From positions 62,001-126,000 of the forward strand of contig NZ_JAJUWT010000021.1 of NCBI RefSeq assembly GCF_021390395.1: 64,000 bases of DNA. Reading direction: 5' to 3'. The position numbers and the translations under genes are program-made. The notes beneath the pieces were generated by a model. It worked only from the letters and a program-made list of their open reading frames with translations. It was not told the origin of the DNA and searched no databases. Positions within the stretch are counted from its first letter, which is position 1. The number at the start of each line of letters is the position of its first letter. Shown in pieces: positions 1 to 64,000 of this stretch. Origin of the DNA: Saccharothrix sp. S26. GTDB lineage: Bacteria; Actinomycetota; Actinomycetes; Mycobacteriales; Pseudonocardiaceae.

Positions 1-815
1 CCCGGGTCGGTGCGCACGGCGGACCGGGCCGCCTCGACCACGCGGGCGAGCCGGGCCGGGTCGCCACCGCCGACCACCTTCGCCCCCAGGGCGCGCAGGA
101 ACAGCTGCTGGCGCACGATCCGGTCCAGGTCGCCGTTGCGCAGGCCGTTGCGCTGCCGCAGGAACGCCAGCGCCTGCGCCCCGTTCAGCGACACCGGCCC
201 GTTGGGCAGGTCGACGCCGGAGAGCGGGTCGCGCACCGGCCGCCGCAGGCAGACGTCCACGCCGCCCACCGCGTCCGCCAGCGTGACGAGGCCGGCCATG
301 TCCAGCGTCACGTGGTGGTCGACCTCCACGCCGGTCAACGACTCGACCGCGCCGGTCAACGCCTCCGCGCCCGCCCGGTCGCCCTCGGGCCCCCCGACCC
401 GCTGCACGGCGCGCCCGTAGGCCGAGCTCAGCCTGGCCGGGCCCACGCCGGGCAGGTCGACCACCGCGTCACGGGGCAGCCAGGCGGCACTGGTCGTGCC
501 GTCGTCACCGACCCGCGCGAGGACGATCGAATCGGTGTTGCCCGCGCCGTCGGTGCCGATCAACAGCACCGTGCGCGCGGTCGGCGTGACCTGGCCCGCG
601 GGCGGCGCGGACGCGGTCCGGTCCACGCTCAGCGGCACGATCACCGCGACGGCGGCCGCGGCGGCGGTCAGCCCGGCGGCGGCGAACAACGCGATCGGCC
701 GCCGTCGCGAGCGCTTGCCGTGCAGGTTCGCCAGCACGGACCGGTGGTCGACGGCCTGGTCGGCCTCGGCCGCGATCGCCTCGCGGATGAGCGCTTCCTG
801 TCGGGTGTCGGTCAT
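1..815 (-). CDS. LytR-CpsA-Psr (LCP) family protein, C-terminus cut by window edge
   Basis: About 271 codons are visible from the ATG at 815; the reading frame stays open to the left edge. A charged cytoplasmic head of about 40 residues is followed by one membrane segment (about residues 40-62) and an extracytoplasmic LCP domain. That domain starts at LLIGTDG (about 84) and carries LPRDAVVDLPG and the Arg-rich signature RQRNGLRNGDLDRIVRQQ. LCP enzymes move undecaprenyl-linked glycopolymers onto peptidoglycan or other wall acceptors. The start overlaps the stop of the upstream sigma factor gene (ATGA), so the two are probably translationally coupled, and envelope stress control is a reasonable inference. 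The substrate cannot be told. Confidence 0.85.
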   Translation of the reverse strand, partial: MTDTRQEALIREAIAAEADQAVDHRSVLANLHGKRSRRRPIALFAAAGLTAAAAAVAVIVPLSVDRTASAPPAGQVTPTARTVLLIGTDGAGNTDSIVLARVGDDGTTSAAWLPRDAVVDLPGVGPARLSSAYGRAVQRVGGPEGDRAGAEALTGAVESLTGVEVDHHVTLDMAGLVTLADAVGGVDVCLRRPVRDPLSGVDLPNGPVSLNGAQALAFLRQRNGLRNGDLDRIVRQQLFLRALGAKVVGGGDPARLARVVEAARSAVRTDP

Positions 816-1315
816 CGCAGCACCTCCGACGGCGTGTTCTCGTTGACCCGCAACGTGTGCAGCGCGCGGGAGATGTGGCTGCGCACGGTGCCTTCCGTGC
901 AACCGAGGATCTTGGCGATCTCGGCGTCGGTGCTGTCCTCGTAGTAGCGCAGCACGAGGGCGGCGCGCTGCTTGCGCGGCAGCACGGCGATCCGGGCGCG
1001 CATCGCGTCCCGCTCGGCGTGGCGGTCGGCCGGGTCGGCGACGGCGGGGGCCAGCTCGTCCAGCGAGACGTGCGTCGCGGAGACGTCCCGGGCCGCCCGG
1101 CGCCGCCGCCACGACAGGTACTCGTTGGTCACCATCCGCTTGACGTAGAGGTAGGGCGCGTCGACCGCCCCGATCCGCGCCCACTTCTGCCGCGCGCGCA
1201 GCAGCACGTCCTGGACGATGTCCTGGGCGAGGTGCTTGTCGCACGTCAGCGCCGTGGCGTAGCGCAATAGTCGGTCGAGACGTTCGGTGACGAACTGGTC
1301 GTAGTCGGCCGGCAC
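812..1315 (-). CDS. ECF sigma factor, SigE family (actinobacterial short type)
   Basis: This 167-residue protein is the usual length for the family. Sigma region 2 spans about residues 8-75 (YATALTCDKHLAQDIVQDVL, then an Arg-rich WRRRR block). Region 4 spans about 110-160 (LPRKQRAALVLRYYEDSTDA and the helix-turn-helix GCTEGTVRSHISRALHTLR). I chose the GTG at 1315 because a purine-rich AAGGGGG stands just upstream and the longer GTG start at 1411 would add an unstructured tail. It would direct RNA polymerase to a small stress regulon. The LCP gene overlaps its stop and may be co-expressed. It is transcribed away from the RHH/Clp_N gene. No classical anti-sigma factor is visible before the window edge. 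Confidence 0.85.
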   Translation of the reverse strand: MPADYDQFVTERLDRLLRYATALTCDKHLAQDIVQDVLLRARQKWARIGAVDAPYLYVKRMVTNEYLSWRRRRAARDVSATHVSLDELAPAVADPADRHAERDAMRARIAVLPRKQRAALVLRYYEDSTDAEIAKILGCTEGTVRSHISRALHTLRVNENTPSEVLR

Positions 1316-1414
1316 GTCGCCCCCTTCTGCCTGCTGTCGGTTTCGCGTGGCGGTCGGGAAACCCTTCGGGAGACGCGCGACGTTGAACCAGTCGGGTGTG
1401 ACGTGCGCCACCCG

Positions 1415-1456
1415 TTGTTTCTAACCCCTTGTAGGGGTATAGATGGGGTTAGGAAC
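1415..1456 (+). promoter_or_regulatory. Promoter with nested palindromes before the RHH/Clp_N gene
   Basis: A sigma-70-like promoter is readable: TTGTTT at 1415-1420, 17 bp, TATAGA at 1438-1443. It is covered by an inverted repeat with arms GTTTCTAACCCC (1417-1428) and GGGGTTAGGAAC (1445-1456), one mismatch in 12. Inside lies a second palindrome, ACCCCT-TGT-AGGGGT (1424-1438). Repeats over the -35/-10 region are typical of a repressor site. The adjacent ribbon-helix-helix protein is the obvious candidate ligand (inference). Confidence 0.65.
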
Positions 1457-1475
1457 AAAGCCGAGGGGTGGCGTC

Positions 1476-2174
1476 ATGCCGAAGATCAACGTGTACCTGC
1501 CGGACGAGCTGGCTGAGCAGGTCAAGGAGACGGGTGTGCCGGTGTCGGCCGTGTGCCAGCGCGCGTTGGAGCAGGCCGTGCGGCGGATCGGCACGATCAG
1601 GGCGATCAGGTTCGACGACCCGGCGTCCGAGGAGGTGGCGGCGCGCCAGTCGCGGTTCACCGACCGGGTGCGCGCGGTGTTGCGCCTGGCGGCCGACCGG
1701 GCCCGCGCGGACGGTTCGGCGACCGTGGACACCGAGCACCTGCTGGCCGGCGTGCTCGCCGAGGGCGGGAACCTCGCCTTGCGGGTCCTGCAGGCGATGG
1801 ACGTCGACCCGGAGCGCATCAGCCTGCCCGCGCGCTCCGGCTCCGACACGCCGGCCGCGTACGGCCCGCAGGCGGCCGTCGCCCTGGAGCTGGCCGTCAC
1901 CGAGGCGCTCACGCTGGGGCACAACTACGTCGGCTGCGAGCACCTGCTGATCGGCCTGGTCGCCGAACCGGACGGCACGGCGGGCGAGGTGCTGCGCGGC
2001 CTCGGCGTCGAGCCGCGCGCCACGCGCCAGACCGTGGTGGCGGCGTTGAGCGGGTTCGCGCACCTGCAGGCGGCCACGGCCGCGCAGCCCGACCCGACCG
2101 CGATGATCGCCGCCGTGGTCCGACGGGAGCTCCAGCCGGTCATCGAGCGGATCGAGCGCCTGGAGAACGACTGA
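1476..2174 (+). CDS. Ribbon-helix-helix plus Clp N-terminal repeat protein
   Basis: 232 residues from the ATG at 1476, with GAGGGG seven bases upstream. Residues 1-40 (PKINVYLPDELAEQV, then SAVCQRALEQAVRR) look like a CopG/Arc-type ribbon-helix-helix DNA-binding domain. The rest (about 60-200) holds two Clp_N-type repeats, seen in the paired motifs DTEHLLAGVLAEGG and GCEHLLIGLVAEPDGTA. There is no AAA+ ATPase domain, so this is not a ClpC chaperone. I infer a transcription factor that uses Clp_N repeats to sense or recruit ClpC or damaged protein. Its promoter carries nested palindromes, which suggests autoregulation. A strong hairpin follows the gene, so it is probably monocistronic. Confidence 0.75.
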   Translation: MPKINVYLPDELAEQVKETGVPVSAVCQRALEQAVRRIGTIRAIRFDDPASEEVAARQSRFTDRVRAVLRLAADRARADGSATVDTEHLLAGVLAEGGNLALRVLQAMDVDPERISLPARSGSDTPAAYGPQAAVALELAVTEALTLGHNYVGCEHLLIGLVAEPDGTAGEVLRGLGVEPRATRQTVVAALSGFAHLQAATAAQPDPTAMIAAVVRRELQPVIERIERLEND

Positions 2175-2182
2175 GCCGAACG

Positions 2183-2223
2183 CGCGGTCCGCGGGCGCAC
2201 CGGGAGGTCGACCGCGGACCGCG
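2183..2223 (+). terminator. Terminator-like hairpin after the RHH/Clp_N gene
   Basis: Perfect 12-bp stem CGCGGTCCGCGG (2183-2194) with CCGCGGACCGCG (2212-2223), followed by TTCTCTTCC. It starts nine bases after the stop codon. Confidence 0.6.
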
Positions 2224-2353
2224 TTCTCTTCCGCGACGGCCAGGGCGCATCGGGAGGGCGGTGTGGAAAGGGGTGGCGGTGAACGGCTCGCGGAGACGGC
2301 GCGGAGACCACCCCGAGATCATCGCAGCGGGGACGAAGCCCCATAATTCGCCC

Positions 2354-2785
2354 ATGACCGCTTCGTCATTCGACCCGCACGACCTGCTTGCGGACAGCCG
2401 CATCGGCGTGCTCGCCACGATCAAGAAGAACGGCTTACCCCAGCTGACGCCCGTGATGCCGTTCTACGACCGGGACGCGGGGGTGGTCTACGTGTCGACG
2501 AGCGAGGGGACGGCCAAGACCGCGAACCTGCGCCGCGACCCGCGCGCCGCGCTGGAGGTCGGCAGCCCCGACGGCTGGTCGTGGGCGACCGCCGAGGGCA
2601 CCGTCACCCTGACCGGCCCGGGAACCGACCCCAACGGGCCCGAGGTCCAGGCGCTGGTCGACTACTACCGCACGGCCGCGGGCGAGCACCCGGACTGGGA
2701 GGAGTACCGGACGGCCATGGTCGCCCAACGCCGGGTGCTGATCACGCTCAAGGTCGACCACGTCTACGGCAGCAAGGTCAACTGA
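2354..2785 (+). CDS. PPOX-fold F420/FMN-dependent oxidoreductase
   Basis: A 143-residue protein with the split-barrel flavin-binding fold of the pyridoxamine 5'-phosphate oxidase family. Visible blocks are RIGVLATIKKNGLPQLTPVM (about 16-35), then VYVSTSEGTAKTANLRRDPR and the closing VLITLKVDHVYG. Close relatives in actinobacteria (Rv1155-like) bind deazaflavin F420 and reduce small molecules; the substrate here is unknown. A CATAAT box at 2342-2347 lies only six bases before the ATG, so the mRNA may be leaderless. A shared hairpin separates it from the convergent aminotransferase gene. It could donate a reduction step to the cluster, but nothing in the sequence requires that. Confidence 0.8.
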   Translation: MTASSFDPHDLLADSRIGVLATIKKNGLPQLTPVMPFYDRDAGVVYVSTSEGTAKTANLRRDPRAALEVGSPDGWSWATAEGTVTLTGPGTDPNGPEVQALVDYYRTAAGEHPDWEEYRTAMVAQRRVLITLKVDHVYGSKVN

Positions 2786-2802
2786 GCGGGGTGCGGGCCG
2801 CG

Positions 2803-2845
2803 GGAAGAAGACCGCGTCCGTCGCCGACGACCACGGTCTTCTTCC
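2803..2845. terminator. Bidirectional terminator-like hairpin
   Basis: Perfect 12-bp inverted repeat GGAAGAAGACCG (2803-2814) and CGGTCTTCTTCC (2834-2845) in the 87-bp gap between the convergent PPOX and aminotransferase genes. It probably ends both transcripts. Confidence 0.65.
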
Positions 2846-2872
2846 GGTTGCCGGGCAGGCCGAAGCCACGGC

Positions 2873-4420
2873 TCAGCCGAGCAGGGCCTTGCCGTCACCG
2901 GCCTGGATCAGGCCGATCAGCCCGCGCAGGCCGGCTTCCGTCCGGGCGATCTCCTCGTCGGTGATGTGGATCGACGGCTCGAAGCGCAGGGTGCTGGTGG
3001 CACTGGCGGTGGGGAAGACCCGCATGTTGTGCTCGCGCAGCAGGTAGCCGGAGAACATGTAGCCGATCAGGCCGCCCTTCGCCTGCTCGGCGAGGATGTC
3101 GTCCTCGGAGTCGGACAGGTCGTGGAACTCCAGGCCGGTCATCAGCCCCTTGCCGCGCACGTCCTTGACGACGTCGCCGAACTCCTCGCGCAGCGAGTTC
3201 AGCATGGCGAGCAGCTTGTCGCCCCGCTCGGCCGCCTTCCGGTACGCCGCGCCGCCGTCGGCCTCCAGCATGTCCACGGCCTTCGAGGCGATGAGCGTGG
3301 AGAAGCTGTCCTTGGCGTACGTGGACGTGTGCAGCAGTTCGAAGTCGGTGCGGTAGATCGACGACCGGATCATCGTGACCGCCGCCTTGGCGACACCGCC
3401 GCCCAGGCTCTTGGCCAGGGTGATGTAGTCCCCGCGCAGGCCCAGGTGCGAGGCGGCGAAGAACGCGCCCGAACGGCCCATGCCGCTCTGCACCTCGTCC
3501 ACGATGACCCGGATGCCGGCGGCGTCGAGCACCTCGCGCACGCGGGCCAGGGCGTCGGCGTCCAGGACGCGGATGCCCGCCTCACCCTGGATCGGCTCCA
3601 GGATGAACGCGCTGACCACCGGCAGCGGGCGCTCGACCACCCGGATCACGCCGCCGTCCACGGCGAGGTCGAACAGGGTGCGGTTCTCGGCGGCGATCGC
3701 CTCGGCCACGGCGTCGGGCTCCAGCGGCAGGAAGCGGCACTGCGCGGCCATGGCGCTGAACGGCGTGCGGTAGCTGACGTTGTGCGTGAGCTGGATGCTG
3801 CCCGCGAGCTTGCCGTGGAAGGAGCCGTTGGGTGCGAGGTAGACCGGCGACGTGGCGGCGCGCTCGGTGTTGGCGGCACGCAGGGCGGCGACGACCTCGT
3901 CGATGGTCGACCCGGACAGGGGTGACGCGTCCACCGTCGCGCCGGCGGCCGCCGCCGCCACCGCGGCCTCGATGTGGGCCTCGACCTCGGCGAGCGCCTC
4001 GCCGATCTTGAGCACCCGGTCCATCTCGGCGTGCTTGATGGCGACCTCGTTGGCCTCCGCGCCGCTGTTGGCGAAGATCACCTGGTAGTTCTCGTCGGTG
4101 CCGAGCTCGCGGCGCAGGATGGTGTTCAGCGTCCACGCGAGGTCGTTCGCGTAGGGGTGCCGGGAGAACTGCGCGTGGATCGGGCTGTCGCTGTCCAGCA
4201 GTGATTTCGTGAACTCGATGATCTCGGGGTTGTTGTGCCCGTGAATGGTCGACCCGTAGCCGCCGACCAGGTCGAGCACCTCGACCTCGGCGCCACTGGC
4301 GTCGCGGCGGAACAGGGAGTCCTTCTTCGACCTGGTGTATTCGACCCCGAGGCCCAGGGAGTCCAGCCAGCCGAACATGTACGGCTCGGCCAGTTCGGGC
4401 TTGTCGACCACTGGGTTCAT
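2873..4420 (-). CDS. Class III PLP-dependent aminotransferase of the polyketide-alkaloid cluster
   Basis: 515 residues from the ATG at 4420, with GGGGA six bases upstream; a GTG at 4438 is an alternative. Class III signatures are ANSGAEANEVAIKHAE (substrate/PLP phosphate region), FILEPIQGEAG, VIVDEVQSGMGRSG, and ITLAKSLGGG with the PLP-binding Lys at about 337. The protein is longer than a standard omega-transaminase because of an Ala-rich insert at about residues 130-180. In clusters whose PKS ends in a reductase (coelimycin, streptazone, cyclizidine types) such enzymes convert the released aldehyde to a primary amine, and the divergent PKS gene supports that role here. The C1 amine would then condense with the C5 carbonyl. 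Amino donor unknown. Confidence 0.85.
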   Translation of the reverse strand: MNPVVDKPELAEPYMFGWLDSLGLGVEYTRSKKDSLFRRDASGAEVEVLDLVGGYGSTIHGHNNPEIIEFTKSLLDSDSPIHAQFSRHPYANDLAWTLNTILRRELGTDENYQVIFANSGAEANEVAIKHAEMDRVLKIGEALAEVEAHIEAAVAAAAAGATVDASPLSGSTIDEVVAALRAANTERAATSPVYLAPNGSFHGKLAGSIQLTHNVSYRTPFSAMAAQCRFLPLEPDAVAEAIAAENRTLFDLAVDGGVIRVVERPLPVVSAFILEPIQGEAGIRVLDADALARVREVLDAAGIRVIVDEVQSGMGRSGAFFAASHLGLRGDYITLAKSLGGGVAKAAVTMIRSSIYRTDFELLHTSTYAKDSFSTLIASKAVDMLEADGGAAYRKAAERGDKLLAMLNSLREEFGDVVKDVRGKGLMTGLEFHDLSDSEDDILAEQAKGGLIGYMFSGYLLREHNMRVFPTASATSTLRFEPSIHITDEEIARTEAGLRGLIGLIQAGDGKALLG

Positions 4421-4726
4421 CTTCAATCCCCAATCCACGTCCGGTTCTCGGGGCCGACCGTACCAACGTCCGGGAAAACGCCGTCTACATCTGGTCTAGT
4501 GCTGGTAACGACTCGTGTGACGACAGGTGTGGGGATTTTTCCCGATAATTTACCGGGCCGTTCCGGGATACGTCCGGACAAAATCCGGTAACCGGTCGGC
4601 CAAACCTTCGGTTTTACCGGTCGGAGACCGCTTGTGGATCGCCCGCCGGGACGTCGTGCCTAGTGTCGTAAGGGTTTGGGTCGGGGGAAACCCATCGGGT
4701 TTCGGCAAGCGGAGGGCAGACATCCC
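4421..4726. promoter_or_regulatory. Divergent promoter with 11-bp-phased SARP-like repeat array
   Basis: This 306-bp gap separates the divergent aminotransferase and PKS genes. From 4561 the pentamer TCCGG recurs with an exact 11-bp period (4562, 4573, 4584). Degenerate copies extend the phase on both sides (about 4550-4626). CGGTCGG occurs at 4593-4599 and 4618-4624. Heptamers at 11-bp spacing are the known footprint of SARP regulators. Core elements are less clear: TAGTGT at 4661 and GATAAT at 4544 are possible -10 boxes. GGTCTAGTG at 4493-4501 also occurs, reversed, before the SARP gene. Confidence 0.6.
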
Positions 4727-7700
4727 ATGGCGAGTGGTCAGCATTTCCACGGCACTCAGGAAGAGGACGCGATCGCGATCATCGGGATGTCCTGCCTGCT
4801 GCCAGGGGCACCTGACGTGGCCGCGTTCTGGGAGTTGCTGCGGTCCGGGCGCGACGCGCTGACCGACATGCCCGCGCACCGCTGGGAACCGATCTCCGCC
4901 GATCCGGGCGACCCGGTGCGCCGAGGCGGTTTCCTGGACTCGATAGCCGATTTCGACGCGGCCTTCTTCGGCATCTCGCCGCGCGAGGCGAGGGTCATGG
5001 ACCCGCAGCAGCGCCTGCTGCTGGAGCTGGCCTGGTCGGCGCTGGAGGACGCGGGGATCGTCGCCGCCGACCTGGAGGGGAGCCCGACCTCGGTCTACGT
5101 GGGCACCGCGCGCGAGGACTACGCGGGTCTGGTCTACCGGCAGGGCTCGCCGGTGATCACCCAGCACACCAACGCGGGCGTGCACCGCGGCGTCATCGCC
5201 AACCGCGTCTCCTACGCCCTGGGCCTGCGCGGCGCGAGCCTGACCGTCGACACCAGCCAGTCGTCGTCGCTGGTCGCGGTGCACCTGGCCGCCGAGGCGC
5301 TGCGCTCCGGTGACTCCGCGCTGGCGCTGGCCGCGGGCGTGAACCTCAACATCCTGGCCGAGACCGTGCTCGGCGCGGAGCGGTTCGGCGGGCTCTCACC
5401 CGACGGCCGTTGCCACACCTTCGACGCCAGGGCCAACGGCTACGCGCGCGGCGAGGGTGCCGCCGTGGTCGTGCTCAAGCCGCTGCGGGCGGCCCTCGCC
5501 GACGGCGACCGGGTGCACGGCGTGCTGCTGGGCAGCGCGGTGAACAACGACGGCGCGACCTCCGGGCTGACCGTGCCGAGCGCGCTCGCGCAGGAACAGG
5601 TGGTGCGGACGGCGCACCGCCGGGCGGGCGTGTCGCCGGACGAGGTGCAGTACGTGGAGCTGCACGGGACCGGCACCCCGGTGGGCGACCCGATCGAGGC
5701 CGCGGCGCTGGGCGCGTCGATCGGCAAGCTCAAGCGGTCCGGCGACCCGCTGGTGGTCGGCTCGGTGAAGACCAACATCGGCCACCTGGAGGCCGCGGCG
5801 GGCATCACCGGCCTGGTGAAGACGGTGCTGGCGATCAGCAACCGCGAACTGCCCCCGAGCCTGAACTTCGAGACGCCGAACCCGGCCATCCCGTTCGACG
5901 AGCTGAACATCTCCGTGGTCACCGACCGCTCGCCGTGGCCCCACCCGGACCGCAGGCTGGTCGCGGGCGTCAGCTCCTTCGGCATGGGCGGCACCAACTG
6001 CCACGTCGTCGTCGCCGAACCACCGACCGCCGGGTCCGTCGAGTCCGCCAGTGCTGATGGGGCGGCCGGGTCCGCCGGTTCCGCGGGGTCCGCCGACCTC
6101 GCCGGGTCCGGCGAGCACACCGGATCGACCGGGCCCACCGGACCCACCGGGCCGACCGGGTCCGCTGGGACCGGGCGGTCCGAGTCCCCGTTGCCGTTGC
6201 CGGTCGTCGTCTCCGGTCGGAGTGCGGAGGCGTTGCGCGCACAGGCCGAGCGGCTCTCGATCGCCGTCGAGGCCGGTGACGCCGACGTCGCCTCCATCGG
6301 TTGGTCCGCCCTGACCACGCGCACCCGGTTCCCCCACCGCGCCGCCGTCGTCGCCGCGGACCGCGACGAGCTGGTCGCCGGTCTGCGCGCACTGGCGGCG
6401 GACGCACCCGCCGCCGGGCTCGTCACCGGCGCGACCGCGACGGGCGCGACCGCGGGCGTGTTCACCGGCCAGGGCGCGCAGCGGGTCGGCATGGGCCTAG
6501 CGCTGCACGCCGCGTTCCCGGTCTACGCGCGGTCTTTCGACGAGGTCGTGGCGTTGCTGGACCCGTACCTGGACCGGCCGCTGCGCGAGGTGATCGAGAG
6601 CGGCGAGGACCTGGACCAGACCGGGTACACCCAGCCCGCGCTGTTCGCCGTCGAGGTGGCGCTGTTCCGGCTGTTCGAGTCCTGGGGCCTGCGCCCGGAC
6701 TTCGTGCTGGGCCACTCCATCGGCGAGATCGCCGCCGCCCACGTCGCGGGCGTGCTGTCCCTGCCCGACGCCGTCGCGCTCGTCGCCGCACGCGGACGCC
6801 TCATGCAGGCGCTGCCCGAGGGCGGCGCGATGGTGGCCGTCGGCGCGACGGAGGACCAGGTCGCCGAGCACCTGTCCGACACCGTCGCGATCGCCGCCGT
6901 CAACGGCCCGCAAGCGGTCGTGCTCTCCGGTGACGAGGACGCCGTGCTCCAGGCCGCCGCGCGGCTGCGCGAGGCCGGGCACAAGACCAAGCGGCTCTCG
7001 GTGAGCCACGCGTTCCACTCCCACCGCATGGACGGGATGCTCGACGCCTTCCACGAGGTCGTGTCCGGCCTGGAGTTCCACCCGCCGCGGATCACGCTGG
7101 TCTCCACGGTGACCGGCCAGGTCGCCACCGCCGAGCTGCTGGCGTCCCCGGAGTACTGGGTGCGGCAGGTCCGCGCGACCGTCCGCTTCGCCGACGCCGC
7201 GCGCGTCCTGGAGGCGCAGGGCGTGCGCACGGTCGTCGAGTTCGGCCCGGACGGCGTGTGCTCGGCCATGGTCGCCGAGAGCGTCGTCGACCGGTCGGCG
7301 GTGCGGGCGGAGTCCGTGCTGCGCAAGGACCGGCCGGAGGCCCGCACCGCCATGACCGCGGTGGCCAGGCTCGTCGTGTCCGGCGTCGAGCTGGACTGGG
7401 CCGCGGTGTTCGCCGGCACGGGGGCACGTCGGGTCGACCTGCCCACCTACGCCTTCCAGCGGGAGCGCTACTGGGTCACCGAAGGCCCGGTCGACAACGC
7501 GCCCGCCCCCACGCGCGTCAGCCCCGCGCCCGCGGCGCCCCGTCCGGTCGCCGGCCGGTCCGCCCGCGCCGCCGACCTGGTGACCGCGCACGTCGCCGCC
7601 GTCCTGGGCTTGGCGCCCGGCAAGGCCGTCGAGGTCGACCTGCCGTTCCGCGACCTGGGCTTCACCTCGCTGATGACCGTGGAACTCGGTGACGCCCTCG

Positions 7701-10700
7701 CGGAGGCCACCGGGCTGAGCCTGCCGTCGAGCGCCCTGTACGACCACCCCACGCCGGCCGCGCTGGCCGCCTACCTCGACACCCGGCTCGGTGGCGGTGA
7801 CGACGAGGTGGACGAGGTCGCCGCCGCCGGGTCGGACGACGAGCCGATCGCGATCGTCGGGATGGCGTGCCGCTACCCCGGCGGCATCTCCTCGCCCGAG
7901 GACCTGTGGAACCTGGTCGTCGGCAACGGCGACGCGATCTCCGGTTTCCCCACCGACCGAGGCTGGCCCGACGACCTGGTCGACCCCGACCCCGACGCGT
8001 CCGGCAAGAGCTCGGTGCGCGAGGGCGGCTTCCTGCACGACGCCGGCCGCTTCGACGCCGGGTTCTTCGGCATCTCGCCGCGCGAGGCGCAGGCGATGGA
8101 CCCGCAGCAGCGGCTGCTGCTGGAGACCACGTGGGAGGCGCTGGAGCGGGCCGGCCTGGTCCCGCGCGACCTGCGCGGCTCCCGCACCGGCGTGTTCATC
8201 GGCGCCACCACGTTCGACTACGGCCCCCGGATGCACGACGCGCCCGCCAACGTCGAGGGGCACCTGCTCACCGGCGGCACCCCCAGCGTCATGTCCGGCC
8301 GCATCGCCTACCAGCTCGGCCTGCTCGGCCCCGCCATCACGGTGGACACCGCGTGCTCGTCGTCGCTGGTGGCGCTGCACCTGGCCGTGCAGTCGCTGCG
8401 CCGGGGCGAGACGTCGCTGGCGATCGCGGGCGGTGTGGCGGTGATGTCGACGCCGGGCATGTTCCTGGAGTTCTCCCGGCAGCAGGGCCTGGCGCCCGAC
8501 GGCCGCTGCAAGTCCTTCGCCGCCGGCGCCGACGGCACCGCGTGGGCCGAGGGCGTGGGCCTGCTCGTGGTCGAGCGGCTGTCCGACGCCCGCCGCAACG
8601 GCCACCAGGTGCTGGCCGTGGTGCGCGGTTCGGCGGTCAACTCCGACGGCGCGTCCAACGGCCTGACCGCGCCGAGCGGCCTGGCGCAGCGGAGGGTGAT
8701 CCGCCAGGCCCTCGCCGACGCCGGCCTCACGAGCGCCGACGTCGACGTGGTCGAGGCGCACGGCACCGGCACGAGCCTGGGCGACCCGATCGAGGCGGCG
8801 GCGCTGCTGGCGACCTACGGCGCGGACCGGGGCGACCGGGAGCCCGCGCTGCTCGGGTCGCTCAAGTCCAACATCGGCCACGCCCAGGCCGCGGCCGGCG
8901 TCGGCGGCGTGATCAAGATGATCCAGGCGATGCGCCACGGCCTCGTCCCGGCCACCCTGCACGTGGACGAGCCGACCCCGCACGTGGACTGGGCGTCGGG
9001 CGCGGTGTCGCTGGTGACCGCGAACCGGGACTGGCCGCGGACCGGGCAGCCGCGGCGCGCGGCGGTGTCGTCGTTCGGGATCAGCGGCACCAACGCCCAC
9101 ACCATCATCGAGGTGGAGCCGCAACCGCAACCACAAGTGAACCGGCCCGGCGGCGGTGACGCGACGCGCGCGCCCTGGGTGCTGTCCGCGCCGACCGGCG
9201 ACGGCCTGCGGGCCCAGGCCGCGCGGCTGCGCGAGTTCGTGCTCGCCCGCCCGGACGCGCACCCGGCCGACGTCGGCCTCGCGCTGGCGACGACCCGCAC
9301 CCCGTTCGCCCACCGCGCGGTGGTGCTCGGCTCGACCGCGCAGGACCGGCTGGACGGCCTGGCCGCCCTCGCCGCGGGTGACGCCTGGCCCACCGTGGTG
9401 CGCGGCACGGCGTCGAGCGGCAAGACCCTGCTGATGTTCACCGGGCAGGGCGCGCAGCGGCTCGGCATGGGCCAGGAGCTGCGTGCCGCGTTCCCGGTGT
9501 TCGCCGAGTCGTTCGACGAGATCGCCGCACACCTCGACCCGCACCTGGACCGACCCCTGCGCGAGGTCGTCGAGAGCGGCGACGAGCTGGACCAGACCCG
9601 CTACACCCAGCCCGCGCTGTTCGCGATCGAGGTGGCGCTGAGCCGGCTGGCCGCGCGTTACGGCGTGACGCCGGACCTCGTGGCCGGGCACTCGATCGGC
9701 GAGCTGGCCGCGGCGCACGTGGCCGGCGTGCTGTCCGCCGAGGACGCCGCGACGCTGGTCGCCGCCCGGGGCAGGCTGATGCAGGCCGCCCGGTCCGACG
9801 GCGCGATGATCGCCATCGAGGCCGAGCCCGACGCCGTCGCCGCCTCCATCGCCGAGCACGCCGGGCTGGTGGACATCGCCGCGGTGAACGGCCCGCGGGC
9901 GGTGGTGATCGCGGGTGACGCGGAGGTCGCGCACCGCGTCGCCCAGCAGTGGAAGGACAACGGCCACCGGGTGCGCGCGCTGCGGGTGAGCCACGCGTTC
10001 CACTCGCCGCACATGGACGGGATCCTCGACGAGTTCCGCGCGGTCGCCGAGGGCCTGACCTTCCACGCGCCCACCATCCCGGTCATCTCGACGGTCACCG
10101 GCGCGGTCGTCGCCCCGGAGCGGATCACGACCGCCGAATACTGGGTCGACCAGATCCGCTCGGCGGTGCGGTTCCACGACGCCGTGCTGACCGCGACCGG
10201 CCTGGGCGCGACCGTGCTGGTCGAGATCGGCCCGGACGCGGTGCTGACCGCGCAGGCGCGGGAGACCGTCGAGGCGGCCGACGTCACCGCGACCGCCGTG
10301 CCGCTGGCCCGCGCGGGCAAGCCGGAGGTCGACACCTTCGTCGCGGGCCTCGCGGGCGTGCACGCGGCCGGTCCCGAAGTCGACCTCACCCCGTTCTTCC
10401 CGGACGCCGTCCCCGCCGACCTGCCGACCTACGCGTTCCAGCGCGAGCACTTCTGGCTGGCCGCGGGCTCGCGCCCCGACGCGCGCGGCCTCGGCCTCGA
10501 ACCGGCCGGGCACCCGCTGCTCGGCGGCGTGGTCGACGTGGCCGAGGACGGCAGCGCGGTGCTGACCGGCGTGCTGTCCACCAGGACGCACCCGTGGCTG
10601 GCCGACCACGTCATCGAGGGCGTGGCCCTGCTGCCCGCGACCGCCTTCCTGGAGCTGGCGTTCGCCGCCTGCGAGCACACCGGCGCCGAGCGGGTCGCGG

Positions 10701-13700
10701 AGCTGACGCTGGAGGCACCGCTGCCGCTGCCCGAGGGCGAGCCGGTGCGGGTGCAGGTCAGGGTGGCCGCCGCGGACGACACCGGCGCGCGCCGGTTCAC
10801 CGTCCACTCGCGACCGATCGGCGACGACCCGGCCGCCGGCTGGACCGAGCACACCGCGGGCCTGCTGGGTTCCGCCGGGGAACGCCCCGCCGCGGCGGTG
10901 AAGCCGTGGCCGCCCGCGGGCGCGGTGGCCGAGCCGGTGGACGACGCCTACTCGGCGCTGGCCGGGCTCGGCTACGACTACGGCCCGGTGTTCCAGGGCC
11001 TGCGGTCGGTGTGGCGGGCCGGATCGGACCTGCTGGCCGAGGTCGCGCTGCCGGGCGCCGACCACGACGACCGGTTCGGGCTGCACCCCGCGCTGTTCGA
11101 CGCGGCGCTGCACCCGCTGCTGCCCGACGCGGCACGCGGCCGCGACGAGATCCGGCTCCCGTTCGCCTGGGAGGGCGTCACCCTGCACACCCGCGGTGCC
11201 GCCGCCGCCCGGGTGCGGATCTCGCCGGTCGGGCGGGACGCGGTCCGGCTGGAGCTGACCGACACCACCGGCGCACCCGTCGTCACCGTCGAGTCGCTGA
11301 CCCTGCGCGCGGTCTCCCGCGCCGTCATCGGCAAGGCGGGCAGGGGCAGCTCGCTGTTCGGCGTCACGTGGCCCGCGATCGCCACCCCCGGCGCCGGGTC
11401 GCTGACCCGGGCCGACCTGGCCGCCACCCTGGCCGACACCGAACGCGCCGACGTCGTGGTCGCCGCGCTGACCGCCGGCGGCGACTCGCCCGCCGACGCG
11501 CACGAGGCCACCGCGTCGGCCCTCGCGCTGGTGCAGGAGTGGCTGACCGACCAGCGGTTCGCCGACGCCACGCTGGTCCTGGTGACCGGCGGCGCGGTCG
11601 CCGCCCTGCCCGGCGACCGGGTCGACGACCTGGCGCACGCACCCCTGTGGGGCCTGGTCCGCGCGGCGCAGGCCGAGCACCCCGGCCGCCTGGTGCTGGT
11701 CGACACGGACGGCTCGGACGACGCCCTCGTCCTGGCCGCCGCGGCGAGCGGGGAACCGCAGGTCGCCATCCGCGCGGGCAGGCTGCACGCCGCCCGCCTG
11801 GCCCGTGCCGCGGGCGAGTCCGCGGCACGGTCGATCGACCCCGACGGCACCGTCGTGATCACCGGTGGCACCGGCGGCCTGGGCGCCCTGGTGGCCCGGC
11901 ACCTGGTCGCCGAGCACGGCGTGCGGCACCTGCTGCTGGTCAGCCGGCGCGGCGAGGACAGCCCCGGCTGCGCCGAGCTGGTCGACGACCTGACCGCGTC
12001 GGGCGCGCGGGTCCGGGTCGCCGCGGCCGACGTCGCCGACCTGGACTCGCTGGCCGCCGCGCTGGCCCTGGTCCCGGCCGAGCACCCGCTCACCGCCGCG
12101 GTGCACACCGCGGGCGTCCTGGACGACGCGACGATCACGGCGCTGACCGCCGAGCAGGTCGCGACCGTGCTGCGGCCCAAGGTCGACGGCGCGTGGAACC
12201 TGCACACCCTGACCGCCGAGGACGACCTGGCCGCGTTCGTGCTGTTCTCGTCGGTCTCCGGGATCGTGGGCATGGCCGGGCAGGGCAACTACGCCGCCGC
12301 GAACACCTACCTCGACGCGCTGGCCGCGCACCGGGCCGCCGCCGGGCTGGCCGCGACCTCGCTGGCCTGGGGCCTGTGGGGCGCCGAGGCCGAGGGCATG
12401 GGCGCGACCCTGTCCGACGCGGACGTCCAGCGCTGGGTCCGCTCCGGCGTGCTGCCGCTGACGCCCGCGCAGGGTCTGGCGATGTTCGACGAGGCACTCC
12501 GCTCGGCCGACCCGCTGCTCGTGCCCGCCGCGCTGGACCTGGCGGCGGGCGGCGAGCGCCCGCGCCTGTGGCACGGCCTGGTCCGGCCCAAGCGGGTGGA
12601 ACGCCGGGCGACCCCGGACGGCTGGGCCGCGCGGATCGCCGCGCTGCCCGAGGCCGAGCGGGCGCCCGCCGTGCTGGAGCTGGTGCGGAACACGGCCGCG
12701 TTGGCGCTGGGCCACACCTCGGGCGCGGCGGTCGAGCCGTCCCGGGCGTTCAAGGACCAGGGCTTCGACTCGCTGACCTCCGTGGAGCTGCGCAACCAGC
12801 TCAGCGCCGCGACGGGGGTGCGGCTGCCGTCCACCGTCGTGTTCGACCACCCGAGCCCGCAGGCGCTGAGCACGTACCTGCTGGGCCAGTTGGGCGGCGC
12901 GGACGCGGCCGCCGCGGAGGTCAGGGCCACCGTCGCCAGCGACGAGCCGATCGCGATCATCGGCATGGCCTGCCACTACCCGGGCGGTGTCCGCTCGCCG
13001 GAGGACCTGTGGCGGCTGGTCACCGAGGGCTCCGACGCCATCAGCGGGTTCCCGACCAACCGGGGCTGGGACCTCGAGCGGCTCTACGACCCGGACCCGG
13101 AGACGATCGGCACCTCCTACATCAAGGAGGGCGGCTTCCTGCACGACGCCGACCTGTTCGACCGGGACTTCTTCGGCATCTCCCCGCGCGAGGCCACCGC
13201 GACCGACCCCCAGCAGCGGTTGCTGCTGGAGACGGCCTGGAACGCCTTCGAGAGCGCCGCGATCGACCCGGCGACCCTGCGCGGCAGCAACACCGGCGTG
13301 TTCGTCGGCGCGATGTACGACGACTACGCCGCGCACCTGTCGTCCGTGCCACCGGAGTTCGAGGGATTCCTGTTGGTGGGCAACACCTCCAGCGTGATCT
13401 CCGGTCGCCTGGCCTACACCTACGGGCTCGAAGGTCCCGCGGTCACCGTCGACACGGCGTGCTCGTCCTCGCTGGTGGCCCTGCACCTGGCCGGGCAGGC
13501 GCTGCGGTCGGGCGAGTCGGACCTGGTGCTGGCGGGCGGTGTCACGGTGATGGCCGGGCCCGGCTCGTTCATCGAGTTCAGCAGGCAGCGCGGGCTGTCG
13601 CCGTCGGGCCGGTGCAAGTCGTTCTCCGCCGACGCCGACGGCACGGTGTGGAGCGAGGGCGTGGGCCTGCTGCTGCTGGAGCGGTTGTCCGACGCCGAGC

Positions 13701-16700
13701 GCAACGGGCACCGGGTGCTCGCGGTGCTGCGCGGTTCGGCGATCAACCAGGACGGCGCGTCCAACGGCCTCACCGCGCCCAACGGGCCGTCGCAGGAGCG
13801 CGTGATCCGGCAGGCGCTGGCGAACGCGGGCCTGAGCCCCGCCGACGTCGACGTCGTCGAGGCGCACGGCACCGGAACCCCGCTGGGCGACCCGATCGAG
13901 GCGCAGGCGCTGCTGGCCACCTACGGCGCCGCGCACGACCCGGACCGGCCGCTGTGGCTGGGCTCGCTGAAGTCCAACATCGGCCACTCGCAGGCGGCGG
14001 CCGGGGTCGGCGGCGTGATCAAGATGGTCGAGGCCATCCGGCACGCCACGCTGCCGCGCACGCTGCACGTCGACACGCCGTCCCCGCACGTGGACTGGTC
14101 GTCGGGCGCGTTGGCGCTGCTGACCGAGCAGCGCGAGTGGGACCGGGGCGGCGAGCCGCGCCGCGCGGCGGTGTCGTCGTTCGGCATCAGCGGCACCAAC
14201 GCGCACGTGATCATCGAGCAGGCGCCACCGGCGCCGGCCGAGACCAGGCCGCCCGCCACCATCGAGCCGCCGGTGCTGCCGTGGCTGCTCTCGGGCAGCT
14301 CGGTCGCGGGCCTGCGGGCCCACGCGGCCCGGATCGGCGAGCTGCTGGCCGAGGGTGACGTCGAGCCGCTCGACGTCGCCCTGTCCCTGGCCACCACGCG
14401 GTCCGCGCTCGCGCACCGCGGCGTGGTCGTGGCCGCCGACCGCGACGAGCTGCTGCGCGGCCTGTCCGAGCTGGCCGCCGACGGCCCCGAAGCCGTGCGC
14501 GGGGTCCGCGCCGAGGGCCTGACCGCGTTCATGTTCACCGGCGGCGGCGCGCAGCGCGTGGGCATGGCCAAGCAGCTGTGCGACGTGTTCCCGGTGTTCC
14601 GGGACACCTTCCACGAGGTGTGCGACGAGCTGGACAAGGGCCTGCGCCGTCCGCTGCGCGAGGTCATCGACACCGGCGACGAGCTGGACAAGATCGACTA
14701 CCTGCTGCCGGCGCTGTTCGCCGTGGGCGTCGCGCTGTTCCGCCAGCTCGCGGCGTGGGGCGTGCACCCGGACTACCTGATCGGCCACTCCACCGGCGAG
14801 CTGATCGCCGCGCACGTCGCCGGGGTGCTGTCCCTGCCGGATGCGGCCACGCTGGTCACCGCCCGCGGTCGCCTCATGCGCGACCTGCCCGAGGGCGGCG
14901 CGATGATCGCGATCCAGGCGACGGAGGAGGAGGTCGCCGAGACGCTGCCGGCGTCCGGCCGGGTGGTCATCGGCACGATCAACGGCCCGCAGTCGGTCGT
15001 CGTCTCCGGCGACACCGACGCCGCGGAGGAGGTCGCCGCGCTCTGGCAGGAACGCGGCCGCAAGACCCGGCGGCTGGCCGTCAGCGTGGCGTCGCACTCG
15101 CCCCGGATGGAGCCGATGCTCGAAGAGTTCCGGGCGGTCGCCGAGCAGTTGACGTTCCACCGCCCGACCATCCGGATCGTGTCGACGGTGACCGGCGAGG
15201 TCGAGACCGGCGACCGGTGGACCACCGCGGACTACTGGGTCGACCACGTGCGCCTGCCCGTGCGGTTCGTCGACGGCGTGCGCAAGCTGGAGGCCGAGGG
15301 CGTCAGCACCCTGCTGGAGCTGGGGCCCGACGGCGTGCTGGCCGCGATGGCGGCGGCCTGCGTGGAGCGCGCGGTGCCGATCCCGGCCATGCGCAACGGC
15401 CACGACGAGCCGCGGACCCTGGTCGGGGCGCTGGGCCTGCTGCACACCAGGGGCGTGCGGGTGGACTGGGAGGCGTTCTTCGCCGGCACCGGGGCGAAGG
15501 TGGTCGACCTGCCCACGTACCCGTTCCAGCGGGAGCGGTACTGGCTGGAGTCGCCCGGCCTGCCGGTGGCGTTCGGCCCGAAGCCGGGCGACCACCCGCT
15601 GCTGGGCGGAGCCGTGCGGTTGGCCGACACCGACGAGGTGTTGTTCGCCGGTGAGGTGTCGGTGGCCACGCACCCGTGGTTGGCCGAGCACACCGTGTCC
15701 GACGCCGTGGTGCTGCCCGCGTCGGCGCTCGTGGAGGCGGCTGCCTGGGCGGGCCGCGAGGTCGGCTGCCCGGTCGTGGCCGAGCTGACGGTCTCGGCCG
15801 TGCCCGCCGTGCCGGAGTCGGGCTTCGCGTCGGTGCAGGCCCGCGTCGGCGAGGCGGACGACAGCGGCAGGCGCGCGGTGTCCGTGCACGCCAAGGTGAC
15901 CGAGGACGAGTGGGTCCGGGTGGCCACCGGTGTGCTCGCGGACGAGACCGCGGCGGGCGCCGCCCGACGCGGTGACGCCGCGACCGGGGTCGAGGTGCGG
16001 CTCGCCGACGAGCGAGCCCGGGACGCGAGCGGGTTCGGCCTGCACCCGACGTTGTTGCAGGAGGCCTTGGCGCTCGCGGGCGTCACCCGCGGCCACCTGG
16101 CCACGGCGTGGCAGGGGGTGCGGCTGCGCGCCACCGGCGTCGCGGTCGTGCGGGCGCACGTCACGTCGACGGGCGAGAACAGCGCGTCGGTGCTGCTGAC
16201 CGACGCCGACGGCAACCCGGTCGCCGAGGTGGACTCGGTGACCTGGCGCGACCGGACGCCCGCCGACCTGGTCGGCGGCCCCGGCCCGACGCGGTCCCTG
16301 CACCGCCTGGAGTGGACCGCACTGGCGCTGACACCGGGCACGCCGCCGGTCACGTGGGCCGCCGTCGGCGGCGCTCGGACCGACCTGCCGGTGTTCGACG
16401 ACATCGCCGCCGTCGCCGAGTCCGGGGTGCCGGCCGACGTGCTGCTGCTGAGCGTCGCCGCCGAGGGCGACGACCTCGCGGCGCGGACCCACGCCGTCAC
16501 GTCGGACGTGCTGGCGTCGCTGCGCACGTGGCTGGCCGACGAGCGGTTGGCCCAGACCCGCCTGGTGGTGCTCACCAGGGACGCGGTGGTCGCCGCCGAG
16601 GCCGACGCCTGCGACCCGGCCACCGCCGCGCTGTGGGGCCTGGTCCGCTCGGCGCAGCAGGAGAACCCGGGTCGGATCGTCCTGGTGGACGCCGACACCG

Positions 16701-18166
16701 ACACCGTCGACCTGGCGCTGGTGGCCGCGCTGCTCGACGGCGACGAGCCCGCCGTCGCCGTGCGCGGCGGCGAGGTGCTGGCGCCGCGCCTGGGCCGGGT
16801 CGGCGGACCCGCCGCGGACGGCGGCCAGGGCGGTTGGCCCACCTCGGGCACGGTCCTGATCACCGGCGGCACCGGGGCGTTGGGCGCGCAGGTCGCCCGT
16901 CACCTCGTGACCGAGCACGGCGTGCGGCGCCTGCTGCTGGTCAGCCGGTCCGGCGCGGACGCCGCGGGCGCGGAGGAGCTGCGGGAGGCGCTGACCGAAC
17001 ACGGCGCGTCCGTGGAGATCGCCGCGTGCGACGTCGCCGACCGGGACGCGCTGGCCGCGCTGCTGGCCGGCATCCCGGCCGAGCACCCGCTGAGCGCCGT
17101 GGTGCACGCGGCCGGGGTGCTCGACGGCAACCCGGTGACCGAGCTGGAGCCGGCGCAGCTGGCCCGCGTGCTGCGGTCCAAAGTGGACGGCGCGTGGCAC
17201 CTGCACGAGCTCACCGAGGGCGTGGAGCTGTCGGCGTTCGTGCTCTTCTCCGCGCTGCTCGGCGTGTTCGGCGGTCCCGGGCAGGCCAACTACGCCGCGG
17301 CCAACGCGTTCCTGGACGGCCTGGCCCGGCACCGGGCGTCGCGCGGCCTGCGGGCGACCGCGCTGGGCTGGGGCCTGTGGCAGGCCGAGGGCGGCATCAG
17401 CTCCGGCGTGACCGAGGCCGACCTGACCCGGTTGCGCCGCGACGGGTTCGCCCCGGTCGAGGTGGCCCACGGGCTGGCCGTGCTCGACGCCGCGCTCGGG
17501 CTGCCCGACGCCGCGCTGACCGCGACCCCGCTCGACCTCGACGCCCTGCGTGCCGGCGGCGACGTCAACCCGCTGCTGCGCGGCCTGGCGCCGCTCACCG
17601 GGCGGACCGCGCGGGCGGGGGAGGACGACGGGGTGCCGCTGGTCGAACGGCTGGCCGAGCTGCCCGCCGACCAGCACGAGCCGACCGTCCTGCACCTGGT
17701 CCGCACCCAGGTGGCGGTGGTGCTCGGCCTGCGCGAAGCGGACGCCGTCGACCCCGAGCGGCCGTTCCAGGAGCTGGGCTTCGACTCGCTGACCGCGGTC
17801 GAGCTGCGCAACCGGCTCAGCGCGGCGGTGGGCGTGCGGCTGACCGCCACGATCGTGTTCGACTACCCGACGCCCGCCGCGCTGACCGCGTTCCTGCTCG
17901 GCGAGATCGCCCCGGACGGCGCGGCCCCGATCGCGTCGCCGGTGCTCGCGGAGCTGGACAAGCTCGAGGACGTGCTGTCCGCCATCGGCGAGGACGACGA
18001 CAGCCGGGACACGATCACCGTCCGCCTGCAGACGATCCTCTCCCGCTGGATGGAGACCTGGAACAGCTCGGGCGTCGCCGACGCGACGGACCCGGCCATC
18101 GAGGAGGCCTCCACCGCGGAGCTGCTGGCGTTCATCGACAACCAACTCGGCCGAGCCGACAACTGA
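4727..18166 (+). CDS. Modular type I polyketide synthase: KSQ loading module plus extension modules 1 and 2
   Basis: 4479 residues; ATG 4727 follows GGAGGG. Loading module: KSQ, where DTSQSSS replaces the active Cys with Gln178; AT0 (Ser664, HAFH 761-764, malonyl type); ACP (Ser981, GFTSL). It should decarboxylate malonyl-ACP to an acetyl starter. Module 1: KS (Cys1210), AT (Ser1656, HAFH), DH with HxxxGxxxxP His1961 and Asp2125, KR with the LDD motif and Ser2509/Tyr2522, ACP (Ser2682); it should give an alkene. Module 2: KS (Cys2912); AT with VASH (3454-3457) and odd active-site surroundings; a decayed DH (Asp replaced by Gln3778, Gly of HxxxG lost, YGPxF region deleted); KR with Ala4176 where the catalytic Ser should be; ACP (Ser4354). 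A C-terminal docking segment pairs with the next protein. A Gly/Pro/Thr-rich linker (about 438-487) lies between KSQ and AT0. No ER and no TE. Confidence 0.95.
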
Positions 18167-18196
18167 GACGTCCTGACGGGAGTCTGAGAGAAGACC

Positions 18197-21100
18197 ATGG
18201 CGGATGAGAAGAAGCTCGCCGAGTACCTGAAATGGGTCACGGCCGACTTGCACAAGGCGCGCCAGCGCATCACCGAGCTGGAGTCGGGGCGGCAGGAGCC
18301 GGTGGCGATCGTGGGCATGGCCTGCCGCTACCCCGGCGGGGTCGCCTCGGCCGACGACCTGTGGCAGCTCGTGCTCGACGGCCAGGACGCGATCCGGGAC
18401 TTCCCGACCGACCGGGGCTGGGACCTGGAGCGGTTGTTCGACGAGGACCCCGAGACCCCGGGCACGACCTACACCCGCGGGGGCGGGTTCCTCGACGGCG
18501 CCACCGAGTTCGACGCGGAGTTCTTCGGCATCTCCCCGCGCGAGGCGGTGTCGATGGACCCGCAGCAGCGGGTCGTGCTGGAGACCGCGTGGGAGACCTT
18601 CGAGGCCGCGGGCATCGACCCGACCGCGCTCAAGGGCGTCGACATCGGCGTGTTCGTCGGCGCGGGCGAGCAGACCTACCTGGGCCTGCACGGGCCGAGC
18701 GAGTTCGAGGGCTACCTGCTCACCGGCAAGCTCACCAGCGTGGTGTCCGGCCGGGTCGCCTACTCGTTCGGGTTCGAGGGCCCGGCGGTCACCGTCGACA
18801 CCGCGTGCTCGTCGTCGCTGGTCGCGCTGCACATCGCCGCGCAGTCCGTGCGCTCCGGCGAGTCGAGCCTGGCGCTGGCGGGCGGCGTGACGATCAACGC
18901 GACCCCCGGCGGGTTCGTGGACTTCTCCCGCCAGCGGGGCCTCGCCGCCGACGGCCGGTGCAAGTCCTTCGCCGCGGCGGCCGACGGCACCATCTGGTCC
19001 GAGGGCGTCGGCCTGGTCCTGCTGGAACGGCTGTCCGACGCCCAGCGCAACGGGCACCGCGTGCTGGCGGTGCTGCGCGGCTCCGCGGTCAACCAGGACG
19101 GCGCGTCCAACGGCCTCGCCGCCCCCAACGGGCCGTCGCAGGAGCGGGTCATCCGCCGGGCGCTGGCGCAGGCGCGGCTGAACCCGGCCGACGTCGACGC
19201 CGTGGAGGCGCACGGCACCGGGACCAGGCTGGGCGACCCGATCGAGGCGCAGGCGCTGCTGGCCACCTACGGCGCCGCGCACGACGCGGAACGGCCGCTG
19301 TGGCTGGGTTCGCTGAAGTCCAACATCGGCCACGCGGTGGCGGCGTCCGGCATCGGCGGCGTCATCAAGATGGTGCAGGCGATCCGGCACGGCGTGCTGC
19401 CCAGGACGTTGCACGTGGACCAGCCCACCCCGCTGGTCGACTGGGACCGCGGCGGCGTCGAGCTGCTCACCGAGCAGCGGCCGTGGCCGGAGACGGGCCG
19501 GCCGCGCCGGGCGGGTGTGTCGTCCTTCGGCGTCAGCGGCACCAACGCGCACGTGATCCTGGAACAGGCGCCGGACGGCGGTGCGGAGGCCGCGCCGGAG
19601 ACGCCGCTGCCGGTGGTGGCGTGGCCGCTGTCGGCGAAGACGCCGAGCGCCACCAGGGCCCAGGCGGGACGGCTGCTGTCGTTCGCCGAGCGGAACCCGG
19701 AGCTGTCGGCCGAGCGGATCGCCCAGTCGCTGGCCACGACCCGGGCCGCGCTGGACCACCGCGCGGTCGTGGTGGGCGCCGACCGGGAAGCACTGCTGAC
19801 CGGCCTGCGCGCGCTGGCCGAGGACGACGGCGCGGTGCCGGTCCTGGCCGCCGGCCGGGGCGGGCTCGGCCTGCTGTTCACCGGCCAGGGTTCGCAGCGC
19901 GTCGGCATGGGCCTGCGGCTGCGGGAGGCGTTCCCGGTGTTCGCCGAGGCGTTCGACGCGGTGTGCGCCGCCGTCGACCCGCACCTGGACCGCCCGCTGC
20001 GGCAGGTGATCGCCGACGGCGACCGGCTCGACGAGACCGGGTACGCCCAGCCGGCGCTGTTCGCCTTCGAGGTCGCCACCGCGCGGCTCGTGCGGTCGTG
20101 GGGGGTGCGGCCGGACGTGCTGGTCGGCCACTCGGTCGGCGAGCTGGCCGCCGCGCACCTGGCCGGGGTGCTGTCGCTGGACGACGCCGCCGCCGTGGTC
20201 GCCGCGCGGGGCCGGTTGATGCAGCGGTTGCCGTCCGGCGGCGCCATGGTGGCGCTGCGGGCCACCCCGGAGGAGGTCGCGCCGCTGCTGGCGGGTCACG
20301 AGAGCAGCGCCGACCTCGCCGCGGTCAACGGGCCGTCGGCCGTGGTGGTCTCCGGTGACGAGGACGTGGTCACCGCGATCGCGGCCACCGTGGCGTCCTG
20401 GGGCCGCTCGACCAAGCGGCTCGTCGTCAGCCACGCCTTCCACTCCCCGCGGATGGAGCCGATGCTGGCCGAGTTCGGCGAGGTCGTCCGCGCGGTCACC
20501 TTCGCCGCGCCGACCGTGCCGATCATCTCCACGGTCACCGGCGAGATCGCGGGCGCGGACGTGCTGTGCACCCCCGAGTACTGGATCGACCAGGTGCGCC
20601 GGCCGGTGCGCTTCCTCGACGCCGTGCACCGCCTGGCCGACCAGGGCGTCACCGCGACGCTGGAGGTCGGCCCCGGTGCCGTGCTGACCGCGTTGGTCGG
20701 CGACGGCCTCGACGGCCGGGCCGCGGTCACGGCGGTCGCGGGCGTCCGGACCGGCGACGCCGAGCCCGTGGAGCTCCTCGACGCGGTGGGCCGGCTGTGG
20801 GCGGCGGGGGCCGAGGTCGACTGGGCCGGCTACCTGGCGCCGTCCGGCGCGACGGCGGGCCCGCTGCCGAGCTACGCCTTCCAGCGCAGGCGCTACTGGC
20901 TGGAACCGGCCGCGATGCGCGGCGACGGCCAGGGCGGACCGGTGTCGGACCACCCGCTGCTGGAGGCCCCGGTCGAGGTCGCCGGTCGCGACGAGGTGCT
21001 GCTCTCCGGCGCGCTGTCGACGTCCGTCGCGCCGTGGCTGGGCGAGCACCGCCTGTTCGGCGGCCGCGTCGTGCCGTCCTCGGTGCTGCTGGAGATGGCG

Positions 21101-24100
21101 GTGCGGGCCGGCGACGAGGTCGGCTGCCCGCACGTCGACGAGCTGGTGGTCGGCGAGCAGGTGGTGCTGCCGGAGCGGGCCAGGCTGCGCGTGCAGCTCA
21201 CCGTGGAGGCGCCGGACGACGCCGGCAGACGCCGGATCAGCGTGCACACCGGCGCGGACGAGGACCGTCCCGTGTGGACACTGGCGGCCCGGGGCGTGCT
21301 CAGCCCCCGCTTGACCGCCGCCGAGGACCTGATCGAGTGGCCGCCGTCCGGCGCCGAGCCGCTGGACGTGGACCTGTTGCTGCGCCACCGCGCCGACGCC
21401 GGGTTCGCGCTCGGCCCGACGTTCTCCGGCCTGGTGGCCGCGTGGCGGCGGGACGGCGAGCTGTTCGCGGAGGTGCGGCTGCCCGTCGACGCCAAGGCGG
21501 ACGGGTTCGGCGTGCACCCCGCGCTGCTCGACGCCGCGCTGCACCCCGCCGCGCTGCTCACCGGGCACCCCGGCCTCGTCGTGGAGTGGCGCGGGGTGAC
21601 CGTGCACGCGGTGGGCGCCACCGCCGCCCGGGTCCGGATCACCCCGGCCGAGGACGGCGCGGTGTCGGTGCTGCTGGCCGACGCGTCGGGCGCACCGCTG
21701 GCACACGCGGCGGGCGTGGTCACCCGGCCCGCGAGCGAGGACGAGGTCGGCACCGCGCTGGCCCGCCCGGGCGACGCGCTGTTCCGCGTGGCGTGGACGC
21801 CGGTCATCCCGGCGGGGCTGCCCGGCCCGGCCGGCCTGGCCGTGGTGGACGCCGGCGGCGGCACCCTGCCGTGGCCGCAGCGGTTCTCCGGGCTGGACGA
21901 GGCGCTGTCGGCCGCCGGGACGTTCACCGGCCTGGTCGCGCCGATGCTGTCGGCCGCGTCGGACGACGCGGAGGGCACGGTCGCCGACCGGGCGCAGGCC
22001 GCCGTCGTGCGGGCGTTGGACCTGGTGCGCGCCTGGAACGACGACGAGCGCTCCGCGGACGTGCCGCTGGTGCTGCTGACCCGGCAGGCCGTCGACGCCG
22101 ACGACGCGCCGACCGACCTGGCCGCGGCCGGGGTCTGGGGCCTGCTGCGCTCGGCCCAGTCGGAGATGCCCGGCCGGTTCCGGCTGATCGACATCGACGA
22201 CGACCCGGCGTCGCTGTCCGCGTTGCCCGCCGCGATCGCCACGGGGGAGGCGCAACTGGCCGTGCGCGCCGGCTCGGTGGCCGTGCCGAGGCTGGCCCGC
22301 CTCGCACCGGGACGTGCCGCGTCACCGTGGCGACCGGGCGGCACGGTCCTGATCACCGGTGGCACCGGCGCGCTGGGCGCGTTGTTCGCCCGGCACCTCG
22401 TCCGCGCGCACGGCGTCACCGACCTGCTGCTGATCAGCCGCAGCGGCCCGGCCGCACCGGGCGCGAGCGAGCTGGCCGACGAGCTGGCCACGCTCGGCGC
22501 GCGGGTGACGATCACCGCCTGCGACGCCGCCGACCGCGAGTCGCTCGCCTCCGTGCTGGCCGCCGTGCCCGCCGAGCACCCGCTCACCGGTGTCGTGCAC
22601 ACGGCGGGCGTCCTCGACGACGGCATGATCTCCTCCCTGGACGCCGACCACGTCGCCAGGGTGTTGCGGCCCAAGGTGCACGCCGCGTGGAACCTGCACG
22701 AGCTGACCCGGGACGCGGACCTGTCGGCCTTCGTGCTGTTCTCCTCGGTCGCCGGCGTCATCGGCGGTTCGGGCCAGGGCGCCTACGCCGCCGCCAACAC
22801 CTTCCTCGACGCGCTGGCCGCGCACCGGGCGGGCGCCGGGCTCGCGGCGACCTCGCTGGTGTGGGGCCTGTGGTCGCACTCGGGCGGCATGGGCGGCAAC
22901 CTCACCGAGGCCGACCTCAAGCGCATCGCCCGCACCGGGCTGCTGCCGATCAACGCCGACGACGGCCTCACCCTGTTCGACGCCGCACTGCGGGCCGGGC
23001 GCCCGGCGCCGGTGGTGACGCCGCTGGACGTGCGGGCGATGGCCGCCCGACCCACCGCGGTGCCGCTGCTGTTCACCGCGCTGGCCAGGGTCACGTCCCG
23101 ACGGGCCACGCGGGGCGCGGCCGAGGCCGAGCCGCTGTCCCGGCGGCTGGCCGGGCAGTCCGAGCAGCGGCAGCGGGAGCTCGTGGGCGAGCTGGTCCGC
23201 GCCGAGGTCGCCTCGGTCCTGGGCCACGCCGACGCCTCGGCGATCGGCGACGACCAGCTCTTCGCCGACCTCGGCTTCGACTCGCTGATCTCGGTGGAGC
23301 TGCGCAACAGGCTGGCCGCGCACGTCGGCGTGCGGCTGCCCGCGTCGTTGGTCTTCGAGCACCCGACGCCCGCCGCGCTCACCGAGTTCCTGCGCACCAC
23401 CGCGGGCGCGACGGTCGGCGGTGACGACGCCGGCACGGGGGTGGACTTCGAGCGGGAGGTGGTGCTCGACGACGACGTGGTCGCCGCCGACACCGTGGTC
23501 GCCGTCGCCACCGATCCCCGGGAGGTCCTGCTGACCGGCGCCACCGGGTTCCTCGGGGCGTTCCTGCTGCGCGACCTCGTCCGCCGCACCGACGCGGTCG
23601 TGCACTGCCTCGTGCGCGGGGCCGACCAGGCCGACGCGGAGCGCAGGCTGCGGGAGAACCTGGAGTGGTACGAGCTGGCGGGCGAGATCGACCCCGCCCG
23701 GGTGGTCGTGCACGTCGGCGACCTCACCTCCCACCGGCTCGGCCTGGGGGAGGGGGTGTTCGACGACCTCGCCCGCCGGGTCGACGCCGTCTTCCACGCC
23801 GGGGCCACGGTGAGCTGGGTGCGCCCGTACACCGACCTCAAGCGCTCGAACGTGACCGGCACCGTCGAGGTGCTGCGGCTGGCCGCGCGCCACCGCACGG
23901 TCCCGGTGCACTACGTGTCGACCACGGGCGTGTTCGCCGCTTCGCCGGACGACGAGCCGGTGGGCGTCACCGACCCGACCGGACCCGCGCACCTGCTGCG
24001 CAACGGCTACCTGCAGAGCAAGTGGGTGGCGGAGGGCATCCTCGGGATCGCCCGCGACCGCGGCGTCCCGGTGTCGGTGTACCGGGTCGACGTGGTCAGC

Positions 24101-24610
24101 GGTGACCGCGAGAGCGGCGCGTGCCAGACCAAGGACTTCGTCTGGCTCAGCCTCAAGGGCCTGTTGCAGGCCGGGTCGGTCCCGGACCGGTTGACCGGGC
24201 GCACCCACCTCGTCCCGGTGGACTACGTCAGCGGGGCCATCACCGCGCTGGCCGTGCGCGAGTCCTCGGTCAACGGCACGTTCCACCTCTTCAACGAGCA
24301 GTCCATGTCGTTCGGCGACCTCGTCGAGCACTTGCGGGCGTTCGGGTACGACCTGCCCGAAACCGACTGGGACGCCTGGCGGGCGAGGATCGCCGCCGAC
24401 CGCGACAACGCGGTCACCCCGTTGTTCGACTCCTTCGAGGAGCTCAACTCCGAGGGCGCGCGGCCGACCTATCCGCCGATGGACGTCTCGGACACGGAGA
24501 AGGCGTTGGCGGGCAGCGGGATCACCTGCCCGCCGATCGACCGGGCATTGTTCAACAGGTACGTGGACTTCTTCGTCCGCAAGGGCTACTTCCCCGCTCC
24601 GGGGAAGTGA
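18197..24610 (+). CDS. Type I polyketide synthase: extension module 3 with terminal thioester reductase
   Basis: 2137 residues, starting 30 bp after the first PKS gene. The N-terminal helix [20 protein letters not shown] is a coiled-coil docking domain for the preceding subunit. Domain order: KS (Cys204, DTACSSS), AT (GHSVGE, Ser646; HAFH, malonyl type), DH (His951 in HxxxGxxxxP, Asp1112), KR (LDD, Ser1517, Tyr1530), ACP (Ser1696), then a thioester reductase from about 1774. That last domain is a short-chain dehydrogenase fold with the NADPH loop TGATGFLG and the YLQSK catalytic pair (Tyr1938, Lys1942). It would release the chain as an aldehyde by two-electron reduction, or an alcohol by four. 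The adjacent aminotransferase argues for the aldehyde. Module 3 should add a malonyl unit and leave an alpha,beta-alkene. Confidence 0.95.
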
Positions 24611-24631
24611 TCACAGGCACGGCCGCACCGC

Positions 24632-24702
24632 GAGCCGAATCTCGGCTTGGTGTCAAACGGGTAATCGCCGCAGCTCCCCGCGGGGTTCGGCGGCGATTAC
24701 CC
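24632..24702. terminator. Two hairpins after the PKS genes, one with a 13-bp perfect stem
   Basis: A small hairpin AGCCGA-ATC-TCGGCT (24633-24647) is followed by a perfect 13-bp inverted repeat, GGGTAATCGCCGC (24659-24671) with GCGGCGATTACCC (24690-24702). Its loop contains the palindrome CCCCGCGGGG. The position just after the PKS stop suggests termination of the PKS transcript. Confidence 0.6.
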
Positions 24703-24738
24703 GACTGCGGCCGACCGGTGTCCGACCGCCGGTAGCGT
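24701..24738 (+). promoter_or_regulatory. Promoter of the NTF2-like gene with phased CCGACCG heptamers
   Basis: CCGACTG (24701), CCGACCG (24711) and CCGACCG (24722) are spaced 10 and 11 bp apart and run straight into a -10-like TAGCGT at 24733-24738. Reversed, the heptamer is CGGTCGG, also present twice in the PKS/aminotransferase promoter. A cluster-wide activator site is inferred. Confidence 0.45.
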
Positions 24739-24803
24739 CCAACTCGGCGTTGCCCGACACCGCGCCGAGGACATCCGACAAAGAGAACGGGAGTGGGCTG
24801 ACC

Positions 24804-25238
24804 ATGGCCTCCGACAAAAACCGCCTGGCCACTGACGTCGACACGCACCAGGAAATGTTCAACATCGCGTTCAACGCGGGCGACGTGGATGCGGTCAACG
24901 CCCTGTACGTCGATCACGCGATCGGCATGTGGGAGCCCGGCAAGCCGGTCCAGGGCCAGGCGCGCCGCGACTACGTCGAGCACTTCATCAAGACCCGCAA
25001 CGCGACCGTCGAGGCGACCGTGCTCAACCAGATGGTCAACGGCGACATCGCCATGGTGGTGGTGGAGTGGGAGATGGACACCACCCGCGACGGCAAGCCG
25101 GAGAAGCTCAGCGGCCTCGCGGTCGACGTGCTCCAGCGCAGTGAGGACGGCGGCTGGCGTTACGTGATCGACAACGCCTATGCCGGCAACGGCCCTTGGC
25201 CGGCGGAGAGCTCGTTCCCCACGCCCCCGAAGCCCTGA
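24804..25238 (+). CDS. NTF2-like / SnoaL-type small protein of the cluster
   Basis: 144 residues from the ATG at 24804, preceded by GGGAG. The sequence fits the cone-shaped NTF2 fold (DUF4440/SnoaL group): an N-terminal helix pair ending FNAGDVDAVNALYVDHAIGM, then strands seen in AMVVVEWEMD and GGWRYVIDNAYAG. Members include polyketide cyclases, epoxide hydrolases, isomerases and catalytically empty binding proteins, so the fold alone does not give the reaction. I infer a helper for cyclisation, double-bond isomerisation or dehydration of the amino-ketone. It has its own promoter. Its last 61 bp overlap the end of the convergent AraC-type gene. Confidence 0.75.
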   Translation: MASDKNRLATDVDTHQEMFNIAFNAGDVDAVNALYVDHAIGMWEPGKPVQGQARRDYVEHFIKTRNATVEATVLNQMVNGDIAMVVVEWEMDTTRDGKPEKLSGLAVDVLQRSEDGGWRYVIDNAYAGNGPWPAESSFPTPPKP

Positions 25239-26281
25239 CGCGGCGCGGGCGCCGACCATCGCGTCAGCGGGTCGGCGCCCCGCTCGGTCGCCTTGCGGGC
25301 GCGGGCTCCCGTGCCCAGCGAGTGCCGGTAGTCGGTGGGCGTGACGCCGACGTGCGCGGTGAAGTGCCTGCGGAGGTTGGTCGCCGTGCCGAGACCGCTG
25401 GCCTCGCTGACCCGTTCGATCGGCAGGTCGGTGGTCTCCAGCAGGCTCTGGGCGCGGGACAGGCGCTGGTTGAGCAACCACTTCAACGGGGTGAGCCCGG
25501 TGGTCGCCTGGAACTTGCGGAAGAACGTGCGGGGGCTCATGCCCGCCCGCTTGGCCATCGCGTCCACGGTGAGCGGCTGGTCGAGGTTGCCCGCGGCCCA
25601 GTCCATCGCCATCGCCAACGTGTCGTCGTCGTCCTCGGGCATGGTCAGGTCGACGAACTGCGCCTGCCCGCCGGGGCGGTGGCCGGCCACGACCATCCGG
25701 CGGGCCAACTGGCCCGCCACGTACGCGCCGAGGTCGCGGCGCACCAGGTGCAGGCACAGGTCCAGGCCCGCGGTCATGCCCGCGCTGGTGAGGACGTCAC
25801 CGTCGTCGACGTAGAGCACCGCGTCCTCGACCTGCACCCGCGGGTAGCGCTTGGCGAGGTCGGAGGTGTGCATCCAGTGCGTGGTGGCCCTGCGGCCGTC
25901 GAGCAGGCCCGCCTCGGCGAGGGCGAACGCCCCGCTGCACAACGACACCATGCGCGCGCCGGCCGCGGCCGCCTCGCGCAGCGCCTCCACGAACTCCGGG
26001 GCCACCGGGGCGTCGCCCCGCAGCACCTCGTCCGGGACCGACGGGACGATGACGGTGTCGGCGACGACCAAGTCGTCGAGCCCGTGGGTGCCGCGCACCG
26101 AGAAACCGCGCGCCACGGGCTCCTGCTCGGTGACCGTGCAAAGTTTCAATTCATACCAGGGATCGGCGAGATCGGGTTGCGGATCACCGAAGACCGCGTT
26201 CGCGATGGCGGCCTCGTAGACCTCGCAGACCTGCATGTCGGTGCCGTTGATCACAGCGATGGCCACCACACCCGGACCCAT
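25178..26281 (-). CDS. AraC-family regulator with N-terminal GATase1/DJ-1-like domain
   Basis: 367 residues. Residues 1-190 form a DJ-1/PfpI (GATase1-like) domain: VAIAVINGTDMQVCEVYEAA, then VSLCSGAFALAEAGLLDGR with the elbow Cys, and TTHW. Residues 215-320 are the double helix-turn-helix of AraC regulators (MAKRAGMSPRTFFRKFQATT, then IERVSEASGLGTATNLRRHF). This is the FtrA/GlxA architecture; the sensory domain usually binds a small nitrogenous ligand and is not an enzyme. It is divergent from the imine reductase gene across 141 bp, so local control of that gene or of both is likely. Its C-terminal tail overlaps the convergent NTF2-like gene. No strong Shine-Dalgarno is visible at the ATG. 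Confidence 0.85.
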   Translation of the reverse strand: MGPGVVAIAVINGTDMQVCEVYEAAIANAVFGDPQPDLADPWYELKLCTVTEQEPVARGFSVRGTHGLDDLVVADTVIVPSVPDEVLRGDAPVAPEFVEALREAAAAGARMVSLCSGAFALAEAGLLDGRRATTHWMHTSDLAKRYPRVQVEDAVLYVDDGDVLTSAGMTAGLDLCLHLVRRDLGAYVAGQLARRMVVAGHRPGGQAQFVDLTMPEDDDDTLAMAMDWAAGNLDQPLTVDAMAKRAGMSPRTFFRKFQATTGLTPLKWLLNQRLSRAQSLLETTDLPIERVSEASGLGTATNLRRHFTAHVGVTPTDYRHSLGTGARARKATERGADPLTRWSAPAPRQGFGGVGNELSAGQGPLPA

Positions 26282-26422
26282 GGTCGCGAGTGTACGGCAG
26301 GAATCGTTCGAAGAAGGTCAGGTTCGCCGCTGGTCGGTTGCCCGGGCCGATGAAAACGTTGCAGGACGCCGACAACAAGCCGCGTCGTGTGAACCGACGC
26401 GGACTGAACAGGAGTGAATGTG

Positions 26423-27316
26423 ATGTCCAACCCCAATGCCGCTCAGGCGCCGGTCACCGTGATCGGCCTGGGCCTGATGGGTCAGGCATTGGCCGCCGCG
26501 TTCCTCGGGAACGGGCACCCGACCACCGTGTGGAACCGGTCGGCGCACAAGGCCGACGAACTCGTCGGCAAGGGCGCGGTCCTGGCGCCGTCGGTCAAGG
26601 ACGCGATCGAGGCCAGCCCGCTGGTCGTCATCTGCGTCTCGGACTACGACTCGGTGCACGAGCTGCTGGACCCGGTGGAGGGCTCGCTCGCGGGCCGCAC
26701 GCTGGTCAACATGACCAGCGCCAGCTCCTCGCAGGCCCGCGGCATGGCGAAGTGGGCGGAAGGCAAGGTCGGCGCGTACATCGACAGCGCGATCATGGCC
26801 ATCCCGCCGGGCATCGCCACCGACGAGGCCATCATGCTGTACTGCGGCCCGAAGTCGGCGTTCGACCAGCACGCGGAGACCCTGAAGGTGCTCGCCCCCG
26901 CGGGGACCACCTACCTCGGTGAGGACCACGGTCTCGCCTCGCTGCACGACGTCTCGCTGCTCACCATGATGTGGGGCGTCGAGAACAGCTTCCTGCACGG
27001 TGTCGCGCTGCTGGGCACCGCGGGCGTGAAGGCGACCGAGTACCTGCCGCTGGCCAAGGCGCTCGCCGTGATGACGCTGGGCTTCATCGAGGCCTACGCC
27101 GAGCAGATCGACTCGGGCGACTGGCCCGCCGAGGACTCCACCATCGACACGCACGTCGACGCGATGGACCACCTGCTCGACGAGAGCCGGGAGCTCGGCG
27201 TCAACACCGAGTGGCCCGCGCTCATCACCGCGTTGGGCAAGCGCGCGATCGCCGAGGGCCACGGCCCCGCCAGCTACGCCGCGATGGTCGAGGTGTTCCG
27301 CAAGCCCTCCGCCTGA
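26423..27316 (+). CDS. NADPH-dependent imine reductase (IRED family)
   Basis: 297 residues from the ATG at 26423, with GGAG at 26411-26414. The N-terminal Rossmann domain has GLGLMGQALAAAFLGNGH, and the VWNRS end of strand two fits NADPH. The long inter-domain helix and C-terminal bundle follow, with HDVSLLTMMWG around Asp176. In IREDs an Asp at the equivalent proton-donor position marks the group often called R-selective, while others carry Tyr. Family members reduce cyclic imines such as 1-piperideines to amines. Placed beside a PKS, reductase and aminotransferase that should make a cyclic imine, it gives this cluster an in-pathway substrate. A 16-bp-stem terminator follows, so it is likely its own transcript. 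Confidence 0.85.
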   Translation: MSNPNAAQAPVTVIGLGLMGQALAAAFLGNGHPTTVWNRSAHKADELVGKGAVLAPSVKDAIEASPLVVICVSDYDSVHELLDPVEGSLAGRTLVNMTSASSSQARGMAKWAEGKVGAYIDSAIMAIPPGIATDEAIMLYCGPKSAFDQHAETLKVLAPAGTTYLGEDHGLASLHDVSLLTMMWGVENSFLHGVALLGTAGVKATEYLPLAKALAVMTLGFIEAYAEQIDSGDWPAEDSTIDTHVDAMDHLLDESRELGVNTEWPALITALGKRAIAEGHGPASYAAMVEVFRKPSA

Positions 27317-27323
27317 CCCCTCC

Positions 27324-27425
27324 CCGCCGCGGCGCGCACCGCACCGTGCGCGCCGCGGCGGTGTGCTCCACCCGAGCGGTCGACCCGTAATCGCCTCCGA
27401 AAAGGACGGCGCCGGGTCGACCGCT
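27324..27425 (+). terminator. Strong terminator hairpin followed by a second perfect inverted repeat
   Basis: The first hairpin has a perfect 16-bp stem, CCGCCGCGGCGCGCAC (27324-27339) with GTGCGCGCCGCGGCGG (27346-27361), six bases after the imine reductase stop codon. A second perfect 13-bp repeat follows, AGCGGTCGACCCG (27375-27387) with CGGGTCGACCGCT (27413-27425) and a 25-nt loop. The second could be a further terminator or an operator. Confidence 0.65.
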
Positions 27426-27883
27426 ATTCGGCGTTGATCCGAAAAGTCCCGCCCGCGCCCAACGCCGAACGTCGCTCACAAAACGATTCGCGACGGTTCC
27501 TCGCGTGCACCCATCGGTGTTCGAAGTAACCCGAATGGGTTAGGTAACGGTTCGATCACGGCCGAGTCGAGCCGGTCGCCGAATGCGCTCCGTGCGCTAG
27601 CCTGGCCGCAGTCACTCGAATGCAGGACGGCTGAACGGGGTCACCACCCCTTGTCGTCACACAAAGTAACGACGTTGCCGATGGTCGCTCAGCTATCGCC
27701 ACGCGCCCATCGCAAAAAAGCGTCGGCACATAGCTCGACACATCAGCGAGGTCGTGGTCGCATAACGCGCCGTGTCCGATCGATTACGCCTAACTATCGC
27801 ACGCGTGGCAGCACTGCGTCCATAGTCCGGCGACCGATCACCCGCTATTTCCGCAACGAGTTCCCGGAAGGAAACAAGGGACA
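27426..27883 (+). promoter_or_regulatory. Promoter and long 5' leader of the first amine oxidase gene
   Basis: No gene is seen here. A palindrome TAACCC-GAAT-GGGTTA lies at 27527-27542. A -10-like TAGCCT stands at 27598-27603, directly followed by a block shared with the second amine oxidase promoter (CACTCGAATGC at 27613). This implies a leader of about 280 nt before the GTG at 27884. The last 60 nt of both leaders are also alike (GTCCGGCGAC block, TATTTCCG, then AGGAAAC). Confidence 0.5.
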
Positions 27884-29413
27884 GTGAGCAACGACGTGGA
27901 ACCCACTCCACCCCCGAATCGGGAGCTGCCGCGGCGCAGCGTGCTCAAGGCCGGTGTCGCGGGTGGTCTCGCGATCACCGGTGCGGCGGCCGCGGCGTCG
28001 GCGACGACGGCGGTCGCCGTCGCCGACGAGGCCCAGGCCCCGGAGCTGCGGCGGCACTTCGACGTCATCGTCGTGGGCGCCGGGATGGCCGGCGTCACGG
28101 CCACGCGTGAGCTGCGCGCGAAGGGCAAGCGGGTCCTGCTGCTGGAGGCGCGCAACCGGGTCGGCGGTCGCACGTGGACCGACACCTGGCAGGGCCACCA
28201 GATCGAGCGCGGCGGCACGTGGGTCGACCGCTTACAGCCCCACGTCTGGCGCGAGCTCAACCGCTACCGGCTGCCGATCATGGCCGACGCGGGGCCGACC
28301 AGGGCGTTCATGCCCACCATCGGCGGGTTCGGCGAGTACGACCCGGCCGTGGCGTACGTCCGGCAGAAGGAGCTGTTCACCAGGTTCTTCGACCGGGCGA
28401 CCGAGATCTTCCCGGAGCCGTTCAAGCCGCTGACCCGTCCGGACCTGGTCGCCCAGTTCGACGTGTTCTCGCTGCGGGACCGGCTCGACCAGATGGCCCT
28501 GCCGCTGGAGGACGAGATCCTGCTGACCAGCTGGACCTCGCTGTACGGCGGGACCAGCGAGCGCGGTTCGCTGACCCTGATCCAGCAGTGGTGGGCGTTG
28601 TCCGGCGGCACGTTCGAGGGCTTCCACGGCGTCAACACCTACCGCCCGACCCTGGGCACGGTGTCGATCCTCAACGCCATGCTCGCCGAGGCCAAGCCGG
28701 TCCTCAAGCTCAACACCCCGGTCAAGGCGATCACGCAGACCACCCGCGAGGTCAAGGTCACCACGCAGGCGGGCGAGGTCTTCACCGCGCCCGAGGTGAT
28801 CGTGGCCGTGCCGGTCAACGTCTGGCGCACGATCTCGTTCAGCCCGGCGCTGCCCGCCGCGCACCGCGAGGCGACGACGACCGGTGTCGGCGTGCCGCAC
28901 GAGAAGAAGCTGTGGATCGACCTGTCCACCCCGACGGACCGGTTCGTCGCCGAGGCGCCGGAGGGCATGGGCTACCCGCTGTGCTTCATGGGCCGCTTCA
29001 ACGACGGCCAGCCGGTGGTCGCCTTCAGCGTCGACAGCACGTTCGACACCACTGACGGCGCCGCGGTGGAGCGGGCCGTGCAGAAGGTGATCCCGGGCGC
29101 CAAGATGCGCGACTACATCGCGACCAACTGGCACGTGGACCCGTTCTCGCTGGGTGCGGGCGCGTACCGGCAGCCGAACCAGCTGCTGCGGCTGCACGAG
29201 AAGCTCCAGGCGCCGCACGGCCGGGTCAAGTTCGCGGGCGCCGACATCGCCAACGGCTGGAACGGCTACATCGACGGCGCGATCGAGGACGGCCTGCGGG
29301 TCGCGGGCTCGCCGACGCTGTCCGGCCCGGCGGCCGCGGCGGCCAGCGCCGAGGAGCGGATCGTCGTGCCGAAGGTGAACCGCGCGCTGTACCGCGGTCT
29401 CGGCATCCGCTGA
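27884..29413 (+). CDS. Tat-exported flavin amine oxidase, NicA2-like (copy 1)
   Basis: 509 residues from GTG 27884. The N-terminus carries a twin-arginine signal, LPRRSVLKAGVAGG (Arg17-Arg18), and an Ala-rich h-region, so the folded flavoprotein should be exported. The FAD domain starts with VIVVGAGMAGVTATREL (about 60) and LLLEARNRVGGRTW; the C-terminal FAD contact is VKFAGADIANGWNGYIDGAI. The blocks GTWVDRLQPHVWRELNRY and DPFSLGAGAY recall nicotine oxidoreductase NicA2 and pseudooxynicotine amine oxidase, which oxidise a cyclic or side-chain C-N bond to an imine. I infer oxidation of the cluster's piperidine outside the membrane. A second copy lies directly downstream, with its own promoter and terminators. 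Confidence 0.85.
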   Translation: MSNDVEPTPPPNRELPRRSVLKAGVAGGLAITGAAAAASATTAVAVADEAQAPELRRHFDVIVVGAGMAGVTATRELRAKGKRVLLLEARNRVGGRTWTDTWQGHQIERGGTWVDRLQPHVWRELNRYRLPIMADAGPTRAFMPTIGGFGEYDPAVAYVRQKELFTRFFDRATEIFPEPFKPLTRPDLVAQFDVFSLRDRLDQMALPLEDEILLTSWTSLYGGTSERGSLTLIQQWWALSGGTFEGFHGVNTYRPTLGTVSILNAMLAEAKPVLKLNTPVKAITQTTREVKVTTQAGEVFTAPEVIVAVPVNVWRTISFSPALPAAHREATTTGVGVPHEKKLWIDLSTPTDRFVAEAPEGMGYPLCFMGRFNDGQPVVAFSVDSTFDTTDGAAVERAVQKVIPGAKMRDYIATNWHVDPFSLGAGAYRQPNQLLRLHEKLQAPHGRVKFAGADIANGWNGYIDGAIEDGLRVAGSPTLSGPAAAAASAEERIVVPKVNRALYRGLGIR

Positions 29414-29421
29414 CGCCGCAC

Positions 29422-29510
29422 GTGCCGGGACCGCCCGTTCTCGGAACGGTCTCGGCACGGTCTACGCGAGGTCTTCGGAAATAGCGGTGGCCGGGATTCC
29501 GGTCACCGCT
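29422..29510 (+). terminator. Double hairpin after amine oxidase copy 1
   Basis: Hairpin 1 (29422-29458): GTGCCGGGACCG pairs with CGGTCTCGGCAC, one mismatch, enclosing CCGTTC-TCG-GAACGG. Hairpin 2 (29483-29510): AGCGGTGGCCGG pairs with CCGGTCACCGCT, one mismatch, GATT loop. The same pair follows copy 2, with compensating changes in the stems. Confidence 0.65.
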
Positions 29511-29957
29511 CTCCTCGTTTCCACACCGACAAATCAGACACCGGAAAGGCTCGGCCCCGGTCGGGTCGCGCGGATCGTGCCCGGCGGGCACCGTCAATCG
29601 ACTGTCCGAATATCTCATCGGAGGTCCGAAGTGCAATTCGACGGGGGTAACGGTTCGGTCACGGCCGCTTTGGGTCGGTCGTCGACTGCGCTTCGTCCGC
29701 TACTGTGGGCCGCAATCACTCGAATGCGTGCCGGTATCACCCGTACCGCCACGCCATAGGTCGCCGAGGGTCACGACACCCGCCAACGGCGGACGCGCAT
29801 GGCATGCGCACATCGCAGTTCGGTGTGGGCGAGGACGCTGCACGCCGAACGAGGTCGTGATCACCTCACGCGCTGTGTCCGAAATCGTGAGTCCACCGTC
29901 CGGCGACGGATCGTCCGATATTTCCGGTACCAGGTGCAGGAAAGGAAACGAGGAACA
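29511..29957 (+). promoter_or_regulatory. Promoter and 5' leader of the second amine oxidase gene
   Basis: No gene is seen. The segment from about 29646 matches the region upstream of copy 1: GGTAACGGTTCG, a -10-like TACTGT at 29701-29706, then CACTCGAATGC at 29718. This implies a leader of about 250 nt before GTG 29958. The middle of the leader has diverged from copy 1, while its 3' end is similar. Confidence 0.5.
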
Positions 29958-31487
29958 GTGACCCACGAGAACGAATCCGGCCGACCCGAGGGCCGGGGCC
30001 TGCCGCGGCGCAGCGTGCTCAAGGCCGGTGTCGCGGGTGGTCTCGCGATCACCGGTGCGGCGGTGGCGACGTCGGCCACGACCGCCGTGGCCGTCGCCGA
30101 GGACGCCAAGGACCCGAACCTGCGGCGGCACTTCGACGTGATCGTCGTGGGCGCCGGCGTGGCCGGGGTCACGGCCACGCGTGAGCTGCGGGCCAAGGGC
30201 AAGCGGGTCCTGTTGCTGGAGGCGCGCAACCGGGTCGGCGGCCGGACCTGGACCGACACCTGGCGCGGCCACATGATCGAGCGCGGCGGCACGTGGGTCG
30301 ACCGGTTACAGCCCCACGTCTGGCGCGAGCTCAACCGCTACCAGCTGCCGATCATGGCCGACGCCGGCGTGGTCAAGTCGTTCATGCCCACCCTCACCGG
30401 CTTCGAGGAGCTCGACCCCTCGGTGGCCTACATCCGGCAGGGCGAGCTGTTCACCAAGTTCTTCGAGGACTCCACCAGGATCTACCCGAAGCCCTTCAGC
30501 CCGCTGCACCGCCGCGACCTGGTCGCCCAGTACGACGGGTTCTCGCTGCGGGACCGGCTGAACCAGATGAAGCTGACGCCGGCCGACGAGATCCTGCTGA
30601 CCAGCTGGACCTCGCTGTACGGCGGCACGAGCGAGCGCGGCGCGCTGACCCACATCCAGCAGTGGTGGGCCCTGTCCGGCGGCACGTTCGAGGCCTTCCA
30701 CGGCGTCAACACCTACCGCCCCAAGCTGGGCACGGTGTCGATCGTGAACGCGATGCTCGCCGAGGCCAAGCCCGTCCTCAAGCTCAACTCGCCGGTCAAG
30801 TCGGTGGTGCAGAACCCCGGCAAGGTCACCGTCACCACCCGCGCGGGCGAGGTCTTCACCGCGCCCGAGGTGATCATGGCCGTGCCGGTGAACGTCTGGC
30901 GCAACATCACGTTCAGCCCGGCGCTGCCCGCCGCCCACCGCGAGGCGACGACGGCCGGCATGGGCGTGACGGAGGAGCGCAAGCTCTGGATCGACCTGGC
31001 CAAGCCCTCGTACCGGTTCGTGGCCGAGTCGCCCGAGGGCCGGGGCGACCCGTTCTGCTACATCGGCCGGTTCAACGACGGCGACCCGGTGGTCGCCTTC
31101 ACCGTCGACACCACCTTCAACGAGAACGACGGCGACGCGGTGGAGCGGGCCATCCGGAGGATCATCCCGGAGGCCAAGGTGCGCGACTACGTCGTGACCA
31201 ACTTCGCCAAGGACGAGTTCGCCCTGGGCACCGGCGGGTACCGCCAGCCCTACCAGCTGATCCGGTTGCACGAGAAGCTCCAGCAGCCGCACGGCCGGGT
31301 CAAGTTCGCGGGCAGCGACATCGCCAACGGCTGGAACGGCTACATCGACGGCGCGATCGAGGACGGCCTGCGGGTCGCGGGCTCGCCGACGTTGTCCGGT
31401 CCGGCGGCCGTGGCGGCCAGCGCCGAGGAGCGGATCTTCGTGCCGAAGGTGAACCGCCAGTCCTACCGCGGGCTCAGCGTGCGCTGA
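29958..31487 (+). CDS. Tat-exported flavin amine oxidase, NicA2-like (copy 2)
   Basis: 509 residues, the same length as copy 1 and clearly its paralogue along the whole protein. I start it at GTG 29958 (after GAGGAACA) to match copy 1; frames reaching further upstream are leader sequence. It has the same twin-arginine signal (LPRRSVLKAGVAGG), the FAD loop VIVVGAGVAGVTATREL and the C-terminal VKFAGSDIANGWNGYIDGAI. Differences cluster in the middle third: VVKSFMPTLTGFEELDPSV in place of PTRAFMPTIGGFGEYDPAV, and changed residues near KDEFALGTGGY. This suggests an altered substrate or a second oxidation step. It has its own promoter and double-hairpin terminator, so the copies can be expressed separately. 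Confidence 0.85.
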   Translation: MTHENESGRPEGRGLPRRSVLKAGVAGGLAITGAAVATSATTAVAVAEDAKDPNLRRHFDVIVVGAGVAGVTATRELRAKGKRVLLLEARNRVGGRTWTDTWRGHMIERGGTWVDRLQPHVWRELNRYQLPIMADAGVVKSFMPTLTGFEELDPSVAYIRQGELFTKFFEDSTRIYPKPFSPLHRRDLVAQYDGFSLRDRLNQMKLTPADEILLTSWTSLYGGTSERGALTHIQQWWALSGGTFEAFHGVNTYRPKLGTVSIVNAMLAEAKPVLKLNSPVKSVVQNPGKVTVTTRAGEVFTAPEVIMAVPVNVWRNITFSPALPAAHREATTAGMGVTEERKLWIDLAKPSYRFVAESPEGRGDPFCYIGRFNDGDPVVAFTVDTTFNENDGDAVERAIRRIIPEAKVRDYVVTNFAKDEFALGTGGYRQPYQLIRLHEKLQQPHGRVKFAGSDIANGWNGYIDGAIEDGLRVAGSPTLSGPAAVAASAEERIFVPKVNRQSYRGLSVR

Positions 31488-31495
31488 CCGCGCGC

Positions 31496-31585
31496 GTGCC
31501 GGGGCCACCCCGCTCTCGGGGTGGTCTCGGCACGGTCTACGCGAGGTCTGCGGAAATAGCGGTGGTCGGAATTCCGGTCACCGCT
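31496..31585 (+). terminator. Double hairpin after amine oxidase copy 2
   Basis: Hairpin 1 (31496-31533): GTGCCGGGGCCACCCCG pairs with CGGGGTGGTCTCGGCAC. Hairpin 2 (31558-31585): AGCGGTGGTCGG pairs with CCGGTCACCGCT around AATT. Both correspond to the pair after copy 1. Confidence 0.65.
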
Positions 31586-31665
31586 ATTCCACGTTTCCCC
31601 CTCGATTACCCCAGGCCGGAAAAACATAGGCCCGGACCAGGGCCGTCACGGTTAGGATCCTGTTC

Positions 31666-32853
31666 ATGAGCGCGCCCATCGGCACAACCATGGAACCGGT
31701 CGAGTCGTTGTTCTCGTGGTTCCGCGAAATGCTTGAGTCACAGCCGGTCCGCCACGGCGGCGACCACGGGGTGGAGGTATTCGGTTATGCGGACATCGCC
31801 CGGATCCTCGCCGACACCAAGACGTTCTCCTCGGAGACGGCGCGGAAGTTCAACGAGCCGCACTTCGAGCTCGACCGCTTCGACGAGGGCAACCTGGTCA
31901 CCACGGACCCGCCCCGGCACCGCAAGCTGCGCAAGGTCATCAGCCAGGTCTTCACCCCGCGTGCCGTCGCGAACCTGTCCGAGCGCATCGAGCTGATCAC
32001 CGCCATGCTGCTGGACAAGGTCGCCGACCAGGACTCGTTCGACCTCGTCGAGGCGCTCGCCTTCCCGCTGCCGATCACGGTGATCGCCGACGTGCTCGGC
32101 CTGCCGATCGAGGACGAGCCGATGTTCCGCGTGTGGGGCGACGCGATCGGCGCGCTCGACGCCGCCACCGTGCCGCCCGACCTGCTCGAGCACGAGGTCG
32201 GCCCCGCGCTGAACGAGATGGGCGAGTACTTCCTGCGGCACATGCGCGACCGCCGGGAGAACCCGCGCGACGACGTGATGAGCAGGCTCGCCAACGCGAC
32301 CATCGACGGCGAGCCGCTGACCGACGGCGAGATGATCGGCGTCACCGGCCTGACCATGTTCGCCGGGCACGCCACCACGATGTCGTTGATCTGCACCACG
32401 GTCATCCTCCTGGACCAGCACCCGGAGGCCATGGCCGAGATCCGCGAGAACCGCGAGCTGGTGCCCAACGCGCTGGAGGAGGTGCTGCGCATGTACCCGC
32501 CGTTCCCGCGGCTGGTGCGGGTCACCACCACCGAGACCGAGATCGGCGGGCAGCGCGTGCCCGCCGACCAGCTCGTGACGCCGTGGATCGGCGCGGCCAA
32601 CCGCGACAGCGCCAAGTTCCCCGACCCCGACCGCTTCGACATCCACCGCAACACCGGCGGGCACCTGGTGTTCGGCCAGGGCATCCACTTCTGCCTCGGC
32701 GCGCCGCTGGCGCGGCTGGAGGGCCGGATCGCGCTGAACATGCTGCTCGACCGCTACGCCAAGCTCAGCGTCGACCCGGCGGGCGGCGTGGAGTGGGAGA
32801 ACCCCCACCAGATCATCTGCCCACGCCGCTTGCCGGTGCGGGCATCTCGGTGA
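31666..32853 (+). CDS. Cytochrome P450 of the cluster, lacking the usual I-helix acid
   Basis: 395 residues, a class I soluble actinobacterial P450. Landmarks: TDPPRHRKLRKVISQVFTPR (C-helix), the I-helix FAGHATTMSL, EEVLRMYPP (ExxR), and the heme loop FGQGIHFCLGAPLAR with Cys343. In most relatives the I-helix reads AGxE/DTT; here Ala236 replaces the acid before Thr237, so proton delivery may be unusual. A TAGGAT box at 31653-31658 lies seven bases before the ATG, suggesting a leaderless mRNA. It would oxidise the polyketide amine or ring; site and timing are unknown. Its 3' end overlaps the convergent SARP gene by 41 bp. No dedicated ferredoxin is present in the window. Confidence 0.9.
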   Translation: MSAPIGTTMEPVESLFSWFREMLESQPVRHGGDHGVEVFGYADIARILADTKTFSSETARKFNEPHFELDRFDEGNLVTTDPPRHRKLRKVISQVFTPRAVANLSERIELITAMLLDKVADQDSFDLVEALAFPLPITVIADVLGLPIEDEPMFRVWGDAIGALDAATVPPDLLEHEVGPALNEMGEYFLRHMRDRRENPRDDVMSRLANATIDGEPLTDGEMIGVTGLTMFAGHATTMSLICTTVILLDQHPEAMAEIRENRELVPNALEEVLRMYPPFPRLVRVTTTETEIGGQRVPADQLVTPWIGAANRDSAKFPDPDRFDIHRNTGGHLVFGQGIHFCLGAPLARLEGRIALNMLLDRYAKLSVDPAGGVEWENPHQIICPRRLPVRASR

Positions 32854-35221
32854 TCTCGCAGTACACCACGCGGGCGGCGGTGGCCTGATCGCAGGCGTCG
32901 CCGCCCGCGTGCCGTTCCCGGCGCAGGAACGACGACCCGGAGGCCAGCACCCGCCGCACGTGCCTGCGCCGCGCGTCCGAGTCCTCGCTGCGCTCGGCGA
33001 GCAGGCTCCCGGCCGGGCCCCGCACCCCGCTGTCCCGAGTGGAGCGCAGGAACTCCAGCAACCGGTCGATCGCGGTGTCGGAGATGGGCTCCAGGTTCAT
33101 CATCATCGCGTGCCGCAGCCGCGAACCCCACATCGGGCGGCGCGTGAGCAGGTCCGGTCGCGCGGTGACGACCACCAGCACCGGCAGGCCGGGCAGCGAC
33201 CTCGGCAGCTCCTCGACGAAGTCGACCAGGTGGTCGTCGGCGACGTGCAGGTCCTCGACGACCACGATGACCGGGCCGCACAGGGCGATCTGGCCGAGGA
33301 GGTGCCGCCACGCGCGCAGCACCTCGGCGACCGACACCTCCTGGGGCTCCCGTTCCTGGTCGGGCAGGCCGCCGAGGCAGGTCAGCAACCTGCGCCGCTC
33401 GTCCTCCGACTGGACCAGCCGCTCCACCGCGCCGACGAGCTCGGCCCGCACCGACTCGGCCGGGCCCTGCGGGTCGACGCCGCAGTACGAGCACAGCAGG
33501 TCGTTGAGCACGTCGGTGACGGTGTCCTCGACGAACCGCCGCGCGCGGCCGACCAGGACCCGCACCGGCTCGACAGCGGCGGCGACCCTGCGCTCGAACT
33601 CCAGCACGAACCGGGTCTTGCCGACGCCGGGCTCGCCGAGCACGGTCACCAGGTGCGGCGCGTCGAGGTGCCTGGTGCGGTGCAGGAGGCCGCGCAGCAC
33701 CTCCAGGTCGTGCTCGCGGTCGACCACCGGCATGTCCTGCAACGCCAGGTACTCCTGCCGCAGCCCGCCGACCTGCCAGCCGAACGACGATTCGGCTTGG
33801 AGGTACGTGAAGGCGCGTTCGGTGGCGCGCCGGGTGTTCTCGCACACCCGGATCTCTCCGACCGGGGTCTGCGAGAGCAGCCCGTGGCACTCGTCGAGCA
33901 GGACGCCGCTCACCGACGGCGCGCTGTCGTTGTCCGGGTGGTAGCGCACCAGCACCTCGCCGGTGGCGACGGCGACGTGGACGGCGATGGGCGGCTCGTC
34001 GCACGAGATGTCCGGCAGGCCGAGGCGGTCGCGGATGGTCAACGCGGCGAGGACGGCGCGTTCGGCGTCGTCGTCGGCGGTGCCGGGCACGCCGAACAAC
34101 GCCAGCCAGATCGAGCCGATGGAGGCGGCGAGCGTGCCTCCCAGCGACTCGACCTCGTCGCGGATCGCGGCCGTGGCCTCCTCCAGCGCCGTGTTGCCCA
34201 TGCCCTGGCAGCGCACGATGAGCGCGCTGACGTTCCGGCGCTCCGCCACGATGCTGCGCAGCTGCTGCACGGACGGTGCGGTGGGTGCGGGGGGCGTGGC
34301 CACGATCCCGGCGTCCTCGCGCCCGTCCGGTTCCGGCCCGGGGTGCGGTCTGCGCTGCGCCGGCGGCGACGGGGGGACGGGTGCGGGCTTGGGTTGTTCG
34401 TCGGCCTGCTCGCGGGGCAGGCCGGTCATCCGCAGGTCGATCTGCTGCTGCATCCCGGCCGGGATGAGCCCCGGGTCGTGGGTGAGGATCGCCTGTTGCA
34501 GCGAGCGCAGCGCCGGGCTCGGCTCGAGGCCGACCTTCTCGACCAGCGTGGTGCGCACGGTGTAGTAGGCGTTGAGCGCGTCGGTCTGCCTGCCGCTGCG
34601 GTACAGCGCCAGCATCAGCTGCCCGCACAGGCGCTCGCGCAGCGGCTCGGTGGCGACCGTGCGCTGGAGGTCGGCCAGGATCTGTTGGTGGTGACCCCGG
34701 CAGAGCTCGACCTCGAAGTAGTCCTCCAGGGCGTCGAGCCTCGCGTTCTGCACCGGGGTCAGCTCGGGCCAGTGGATGCCGGACTCGACCAGGTCGGCCA
34801 GCGCCGGCCCGCGCCAGAGCTCCAGCGCTTGCCTGAGCAGCTCGGAGGCGGCCGCCAGGTCGCCCTCGGCGAACTTGGCGCGCCCCGCCTCGACCTTGTG
34901 GTGGAAGTCCTGCACGTCGGTCTGCCCGGGCCCGACGCGCAGCATGTAGCCGGGCGGTTGGCTGAGCAGCACGGCGGAGTCGCTGCCGTTGGTCGACAGC
35001 GCCCGGCGCAACCGCCAGACCGAGTTCTGCACGATCTTGCGGGCCGACAGCGGCACCTTGTCGCGTGGCCACAAGGAGTCCACCATCTGGCTGCTCGCCA
35101 CGACGCGGTTGCGGTTGAGCAGCAGGAGTCCGAGGGCGGCCCGCTGCCGGGTGCCGCCGAGGTCGACCAATTCGTCGCCGCGCACGACCTCTAAAGGTCC
35201 CAGGATCTTGAAGTAGGTCAC
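32813..35221 (-). CDS. SARP-type pathway regulator with cyclase-like and ATPase domains (PimR-like)
   Basis: 802 residues from GTG 35221. Residues 1-95: OmpR-type winged helix (YFKILGPLEV, then ARKIVQNSVWRLRRAL). Residues 100-245: bacterial transcriptional activation domain (BTAD) ending AYYTVRTTLVEKVGLEPS. About 310-480: a class III nucleotide-cyclase-like domain (SALIVRCQGMGNTALEE, then VHVAVATGEVLVRY) without clear catalytic metal-binding residues. About 500-740: a STAND/AAA ATPase with Walker A GEPGVGKTR and Walker B VIVVVEDLHVAD. The order matches PimR/PteR-type activators, which are shorter than AfsR-LAL hybrids. It closes the cluster and is the likely activator of the 11-bp-phased promoter array at 4550-4626. 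A palindrome sits at its own promoter. Confidence 0.9.
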   Translation of the reverse strand: MTYFKILGPLEVVRGDELVDLGGTRQRAALGLLLLNRNRVVASSQMVDSLWPRDKVPLSARKIVQNSVWRLRRALSTNGSDSAVLLSQPPGYMLRVGPGQTDVQDFHHKVEAGRAKFAEGDLAAASELLRQALELWRGPALADLVESGIHWPELTPVQNARLDALEDYFEVELCRGHHQQILADLQRTVATEPLRERLCGQLMLALYRSGRQTDALNAYYTVRTTLVEKVGLEPSPALRSLQQAILTHDPGLIPAGMQQQIDLRMTGLPREQADEQPKPAPVPPSPPAQRRPHPGPEPDGREDAGIVATPPAPTAPSVQQLRSIVAERRNVSALIVRCQGMGNTALEEATAAIRDEVESLGGTLAASIGSIWLALFGVPGTADDDAERAVLAALTIRDRLGLPDISCDEPPIAVHVAVATGEVLVRYHPDNDSAPSVSGVLLDECHGLLSQTPVGEIRVCENTRRATERAFTYLQAESSFGWQVGGLRQEYLALQDMPVVDREHDLEVLRGLLHRTRHLDAPHLVTVLGEPGVGKTRFVLEFERRVAAAVEPVRVLVGRARRFVEDTVTDVLNDLLCSYCGVDPQGPAESVRAELVGAVERLVQSEDERRRLLTCLGGLPDQEREPQEVSVAEVLRAWRHLLGQIALCGPVIVVVEDLHVADDHLVDFVEELPRSLPGLPVLVVVTARPDLLTRRPMWGSRLRHAMMMNLEPISDTAIDRLLEFLRSTRDSGVRGPAGSLLAERSEDSDARRRHVRRVLASGSSFLRRERHAGGDACDQATAARVVYCEITEMPAPASGVGR

Positions 35222-35225
35222 GACT

Positions 35226-35243
35226 GGTCTACGCCACTAGACC
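35226..35243. promoter_or_regulatory. Palindromic operator candidate in front of the SARP gene
   Basis: GGTCTA-CGCCAC-TAGACC is a perfect palindrome five bases upstream of the SARP start codon. The half CACTAGACC is the exact reverse complement of GGTCTAGTG at 4493-4501 in the PKS/aminotransferase gap. No Shine-Dalgarno is evident, so the palindrome may overlap the core promoter of a short-leader mRNA. Confidence 0.4.
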
Positions 35244-35977
35244 GCTCACCGCCGTGCGCCCGGCCCGTGGCCGACGCAGGCGGAATGACAACCTTCTCGC
35301 TCACAGCTTCCCCCAGATGGCGACATCGCCAAGCTAACTCGCCTCGCCGGGCTCGCCGCCCATGCTCAGAGGCAATCGGACAAGTGGCCTAATGTTCCGA
35401 GGCGTTGCCGGTATGCGGTGGTGTGCTTCCCCAGGTCCTTCAAGCTGGTTGCGGACGTACCCCCGTCACCCGCGCGCCGCTGAGACCCACTCTTGCTGGC
35501 GATGAGACCGGTCGACACCACCGAACGGGCGATAGCGGGTCGCGGCACCCACGTTACTGCGGAAAACCGTCATCCGTGCAGGTCAGGCAGGCCCTTGGGG
35601 ATTCGCACAAGTGTACGCGCCGGGCCGCCGAGGAATGCGGAACAGGTGTGACCGCTATTCATTCCGCGCATGAGTGTGACCTAGCTAACGAGCTATCGCC
35701 GCCATTATGCGGATCCGGTTGGAATAATCCGTGCCAGGTTCGGGGAACGGAAAGCGCGGGCCTGGCGAACGGGTGGCGCGTCGCGTCGCCGGTCGATGAC
35801 GCCGACCGCCGGCGCGGTCGTCGGCGACCCGGATGCCCGGACGCTCACCGGTGCGGATGTCCCGCCGTCGGGCGCCCCGCCCCTTCTTGATCGTGACGAC
35901 CAGGCCACATCGCGTGGCTGGACCGCGCCGCGACGAGGTAGCTTCGGCGTCGTCCGCGCACCAGCCACGGGGAGCAC
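35244..35977. other. 734-bp intergenic region, probable right boundary of the cluster
   Basis: I find no convincing gene on either strand; the open frames here lack coding character. A small palindrome TAGCT-AACG-AGCTA lies near 35684-35697. A weak -10-like TAGCTT at 35939-35944 may serve the DUF4032 gene. The change from cluster genes to housekeeping-type genes occurs across this gap. Confidence 0.5.
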
Positions 35978-37240
35978 ATGCGATTCCTCTTCCGCCCACC
36001 CGCCACCGAGGCCGGTGGGCTGCTCGCCCTGCCGTGGTCCCAGCCCCTGGAGGAGTGGGACGAGAAGCTGCTGCTGACCGTGCCGCAGCGGGGCATCTCG
36101 CGGCACGTCGTGCGGTTCGTGGCCAGCGAGGGCCGGGTCTACGCGCTCAAGGAGATCGCCGAGTCGCTGGCCCGGCACGAGTACGCCGTGCTCGGTGAGC
36201 TGGAGCGCGAGGGCATGCCCTCGGTGTCGGTGCTGGGCCTGTGCGTCGACCGGCCCGACGACCAGCAGGCCATCCTGGTCACGCGCTACCTCGAGCACTC
36301 GATGTCCTACCGCTACCTGTTCTCCAGCCCGCGCGGCGAGCACTCGGCCGACCGCCTGGTGGACACGCTGGTCGAGCTGCTGGTCCGGCTGCACCTGTCC
36401 GGCACGTTCTGGGGCGACTGCTCGCTGTCGAACACGCTGTTCCGGCTCGACGCGGGCAGCCTGGCCGCCTACCTGGTCGACGCCGAGACCGTCGAGCGCC
36501 ACCCGCAGCTGTCCGACGGCCAGCGCACCTACGACGTGGACCTGGCGCGGGAGCGCATCGGCGGCGAGCTGATGGACCTGGAGGCGGGCGGCCTGCTGCC
36601 GCCCGACATCGACCCGGTCGAGGTGGCCGACAGCGTGCCCCGCCGGTACGCGGCGCTGTGGGACGAGGTGACGCGGGAGGAGTTCTTCCGGCTCGACGAG
36701 CAGCGCTACCGCGTGGCCGAGCGGCTGCGCCGGCTCAACGACCTGGGCTTCGACGTCGGTGAGGTCGAGCTGGTCACCTCCGAGAGCGGCGCGCGGCTGC
36801 GGGTGGACATCCGGGTCGCCGAGATCGGCCAGAGCCGCCGCGAGCTGTTCAAGCTCACCGGCCTGGAGGTGCAGGAGGGCCAGGCCAGGCGGCTGCTCAA
36901 CGACCTGCGCTCGTTCCGCGCCTACCTGGAGCAGCGCGACGGCGCGCCGGTCCCCGAGACGACCGCCGGCCACCTGTGGCGCAACGAGGTCTACGACCCC
37001 GTCGTCGCCGCCGTGCCGCCCGACCTGCTGGGCGTGCTCGCGCCGGCGGAGCTGTTCCACGAGGTGCTGGTGCACCGCTGGTTCCTGTCCGAGAACGCGG
37101 GCCGCGACGTCGGCACCACCGCGGCGCTGCGCTCCTACCTCGCCACCGTGCTGCCCGACCGGGAGGCCGAGGAGCGCGAGGCGGAGGAGCGGGCGTCGTC
37201 GGACTGGGACGGCGAGCTCGCGGACGACGACTTCCGGTGA
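35978..37240 (+). CDS. DUF4032 protein with lipopolysaccharide-kinase-like domain
   Basis: 420 residues from the ATG at 35978, preceded by GGGGAG. The N-terminal half has a protein-kinase-like fold of the WaaP/Kdo type: RVYALKEIAE (candidate ATP-binding Lys), then LHLSGTFWGDCSLSNTLFRL (catalytic-loop-like Asp and Asn) and YLVDAETVE (metal-binding-loop-like Asp). The C-terminal half is the conserved DUF4032 helical part, ending in an acidic tail (EREAEERASSDWDGELADDD). The family is widespread in actinobacteria and its substrate is unknown to me. It stands alone between the cluster and a YdcF-type gene; the 25-bp gap to the latter and a TACATT box there suggest partly separate transcription. 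Confidence 0.8.
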   Translation: MRFLFRPPATEAGGLLALPWSQPLEEWDEKLLLTVPQRGISRHVVRFVASEGRVYALKEIAESLARHEYAVLGELEREGMPSVSVLGLCVDRPDDQQAILVTRYLEHSMSYRYLFSSPRGEHSADRLVDTLVELLVRLHLSGTFWGDCSLSNTLFRLDAGSLAAYLVDAETVERHPQLSDGQRTYDVDLARERIGGELMDLEAGGLLPPDIDPVEVADSVPRRYAALWDEVTREEFFRLDEQRYRVAERLRRLNDLGFDVGEVELVTSESGARLRVDIRVAEIGQSRRELFKLTGLEVQEGQARRLLNDLRSFRAYLEQRDGAPVPETTAGHLWRNEVYDPVVAAVPPDLLGVLAPAELFHEVLVHRWFLSENAGRDVGTTAALRSYLATVLPDREAEEREAEERASSDWDGELADDDFR

Positions 37241-37265
37241 CCTCCGCCCGTCTACATTGGTCCAC

Positions 37266-38267
37266 ATGATCTTCGGGATCGCGGCGCTCGTGCCCGCCCT
37301 GTTCTTCGTGGTCGGCGTGATCCGGGACCGGCGGCGGCTCGGCAACGCGGTGTGGCTCGGCGTGACGCTGGTGTTCGTGGTGCTGTGGCTGGTGTTCCGG
37401 GCCTCGGCCAACGGCGGGTGGTCCGCCGCCGTCGTCGGCTGGGCGTTCGTGGTGCTGCTGCTGGGGTTGGGTTTCGTGCTGCCGACCGCGTTGGTCGCCA
37501 ACGGCGTGCTGATGCTGCGCCGCGAGGGCTTCGGCCTGGCGAACCTGCTCTCGCTGCTCGCCGGGCTCGCGATCTTCGGCCTCGTGCTGGCGTTCGGCTT
37601 CGCCACCGCGCACACCGGGCCGGTGGGTGACGCGGTGATCGGCGCGCTGCTGATCGTCGCCGCCTACGTCGCGTTCCTGTTCGTGAGCCTGCTGCTGTAC
37701 TCGATCGTCTACGGCAGCATCGGCCGCCGCACGGGCTTCGACGCCGTCGTGGTGCTCGGTGCGGGCCTGATCGGCGACCGCGTCCCGCCGCTGCTGGCCG
37801 CCCGGCTGGACCGCGCCCTGCACCTGTACCGCCGCGAGGTGGCCGCGGGCCGCACGCCGCTGCTCGTCGTCTCGGGTGGGCAGGGGCCGGGCGAGGTGGT
37901 GTCCGAGGCGGCGGCGATGCGCGACTACCTGCTGCGCCGCGACGTGCCCGCCGACCGGGTCGTCCTGGAGGACCGGGCCACCACGACCGAGGAGAACCTG
38001 CGGTACAGCGCCCGGCTGCTCGCCGAGCGCGGCTGGACCGGCCGCGCGGTCGCGGTGACGAACAACTTCCACGTCTTCCGCGCCGCCGTGCTGGCCCGCC
38101 GGCTGCGGTTGCGCATGCAGATCATCGGCGCGCCCACGGCGTGGTACTTCCTGCCCAGCGCGTTCCTGCGCGAGTTCGCCGCGCTGCTCACCCACAACCC
38201 CGTGGTGCACACCGCGACCTGCGGCGTGCTGGTCGGACTGCACCTGTGGCTGACCCTCACGCCGTGA
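37266..38267 (+). CDS. YdcF-family membrane protein (DUF218)
   Basis: 333 residues. The first 150 hold about five membrane segments (for example FGIAALVPALFFVVGVI, LGVTLVFVVLWLVF and LLIVAAYVAFLFVSLLLYSI). The DUF218 domain follows at about 155-310, with VVVLGAGLIGDRVPPLLAAR, LLVVSGGQGPGEVVSEAAAM, ATTTEENL and VAVTNNFHVFRA. DUF218 proteins such as SanA and YdcF act at the envelope, and a role in cell-wall precursor handling is the usual proposal. A TACATT -10 box at 37253-37258 lies seven bases before the ATG, so leaderless expression is possible. It converges with a 39-codon gene ten bases away. Confidence 0.85.
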   Translation: MIFGIAALVPALFFVVGVIRDRRRLGNAVWLGVTLVFVVLWLVFRASANGGWSAAVVGWAFVVLLLGLGFVLPTALVANGVLMLRREGFGLANLLSLLAGLAIFGLVLAFGFATAHTGPVGDAVIGALLIVAAYVAFLFVSLLLYSIVYGSIGRRTGFDAVVVLGAGLIGDRVPPLLAARLDRALHLYRREVAAGRTPLLVVSGGQGPGEVVSEAAAMRDYLLRRDVPADRVVLEDRATTTEENLRYSARLLAERGWTGRAVAVTNNFHVFRAAVLARRLRLRMQIIGAPTAWYFLPSAFLREFAALLTHNPVVHTATCGVLVGLHLWLTLTP

Positions 38268-38276
38268 CGGCGGCCG

Positions 38277-38396
38277 TCACAGCAGCAGGTTCAGCAGCAC
38301 GGTGAGCAGGACCGACAGCGCCACCGAGACCACCAGCATCGTCAGGCACCCGGCGCGGCCGCCGAGGAACTCGACCCGGGTGCCGCCCCAGCGCAC
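38277..38396 (-). CDS. Small single-span membrane protein, 39 residues
   Basis: GTG 38396 to TGA 38277, preceded by GGTGAG at a suitable distance; an in-frame stop lies three codons upstream, which fixes the start. The protein begins RWGGTRVEFLGGRAGCL and ends in one hydrophobic helix (MLVVSVALSVLLTVLLNLLL). The layout (Arg/Gly-rich head, single helix, no tail) resembles small actinobacterial membrane peptides of unknown function. It is too short for confident coding statistics, but the start, the Shine-Dalgarno and the clean helix support it. Confidence 0.5.
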   Translation of the reverse strand: MRWGGTRVEFLGGRAGCLTMLVVSVALSVLLTVLLNLLL

Positions 38397-38416
38397 GGTC
38401 GCTCACCCGCCGCGGT

Positions 38417-38686
38417 TCACAGCCCCGTGGTGCGGTGCTCGGTGACCTGGTGCTTCTTGCGGCCCGCCAGACCGGCCAGCCCCAGCAGGCCCAACAGGCC
38501 CAGCAGGCCCCAGTTGCCGGTGCTGCCGCCGTCGTCGTTGTCGCTGTGGTCGGTCTGGGCCGTCTGGGCGCTCACCGCGCCGCCGTCGCGCGGCACGGCC
38601 TCGTCGGCGACCGCGGAGGCGGCCGGCGCACCGGCCAGGGCCGCACCGAGGACGAGGGCGCTCAGGGCTCGCTTCGTGACGTCCAT
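38417..38686 (-). CDS. WGxxGxxG-type secreted small protein with C-terminal anchor
   Basis: 89 residues. An N-terminal signal peptide (RALSALVLGAALAGAPAASA) is followed by a short polar, acidic stretch (QTDHSDNDDGGSTGN). The C-terminal sorting-like tail has the WGLLGLLG motif, a Gly/Leu helix and basic RKKH. This is the pattern of WGxxGxxG-family proteins, thought to be held at the outer face of the membrane; the function is unknown. GGAG stands upstream of the ATG. The 304 bp between it and the S9 peptidase gene hold no other convincing gene. Confidence 0.75.
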   Translation of the reverse strand: MDVTKRALSALVLGAALAGAPAASAVADEAVPRDGGAVSAQTAQTDHSDNDDGGSTGNWGLLGLLGLLGLAGLAGRKKHQVTEHRTTGL

Positions 38687-38990
38687 GGGTCAACTCCGAT
38701 CGTCGGGCATCCAAGACGCCACGGGTACCGCTCGGCGGACCGTCCATGCGGCCGCCCGCGAAACCCACACGTCCGTGTGACGCCCCGCCGGAACCGCTGG
38801 GCCGGCCGGGGCGAACGCGTCCCGGCCGGCGGAGCCCGCCGCGCGGCCGGTTCTCCCGCGCGGGATCACGGCGGCCGGTGGCCGTGGTGTCGCTCGGGCG
38901 CGCGGCCGGCGAGACGAGCCCCGCGCCGCGGGGCGAGGCGAGGAGCCGGTCGTGGCCGCCACCACCCCGGTTCCGTGCCCGGTCGCGCGG

Positions 38991-40805
38991 TCAGCTCCCC
39001 GGCGACAGGTGCTCGGCGAACCAGGACACGATCAGGTCGACCGTCTCGGCGAGGCCGGCCCGGTCGATGCCGTGCCCGACGCCGGGGTGCAGCACCAGCC
39101 GCGCCGGTTTGCCCAGCTCGCGCAGCCGGCGGTACATCCGCTCGGACTCCGCCGGGTCGACGTTGGCGTCGTTCTCGCCGTGCATCAGCAGCACCGGGGC
39201 GGTGAGGCGGTGCGCGTTGCCCAGCGGGCTGCGCTCGGTCAGCACGGCCACGTCGGCCGGGTCGTCGGGGTCGCCGATCCAGTCGACGGCCCGCTTGCGC
39301 CAGGTCGGCGGGAACCCCCGGATGTCGCTGAGCAGGTCCGACGGCCCGCACTCGCTCACACCGGCCCGCCACAGGTGCGGCAGCCTGGTCAGGCACGCCA
39401 GCGCGGCGAACCCGCCGTACGACGCGCCGTGCACGCCCAGCCGGGTCGTGTCGGCCCACGGCACGTCGTCGAGCAGCCGGACCGACGCCTCCAGGTCGGC
39501 GAGGTCGCCGCCGCCCCAGTCGCGGTAGATCAGCCGCTGGTAGCGCATGCCGTAGCCGGACGAGCCGCGGATGTTGGGCGCGAGCACGCCGATCCCGCGG
39601 TCCAGGAGCGCCTGCACGGTGGGGAAGAACACCGGCAGCGACTGCGCCTCCGGTCCACCGTGGACGGTCACCACGACCGGCACCGGGTGGTCCTCGCTCG
39701 CCGACGGCGGCCGGTAGAGCAGGCACGGCACCGTCTCGCCGTCGGCGCTGGTCGCGTGCACGACGGTCGGCGGCACGACCGGACCCGGCAGCCGCGCCCC
39801 GCAGTCGGTGAGCCGGCGCGCCCGGTCGGCGGGCAGGTCCACCAGGAACAGGTCGGTCGCCGCGTCCGGCCGGCCGAGCTGCACCAGGAGCTCGCCGGAC
39901 GCGGTGAACCGCAGCGCGTGGCCGTCGAAGCCGAACTCGGTCACCGCGACACCGCGGGGCAGCGCGGTGACCTCGCGCGCGACGCCACCCACCTCCGCCC
40001 ACCGCAAGGTGGTGCAGCCGCCCACGTTGACACCCCACGCCAACCGCGTGCCGTCGGGGGAGAGCGCGGCTCCTTCCACGTCGGACTCCGGGGTGTCGAT
40101 CCAGGTCAGCTCGCCGTCCAGGGACAGCGACGCCAGGCCCAGGAAGTCGCGACCCCGGGTGGTGCACAGGTACACGCCGGACGAGTCGGGCAGCCACGCC
40201 ACGAAGTGGTTCTTCTCCGGCGCGGTCGCGGCGGTGAGCGGCCGCGTGACGCCGGTGGCCAGGTCGCACGCGAACAGGTCCTGCTCGGTCTGCTGGTGCA
40301 GCCGCAGCACGAGCAGCAACCGCGAGTCGGGGGAGAAGCCCATCGGCAGGTAGCGGTCGTCGCCGTGCAGCACGATCCGCTCGGCCCCGGTGCGCAGGTC
40401 GCGCACCAGCACGTCGAACACCTCCGGGTCGCGGGCGTTGGAGGCGTAGGCGAGCATCGTCGCGTCCGGGCTGTACGGCCGGCCCGTCGAGCCGTGCGGC
40501 GGGCCGACCTCGCACCGCACGCCCTCCTCGGCGACCAGCCACCACACCTCGCCCGTGTCCGGGTCGACCTCGGCGAGCCGGTGCTCCTCGCGGCCGTCGA
40601 GGTCGGTGAGCACCAGCAGCCGCGTGCCGTCCGGCCGCCACGCGCACCGGCGGACCGCCCCGGCCACCTCGACGTGCCGCGCGGTCCCGTCCAGCGGCAT
40701 CACGAACGGCTGCGGGCGGCCGGGTGCGTCGCTGACGTAGGCCACGCTCGTGCCGTCGGGGCTCGGCTCGGCCCCGGACACCCAGTCGAAATCGGTCCAG
40801 CCCAC
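38991..40805 (-). CDS. S9-family prolyl oligopeptidase / acylaminoacyl peptidase
   Basis: 604 residues. I start at GTG 40805 because GGAGGG lies eight bases upstream; the TTG at 40841 would add 12 residues. The N-terminal two thirds form a beta-propeller-like region with repeated sequences such as SPDGTSVAYVSD, SPDATMLAYASN and SPDGTRLAWGVN. The C-terminal alpha/beta-hydrolase domain has GSSGYGMRY, the nucleophile elbow HGASYGGFAAL, GENDANV (Asp) and HPGVGHG (His). There is no signal peptide, so it is probably cytosolic and cleaves short peptides or acyl-amino acids. It is divergent from an ArsR-type regulator across about 90 bp, a common control arrangement. Confidence 0.9.
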   Translation of the reverse strand: MGWTDFDWVSGAEPSPDGTSVAYVSDAPGRPQPFVMPLDGTARHVEVAGAVRRCAWRPDGTRLLVLTDLDGREEHRLAEVDPDTGEVWWLVAEEGVRCEVGPPHGSTGRPYSPDATMLAYASNARDPEVFDVLVRDLRTGAERIVLHGDDRYLPMGFSPDSRLLLVLRLHQQTEQDLFACDLATGVTRPLTAATAPEKNHFVAWLPDSSGVYLCTTRGRDFLGLASLSLDGELTWIDTPESDVEGAALSPDGTRLAWGVNVGGCTTLRWAEVGGVAREVTALPRGVAVTEFGFDGHALRFTASGELLVQLGRPDAATDLFLVDLPADRARRLTDCGARLPGPVVPPTVVHATSADGETVPCLLYRPPSASEDHPVPVVVTVHGGPEAQSLPVFFPTVQALLDRGIGVLAPNIRGSSGYGMRYQRLIYRDWGGGDLADLEASVRLLDDVPWADTTRLGVHGASYGGFAALACLTRLPHLWRAGVSECGPSDLLSDIRGFPPTWRKRAVDWIGDPDDPADVAVLTERSPLGNAHRLTAPVLLMHGENDANVDPAESERMYRRLRELGKPARLVLHPGVGHGIDRAGLAETVDLIVSWFAEHLSPGS

Positions 40806-40898
40806 GCGTGCCGCCCTCCGCAGTGATTTCAGATAGTGCAATCGATATCAGTGTGGTAAATCGCTGTCAAGCGCGGTGCGTGGGCTAGCCTCTGCGGC
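40806..40898. promoter_or_regulatory. Divergent promoter between S9 peptidase and ArsR-type regulator
   Basis: For the regulator, CTGTCA (40864-40869), 16 bp and TAGCCT (40886-40891) place the start site at or next to GTG 40899, implying a leaderless mRNA. The AT-rich centre around ATCGATAT near 40841 is the likely operator and peptidase promoter region. Confidence 0.5.
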
Positions 40899-41435
40899 GT
40901 GCCGGCCCCGCCCGATCACCCTGCCCGCGACGCCACGGTCGAGGAGCTCAAGGCGCTCGCCCACCCGTTGCGCTGGCGCATCCTGCGGCTGTGCTGGGAC
41001 CGGGCGTTGACCAACAAGGAGCTGTCGGACCGGCTCGGCGTCGCCCCCGCGACCGTGCTGCGCCACGTGCGGGCGTTGGTGCAGCACGACTTCCTGGCCG
41101 CCGAACCGGTGCGCAGCGGCACGCGCGGTGCGTTGGAACGGCCCTACCGCACGACCGGCCGGACCTGGCGGCTGGGGCTCGTCGACGCCGAGGGCGGGGG
41201 CCTGGGCCAGCGGGTGGAGCTGGCGATGCTGGCCGCGCACCGGGCCGAGGTGGTGGAGGCCGGTCCGGACGCCAACCGGGAGACCGCCCGGGGAGTGCTG
41301 CGCCTGGGCGCGGCCTCGCAGGCCGAGCTGAACGCCCGGCTGCTCGCGCTGATCACCGAGTTCATCGAGCGCGACGAGCCGGACGGCGAACCGCTGAGCT
41401 ACCTGTGGTCGCTGGTCGCGCGACCGCGCGGGTGA
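40899..41435 (+). CDS. ArsR/HTH_20-type transcriptional regulator
   Basis: 178 residues from GTG 40899. The winged helix-turn-helix covers about residues 14-90 (LKALAHPLRWRILRLCWDRA, then LTNKELSDRLGVAPATVLRH and a basic wing ending GALERPYRTTGRTW). The C-terminal half (about 100-178) is a helical effector or dimer domain without Cys pairs, so a metal-sensing role is unlikely. Such regulators often control the divergent gene, here an S9 peptidase. A large palindrome follows the stop codon. Confidence 0.85.
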   Translation: MPAPPDHPARDATVEELKALAHPLRWRILRLCWDRALTNKELSDRLGVAPATVLRHVRALVQHDFLAAEPVRSGTRGALERPYRTTGRTWRLGLVDAEGGGLGQRVELAMLAAHRAEVVEAGPDANRETARGVLRLGAASQAELNARLLALITEFIERDEPDGEPLSYLWSLVARPRG

Positions 41436-41500
41436 CCCGACGCCCACCGCTCGTCCCGTCGACGAAGGCGGGCCGCCGGCGCCGGCGTGGTAGCGCCGGA

Positions 41501-41541
41501 CCGCGTCCGACCGACACAGTGGCTGTGACGGTCGGACGCGG
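41501..41541. promoter_or_regulatory. 41-nt near-perfect palindrome between the ArsR-type gene and the TIR gene
   Basis: Arms CCGCGTCCGACCG (41501-41513) and CGGTCGGACGCGG (41529-41541) are perfectly complementary over 13 bp. They enclose CACAG-TGG-CTGTG, with only an A-A mismatch between the two stems. The element ends 16 bases before the TIR gene start. It may end the upstream transcript, act as an operator, or fold in the leader of the TIR mRNA. Confidence 0.6.
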
Positions 41542-41557
41542 GTGAGGGGGAACGCCG

Positions 41558-44500
41558 GTGCAGTGGGACTTCTTCCTGGCGCACGCCGGCGCGGACAGCC
41601 CCACCGCCGAACGGCTGCGGTCGCTGCTGGCACCGCGCGCCACCGTGTTCGAGGACTCGATGCTGCGCGCCGGCGAGGAGTGGGACGTCGTGCTCGACCG
41701 GCACCTGCGCGCGTCGATGATCACCGTCGTGCTGGTGTCACGGCGCACCGAGCACGCCGTCTACCTGCGTGAGGAGATCGCCCGGGCGATCTCGCTGGCC
41801 CGCGCGGACGGCCGGCGGCGGGTCGTGCCGCTGGTGCTGGAGCACGTGGACGCCCTGCCGTACGGGCTGGAGCTGCGCACGCCGTTGCGGCTGGGCAACG
41901 GGCTCGACCTGGCCGGCGCGGCGGACGCGCTGGTGGAGACGCTGCACGACGCGCGCCGGCCACGCAGCGAAGGGCCGCACGTGGTCGCCGCGCAGCTCGG
42001 ACCGCTGCTGCGGCAGCTCGACCTGGACGCGTTGGGCGGCGTCGAGTCGGACCTGCTGGCGGCGGCGGTGGCCGAGGTGGGCGGGTCGGACGCGCTGTGG
42101 CTGCACCTGGCCCGGCGCGGCCTCGACGCGCGGGTGCTCCTGCCGTCCCTGCCCGGTCACGACGAGGCGGCGGCCCGCTGGGCGCTCGGCGCCGACGCCG
42201 TGCCCGGCGCACGCGACCTGCCGGCCGCGGTGCGCCGGCAACTGGTGCGCCGACTGGCCGACGAACGCGTCGACCTCGACGAGACCTCCGTGCGGCTGCG
42301 GCGCGCGGTGCTGTCCGGCCGCGCGGACGCCCCGGACGCGCGCCGCCTCGCCTCCGCCCTCGACGCCGCGCTGCCGCCGCCCCGGTCGACCGCCACCGAA
42401 GCGGTGCTGGTGCCGCGGGGCGGGTCGGTGGGCCTGCCCGTCGCGCCCTCGCCGTTGCACCGCACCGCGTTGGGCATGACCGCCCTGCCGCCGCGCGAGC
42501 CGGCGCTGGTGGGCCGGGCCGGTCTGGTGGCCGACCTCGCCGAACGCGTCACCGCCCGCCTGGCCCGCCACGGCCGCGCCACGGTGCTGCTCACCGGTCA
42601 GCTCGGCGCGGGTGTCTCGGCGGTGGCGGTCGAGGCGGCGCACGTGCTGGCCGACTGGTTCCCCGGCGGCGTCCGGTACGTCGACCTGCTCGGGCTCGAC
42701 GCCAAGCGGGAGGCGGCGGACGTGGCGAAGCTGGTGTGCCACAGCGTCGGCGTGACGCCCGAGCCGGGCGCGGAGGCCGCGCACCTGCGGACCGCGCTCG
42801 ACGGCCGCGGCCTGCTGCTGGTGCTGGACAACGCGTTGGACGCCAAGCACGTCGCACCGCTGGTCCCCGCGCCGCCCGGCTGCGCGGTCGTCGTCACCTC
42901 GCGCAACCGCACCCAGTCCTACGCCGACGTGGTCGCGCACGTGCCGCCGCTGGAGCGCGCCGCGTCGGTGGAGCTGCTGGCCGACGTGCGGCCCGGCGCG
43001 CCCGCCGAGGCGTTGGACCGCATCGCGGCGGCGTGCGCCGACCTGCCGATGGCGTTGCGGCTCATCGCGGCCTGGATGACCAACCACCCCGAGACCGGCG
43101 TCGAGGGCGTGGCCCGCTTGGTGTCGCGCGAGCGGACCAGGCTCGCGTTCCTGGACGACGACGTGCTGCCGATGCGCCTGGCCATCGAGCTGAGCTACCG
43201 GCACCTCGACGACGACGGCCGCACGGCGTTCCGGTTCCTGCCCGCCGCGCCGGGTTCGGCCGCGACCGCCGAAGCGCTCGGCCACGGGCTGGACCGCGAC
43301 CCGGACCTGACCAGGCTCACCCTCTACCGCCTGGTGGACCGCGGCGTGGCAGGCCACGAGGAGGCCGCCGACCCGCCCGAACCGGTGTTCCGGCTGTTCG
43401 AGCTGGTGCGCCTGTACGCGCGGGAGCGGTTGGCCGAGGAGGATCCGCCCGAGGTGGTGGCCCGCTTCCGGCGGCGGCTGCTGACCAGGCTGCGCGACGA
43501 CCTGCGCGCGGGCGCGGAGCCCGACCTCGCGCTGCGGCTGGACCCCAGCCCGCTGGTCGCCGCGCGCGACCTGGCCGAGCGCGAGGAGTGGTTCGACCTG
43601 GCGGGCGACCTGACCGACGGGCTGCGCACCGTGCACGAGGCGGAGTCCGACGCCGAGGCCGTCCGGCGCGACCGCGAGCACGCGGCCCGCCTCCGCCACC
43701 GCGGCGGTGACGCCGAGACCGCCGCGCGCGGCTACCTGGAGCTGGCGCGCACCCTCGACGGCCGGGCCGCGGAGAACGCGTTCGCGTCGGCCGAGCGCGT
43801 CGCCGCCGACGCCGGGCTCTGGGAGCTGGTCGGCCGGATCACGCACGAGCTGGCCGTGCACCGGGAGGCCGGCGCGGACCTGGCCGGCGCGCTGGAGGCG
43901 GGGGACAGGTCCGTCACCGCGCTGCGTTCCGCCCTCAAGAACGCCACCGCGCTGCCGGTGGCGATCAACAACGCCAGGCTCGCGATCCGCCTGGACGACC
44001 TCGCGACCGCCCGGCGCTGGGCCGCGGTGGCCCACGAGCTGATCGACGCCCGGACGCCGAAGCGCCTGCGTGCCGACGCGGCGTACGAGCAGGCCCGTGC
44101 GACGACCGGCCCCGGTGTGCCCGCGCTGTGGCGGGAGGCGTCGGAGCTGTACGAGCAGGACGGGAAGTTCGGCAGCGCCGGGCTGGCCGCGTTCTTCGGC
44201 GGGCGTGCGGCCCGCGGCCTCGGCGCCGGCGCGGAAGCCGCGGAGCTGTTCCAGGCCGCCGCCCACCTGCACCGCAGGGCGGGCGACCACGACCGGTCGG
44301 TGTGGGCGACGGTCGAACTGGCCGCCGCGTGCGCGGAGATCGGCCACCACGCCCGCGCCCGTGACCTGTTGACCGCGCTGGACGACCAGCCGACCGGGAC
44401 GTGGCGGCCGGGCGTGCTCGCCGAGGTCGAGCTGCGCATCGCCGTGCTGGCCTACCTGGCCGACGGCCTGCGCACCGCGCCGGAGCGCCTGCCCGCCGTC

Positions 44501-44689
44501 CCGGACGACGACGACCGGGCCCGACGACTGAGCCCGGTCGTGGCCGCGCTGCGCGCACCGGAGCGCCACACGATGGCCCTGCGCCGGTTCGCCGAGTCGC
44601 GGATGGTCTTCGAACCACCGCCCTACCGGCCCTGGCTGCACGGCCTGGGCGAGGAACCACCGGACCGCCGCGAGCTGCCCACCGGCTGA
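41558..44689 (+). CDS. TIR-NB-ARC-TPR (STAND) protein with degenerate P-loop
   Basis: 1043 residues from GTG 41558. Residues 1-125 are a TIR-like domain: WDFFLAHAGADS, VFEDSMLRAGEEW, MITVVLVSR and YLREEIARAI, whose Glu72/73 is in the position of the NADase Glu. Residues 140-290 are helical and unassigned. An NB-ARC-like NTPase follows (about 325-620): Walker A reads GQLGAGVSA with Val353 in place of the Lys, while Walker B LLLVLDNA and VVVTSRNR are kept. The last 400 residues are TPR-like helices. TIR-STAND proteins include anti-phage and cell-death sensors, but similar fusions in actinomycetes also sit in regulatory loci. No other defence gene adjoins it. Confidence 0.8.
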   Translation: MQWDFFLAHAGADSPTAERLRSLLAPRATVFEDSMLRAGEEWDVVLDRHLRASMITVVLVSRRTEHAVYLREEIARAISLARADGRRRVVPLVLEHVDALPYGLELRTPLRLGNGLDLAGAADALVETLHDARRPRSEGPHVVAAQLGPLLRQLDLDALGGVESDLLAAAVAEVGGSDALWLHLARRGLDARVLLPSLPGHDEAAARWALGADAVPGARDLPAAVRRQLVRRLADERVDLDETSVRLRRAVLSGRADAPDARRLASALDAALPPPRSTATEAVLVPRGGSVGLPVAPSPLHRTALGMTALPPREPALVGRAGLVADLAERVTARLARHGRATVLLTGQLGAGVSAVAVEAAHVLADWFPGGVRYVDLLGLDAKREAADVAKLVCHSVGVTPEPGAEAAHLRTALDGRGLLLVLDNALDAKHVAPLVPAPPGCAVVVTSRNRTQSYADVVAHVPPLERAASVELLADVRPGAPAEALDRIAAACADLPMALRLIAAWMTNHPETGVEGVARLVSRERTRLAFLDDDVLPMRLAIELSYRHLDDDGRTAFRFLPAAPGSAATAEALGHGLDRDPDLTRLTLYRLVDRGVAGHEEAADPPEPVFRLFELVRLYARERLAEEDPPEVVARFRRRLLTRLRDDLRAGAEPDLALRLDPSPLVAARDLAEREEWFDLAGDLTDGLRTVHEAESDAEAVRRDREHAARLRHRGGDAETAARGYLELARTLDGRAAENAFASAERVAADAGLWELVGRITHELAVHREAGADLAGALEAGDRSVTALRSALKNATALPVAINNARLAIRLDDLATARRWAAVAHELIDARTPKRLRADAAYEQARATTGPGVPALWREASELYEQDGKFGSAGLAAFFGGRAARGLGAGAEAAELFQAAAHLHRRAGDHDRSVWATVELAAACAEIGHHARARDLLTALDDQPTGTWRPGVLAEVELRIAVLAYLADGLRTAPERLPAVPDDDDRARRLSPVVAALRAPERHTMALRRFAESRMVFEPPPYRPWLHGLGEEPPDRRELPTG

Positions 44690-44872
44690 AGCCCACGGGT
44701 GCGGGGGGACTCCGAGGACACCACGCTGCCCGGCCCGGTCCTGGCGGACCCGCGAGGGCGGGACCAGGGGGTTCGACGGACAGGAGTGACGTGGTGGCGG
44801 CGGGCCGCGGTGGTTGGCGGTCGGGCCGTCCTGGCTGCGCTTGGCCACGCCCGCCGCACAGGTCCGGCGAGG

Positions 44873-47842
44873 CTACCCCGCCGCGGCGACGGCCCGCGTC
44901 GCCCGCGCTTCGAGCAACCGGTAGCCGGCGCGGGTGGCCAGGTCGGCGGCACGGTCGCCGTGGGCCCGGGCGGCGTCGTGGTCGTCCAGTGCGAGTGCGG
45001 CGTCGGCCAAGCCGGCCAGCGCGGCGGTCTCGCACCAGGTGAAGCTGGTGTCGCGGGCGATGTCCAGGGCGGACCGGAAGTGGTCGGCCGCCTCGGCGGG
45101 CGAGCCGGAGGCCAGGCACACCTCGCCCAGCGAGACCAGCGCCCACGCCTCGGTGCCGCGGTCGCCGATGAGGCGGGTCAGGCGCACCGCCTCCAGCGCG
45201 TCCGCGCGCGCCGAGTCGCCCCGTCCCGCGCCCGCGGCGAGCAGGGCGCGGCCGGACAGGGCCGCGGCTTCGCCGTACTGGTAGCCCAACGCCCGGTTCG
45301 CGGCCAGCGCCCGCTCGTAGAACTCCGCCGCCGTGACCAGGTCCTGCCGGTCGCGGTGGACGTTGCCCAGGTCGCCCAGCAGCACCGCCACGCTGAACCG
45401 CGCACCACCCCGTTCGGCCAGGTCCAGCGCACGGGTGAAGTGGGCCAGCGCCTCGTCCAGCTCCCCGATCTGCTCGTAGGCGAACCCGAGGTTGGCCAAC
45501 GCCATCGAGATCGCGCCCAGCGGGGTGGGGTGGTGCTCGGTGAGCCGCAGCGACTCCAGCCCCCGGTCGATCGCCCGCCGCGGCTCGCCGAGCCGCTGGT
45601 GGACCGCGCTGAGGTTGTTGAGCACCGCGATCCGGCCCTCGGGCCACCCGTCGGCCAGCCCGTCGCGCAGCACGGTGGTGAGGTGGTCGCGCGCCTCGTC
45701 GTACCGGCCGCTGTTCACGCAGGCCAGGGCGATGCTCAGGTGCATCGCCGTCTGCGGTTGGCGCGCGCCGTCCGCCTGCGCCGCGGCCAGCGCCGTGGAC
45801 GCCACGTGGAGCCACTCGGTGCGGTGACCGCGGTGGTGGAAGAACGCGCGCAACGCGTCCGCGATGTGCCAGGCGTACTCACGGGGCCCGTGCGCGGCGG
45901 CGTGCTCCACGGCCGCGGTGACGTTCGGCCATTCCGCGTCCAGCCAGGTCAGGGCCTCTTCCACGCTGCCGGACGGCTCGGTGGCCGGCCGGGGCAGCCG
46001 CAGGAAGTGCGGGATCAGCAGCCGCCCGGTGGAGTCCGCGCCCGCGAGGTAGTCCTCGAACAGCCGCCGCCGCGCGCCCTCCCGCTCGGCGGGCCCCTCG
46101 TCGGCGACGGCCTGGCGCGCCGCGTACAGCCGCAGCAGGTCGTGGAAGCGGTAGCGGCCCGGCTGGTAGCGCTCGATCAGGTTCGCCGCGGCCAGCGCCT
46201 TGAGCAGCCGGCCTGCCTGCCCGACCTCGACGTCGGCGAGCACGGCGGCCTGCCGCGCGGTGAACGTCTGGCCGGGCACCAGCGACAGCCGCCGGAACAG
46301 CAGCCGGTGCTCGACCCCGACCGCGCGGTAGGAGAGCGCGAACGCGGTCGTCACGGCGCTCTCCTCGGCCCCGTCCACGCTCAGCCCGGTCAGCGGGTCG
46401 CCGTCGGCCAGCTCCCTGGTCAGCTCGGCGATGCCGGGCACGTCGCCGTCACCGAGGTTGGCCGCCGCCAGGCGCAGCGCGAGCGGCAGGTGGCCGCACA
46501 GCCGGGCCAGCTCGGCGGCCTCCGCCGCGGGCACCGGACCGTCGAGCACGGCTTCGAGCAGCCGACGGGAGTCCTCCTCCGGCAGCGGGCCGACCGGCAG
46601 CGCCCGCGCGCCGGAGCGCGCGATCACCTCGCCCAGCCGGGACCGGCTGGTCACCAGGACCGTGCCGGACGGCGGCAGCAGCGGGATCACCTGGTCGGCG
46701 GTGCGGGCGTTGTCGAGCAGGAGCAACGGGTGCCGGTCGGCCAGCAACGACCGCCACAGGGCGAACCGCCCGTCCGGGTCGGGCGGGATCGTCCGCGGGT
46801 CCGCGCCCGCCGCCCGCAGCAGCTGCGTGACCGCGACCGCGGGGGTGAGCGGGTCGTGGTCGGCGTCGAACCCGCGCAGGTCGAGGTAGAGCTGGCCGTC
46901 GGGGAAGCGGTCGCGGACGCGGTGCGCCCACCGCACGGCCAGCGCCGTCTTGCCCACCCCGGCGATGCCGGTGAGCACCCAGATCCCGGCTCCCGGTCCG
47001 GCCGCGGCCTCGTCCAGCCGAGCCAGCTCGGCGTCACGGCCGGTGAACCCGTGCACGTCGCGGGGCAGCTGGGCCGGGCGGACCGGCTCGGGCGGCTGCT
47101 CGGCCGGGTCGGCCAGCGCCGGGTCCTCGGCCAGGATCGCCGCTTCCAGCCGTTGCAGCTCGGGGGAGGGGTTCAGGCCGACGTCCTCGGCGAGCCGGAC
47201 GCGCAAGGCGCGGTAGGCGTCGAGCGCGTCGTCGGTGCGCCCGTCGCGGTGCAGGGTGAGCATGAGCTGGCCGACGAACCGCTGCCGCAGCGGGTGCGCG
47301 GCGACGAGCGCGGACAGCTCGGCCAGCACCTCCCGGCCGCGGCCCAGCCGGAGCTGGGCGTCGATGCGGTCCTCCAGCGCCGTCCACCGCGCCTCGTGGA
47401 CGCCCGCCAGCAGCCGTCGCGCCACCTCGGGCGAGGCCACGTCGGACAGCGGGTCGCCGCGCCACAGCGCCAGCGCCTCGTCCAGCAGTGCCACGGCCCG
47501 CTCGTCGTCGGACTCCTGGGCCTGCGCGGTGAGCCGGGCGAACCGGTGCACGTCCACGTCGTCGGGGTCGACCCGCAGCACGTACCCCGAGCCCTCGGTC
47601 AGCAGTTCCGGCCCACCGGACCGGAACACCGCGCGCAGCCTCGACACCAGCGCCTGGACCGTGTTGCGCGCGCTCACCGGCGGGTCGTCCGGCCAGAGCA
47701 GGTCCACGATCCGGTCCCGCGACACCGGACGACCGGCTTCGAGCAGGAGCAGGGCCAGCACCAGGCGCTGCTTGCGGGACCCGAGGTCGACCCGCGTCCC
47801 GTCCGCCCAGGCCTCCACAGCGCCCAAGACGCGGAACCGCAC
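44873..47842 (-). CDS. AfsR/SARP-family regulator with NB-ARC and TPR domains
   Basis: 989 residues from GTG 47842; GGAGG stands six bases upstream. Order: OmpR-type winged helix (FRVLGAVEAW, then ARNTVQALVSRLRAVF, 1-95), BTAD (100-245, ending AYRALRVRLAEDVGLNPS), NB-ARC ATPase (about 275-540; Walker A GIAGVGKTAL, Walker B HPLLLLDNA, LVTSRSRL), winged-helix connector with YRFHDLLRLYAARQ, then TPR repeats (about 680-989; for example NLGFAYEQIGELDEALAHFT). This is the AfsR architecture: a global or pathway activator of secondary metabolism with an autoinhibitory ATPase/TPR half. It lies 9.6 kb from the cluster SARP and is convergent with the TIR gene. Three 11-bp-spaced heptamers precede it. 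Confidence 0.9.
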   Translation of the reverse strand: MRFRVLGAVEAWADGTRVDLGSRKQRLVLALLLLEAGRPVSRDRIVDLLWPDDPPVSARNTVQALVSRLRAVFRSGGPELLTEGSGYVLRVDPDDVDVHRFARLTAQAQESDDERAVALLDEALALWRGDPLSDVASPEVARRLLAGVHEARWTALEDRIDAQLRLGRGREVLAELSALVAAHPLRQRFVGQLMLTLHRDGRTDDALDAYRALRVRLAEDVGLNPSPELQRLEAAILAEDPALADPAEQPPEPVRPAQLPRDVHGFTGRDAELARLDEAAAGPGAGIWVLTGIAGVGKTALAVRWAHRVRDRFPDGQLYLDLRGFDADHDPLTPAVAVTQLLRAAGADPRTIPPDPDGRFALWRSLLADRHPLLLLDNARTADQVIPLLPPSGTVLVTSRSRLGEVIARSGARALPVGPLPEEDSRRLLEAVLDGPVPAAEAAELARLCGHLPLALRLAAANLGDGDVPGIAELTRELADGDPLTGLSVDGAEESAVTTAFALSYRAVGVEHRLLFRRLSLVPGQTFTARQAAVLADVEVGQAGRLLKALAAANLIERYQPGRYRFHDLLRLYAARQAVADEGPAEREGARRRLFEDYLAGADSTGRLLIPHFLRLPRPATEPSGSVEEALTWLDAEWPNVTAAVEHAAAHGPREYAWHIADALRAFFHHRGHRTEWLHVASTALAAAQADGARQPQTAMHLSIALACVNSGRYDEARDHLTTVLRDGLADGWPEGRIAVLNNLSAVHQRLGEPRRAIDRGLESLRLTEHHPTPLGAISMALANLGFAYEQIGELDEALAHFTRALDLAERGGARFSVAVLLGDLGNVHRDRQDLVTAAEFYERALAANRALGYQYGEAAALSGRALLAAGAGRGDSARADALEAVRLTRLIGDRGTEAWALVSLGEVCLASGSPAEAADHFRSALDIARDTSFTWCETAALAGLADAALALDDHDAARAHGDRAADLATRAGYRLLEARATRAVAAAG

Positions 47843-47873
47843 CCGGTACCTCCACACCGTCCTGCCCGGTCCT

Positions 47874-47902
47874 TGCAAGCCTACTGCAAGCCCGGTGCAT
47901 GA
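47874..47902 (-). promoter_or_regulatory. Three heptamers at exact 11-bp spacing before the AfsR-like gene
   Basis: TGCAAGC (47874), TGCAAGC (47885) and TGCATGA (47896) on the plus strand, that is GCTTGCA repeats reading toward the gene. This is the classical SARP/AfsR operator layout and suggests autoregulation. The following 340 bp (47903-48243) hold no gene that I can support. Confidence 0.55.
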
Positions 47903-48243
47903 CCGCCCGCCGACCATCTGCGCACGTCGGCCCCGCCGACCTGTGCCCGAACCCGACCGACCCGGAGGACGACGGCGGTGCCGACCAGCGCCGGCGTCCT
48001 CGCCCGACCGAGAGCCGCGTGCCCCGTGCCCGTTCCACCGCCCCGCCCCCGCGCGCCCCGCCCGGCGCACTCGCCCCGCTCCGGAGCCCGCGCGATCCGC
48101 CGTTCGCGGTGAGCCCGGCCGGTCGCCGACCAGGACGTGAACCGCGGTCGCCGTTCGTTCCCGGTTGGACCGTCCACCGGGGACGGGAAGGACCTCGGTC
48201 GTGAACCCCGACCCGGGACGTCGGTGGGCACAGGTCGTGCTCG

Positions 48244-48873
48244 CCGCGGCCCAGTTCAGGTCATCATGGACACCTCGAGCATCGCCGTGGCGCTGCCAAC
48301 GCTGACGCCGTCGCGCCCGGCGGGCTGCTCCCTCTCGGCGGGCGGCTGTCGGACCTGTGGGACGTGCGACGGGTCTTCGCCGCCGGCTGGACCACCCTGG
48401 TCGCGGGTTCCGTGATCGCCGCCGCCGACGGCGCGGGCGTCGAGATCGGCCGGTTCGGCACCAAGCGGCTGATCGTGGTCGGCCTGGCCGTGCTCGCGGG
48501 CGGTCTCGGGGTGCCGGCCACGGTGGATGCGGACGGCAGCTTCGTCGCCGACGTGCTGCCCGGCTCGCTGGGCACGGCTCTGGTGTTCATCCCCGCCACG
48601 CTCAGCGCCGTCGGCGGGTCGCGCCGGTAGGGAGGCGGGCTCGCCTCGGGCATCGTCAACACCACCTACCAGGTCGGCTCGGCGCTCGGGTTCGTCGCCA
48701 CCTCGCGGGGCGGGGACCGGCTCGGTGACGCGGTCGCGTTGACCGAGGGCTGCTCGGCGGCGTTCGTCGGTGCCGCGGTGGTGGCGCCGGCCGGTGCGGT
48801 CCTGGTCGCCGTCACCCGGCGCACGGCCGACGACAAGGTGGCCGTCGAGAGCCGACCCGACGCTTCATCGTGA
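48244..48873 (+). pseudogene. Decayed MFS (DHA2-type) drug transporter
   Basis: Fragments of a major facilitator appear in order but in two frames. VIMDTSSIAVALPTL is the first membrane segment. After a frameshift, LPLGGRLSDLWDVRRVFAAG is the loop-2/3 signature. RFGTKRLIVVGLAVLAGG and GSFVADVLPGSLGTALVFIP come from the second half. An in-frame TAG at 48628-48630 then interrupts SRR and GGGLASGIVNTTYQVGSALG. About 200 codons remain of the roughly 480 usual for DHA2 exporters, so large deletions also occurred. It cannot make a working transporter. What it once exported, and whether it ever served a nearby pathway, is unknown. Confidence 0.8.
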
Positions 48874-48953
48874 CCGCACATCGCTGGACGGGTGCGAGGG
48901 GTGCGGCGGCGCGTTTCCTATGATGCCCGGCAGGCGTTCGGACGGGAGCGGGC

Positions 48954-49595
48954 TTGGCTGACCACGTGCGGGCCGGGGTGCTCCGGCTCGTCTTGCTCGG
49001 GCTCGTGGTGGTGGCGCTCGCCGTGGGCGTGCTCACCGGGGTCACGCCGGACGTCGCCGAGCTGCGCGGCTGGGTGGAGGGCGCGGGCGCGGCGGCACCG
49101 TTCGCGTTCGTGGCCGTGTCCGCCGTCGGGTCGGTCGCCCTGGTGCCCAAGCCGTTGCTGAGCGTGGCCGGTGGGGTGGTGTTCGGTCCGGTCCTCGGCA
49201 CCTGCGTGGTCGTGGCCGGGGTGACGATCGGGGCGGTGGCGAGCTTCGCCGTGACACGGCGGCTGGGCCGGGACGTCGTGCGACCCCGGTCCGCGACGGG
49301 TCGGGTCGCGCGGGTCGACCGGATGCTCGAACGCCGCGGCTTCCCGGCGGTCGTCGCCCTGCGGTTGCTGCCCGTCGTGCCGTTCGGGTTGGTCAACTAC
49401 GTCGCCGGGCTCAGCGGTCTGCGGGTCGGCGCGTTCGTGCTGGGCACCGCCGTGGGCGTGCTGCCCGCGACGGTGGTCTACACGGTGACCGGTTCCTCGC
49501 TGACCACGATGACCGTCGCCCAGTGGCTGCTGGCCGGTGCGGCGGTCGGTGTCCCCGCGCTGGTCGGCTTCCTGCTGGCCCGGCGAACGGTGTAG
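48954..49595 (+). CDS. TVP38/TMEM64 (DedA-like) membrane protein
   Basis: 213 residues from TTG 48954, with GGGAG five bases upstream; GTG 48966 is an alternative. Five or six membrane segments are visible (LVLLGLVVVALAVGVLTGV, FAFVAVSAVGSVALVP, GTCVVVAGVTIGAVASFAV, VLGTAVGVLPATVVYTV, WLLAGAAVGVPALVGFLL). The SNARE-associated/VTT signature includes VAGGVVFGPVLGT and RLLPVVPFGLVNYVAGLSGL with the re-entrant Pro-rich loop. DedA/VTT proteins are lipid scramblases or transporters linked to membrane homeostasis. It sits just upstream of the metal-responsive genes but lacks their operator. Confidence 0.85.
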   Translation: MADHVRAGVLRLVLLGLVVVALAVGVLTGVTPDVAELRGWVEGAGAAAPFAFVAVSAVGSVALVPKPLLSVAGGVVFGPVLGTCVVVAGVTIGAVASFAVTRRLGRDVVRPRSATGRVARVDRMLERRGFPAVVALRLLPVVPFGLVNYVAGLSGLRVGAFVLGTAVGVLPATVVYTVTGSSLTTMTVAQWLLAGAAVGVPALVGFLLARRTV

Positions 49596-49655
49596 CGGAG
49601 GGCGGTCGGTGGCCGCCCGTGTCGACTGGTCGTCGGTTCCTCGCGGCGGAATCGT

Positions 49656-49703
49656 CATACCCCCAGGGGTATGTTACGGTTCGCGGCATACCCCTGATGG
49701 GTA
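49656..49703 (+). promoter_or_regulatory. Two CsoR-like operators before the copper chaperone gene
   Basis: CATACCCC-C-AGGGGTATG (49656-49673) is a perfect palindrome overlapping a -10-like TATGTT. A second, TACCC-CTGAT-GGGTA, lies at 49689-49703. The G-tract pattern TACCCC-n-GGGTA is typical of CsoR/RcnR-family copper or sulfide repressors. Confidence 0.7.
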
Positions 49704-49725
49704 TACGAACGGAGGGATGTCCCGA

Positions 49726-49980
49726 ATGTGCAACACGTGTGAGACGCCTGCCGTCCAGGCCGGCACCGCCCCGTCGACCGGCGATCTCGACTTCGTCGTC
49801 GAGGGCATGACGTGCGGTGGCTGCGCGTCCAAGGTGACCGCCGCGGTCCAGGGCGTGTCCGGGGTGGATGACGTGCGGGTCGACCTCGGTGAGGGCAGGC
49901 TCAGCGTCACCGGCTCGGCGGACGCGTCGGCGATCACGGCCGCGGTCGAGAGCGCCGGTTACGCGGTCACGCGCGCTTGA
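49726..49980 (+). CDS. Heavy-metal-associated (HMA) domain protein, copper chaperone-like
   Basis: 84 residues; the ATG at 49726 has GGAGGG nine bases upstream, while the ATG at 49717 is too close to it. After a short head with two Cys (MCNTCE), the HMA domain runs from about residue 20, with the metal-binding motif GMTCGGCASKV and the usual beta-alpha-beta-beta-alpha-beta pattern ending AVESAGYAV. CopZ-type proteins carry Cu(I) to P-type ATPases or repressors. Two CsoR-like operators cover the promoter, so induction by copper is expected. No CopA ATPase or csoR gene is in the window; they must lie elsewhere. Confidence 0.9.
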   Translation: MCNTCETPAVQAGTAPSTGDLDFVVEGMTCGGCASKVTAAVQGVSGVDDVRVDLGEGRLSVTGSADASAITAAVESAGYAVTRA

Positions 49981-50118
49981 ACCGCCTCGGACGCCGCCCC
50001 GGTCCAGGTGCTCGGGGCGGCGTCCGGCCGTGATCGCGATCGGCGGCCGGTGCGGTGGGTCCGGCACCTATGGATGTCCCGACCACATCGCGCGCGAACG
50101 TGCTAGTCTTCTCGCGGT

Positions 50119-50133
50119 TACCCCCTGGGGGTA
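50119..50133 (+). promoter_or_regulatory. CsoR-like operator before the DUF4396 gene
   Basis: TACCCCC-TGGGGGTA is a perfect palindrome overlapping the AT-rich -10 TATATA at 50132. It matches the two sites before the HMA gene, so the two genes probably form one metal-controlled regulon. Confidence 0.7.
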
Positions 50134-50155
50134 TATAAAGCGATCGGGAGTCCAC

Positions 50156-50656
50156 ATGCAACACGAGCAGCACCATGGCCACGGCGGCGGTCACGAGGGT
50201 CACCAGGCGCACGGCGGGGGCGTCGGCTGGGGCATGGCGGCCTCGGCGACCCTGCACTGCCTGACCGGCTGCGCCATCGGCGAGGTGCTGGGCATGGTGA
50301 TCGGCACGGCGTTCGGCTGGGGAAACCTCGCCACCATCGTGCTGGCCATCGCGCTGGCCTTCGTCTTCGGCTACGCCTTGACCATGCGCGGCGTGCTCAA
50401 GGCCGGTGTCGGGTTCCGCGAGGCGCTGAAGGTCGCGCTGGCCGCGGACACCGTGTCCATCATCGTCATGGAGATCATCGACAACGGCGTGATGCTGGTG
50501 GTGCCCGGCGCGATGGACGCGGGCCTGGGCAGCGCGCTGTTCTGGGGCGCGCTCGCGTTCGCGTTCGCGGTGGCCTTCGTGGTCACGGTGCCGGTGAACA
50601 GGTGGCTCATCGGCCGGGGTCGCGGTCACGCGGTCGTCCACGCCTACCACCACTGA
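50156..50656 (+). CDS. DUF4396 membrane protein with His-rich N-terminus
   Basis: 166 residues. The first 25 are His/Gly-rich (HEQHHGHGGGHEGH), a likely metal-binding tail. About four membrane segments follow (ATLHCLTGCAIGEVLGMVIG, LATIVLAIALAFVFGYAL, VSIIVMEIIDNGVMLVVPG, LFWGALAFAFAVAFVVTVPV). A conserved Cys pair (HCLTGC) and the ends of the first helices fit DUF4396 proteins, which often accompany copper genes. The C-terminal HAVVHAYHH is also His-rich. The CsoR-like operator just upstream supports a role in copper handling; transport is possible but unproven. Confidence 0.8.
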   Translation: MQHEQHHGHGGGHEGHQAHGGGVGWGMAASATLHCLTGCAIGEVLGMVIGTAFGWGNLATIVLAIALAFVFGYALTMRGVLKAGVGFREALKVALAADTVSIIVMEIIDNGVMLVVPGAMDAGLGSALFWGALAFAFAVAFVVTVPVNRWLIGRGRGHAVVHAYHH

Positions 50657-50697
50657 CGGCACCGCGTCGCGGTCGGTCGCGAGTGGACCGCGCGGGA

Positions 50698-51513
50698 TCA
50701 CCCGGTGGGCATGCCCCACCCCTGGTTCGGCCCGCCCACGCAGTCCCACACCTGCAACCGGCGGCCGTTGGTCGCGTCACCGCCCGCGAGGTCCAGACAG
50801 CGCTGGGACCACGAGGTCCGGTACTGGTTCGCGCCGACGCGGATCCACCGCTGGTTGTCGCCGCCCCAGCACGGGTAGGTCTTCAGCACCGCACCGTTGC
50901 CGACGGTCTCGCCCGGCTGGTCCAGGCACTCGTCGCCGATCCGGATCTTCCCGGCGGCGGTGAACGTCCAGCGCTGGTTGGTCCCGTTCCAGCAGTCCCA
51001 GATGTTCACCGTGGCGGTGGCGGCGCCACGGTCGACGCACTTACCCGTGCCGTTCCACTTGATCATGCCGACGCCCTGGTCCGGCCCGCTGGGCGCGCTC
51101 GTCCACGCCTTGCCCAGCCGCCGGAACGTCAGCGACTCGACGCGGACCGTGCCGTTGTCGGCGTACGCCCGGATGCCGAGGCTGCCGCTGGAGGAGTGGA
51201 GCAGGATCGGCGCGTCGGGCCCGGTCTTGAGGCCGGTGACGTTGTTGTGGTCGCCCCAGCCGCCGCCGGAGAACAGCGTGGCGTCGTGCGTGCCCGGTTC
51301 CCAGGTGCCGTTGTGGTACAGCGGCGCGTTCACGTCGTTCATCCAGCCGCCCTGCGAGCTGAAGCGGAACGGCTCGTCGTAGTCGGTGGCGTCGTTGGGG
51401 TACTCGGGGTAGGGGGCCGCCTGCGCCGGTGGCGCGGCGACGGCGAGGACCGCCGCGGTCGTCAGTGCGGTGGCACGGCGTCGGAGCGATCGCGTGAAGG
51501 CAACGCTGCACAT
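50698..51513 (-). CDS. Shrunken GH32-type levanase remnant fused to a ricin-type lectin domain (secreted)
   Basis: 271 residues with an intact frame. A signal peptide (LTTAAVLAVAAPPAQA) is followed by EPFRFSSQGGWMNDVNAPLY, the start of a GH32 fructan hydrolase with its nucleophile Asp. The catalytic propellers are almost absent: the sequence jumps to SGGGWGDHNNVTGLKTGPD and then to RVESLTFRRLGKAW. The RDP and EC motifs of GH32 are missing, so no hydrolase activity is expected. The C-terminal 130 residues are a ricin B-type beta-trefoil (repeats such as NIWDCWNGTNQRW, KTYPCWGGDNQRW, QVWDCVGGPNQGW), which may still bind sugar. The full relatives are at least twice as long. It sits next to a broken fructokinase gene. 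Confidence 0.75.
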   Translation of the reverse strand: MCSVAFTRSLRRRATALTTAAVLAVAAPPAQAAPYPEYPNDATDYDEPFRFSSQGGWMNDVNAPLYHNGTWEPGTHDATLFSGGGWGDHNNVTGLKTGPDAPILLHSSSGSLGIRAYADNGTVRVESLTFRRLGKAWTSAPSGPDQGVGMIKWNGTGKCVDRGAATATVNIWDCWNGTNQRWTFTAAGKIRIGDECLDQPGETVGNGAVLKTYPCWGGDNQRWIRVGANQYRTSWSQRCLDLAGGDATNGRRLQVWDCVGGPNQGWGMPTG

Positions 51514-51583
51514 ACCGATCTCGCTTCTCGTGCGGGGGAATCGCTTGGGAGGTGGTGCGTTCCTCCGCGCACCGGGCGATCGG

Positions 51584-52317
51584 TCAGAGCGCCGGGTGCG
51601 CTTCGGTGGTGAGCAGCTCGTCGAACCATGGCGGGTCGGCGCCGGGACGGGTGCAGGTGATGGCCGCGATGCGTTGGGCGTAGTCGAGGATGTCGGTCAG
51701 CTCGGCCCGGGTCAGCGCCGCCAGACCGGCGCGGGTGAGCAGGTCGTCGCGGTCGAGCGCCGCCAGGAGACCGGCCATGAAGGCGTCTCCCGCGCCCACG
51801 GTGTCGGCGATGTCGACGGGGGTGGCGGGGAGGTCGACCGGACCGGCCGGGCCGGAGGCGTGCACGCCGTCCGCGCCCCGGGTGACGACGACGAGCGCCG
51901 GCCCCATGCCGTGCCACTGCGCCACGACGTCGGCGAGCGGTCGGTCCGGGGCGATCCACCGCAGGTCGTCGGCGCTGACCTTGAGCACGTCCACCATGCC
52001 GAGCCAGCGCCGCAGCCGGGCGCGCACGGCGTCGTCGTCACCGATCAGGGCGGGACGGATGTTGGGGTCGAAGGTGACGACGCGATGCGGGTGCTCGCGT
52101 GACTCGCGAGGCCGAGGTCGACGTTGGAGGTCTCCAGGTGGGCGCGCAGGAGCCCGCCCAGTCGATCTGGTGCCGGCCGGGCCGGCAGCGCGGTCTGCGT
52201 GCCGAGCCGGCCGATGCCGACGGCGGTGTTGGCCGGACTGCCGCCGGGCAGCGGCCGGTAGCCATCGGCGTGGTCGGGCACCAGGTCGATGAGGGCTTCG
52301 CCACCCGCGATGATCAT
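51584..52317 (-). pseudogene. Broken PfkB-family fructokinase gene
   Basis: The N-terminal part (ATG 52317) reads GGEALIDLVPDHADGYRPLP and GGSPANTAVGIGRLG, the sugar-binding start of PfkB kinases, down to LGLASHAS. The C-terminal part is in another frame: VVTFDPNIRPALIGDDDAVR, DVLKVSADDLRW and the catalytic anion hole DTVGAGDAFMAGLL. The switch is near 52080, and about 50-60 codons of the lid and central region are missing. Deletion plus frameshift should abolish kinase activity. With the reduced GH32 gene beside it, this looks like the ruin of a sucrose/fructan utilisation cassette. Confidence 0.8.
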
Positions 52318-52526
52318 GTCGTCTTCTTGGTCGGGATTCCAGAGGAAGATCGCGTACGTTCGCTGCCAGTGGGCAGCGGAACGGAAGTACGGTCCTTCGT
52401 CAAGTCATCGTTGACGCTGACCGCGTGGTCCGCGTCACGACAAGCCGCCGTTGTCCGAGCGTTACCGACGCGACGGCGCACTCCTCGCCGCGTCGGCACC
52501 GGCCGGCGCGAACGCCGGTCTTGATG

Positions 52527-53531
52527 TCAACCGATCGCGTGGGTCCACTCGGCGACCGCGCGGTGGTAGCCCGGTGCGTTCGGGGAGAAGTTGAGCGAGT
52601 GCCCGTAACCGGGGACGACGTAGGTGCTCAGCCGGGCCTGCGGCGCGTAGAACCGGCCCTCGGACGCGCGCAACGCCTCGCTGGACGAGCAGTCCGCGCC
52701 GAGCGGAGGACCGCAGAAGTTCCCGTCACCGCCACCCATGACCAGCATGACCGGCACCGTGATCCGCCGCGACAGCGGGACGAGCTGGCTGATCAGCACG
52801 GTGCTCACCGTCTCCGTCGGCGTCACGACGTCCTTGGTGGCCTCGTCGAAGTCCAGCGCGCCCGGCTCGATCGGGCCGGGCGCGTGGAAGGACGAGTGGC
52901 GCGAGCCGGTGGTCGTGGTCAGGTAGCCGGGGTCGAGGCCGTTGCGGGCCGTCAGGGGGTCGAGCGCGGCCGGGACGAGGGTGGTGAACACCGGCACCGC
53001 GCCGGGGAGGTTGATCTGGTGGCTCAGCCCGGTGATCACCACGCCGTCCACGTCGCCGTACGTGACGGCCTCGGTCGTGGCCACCGCGGAGCCGACCGAG
53101 TGGCCGACCACGACAACCCGCTCGAACCGGGGCCGCAGCGACTCGACCACCGCGTGCACGGCCTTGGCCTGGGTGGACAGGGTGAGCAGGACGCTCAACG
53201 GCCTGGTGCTACGCCCGCTGCCGAGCCGGTCGAGGGCCACGGTGGCGATGCCCGCCCTGTTCATGGCCTGCCGGTAGGACCGGGTCTCGGGCTGGTAGCC
53301 GATGTCCCAGTAGGCGCTGTTGTAGGTGCCACCGGGCACCAGCACCTGCACCGTCGTCGCGCCCTGCGGCACGCACAGTCGCCCGTACACCTGGTGCACG
53401 GTCAGCGCGACCCGCACCGGCGCCGTCACGTCCTCGCACGTGGTCCGCGCGCCGGCCGTGCCGGGCACGAGACAGAACCCGGCGGCCAGCAGCACGACGG
53501 CGCCGATGCGGCGCAAACGCGACCAACCCAC
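52527..53531 (-). CDS. Secreted alpha/beta hydrolase
   Basis: 334 residues from GTG 53531, with GGAGG eight bases upstream. A signal peptide (RRIGAVVLLAAGFCLVPGTA) is followed by an alpha/beta-hydrolase domain: VLVPGGTYNSAYWDIGY (oxyanion loop), nucleophile elbow VVVGHSVGSAVAT, MLVMGGGDGNFCG (Asp region) and VVPGYGHSLNFS (His). Two Cys pairs fit an extracellular disulfide-bonded enzyme. The substrate is unknown; the family covers esterases and haloalkane-type hydrolases. It lies 18 bp downstream of a P450 gene on the same strand, so the two are probably one operon. A hairpin near 52358-52385 follows the neighbouring kinase pseudogene promoter region. Confidence 0.85.
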   Translation of the reverse strand: MGWSRLRRIGAVVLLAAGFCLVPGTAGARTTCEDVTAPVRVALTVHQVYGRLCVPQGATTVQVLVPGGTYNSAYWDIGYQPETRSYRQAMNRAGIATVALDRLGSGRSTRPLSVLLTLSTQAKAVHAVVESLRPRFERVVVVGHSVGSAVATTEAVTYGDVDGVVITGLSHQINLPGAVPVFTTLVPAALDPLTARNGLDPGYLTTTTGSRHSSFHAPGPIEPGALDFDEATKDVVTPTETVSTVLISQLVPLSRRITVPVMLVMGGGDGNFCGPPLGADCSSSEALRASEGRFYAPQARLSTYVVPGYGHSLNFSPNAPGYHRAVAEWTHAIG

Positions 53532-53549
53532 GGAGAACGACCTCCAACT

Positions 53550-54872
53550 TCAGTTTCGGGGTACCGCCGTCATCAGCATTCCGCTGGGGTAGGCGGCGGA
53601 CGTGAACTTGACGCGCACGGGCTCGCCCGGCACGGGGACCAGTCGCCACCGCGCCGCGACGGTGGCGACGGCGATGGCGATCTCGGTCTGGGCGAACAGG
53701 TTCCCGACGCACTGGCGCGCGCCCGCGCCGAACGGGACGAACGCGCCCTTGGGTATCCGCGCGGCGCGTTCGGGCGACCACCGGTCGGGGTCGAAGCGGT
53801 GGGGGTCGTCGAACGACGCCGGGTCGTGGTGCAGGGCGTGCGGGCTGAAGATCACCTCAGCGCCCTCGGGCAACACCGCGTCGCCCAGCTCGACCGGCTC
53901 CAGCGTGCGCCGCATCAGGAACCACACCGGGTACATCCGCAGCACCTCGTTGACGACCTGCCTGAGGTAGACCAGGTCGCCGATGTCGGCGAAGGTCGGC
54001 GTGCGCCCCGCCAGCACCTCGTCGACCTCGGCGTGGACGCGGCGCTCGACCTCGGGGTTGCGGGCCAGCTCGTGCAACGCCCAGGCCAGCGCCAGCGCGG
54101 TCGTCTCGACTCCGCCGACGAGCAGCGTCATGACCTCGTCGTAGACCTGGTCGTCGGACATGCCGGCGCCGGTGTCCGGGTCGCGGGCGGTCATCAGCAC
54201 CGACAGCAGGTCGCCGCGGTCCACGCCGTCCTCCCGCCACCCGCGCACGACCTCCAGCACGATCGCGCGCATCCGGGCGATGGCGTCGTCGAACGCGCGG
54301 TTGGCCGGCAGGGGCAGCTTCTCCACGAACGACGGCGACACCGCCCGGACGATGCCCTGCTTGAGCACGGTGAACAGGGACCGGCGGATCTCCTCGACCG
54401 CGCGCTTGCCCAGTTCGGTGGAGAACAGCGCCTCGCCCACGACGGTGACGGCCAGCGCCTGGGCGTCCTCCTCGACCACGCGCACCTGCCCGGGGCGCCA
54501 GTCGGCGGTCCACTCGGCCGCGACGCGCGCCATGGTGTCGGCGTAGCGGCTGACGCGGAGCCGGTGGAAGGCGGGCTGCACCATCCGGCGCTGGCGTCGG
54601 TGGAACTCGCCGTCGGAGGTGGCCAGCCCGTTGCCGAAGATCGGCCGGAACCTGTCGAACAACGCGCCCTTCCTGACTGACGACCCCTTGCCGACGAGCA
54701 GTTCGTGGACCAATAGAGGATTCGTCACAAAGTAGGTGGGCATCGTGCCGAGGTCAATTCGGACCACATCGCCGTGTTTCCGCAATAATGCGGTGAACAA
54801 CTGTCGTCGGCGCAGCATCGACACGGTGTGGCCGAGCAGGGGAAGGCGGCCCGGTGCGACCGGGACGGACAT
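53550..54872 (-). CDS. Cytochrome P450, pentalenene-oxygenase-like type
   Basis: 440 residues from the ATG at 54872; GAGGAG stands five bases upstream. It begins with a proline-rich start and the LLGHTVSMLRRRQLF region. It has the I-helix LLVGGVETTALALAW with the full acid-Thr pair, NEVLRMYP (ExxR), RRTLEPVELG and the heme loop FVPFGAGARQCVGNLFAQTE. The longer form and the WHR-like C-helix (FHRRQRRMVQPAFH) resemble terpene-oxidising P450s such as pentalenene oxygenase more than the cluster P450 at 31666. No terpene synthase is in the window. It shares an operon with a secreted hydrolase and is divergent from a DUF574 methyltransferase gene, with tandem repeats between them. Confidence 0.9.
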   Translation of the reverse strand: MSVPVAPGRLPLLGHTVSMLRRRQLFTALLRKHGDVVRIDLGTMPTYFVTNPLLVHELLVGKGSSVRKGALFDRFRPIFGNGLATSDGEFHRRQRRMVQPAFHRLRVSRYADTMARVAAEWTADWRPGQVRVVEEDAQALAVTVVGEALFSTELGKRAVEEIRRSLFTVLKQGIVRAVSPSFVEKLPLPANRAFDDAIARMRAIVLEVVRGWREDGVDRGDLLSVLMTARDPDTGAGMSDDQVYDEVMTLLVGGVETTALALAWALHELARNPEVERRVHAEVDEVLAGRTPTFADIGDLVYLRQVVNEVLRMYPVWFLMRRTLEPVELGDAVLPEGAEVIFSPHALHHDPASFDDPHRFDPDRWSPERAARIPKGAFVPFGAGARQCVGNLFAQTEIAIAVATVAARWRLVPVPGEPVRVKFTSAAYPSGMLMTAVPRN

Positions 54873-54914
54873 GTCCGCTCCTCGCCTGGTTGAAGGGAAC
54901 GGCCCACGATAGAA

Positions 54915-54952
54915 CCCGTTCGGGTGACGTCGACAGTGCCCGTTCGGGTGAC
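54915..54952. repeat. Two 14-bp direct repeats in a divergent promoter
   Basis: CCCGTTCGGGTGAC occurs at 54915-54928 and 54939-54952, 24 bp apart, each with the inverted core CCCG-TT-CGGG. They lie between the divergent P450 and methyltransferase genes. A -10-like TAGGAT for the latter is at 54997-55002. A dimeric repressor bound at two sites on nearly the same helix face is a fair reading. Confidence 0.55.
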
Positions 54953-55030
54953 TATGCACGCTCCGGTGGCCCAAAGACGCCGGGGAACCGGGTGGTTAGG
55001 ATGATGCCCTCCATCGAAGGGGTGTTCGCA

Positions 55031-55846
55031 GTGGTGCAGACGGAGTGGATTCCCCCGAGCGTCGACATTTCGGTGCCGAGCATGGCTCGCACCTACGATT
55101 TCCTGCTCGGCGGCGCGCACAATTTCGCGGTCGACCGCGCGCTGGCCGAACAGGTCGAGCGCGTCATGCCCGACGCCCGCTCCGCGGCCCGCGTGAACCG
55201 CGCCTTCCTCGGCCGGGTCGTCCGGCACATGATCGGGCAGGGCGTCACCCAGTTCCTCGACATCGGCTCCGGCATCCCCACCGTGGCCAACGTGCACGAG
55301 GTGGCTCAGGCCGTGGACCCGCGGTGCCGGGTCGTGTACGTCGACAAGGACCCGATCGCGGTGGCGCACAGCGAGCTGATGCTCGCCGACAACGACCACG
55401 CGGCCATCGTGCACGCCGACATGCGCGACCCCGCGGCGATCCTCGGCCACCCGGAGACCCGCCGCCTGATCGACTTCGACCAGCCGGTCGGCTTGCTGGT
55501 GCTGATGATGCTGCACTGGGTGCCCGACGAGGCCGACCCGTGGGGGCTGATGGCCACCTACCGCGACGCGCTCGCGCCCGGCAGCCACCTGGCGATCACC
55601 CACGTCACCGCCGACCAGCAGGACGAGCGCCTGACCGACGTGACGGACCTGATCAAGGACAGCCGCAGCGCCGACCAGCTCACCGAGCGCTCGCACGACC
55701 AGGTGCTGGCGCTGTTCGGCGACTTCGAGCTGGTCGAGCCGGGCCTGGTCGGGTGTGCGGCGTGGCGGCCCGGCGGACCCGGTGACATCTCCGACACCCC
55801 GGAGATGAACATGGTGATCTACGGCGGTGTCGCCCGGAAGCCGTGA
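55031..55846 (+). CDS. SAM-dependent methyltransferase, DUF574 family
   Basis: 271 residues. I chose GTG 55031, about eight bases after GGGG and downstream of TAGGAT at 54997; GTG 55022 and the ATG at 55001 are alternatives. The family start WIPPSVDISVPSMARTYDFL and LLGGAHNFAVDR is clear. Motif I is FLDIGSGIPTVANVHEVAQ, followed by VVYVDKDPIAVAHSELML, AIVHADMRDP and LLVLMMLHWVPDEADP. DUF574 proteins are abundant in actinomycetes, often beside XRE/DUF397 regulator pairs; their substrates are unknown. No such pair adjoins it here. Confidence 0.85.
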   Translation: MVQTEWIPPSVDISVPSMARTYDFLLGGAHNFAVDRALAEQVERVMPDARSAARVNRAFLGRVVRHMIGQGVTQFLDIGSGIPTVANVHEVAQAVDPRCRVVYVDKDPIAVAHSELMLADNDHAAIVHADMRDPAAILGHPETRRLIDFDQPVGLLVLMMLHWVPDEADPWGLMATYRDALAPGSHLAITHVTADQQDERLTDVTDLIKDSRSADQLTERSHDQVLALFGDFELVEPGLVGCAAWRPGGPGDISDTPEMNMVIYGGVARKP

Positions 55847-55949
55847 CCCCACCGTCGGCGCACGGGGTCGTGCGACCGACCGACGCGCTCACGGCCGGCC
55901 CCCGGCCGGCGGGCTGCCGCGCAACTCCAGCGAACGCAGGACCGAACCG

Positions 55950-58055
55950 ATGTCGCAGCCCGCACCCGCGCCCGAGCCCCGACCGGCCACCCCGGACGGC
56001 GCACGCGCGCGTGACCTCCTCGCCCGCAAGTGGACCTACCTGCTCAGCGGCGTCGCGCCGACCGCCCTGACCAAGGACGAGCTGGAAAGCGCACTGCGCG
56101 CCCAGCTCGACGCGTTGTGCTCGGCCCTGACCGCCGACCGGTTCGACGCCGCGGCGGTCGAGCGGATCGGCGAGCACGTCGTCGCGACCGGGTACGTCGG
56201 CGAGGACGGGCTGCGCCGCACCGTGGACGTCCTCGGGCGCGGGTTGCCGGCGCTGCCGGAGTTCCGGTCGGGCCACGCGCACCGGGTGGCGCTCGGGATC
56301 GGTGCGCTCGCCACCGGTTTCCTCACCGCGAACCGGCGGGCGGTGTTCGAGCAGCAGGAGCGGTTGCAGCTGTCGCTGCTCAAGTCCGTGCGGGACGCCA
56401 AGTGGCACCTCAAGGAGAGCGAAGCCCGGTTCGACGAGGTCGTCACGTCCTCGGCGAGCGGCGTGGCGATCGCCGACCTGGACGGGCGCCTCGTGCGGAC
56501 CAACGACGCGATCGGCGACATCCTGGGCCGCACGGCCGAGGAGCTGACCGGGGCGAGCCTGTTCGACTTCGTGCACCCCTACACGGTCGGGATGCTGCGC
56601 GAGGCGATGCGGGCCGTGGTCGAGGGGCGGCAGGACCGCGTCCGGCAGTCGCAGCGGTTGCTGCGCGCCGACGGCGACGTCGCCCGGATCTCGCTCACCG
56701 CGTCGCTGGTGGGTGACGCCGGCGCGTCCAGCCACTTCGTCGTGGTCGTCGAGGACGGCACCGAGCTGATGCTGCTGCAGAACGAGCTGAACCGGCAGGC
56801 GCTGCACGACGTGCTCACCGGCCTGCCCAACCGGCAGTTCTTCGGCACCCACCTGGAGAGCGCGGTGCGGCGCGCCGACCCCGTGCACGGCCTGGTGCTG
56901 CTGCACCTCGACCTCGACGCGTTCGGCCTGCTGTGCGACAGCCTCGGCCGCCGCGCGGGCGAACGGCTGCTGGTGCACGTCGCGCGACGGCTGAAGTCCG
57001 TGGTGGCGCGCGAGAAGGCGATGGTGGCCCGGTTCGACGGCGACGAGTTCGGCGTCCTCGTGGAGAGCACGGCCGGCACGCCCGACATCGCCACGATCGT
57101 GGCCGCGGTCAACCAGGAGCTGGCCGAACCCCTGTACGTCGACGGGCGCGGTGTGGCGCCGTCCGCGTCGATCGGCGTCGTGCGGGGCGGGCGCGACGAC
57201 GACCCGGTCGAGCTGCTGCGGGCGGCCGACCAGGCGTTGCGGCGGGCCAGGACGCGGCGGCGCGGGCAGTGGGAGGTGTTCGACCCGGTCCACGACCTCG
57301 CGGAGCGGTCGCGGCAGGAGTTGGCGATCGGCATGCCGGGCGCGTGGGAGCGGGGCGAGATCACCGCCCGCTACCGGCCGGTGGTGCGGCTCGCGGACGG
57401 CGGCGCGGGTGGCGTGGAAGCGGTGCTGCGCTGGGACCGGCCGGACGGTCCGGTCGGGCACGAGCGGTGCGTGCGGCTGGCCGAGAAGACCGGCTTCGTG
57501 CTGCCGCTGGGCGAGTGGCTGCTCGGCGTGGCGGGCGGCCAGGTCGCCTGGTGGCGGCGCAACGGCTTCACCTCCCCGTTGACCGCGGCGCTGACCGCGC
57601 ACCAGGCGTGCGACGCCGACCTCGTGCCGCGGGTGGTGCGCGCCCTGGACGGCTGCGGCCTCGCGGCGGACGAGCTGGTGCTCGGTTTCCCGGCGCGGGT
57701 CGTGACCACGTCGGAGGCGGTGGACAACCTCGGCGTGCTGGCCGAGATGGGCGTGCGGATCGCGGTGGAGGACTTCGCCCTGGGCCCGGACGACTTCGCC
57801 GCCGCACGGGACGTCGGCGCGCACGCGATCCGGGTGGCCGCGCGCTGGGCCGACCTGGGTACCGGTGTGGACGCGGGCTACGCGGCCGCCCTGACCGCGG
57901 CGCTGCGCGACACGGGCGCGACCGTGTCGGTCTCCGGCGTCACGACCGCGGCTCAGGCGCAGTGGTGGCGGCGGGCCGGCGCGCACCTGGCCACCGGTCC
58001 GTTCTTCGGAGCCGACGCGCCCGCCGGGGATTTCCGCGCCACCCCGGGGGAGTAG
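55950..58055 (+). CDS. PAS-GGDEF-EAL protein with degenerate catalytic motifs
   Basis: 701 residues from the ATG at 55950. An N-terminal helical domain (about 1-150, WTYLLSGVAPTALTKDELES) is followed by PAS (about 155-280, EARFDEVVTSSASGVAIADL), GGDEF (about 285-430) and EAL (about 435-700). The GGDEF signature reads DGDEF (363-367). The EAL domain begins YRPVVRLADGGAGGVEAV, so EAL is EAV. It also lacks the catalytic Asn of the NxS motif (ALTAHQ), the LEITE Glu (LVLGFPA), the DDFGTG acid pair (EDFALG) and the EGVE Glu (VSGVTTA). It is probably a c-di-GMP binding or signalling scaffold, not a phosphodiesterase. Residual cyclase activity is uncertain. The layout recalls actinomycete developmental proteins such as RmdA. 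Confidence 0.85.
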   Translation: MSQPAPAPEPRPATPDGARARDLLARKWTYLLSGVAPTALTKDELESALRAQLDALCSALTADRFDAAAVERIGEHVVATGYVGEDGLRRTVDVLGRGLPALPEFRSGHAHRVALGIGALATGFLTANRRAVFEQQERLQLSLLKSVRDAKWHLKESEARFDEVVTSSASGVAIADLDGRLVRTNDAIGDILGRTAEELTGASLFDFVHPYTVGMLREAMRAVVEGRQDRVRQSQRLLRADGDVARISLTASLVGDAGASSHFVVVVEDGTELMLLQNELNRQALHDVLTGLPNRQFFGTHLESAVRRADPVHGLVLLHLDLDAFGLLCDSLGRRAGERLLVHVARRLKSVVAREKAMVARFDGDEFGVLVESTAGTPDIATIVAAVNQELAEPLYVDGRGVAPSASIGVVRGGRDDDPVELLRAADQALRRARTRRRGQWEVFDPVHDLAERSRQELAIGMPGAWERGEITARYRPVVRLADGGAGGVEAVLRWDRPDGPVGHERCVRLAEKTGFVLPLGEWLLGVAGGQVAWWRRNGFTSPLTAALTAHQACDADLVPRVVRALDGCGLAADELVLGFPARVVTTSEAVDNLGVLAEMGVRIAVEDFALGPDDFAAARDVGAHAIRVAARWADLGTGVDAGYAAALTAALRDTGATVSVSGVTTAAQAQWWRRAGAHLATGPFFGADAPAGDFRATPGE

Positions 58056-58183
58056 CGACCCGCTCCGGTACCAGAGCCGGCCGCGGTTGTCAGCGCCTCC
58101 CACACTGCGGCACACCGCGCGGTGCGGTGGTCGTCGGCGGCATCCTGGCCGGGCGTCCCGTCGACCGAACCAGGAGACACGCC

Positions 58184-58705
58184 ATGACCGTCGAAGTGCA
58201 GCACCCGTTGAACGACGTCGACACCCAGTCGATCGGCACCCTCGTCGCCGCCATCCAGGAGGATCCGGGCAAGGCGGCGACCACCTGGGCCGCGCGCGTG
58301 GCGTGGCAGGGCGGGTTCCGGTCGCAGGCGCGGGTGCGCGGGTTCGACCCGACGCCGTCGGACGAGCCGTCGGCGCTGGGCGGCACGGACACCGCGCCGA
58401 ACCCCGTCGAGCAGCTGTTGAGCGCGCTGGGCAACTGCCTCGCCGTGGGGTACGCGGCGAACGCCACCCTCGCCGGCATCGAGATCGACGAGCTGAGCAT
58501 CGAGCTGAAGGGCGACATCGACCTGCGGGTGTTCCTGGGGCTGGCCGAGGGGCACGCGGGCTTCGACACCATCACCGCCGCGGTCAGGATCGCCTCCGCC
58601 GCCCCGCGCGAGGACATCGAGGCGCTGCACGCGAAGGTCGTCGCCTCCTCCCCGGTGGGCCACACGCTCGGCCGCGCCGTCCCGGTGGCGATCGACCTCG
58701 CGTGA
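58184..58705 (+). CDS. OsmC-family protein
   Basis: 173 residues from the ATG at 58184, with AGGAG upstream. The OsmC fold is seen in AARVAWQGGFRSQARVRG, NPVEQLLSALGNCLAVGYAA (first conserved Cys) and AAPREDIEALHAKVVASS. The second catalytic Cys, normally in a C-P-V/I motif after that helix, is replaced: the sequence reads SSPVGHTLGRAVPV. Classical OsmC/Ohr peroxidases need both Cys, so this member may lack thiol peroxidase activity. It stands alone, 128 bp after the GGDEF-EAL gene. Confidence 0.85.
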   Translation: MTVEVQHPLNDVDTQSIGTLVAAIQEDPGKAATTWAARVAWQGGFRSQARVRGFDPTPSDEPSALGGTDTAPNPVEQLLSALGNCLAVGYAANATLAGIEIDELSIELKGDIDLRVFLGLAEGHAGFDTITAAVRIASAAPREDIEALHAKVVASSPVGHTLGRAVPVAIDLA

Positions 58706-58870
58706 CCGGCGTCCGTTCTCCCGGATCCCCGCGACCTTCGGCGGGTGTTGTCCCCCGTGCGAGCTACACGCAGGTGTCCACCGCGCGGTGACGTTTTCCG
58801 GCGGCCGACTCCCTAGCGTTTCGGGCAACCGCGGCGCATCGGGTCGCGGAGATCCCACGGAGGACGGGTC

Positions 58871-59698
58871 ATGCGGTTGTTGGTGCAGTTCGGGGCGGTC
58901 GCGCTGGTCGCGTTCGGCGGCAGCGCGATCACCGGCGCGGCGGGGTGGAACGTGCCCCTCACCCTGGTGTCCGGCTTCGCGACGGCGGTGCTGTCGCTGC
59001 TCGTGTACGCCTGGGCGGTGCGGCGGACCGAGCACCGGGCACCGGTCGAGGTGGACGTGGCGGGCGCGGCACCGGCGTTCGGGCGGGGGCTGGTGATCGG
59101 CCTCGGCATGTTCGCCGCCGTCATCGCCAACATCGCGTTCCTCGGCGGCTACCGGATCCTGGGCTGGGGTTCGCCCGCCGGTGCGGTGGCGTTGTTCGGG
59201 TTCACGGCCGCGGCCGTCGTGGTGGAGGAGCTGCTCTTCCGCGGCATCCTGTTCCGCATCGCCGAACAACGCCTCGGCACGTGGGCGTCGCTCGTGCTCA
59301 CCGGGTTGCTGTTCGGCGCGGCGCACCTGTTCAACGCCAACGCCACGCTGTGGAGCGGGATCGCCATCGCCGTCGAGGCGGGCTTCATGCTGGCCGCCGC
59401 GTACGCCGCCACGCGCAACCTCTGGGTGCCCATCGGCGTGCACTTCGGCTGGAACTTCGCCCAGGGCGGCATCTTCAGCACCAGCGTCTCCGGCACGGAC
59501 GCGCCGCAGGGACTGCTGGACGGCGTCACGTCCGGCCCGTTCCTGCTCAGCGGCGGCGAGTTCGGTCCGGAGGCGAGCGCGTACTCGGTGCTGGCGGGCG
59601 TGGTCGTGACGGTCGCGTTCCTGTGGCTGGCCAAGCGGCGCGGCAACCTGGTGCCACCGCGTCGCCGTCGCGCCACCGCGGCTACGCTCGCCGGGTGA
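58871..59698 (+). CDS. CPBP-family intramembrane metalloprotease
   Basis: 275 residues from the ATG at 58871, with GGAGG upstream. It has about seven membrane segments and the CPBP (Abi/Rce1-like) motifs: VVVEELLFRGILF (EExxxR), GAAHLFN (second motif) and IGVHFGWNFAQ (HxxxN-type). Members cleave prenylated or other small peptides or act as immunity proteins. The stop overlaps the GTG of the following histidine kinase gene by four bases (GTGA), so protease, kinase and regulator form one translationally coupled operon. I infer that the protease is either the target or part of the signal input of this two-component system. Confidence 0.9.
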   Translation: MRLLVQFGAVALVAFGGSAITGAAGWNVPLTLVSGFATAVLSLLVYAWAVRRTEHRAPVEVDVAGAAPAFGRGLVIGLGMFAAVIANIAFLGGYRILGWGSPAGAVALFGFTAAAVVVEELLFRGILFRIAEQRLGTWASLVLTGLLFGAAHLFNANATLWSGIAIAVEAGFMLAAAYAATRNLWVPIGVHFGWNFAQGGIFSTSVSGTDAPQGLLDGVTSGPFLLSGGEFGPEASAYSVLAGVVVTVAFLWLAKRRGNLVPPRRRRATAATLAG

Positions 59699-60840
59699 TC
59701 GGCCACCGGCAGCTCCCGGACCTGTGGCGCCGCTTCGACGTCACGGTCCGGGACGTCCCGCTCGCGCTGGCGCTGGCGCTCGCCTCGCTGGTGCCCGCCC
59801 TGCACAGCCGCGGCACGCAGCTCGGCGACCTGCCGACCCGGCCGATGGACGCGCTGGCCGCGGTCGTGGTCGCGCTGGAGTGCCTGCCGCTGGTGGTGCG
59901 CCGGCGGTGGCCGTTCGCCTGCCTGGTCCTGGTGTGCACCGGGTTCGCGGCCGACCAGCTGCTCGGCTACCACACGGTCGCGGGCACCGCGCTGCCCATC
60001 GCGCTGCTGAGCACGGGCCTGCACCTGGACCGCCACCGGCACGTCGCCGCCGTGCTGGCCTCCGCGGCGTACGTGCCGCTGGCCGTCGCGCTCGACCGGC
60101 ACGGGTCCACCGAGGGCGTGGCCGGGTTCGTGACGTTCTACCTGGCGCTGGCCGCCGCGTGGGCGATCGGGTCGTGGCTGCGGCTGTCCCGCGAGGGGGA
60201 GGCGCAGCGCCGCCGGCACGTGGCCGAGGCGACCCGGCACGCGGAGCGCACCCGCATCGCCCGCGAGCTGCACGACGTGGTGACCCACCACGTGACGGCG
60301 ATGGTCGTGCAGGCCGAGGCGGCGCGGTACCTCACGGCGGCACCCGAGCGGCTGGACCAGGCGTTGACCGCGATCACCGACACCGGCCGCAAGTCCATCT
60401 CGGACCTGCGGCACCTGCTCGACCTGCTCGACCCCGACCACCACGCCGATCCGCGCACGCCGTCGGTCGGCGACCTGGACGCGCTGGTGGAGCAGGCCCG
60501 GCGGGCCGGGCAGCCGGTGGAGTTCACCGAGGAGGGCGTGCCACCGGCGGGGAGCGCGAAGGTGGTGGCGTACCGGGTGGTGCAGGAAGCGTTGACCAAC
60601 GCCCTCAAGCACGCGCACGGCAGCCGGACGACGGTGCGCGTGCGCCACGGGGAGGACGAGATCGTGGTGGAGGTCGGCACCGAGGGCGGTGGCGCCCGTG
60701 CCGCGTCGCCCGGTGGCAGCGGGCGCGGCCTGGCCGGGTTGCGCGAGCGGGTCGGCGTGCTGGGCGGCGAGTTCAGCGCGGGCGGGCGTGACGGCGGTTT
60801 CGTCGTGCGCGCCCGCATCCCCGCGGGCAGCCCGTCGTGA
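59695..60840 (+). CDS. Sensor histidine kinase (NarL/HisKA_3 type)
   Basis: 381 residues from GTG 59695, overlapping the CPBP stop. The N-terminal half has about five membrane segments with short loops (VPLALALALASLVPAL, LAAVVVALECLPLVV, FACLVLVCTGFAADQLLG, LASAAYVPLAVAL, FVTFYLALAAAWAIGSWL), so the signal is probably sensed in or at the membrane. HisKA_3 follows, with the phospho-acceptor His in IARELHDVVTHHVTAMVVQA and dimer-helix RKSISDLRHLLDLL. HATPase_c has VVQEALTNALKHAHG and GRGLAGLRERV. Its partner regulator overlaps by four bases. Confidence 0.9.
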   Translation: MIGHRQLPDLWRRFDVTVRDVPLALALALASLVPALHSRGTQLGDLPTRPMDALAAVVVALECLPLVVRRRWPFACLVLVCTGFAADQLLGYHTVAGTALPIALLSTGLHLDRHRHVAAVLASAAYVPLAVALDRHGSTEGVAGFVTFYLALAAAWAIGSWLRLSREGEAQRRRHVAEATRHAERTRIARELHDVVTHHVTAMVVQAEAARYLTAAPERLDQALTAITDTGRKSISDLRHLLDLLDPDHHADPRTPSVGDLDALVEQARRAGQPVEFTEEGVPPAGSAKVVAYRVVQEALTNALKHAHGSRTTVRVRHGEDEIVVEVGTEGGGARAASPGGSGRGLAGLRERVGVLGGEFSAGGRDGGFVVRARIPAGSPS

Positions 60841-61496
60841 CCGCGCCGGTGCGGGTGCTGGTGTGCGACGACCAGGCGCTGGTCCGCACGGGGTTCGCGA
60901 CGATCATCGACGCGCAGCCCGACCTGGAAGTGGTGGGCGAGTGCGGTGACGGGCGCGCCGCGGTCGACCTGGCCGTGCGGCTGCGCCCGGACGTGGTGGT
61001 GATGGACGTCCGGATGCCGGTGCTCGACGGGATCGAGGCCACCCGCCTGCTGGCGGGCGCGGGCGTGGCCGACCCGGTGAAGGTGCTCGTGGTGACGACG
61101 TTCAACCTGGACGAGTACGTCTACGAGGCGTTGCGCGCGGGGGCCAGCGGGTTCCTGCTCAAGGACGCCCCGCCGGCCCAACTGCTGCACGGCATCCGCA
61201 CGGTGGCGACGGGGTGGGCGCTGCTGGCCCCCGAGGTGACCCGGCAGCTCGTCGGCCGGTACGCCGAGCGGATCCGACCCGTGCCCGGCGCGCCGGACGA
61301 CGTGGCGCTGACCTCGCGCGAGCTGGACGTGCTGCGCCTGATCGCGGACGGGTTGTCCAACGGCGAGATCGCCGCGACCCTGGTGCTCAGCCCCGAGACC
61401 GTCAAGACCTACGTGTCGCGCATCCTCACCAAGCTCGACCTGCGCGACCGGGTGCAGGCCGTCGTCTACGCCTACCGGCACGGCCTGGTGGCCTGA
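60837..61496 (+). CDS. LuxR/NarL-type response regulator
   Basis: 219 residues from GTG 60837. The receiver domain has CDDQ near the start, the phospho-acceptor Asp in VVVMDVRMPVLDG, TTF (switch Thr) and LLKD (Lys). The C-terminal GerE helix-turn-helix has LTSRELDVLRLIADGLSNGE and LSPETVKTYVSRILTKL. It is encoded with its kinase through a four-base overlap (GTGA). The likely targets include its own operon with the CPBP protease. Confidence 0.95.
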   Translation: MTAPVRVLVCDDQALVRTGFATIIDAQPDLEVVGECGDGRAAVDLAVRLRPDVVVMDVRMPVLDGIEATRLLAGAGVADPVKVLVVTTFNLDEYVYEALRAGASGFLLKDAPPAQLLHGIRTVATGWALLAPEVTRQLVGRYAERIRPVPGAPDDVALTSRELDVLRLIADGLSNGEIAATLVLSPETVKTYVSRILTKLDLRDRVQAVVYAYRHGLVA

Positions 61497-61510
61497 TCAA
61501 ATCGCGGCCG

Positions 61511-62031
61511 TCACGGGACGTGGACGACGCGGTCGTCGGTCTCGACGTGCCAGGTCTCGGCGACCCGGGCCAGGGGCACCGGACGTGCCCGCACCTCGAT
61601 CCCGCCCGTGTGCACGGCGGCGGCGGCTCCGGCAGCTCGGCGAGGAAGTCGCGGGCCGGGACCGAGCCGATGCCGCTGCCGCTGCCGCACAACTGCAACC
61701 GGACCGCGCGCAGCAGCGAGGCGTGGACGGGAGCGGTCTGGCCGGCCACGGAGCCGACCCGGACCCAGTCCAGCGGCGCGCCGCGGTCGCGGCGGGCGGT
61801 CGCCATCGCGGTCATCGCGCGGCCGGACGGTTCGCCCCACACGTAGTCGATGACGACGTCGACGTCGGCGGCGCGCTCGGCCTGGTCGAACGCCACCACC
61901 TCGTCCGCGCCCAGGTCGGTCAGCGCGGCGAGCCGGGTGGCGTCACGCCCGGCCGCGATCACCCGCGCCGCGCCGAACCGCTTGGCGATCTGCACCGCCA
62001 TGCGCCCGGCGCTGCCGGTGGTACCCACGGC
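61511..62031 (-). pseudogene. Truncated and frameshifted zinc-type alcohol dehydrogenase/quinone reductase
   Basis: Homology begins abruptly at VGTTGSAGRMAVQIAKRFGA, the nucleotide-binding loop of the MDR superfamily. The whole GroES-like catalytic N-terminal domain (about 140 residues) is absent. The central part (VVAFDQAERAADVDVVIDYV, LDWVRVGSVAG) is intact. Near 61620 the frame shifts in a CCG run, after which EVRARPVPLARVAETWHVE continues in another frame to the stop. It is a dead gene, convergent with the response regulator gene and 15 bp from it. Confidence 0.75.
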
Positions 62032-62275
62032 TCGGCACCCGTCGATTCCCCGTGACGGGTAATGCCTGCCGCGCTTGGTGAGTCCCCTCGATTCCCCCGC
62101 CCCGTCGACCCGACCCCCGCAGCCATGCCGGCCACAACGTGAGGGATGTGTCAAGGACCGGGGTGGGCGGAAGACCGCCGCCGCGGGGTGGTCGACCGTC
62201 CACATGCGACACGATGTCGCCGTGCGTCGTGCCGCCCCGTTCCGGCGCGGGTGGAGCTCGTCGAGTGCAGCGGTT

Positions 62276-62941
62276 TCAGCGGCTGCGGGCCGTGATGTCA
62301 CCGTGCGCCGTGGTGGCGTGGATGTGCAGGGCGGCGGTGCCGTCGGCGTTGCGCAGGGCGTTGTGCACGCGGCCGTGGGCGGTGCCGGCGTCGAGGGAGG
62401 CGGAGACCCCGGCGGCGGCGTCGACCGACACGTCGCCGGACTGGGTGCGCAGCACGACCGCGCCGCGCACGGCCTCGGCGATCCGGATGTCGCCCAGGCC
62501 GGTGCTGATCTCCGCCGGCCCGTCCAGCCGACCCACCGCGACGTCGCCGCTGTGCGTGGTCAGGCGCACGCTCGCGGCCCGCTCGAGCTCGACCGAGCCG
62601 TGCGAGCCCTCGAAGGTGACGTCGCCGAGCCGTCCGACGCCCCGGAACTCGGCCGAGGCGGCCTTGGCGTCGACGCGGGAACCGGCGGGCAGCCGGACCG
62701 TGACGTCGACCGCGCCGGAGGGCCCGAGGAACTGGTTCTTCGCCGAGGCGGTGATCCGCAGCACGCCGTCGCCGTACTCGACCGCGGTGCTCTCGGCGAC
62801 CTTCACGTCACGGCCCTTGGCCGCGTCCGCGGGCCGGACGTCGACCGCGGTGTCGGCCCGGTCCTCGGCGACGAACCGGACTCGGCCGGCGGGGATGTCG
62901 AGGACGGCGGACACGGGGGCCGGGGTGTCGAACGTGCGCAT
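62276..62941 (-). CDS. DUF4097 (adhesin-like beta-helix) protein
   Basis: 221 residues from the ATG at 62941, preceded by AGGAG. The sequence is made of short repeating strands with SGDV/HGD-type turns (RLTTHSGDVAVGRLDGPAEI, LRTQSGDVSVDAAAG, TTAHGDITARSR), as in DUF4097/DUF2807 beta-solenoids. There is no signal peptide or membrane segment in this start, so it may be cytosolic. Function unknown. A regulator with a GbsR/MarR-like domain lies upstream on the same strand with a 153-bp gap, and may control it. Confidence 0.8.
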   Translation of the reverse strand: MRTFDTPAPVSAVLDIPAGRVRFVAEDRADTAVDVRPADAAKGRDVKVAESTAVEYGDGVLRITASAKNQFLGPSGAVDVTVRLPAGSRVDAKAASAEFRGVGRLGDVTFEGSHGSVELERAASVRLTTHSGDVAVGRLDGPAEISTGLGDIRIAEAVRGAVVLRTQSGDVSVDAAAGVSASLDAGTAHGRVHNALRNADGTAALHIHATTAHGDITARSR

Positions 62942-63094
62942 CTTGCTCTCCTGCGGTCTGCTCCGGGCCTGCCCCGGAGGGCCGGCCGTGATCGCTGTCG
63001 TGATCACGGGAACCACACTGACCGGCCGTCCTGACACCGGGCGGCCACCGTCCTGACACGGCCCTGACACGCGCCCACCGGTCGGCGGGGCCGG

Positions 63095-64000
63095 TCACTC
63101 CTCCAGCGCTCGGCGTTGCGCCGGGCTCAGGCGGTCCGGGCGCACGGCGAGGGCGTACGTCCGGGGTCCGGCGGTCCGCAGCACGAGGGGATCGGCGATG
63201 GCCGGGTGACGTCGGATCGCGTCCACGGCGGCGGCGGTGCGGTCGCGCGGCCAGTCGAGCGCGGCGGCCAGCGCGCCGAGGGTGAGCGGCCGGCCGGCGT
63301 GCACGAGGGCGGCGACCGCGGTCAGCGCGTCGTGCCCGAGCGCCTCGGCCAGGGTGCCGCCGCTCATCTGCTCGGTGAGCCGGGCGAAGAACCGGCCCAT
63401 CCGGTTGAACCGCGCGCCGGCGGCGGTGCCGGCGCCGAAGATCCCGACGGCCTGCCGCGCGGCGGTGGCCAGCTCGGCGTGCGCACCGGTGTCGGCCTGC
63501 CAGGCCTGGAGCCAGACGTCGTCGTCCACGACGTACCGCTCCCGTCGACCACCGGTGTCCGGTCGGCGCGTCACCAACCGAAGCCCTTCCAGCGCGCCGA
63601 CGGACTTCGACACCGACGCCGGGCTGACCCGCAACCGGCGCACCAGCTCCGCCGCCGTCAGGCCGTCGTCGGCGGTGAGCAGGCAGACGAACACCCGGGC
63701 GGTCATCCGGGGCAGCCCGGTCGCGGCCAGCAGGGTCGCGAACCGGTCCACGACACCGCTCCCCGCGCCGGTCGACCGCCCGTCGGCCACCGGCTCGGGA
63801 GGGCGCGGCCTGCGTCGGCGGGCACGGTCCGCCGCGGCCCGCTGGGCCCGGTCGGCCACGTAGTCGCCCGGTGTGCCGTTGCGGGTCACCTCACGGCTGA
63901 TCGTGGACGTCGGCCGGCCGAGCCGGCGGCCGATCTCGGCGTACCCGAGCCCGTCGGCCAGCCAGACCGCGATCCGGCCGCGGTCCTCGCGGGTCAACCT
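63095..64000 (-). CDS. MarR/GbsR-like regulator with N-terminal IS30-type HTH, start beyond the window
   Basis: About 300 codons are visible and the frame is open to the right edge. A TTG at 63997 could start it, but the true start is probably further right. Residues 1-42 are an HTH_38 domain (RGRIAVWLADGLGYAEIGRR, RPTSTISREVTRNG), the helix-turn-helix found in IS30 transposases and in some actinobacterial regulators. No transposase catalytic domain follows. Instead, residues 85-150 form a MarR/GbsR winged helix (VFVCLLTADDGLTAAELVRR, RVSPASVSKSVGALEGLRL, VTRRPDTGGRRERYVVDDD), and a second winged-helix-like part follows near 230-290. It may regulate the downstream DUF4097 gene. Confidence 0.75.
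   Translation of the reverse strand, partial: RLTREDRGRIAVWLADGLGYAEIGRRLGRPTSTISREVTRNGTPGDYVADRAQRAAADRARRRRPRPPEPVADGRSTGAGSGVVDRFATLLAATGLPRMTARVFVCLLTADDGLTAAELVRRLRVSPASVSKSVGALEGLRLVTRRPDTGGRRERYVVDDDVWLQAWQADTGAHAELATAARQAVGIFGAGTAAGARFNRMGRFFARLTEQMSGGTLAEALGHDALTAVAALVHAGRPLTLGALAAALDWPRDRTAAAVDAIRRHPAIADPLVLRTAGPRTYALAVRPDRLSPAQRRALEE

Follow-up and report, generated by a model that had tools for sequence, protein, structure and literature searches.

In a 64,000-nucleotide stretch of Saccharothrix sp. S26 DNA (the window), we identified a biosynthetic gene cluster in which an imine reductase (IRED) gene is followed by two tandem genes for NicA2-like flavin amine oxidases with twin-arginine (Tat) signals. 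We propose that the IRED would form an amine in the cytosol and that the two Tat oxidases would re-oxidize it outside the cell, with the reduced form kept inside and the electrophile released only outside as a means of self-protection; we assign this reading a probability of about 0.5. The product is probably a small nitrogen-ring compound. The underlying inside/outside redox idea is already known from other antibiotics, and it is the pairing of an IRED with a NicA2-type oxidase, recurring in two oxidase lineages, that looks new. The genes of the cluster are as follows (positions in the window):

2873..4438, minus strand: class III aminotransferase (PF00202, E 3.2e-60; PigE-type match under the cut-off)
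4676..18166, plus strand: type I PKS with KSQ loading module and modules 1 and 2 (Pfam domains)
18197..24610, plus strand: type I PKS module 3 with terminal thioester reductase (PF07993, E 6.3e-65; TGATGFLG)
24804..25238, plus strand: SnoaL-like protein, possible cyclase (PF14534/PF12680)
25178..26281, minus strand: DJ-1/AraC regulator, divergent from the IRED (PF12833, PF01965)
26414 (GTG) or 26423 (ATG)..27316, plus strand: IRED, predicted cytosolic (PF21761, E 2.4e-40; PF03446)
27884..29413, plus strand: oxidase 1, NicA2-like flavin amine oxidase with Tat signal (PF01593, E 5.7e-44)
29961 (GTG)..31487, plus strand: oxidase 2, NicA2-like flavin amine oxidase with Tat signal (PF01593, E 4.6e-45)
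31666..32853, plus strand: cytochrome P450, adjoining the oxidase in relatives (PF00067, E 6.2e-37)
32813..35221, minus strand: SARP/AAA regulator at the far cluster edge (PF03704, E 9.9e-46)

A profile scan recognized no transporter among the cluster proteins scanned, and a sigma-70 promoter scan of positions 26200–31700 gave no match.

Features of arp/stz/cpk-type clusters that are present here are a modular type I PKS whose loading module is of the KSQ type (the loading KS reads DTSQSSSL), a terminal thioester reductase and a class III aminotransferase. The PKS has three extension modules, corresponding to a chain of about C8. Module 1 is organized as KS-AT-DH-KR-ACP, and module 2 as KS-AT-degenerate DH-KR-ACP with a Ser-to-Ala change in its KR. 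The AT of module 2 reads VASH, presumably neither the usual malonyl nor the usual methylmalonyl motif, so the chain could be C8 or C9. Closure of a five-membered carbocycle in the style of abikoviromycin or argimycin was also considered, and chain counting makes it unlikely for a C8 chain. Comparison of the penultimate-module KRs revealed loss of the Ser or Asn that we take to be catalytic in 8 of 8 readable clusters (Herbidospora, G997 and G1163 excluded), compared with 0 of 16 other KR rows. A penultimate KR lacking a catalytic residue predicts a ketone at C5; the aminotransferase would aminate the aldehyde released by the PKS, and the C5 ketone would let the resulting C1 amine close a six-membered imine, making a cyclic imine the predicted substrate of the IRED.

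The IRED matches PDB entries 8j44, 7osn and 3zgy and combines a Rossmann domain with a RedAm-like C-terminal domain. The Asp of its SLHDVSLL motif, which we take to be the functional aspartate of IREDs, aligns with 8j44 and 7osn and is kept in the matches shown. The enzyme had originally been described as lacking a signal peptide, and this was borne out: the Rossmann motif begins 10–15 residues in, the N-terminus is not Tat-like, and none of 26 IRED rows (24 distinct loci, two being counted twice) passed a strict Tat test. A cytosolic location is thus predicted.

Linkage between the two enzyme types is conserved. Wherever the oxidase is at least 55% identical and the locus is readable, IRED sequence adjoins it (11 of 11 loci). 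The count includes G1007, where the IRED match is divided between two frames and may be broken or misread, and excludes G018, whose upstream sequence reads N; for more distant oxidases, an IRED neighbor was present in 2 of 28 loci. Several locus entries are duplicates (L031 equals L002; L044 and L047 equal L033; L010, L034 and L038 are one locus of G018, which equals G026). In the oxidase tree, the IRED-paired oxidases (at least 55% identity) group together with 100/100 support, and a long branch leads to them; the pairing labels need three changes on this tree, one of them due to G018 with its unreadable neighbor. A second oxidase lineage (G814, G963) likewise has an IRED partner. A search of 392 genomes returned 16 IRED matches, the best six of which adjoin a Tat oxidase, while the remaining ten had no adjoining Tat oxidase in the flanks read. 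Conserved around the IRED and oxidases are the aminotransferase, the pair of PKS proteins with its terminal thioester reductase, the SnoaL-like protein, the P450 and the SARP. The aminotransferase adjoins the PKS in Lentzea alba, Herbidospora, G007, G042 and G867 and, in the portions covered, was not found beside it in the remaining relatives; a SARP orthologue adjoins the P450 in L033, L034, L035, L051/L052 and L070. The predicted division between cytosol and outside is conserved in the group of the window, Lentzea, Herbidospora and a presumably Streptomyces-like genus.

The twin-arginine signals claimed for both oxidases in the original prediction were confirmed. Both proteins carry PRRSVLKAG followed by a hydrophobic stretch and an AxA-like site, judged by eye. 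The oxidase 2 frame extends back to 29799, and the GTG at 29961 was chosen as the best start because the Herbidospora orthologue starts at the equivalent place. In the PDB, oxidase 1 best matches 7khn (E 4.5e-75) and 5ttj (E 7.7e-74), the latter being NicA2, whose N-terminus aligns with the oxidase at the RRS motif. The strict Tat test was passed by 14 of 14 cluster oxidases, compared with 1.6% of their shuffled N-termini (G018, whose N-terminus reads N, was excluded), and export of both oxidases via Tat is predicted. Of 28 further actinobacterial homologues examined, 26 likewise carried Tat signals. Export is therefore no peculiarity of the IRED pairing and, being widespread in the family, by itself lends weak support to self-protection; it may have been inherited with no selection for protection. 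This counts against the proposed self-protecting scheme, in favor of which stand the conserved division, the gene linkage and the cyclic imine predicted from the PKS.

The prevalence of Tat signals also fits an argimycin-like logic without self-protection, in which the IRED would serve ring chemistry involving the P450 and SnoaL-like protein, and the oxidase would be a late tailoring enzyme whose export is incidental to the Tat signal of its family. Such a role has a precedent in argimycin P, where the IRED ArpDHII occurs with ArpO, an oxidase needed for the late pyridine forms (PMC5820336). It also agrees with three loci (L053, L062 and L063), streptazone-like by our reading, in which two SnoaL-like genes flank a Tat oxidase and the flanks read contain no IRED. 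However, it leaves unexplained both the invariant adjacency in the readable loci and the second pairing lineage, and we regard it as a possible but not a likely explanation.

We rejected the assignment of the oxidases as NicA2-like cytochrome-c dehydrogenases, no cytochrome c partner being found in window positions 1–36000; the cluster contains no haem-c protein, and the only CXXCH match in the open frames of that region is not credible, as it belongs to a frame of 175 residues within the PKS1 gene. Most tested Tat-bearing enzymes of the superfamily without a neighboring cytochrome c were O2-using oxidases (PMC12224317), so the missing partner points to the O2-oxidase subtype. NicA2 is itself a catabolic enzyme acting on nicotine, and NapU over-oxidizes its own product to an inactive form, which would be consistent with oxidases that destroy the product or foreign amines outside the cell, by over-oxidation or catabolism, and so cut their outside concentration. 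We consider this improbable, since the oxidases sit in a biosynthetic cluster between the IRED and the P450, and no catabolic gene or cytochrome c was recognized among the cluster genes.

A relative of the AraC regulator adjoins an IRED in L087 and L088 with no oxidase in the flanks read, suggesting that the AraC–IRED pair was probably recruited. These loci, and the reduction of re-entering product by NapW, would suit a detoxifying IRED with its own AraC regulator that reduces re-entering product and has no role in assembly, but this is very improbable given that ArpDHII reduces a pathway imine and that the SnoaL, IRED, oxidase and P450 genes are co-directional, with short gaps and no AraC match, in G007, G042, G1163 and G867. 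The adjacency of IRED and oxidase in these same genomes also led us to reject an unrelated regulator–reductase neighbor as the whole story.

Comparison with orthologues gave a dN/dS of 0.22–0.29 for the IRED and for each oxidase, indicating purifying selection; given this and the intact frames, we rejected the idea that one oxidase copy is a pseudogene. The oxidases OX1 and OX2 differ at 17 fixed amino-acid positions, five of them in residues 416–427, beside the aromatic-cage position of NicA2. Compared with NicA2, the oxidases here have Gly in place of the cage Trp and Tyr in place of the Asn. The second IRED-paired lineage retains the cage Trp lost in the first, so the substrate site is not a common mark of IRED pairing. 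A further feature that looks new is that OX1 and OX2 have kept differences close to the active site even though gene conversion appears to have acted on them. Two oxidases are present in only 3 of the 11 readable loci, and one in 8. This weighs against the proposed reading, as do the retained cage Trp of the second lineage, the split IRED of G1007, the ten IRED matches with no oxidase in the flanks read, the three label changes on the tree and the lack of a recognized transporter among the proteins scanned.

From these features, we infer the reactions, their order, actual export and the toxicity of the product as follows. The short PKS–thioester reductase–aminotransferase pathway would deliver a 1-amino-5-keto chain of about C8, which would close in the cytosol to a 2-substituted cyclic imine. 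The IRED would trap this imine as a stable secondary amine, to be tailored by the P450 and the SnoaL-like protein. The amine would then leave the cell and be dehydrogenated by the two exported oxidases, probably in two different steps, to a final imine, dihydropyridine or pyridine/pyridinium. A reduced form inside and an electrophilic form outside would protect the producer, as in NapW/NapU. In a bolder version, which we hold tentatively and think rather unlikely in its entirety, an IRED with a Tat-exported amine oxidase would be a recurrent self-protection module in alkaloid pathways of actinobacteria, with at least two origins; in the lineage of the window, the doubled oxidases would each remove two electrons in turn, taking a C8 tetrahydropyridine from the amine through dihydropyridinium to pyridinium, the reactive species arising only outside, with gene conversion homogenizing the pair and selection keeping the substrate-site differences.

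IREDs enjoy popularity as biocatalysts, and little is known of their biological contexts (PMC10851217). The conserved pair of IRED and exported oxidase would offer one such context in nature, in which a C=N bond is switched reversibly by enzymes on either side of the membrane, and a genomic marker for alkaloids whose active imine or iminium may form outside the cell. If the two oxidases perform successive steps, they would be candidate enzymes for aromatizing cyclic amines.

Among known systems, the arp cluster resembles that of the window in its KSQ loading, terminal thioester reductase, aminotransferase, SnoaL-like proteins, SARP, IRED and late oxidase, ArpO being likened to the window oxidases by role, from its description. 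The arp PKS has five extension modules (C12) and the cluster two SnoaL-like proteins, whereas the window has three (about C8) and one, respectively; the window also has two tandem oxidases and a P450 (none of the 14 arp genes encodes one), and no ArpDHI- or ArpK-like gene was recognized in its cluster. Among the literature matches listed for an IRED with an amine oxidase or an alkaloid PKS, an incomplete set, no such exported pairing appeared beyond the argimycin papers. Cyclizidine shares with the window a non-functional KR leaving a ketone in the penultimate module and thioester reductase release, and cyclizidine and iminimycin share an aminotransferase and formation of iminium species; they have seven and eight modules, respectively, compared with three extension modules here. 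The window oxidases share PF01593, the Tat signal and the best solved-structure match with the NicA2/Pnao family, but lie in a biosynthetic context with no cytochrome c partner seen.

Reduction inside followed by re-oxidation outside is an established self-resistance scheme, that of NapW/NapU (PMC8648761), in which a cytosolic NADPH-dependent reductase of C=N is combined with a flavin oxidase that is secreted via Tat and takes the reduced form as its substrate. The original prediction had presented the pairing with an IRED as the new part, a claim not supported in view of this scheme and of ArpDHII and ArpO in argimycin P. Its secreted-oxidase precedent, coelimycin, was not confirmed: two papers on coelimycin do not use the word "secreted" anywhere in their main text. 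SfmCy2 and NapU are documented cases. SfmO1 and SfmCy2 of saframycin, the latter of which deaminates, are cases related to NapW/NapU of naphthyridinomycin. Like NapW/NapU, the window places a cytosolic C=N reductase and a secreted flavin oxidase, as judged by predicted family and localization, in one cluster. The scaffolds are NRPS-derived in NapW/NapU and PKS-derived in the window, and NapW is an SDR and NapU/SfmCy2 BBE-like, in contrast to the IRED (PF21761) and PF01593 NicA2-type oxidases here; the two systems may therefore work alike, though they are not built from the same families.

The imine reductase (IRED) and the two tandem NicA2-like flavin amine oxidases lie within a compact cluster in the window, which makes up 64 kb of a 9.08-Mb genome. 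The gene order is as follows:

2873-4438, minus strand, class III aminotransferase
4676-18166, plus strand, PKS protein 1
18197-24610, plus strand, PKS protein 2 with C-terminal thioester reductase (TR)
24804-25238, plus strand, SnoaL-like protein
25178-26281, minus strand, DJ-1/AraC regulator
26414 or 26423 to 27316, plus strand, IRED (two possible starts)
27884-29413, plus strand, oxidase 1
29961-31487, plus strand, oxidase 2 (start GTG at 29961)
31666-32853, plus strand, P450
32813-35221, minus strand, SARP/AAA regulator

A PPOX/F420-type protein (TIGR03618; about 2375-2785, plus strand) is located at the cluster edge. Its relatives are also present at the edge of the Lentzea alba and Herbidospora cretacea clusters and directly adjoin a stand-alone IRED in three other loci (L083, L084 and L086); a functional link between PPOX and IRED is possible. 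The window also contains a 1043-aa protein (41558-44689, plus strand) in which a TIR domain at the N-terminus is the only Pfam domain type at E <= 0.001, adjoining a winged-helix regulator, as well as another large regulator of SARP/TPR type that lies outside the cluster (44873-48070, minus strand), an additional P450 (53550-54974) and an S-adenosyl methyltransferase (54854-55846).

The linkage was examined at loci whose oxidase shares 55% or more identity with oxidase 2 (near loci, n = 12: the window, L. alba, H. cretacea, and genomes G007, G042, G499, G1007, G997, G1130, G1163, G867 and G018, the last assigned by kinship to the window's genus). Near oxidases occurred in 5/390 genomes of the window's family (counting the window and L. 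alba, G233) and 6/392 of a group inferred to be a Streptomyces-like genus. Upstream sequence was readable at 11 near loci. Every one of these 11 has an IRED sequence, with about 59-100% identity, as the neighbour of its first oxidase, and a P450 at the opposite flank. The IRED match in G1007 (L055, about 301-1192) falls in two reading frames, so the gene may be broken there, or the sequence may contain an error or be misread. Of 28 loci with more distant oxidases, for which flanks of about 1.5 kb per side were read where the contig allowed, two contain an IRED (G814 and G963). A reverse search of the Streptomyces-like group detected an IRED match at E <= 1e-95 in 16/392 genomes; the six best adjoin the oxidase, and the remaining 10 have no adjoining oxidase within the flanks read.

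In a tree of 43 oxidases, those of the 12 near loci formed one clade (support 100/100), and the G814 and G963 oxidases occupied a separate supported place beside those of G1041 and G1109, both oxidases with two flanking SnoaL-like genes. The pairing therefore either originated two or more times or is older, with repeated losses. In G963 (L071, 15431-18100), the adjoining Tat oxidase and IRED are accompanied by a P450 and by a gene judged by eye to be acyl-CoA-dehydrogenase-like, with no PKS, TR or aminotransferase match within the 40 kb read; it is the same pair in a different kind of cluster. Three Streptomyces-like loci (L069 13388-15640, L051 10987-13539 and L076 16532-18815) contain extra FAD-dependent monooxygenase-like and NAD(P)-binding (NmrA-like) genes, named by eye, between the TR and the SnoaL-like gene, and could be indolizidine-type clusters. 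A second contig of G018 (L067) contains another PKS-alkaloid-like region with two aminotransferase, two SnoaL-like and one P450-like matches, together with a Tat oxidase (42% identical).

The N-terminal region of each oxidase carries PRRSVLKAG, a stretch of hydrophobic residues and, judged by eye, an AxA-like site; the IRED Rossmann fold begins 10-15 residues from the N-terminus. A strict Tat test, based on the general motif, required twin Arg, permitted residues at the following positions and at least 11 uncharged residues afterwards; the G018 oxidase, whose N-terminus reads N, was excluded. As first noted, both oxidases carry predicted Tat signals and the IRED has none: 14/14 cluster oxidases passed, compared with 0/26 IRED rows (two loci counted twice) and 1.6% of shuffled cluster-oxidase N-termini. 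The inside/outside split is real as a prediction. Since 26/28 other homologues also passed (shuffled, 1.4%), the predicted Tat signal is a trait of the oxidase family, not a mark of IRED pairing. NicA2 has an RRS motif aligned with the oxidase twin Arg, and NicA2 and Pnao are described with Tat signal peptides (PMC12224317).

The PKS bears on the IRED substrate. The AT motif is HAFH, which we take to specify malonyl, in the loading module, module 1 and module 3, and VASH-type in module 2, where the DH is degenerate and the KR catalytic Ser is replaced by Ala. Checked in relatives as a prediction from the window, the penultimate-module KR had lost what we take to be the catalytic Ser or Asn in 8/8 clusters read (window, L. 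alba, G007, G867, G042, G499, G1007 and G1130), and both residues were kept in 16/16 other KR rows. TR release and transamination are predicted to leave an amine at C1 and a ketone at C5 and so to yield a six-membered cyclic imine, the substrate type that an IRED needs. By module count the chain would be C8, or C9 if the module 2 AT takes methylmalonyl. The loading KS motif is DTSQSSSL, with Gln in place of Cys, as described for the argimycin loading domain (PMC5300972). The KR arrangement is that described for cyclizidine, in which a non-functional KR leaves a ketone one module ahead of TR release (PMC11278551).

Two oxidases are present only in the window, L. alba (L033) and H. cretacea (L035), with G018 unreadable. 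Third-position differences between copies within a genome (0.18, 0.15 and 0.09) did not exceed those between species (0.19-0.22); in parts of the Herbidospora pair, third positions are nearly identical. In the window, dS was 0.208 between copies versus 0.28-0.37 between orthologues, and dN/dS was 0.73 versus 0.22-0.29, together suggesting gene conversion with amino-acid differences retained. Seventeen differences between oxidases 1 and 2 are fixed in all three genera, five of them within residues 416-427, flanking Gly426 (this density in any 12-residue window was reached by 62/20,000 random placements); redundancy between oxidases 1 and 2 is therefore unlikely. In the alignment, Gly426 corresponds to NicA2 Trp427, presumably (as to both numbering and role) a residue of the aromatic cage, reportedly the subject of a published study. 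Among the homologues aligned, this position holds Gly or Pro in 15/15 PKS-linked-clade oxidases and Ala in G163; all others readable there have Trp. Because the IRED-paired G814 and G963 oxidases keep Trp, its loss in the alignment tracks the clade, not the pairing.

The observation of a predicted cytosolic IRED beside oxidases predicted to be exported is confirmed and is stronger than on first reading, because relatives have kept the linkage and the PKS gives an independent prediction of the IRED substrate. In the cytosol, the IRED would fix the cyclic imine as an amine, which would then be tailored, and the exported oxidases would re-oxidise it outside the cell. Self-protection by the pair is a plausible hypothesis; export alone is no argument for it, and the general idea of redox self-protection is already known. 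Apart from the argimycin enzymes, the literature matches listed, covering few subscription journals, showed no exported pairing of an IRED with an amine oxidase. The word "secreted" is absent from the main text of two coelimycin papers (PMC8062868 and PMC9733639). In the argimycin papers (PMC5820336 and PMC5300972), enzyme location lies outside the discussion, and "secreted" and "signal peptide" are both absent from the main text.

In argimycin P biosynthesis, reduction of nigrifactin by ArpDHII gives argimycin PVII, and the pyridine forms require ArpO (PMC5820336). The same paper cites work reported in 1973 on an enzyme that oxidises the amine, forming the imine of abikoviromycin. In naphthyridinomycin self-resistance, NapW acts in the cytosol to reduce a reactive C=N, and NapU, which is secreted, reactivates the product outside (PMC8648761); Tat signals are carried by SfmCy2 and NapU (PMC11375781). 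ArpDHII/ArpO and NapW/NapU are the closest functional precedents seen for the proposed IRED-oxidase scheme.
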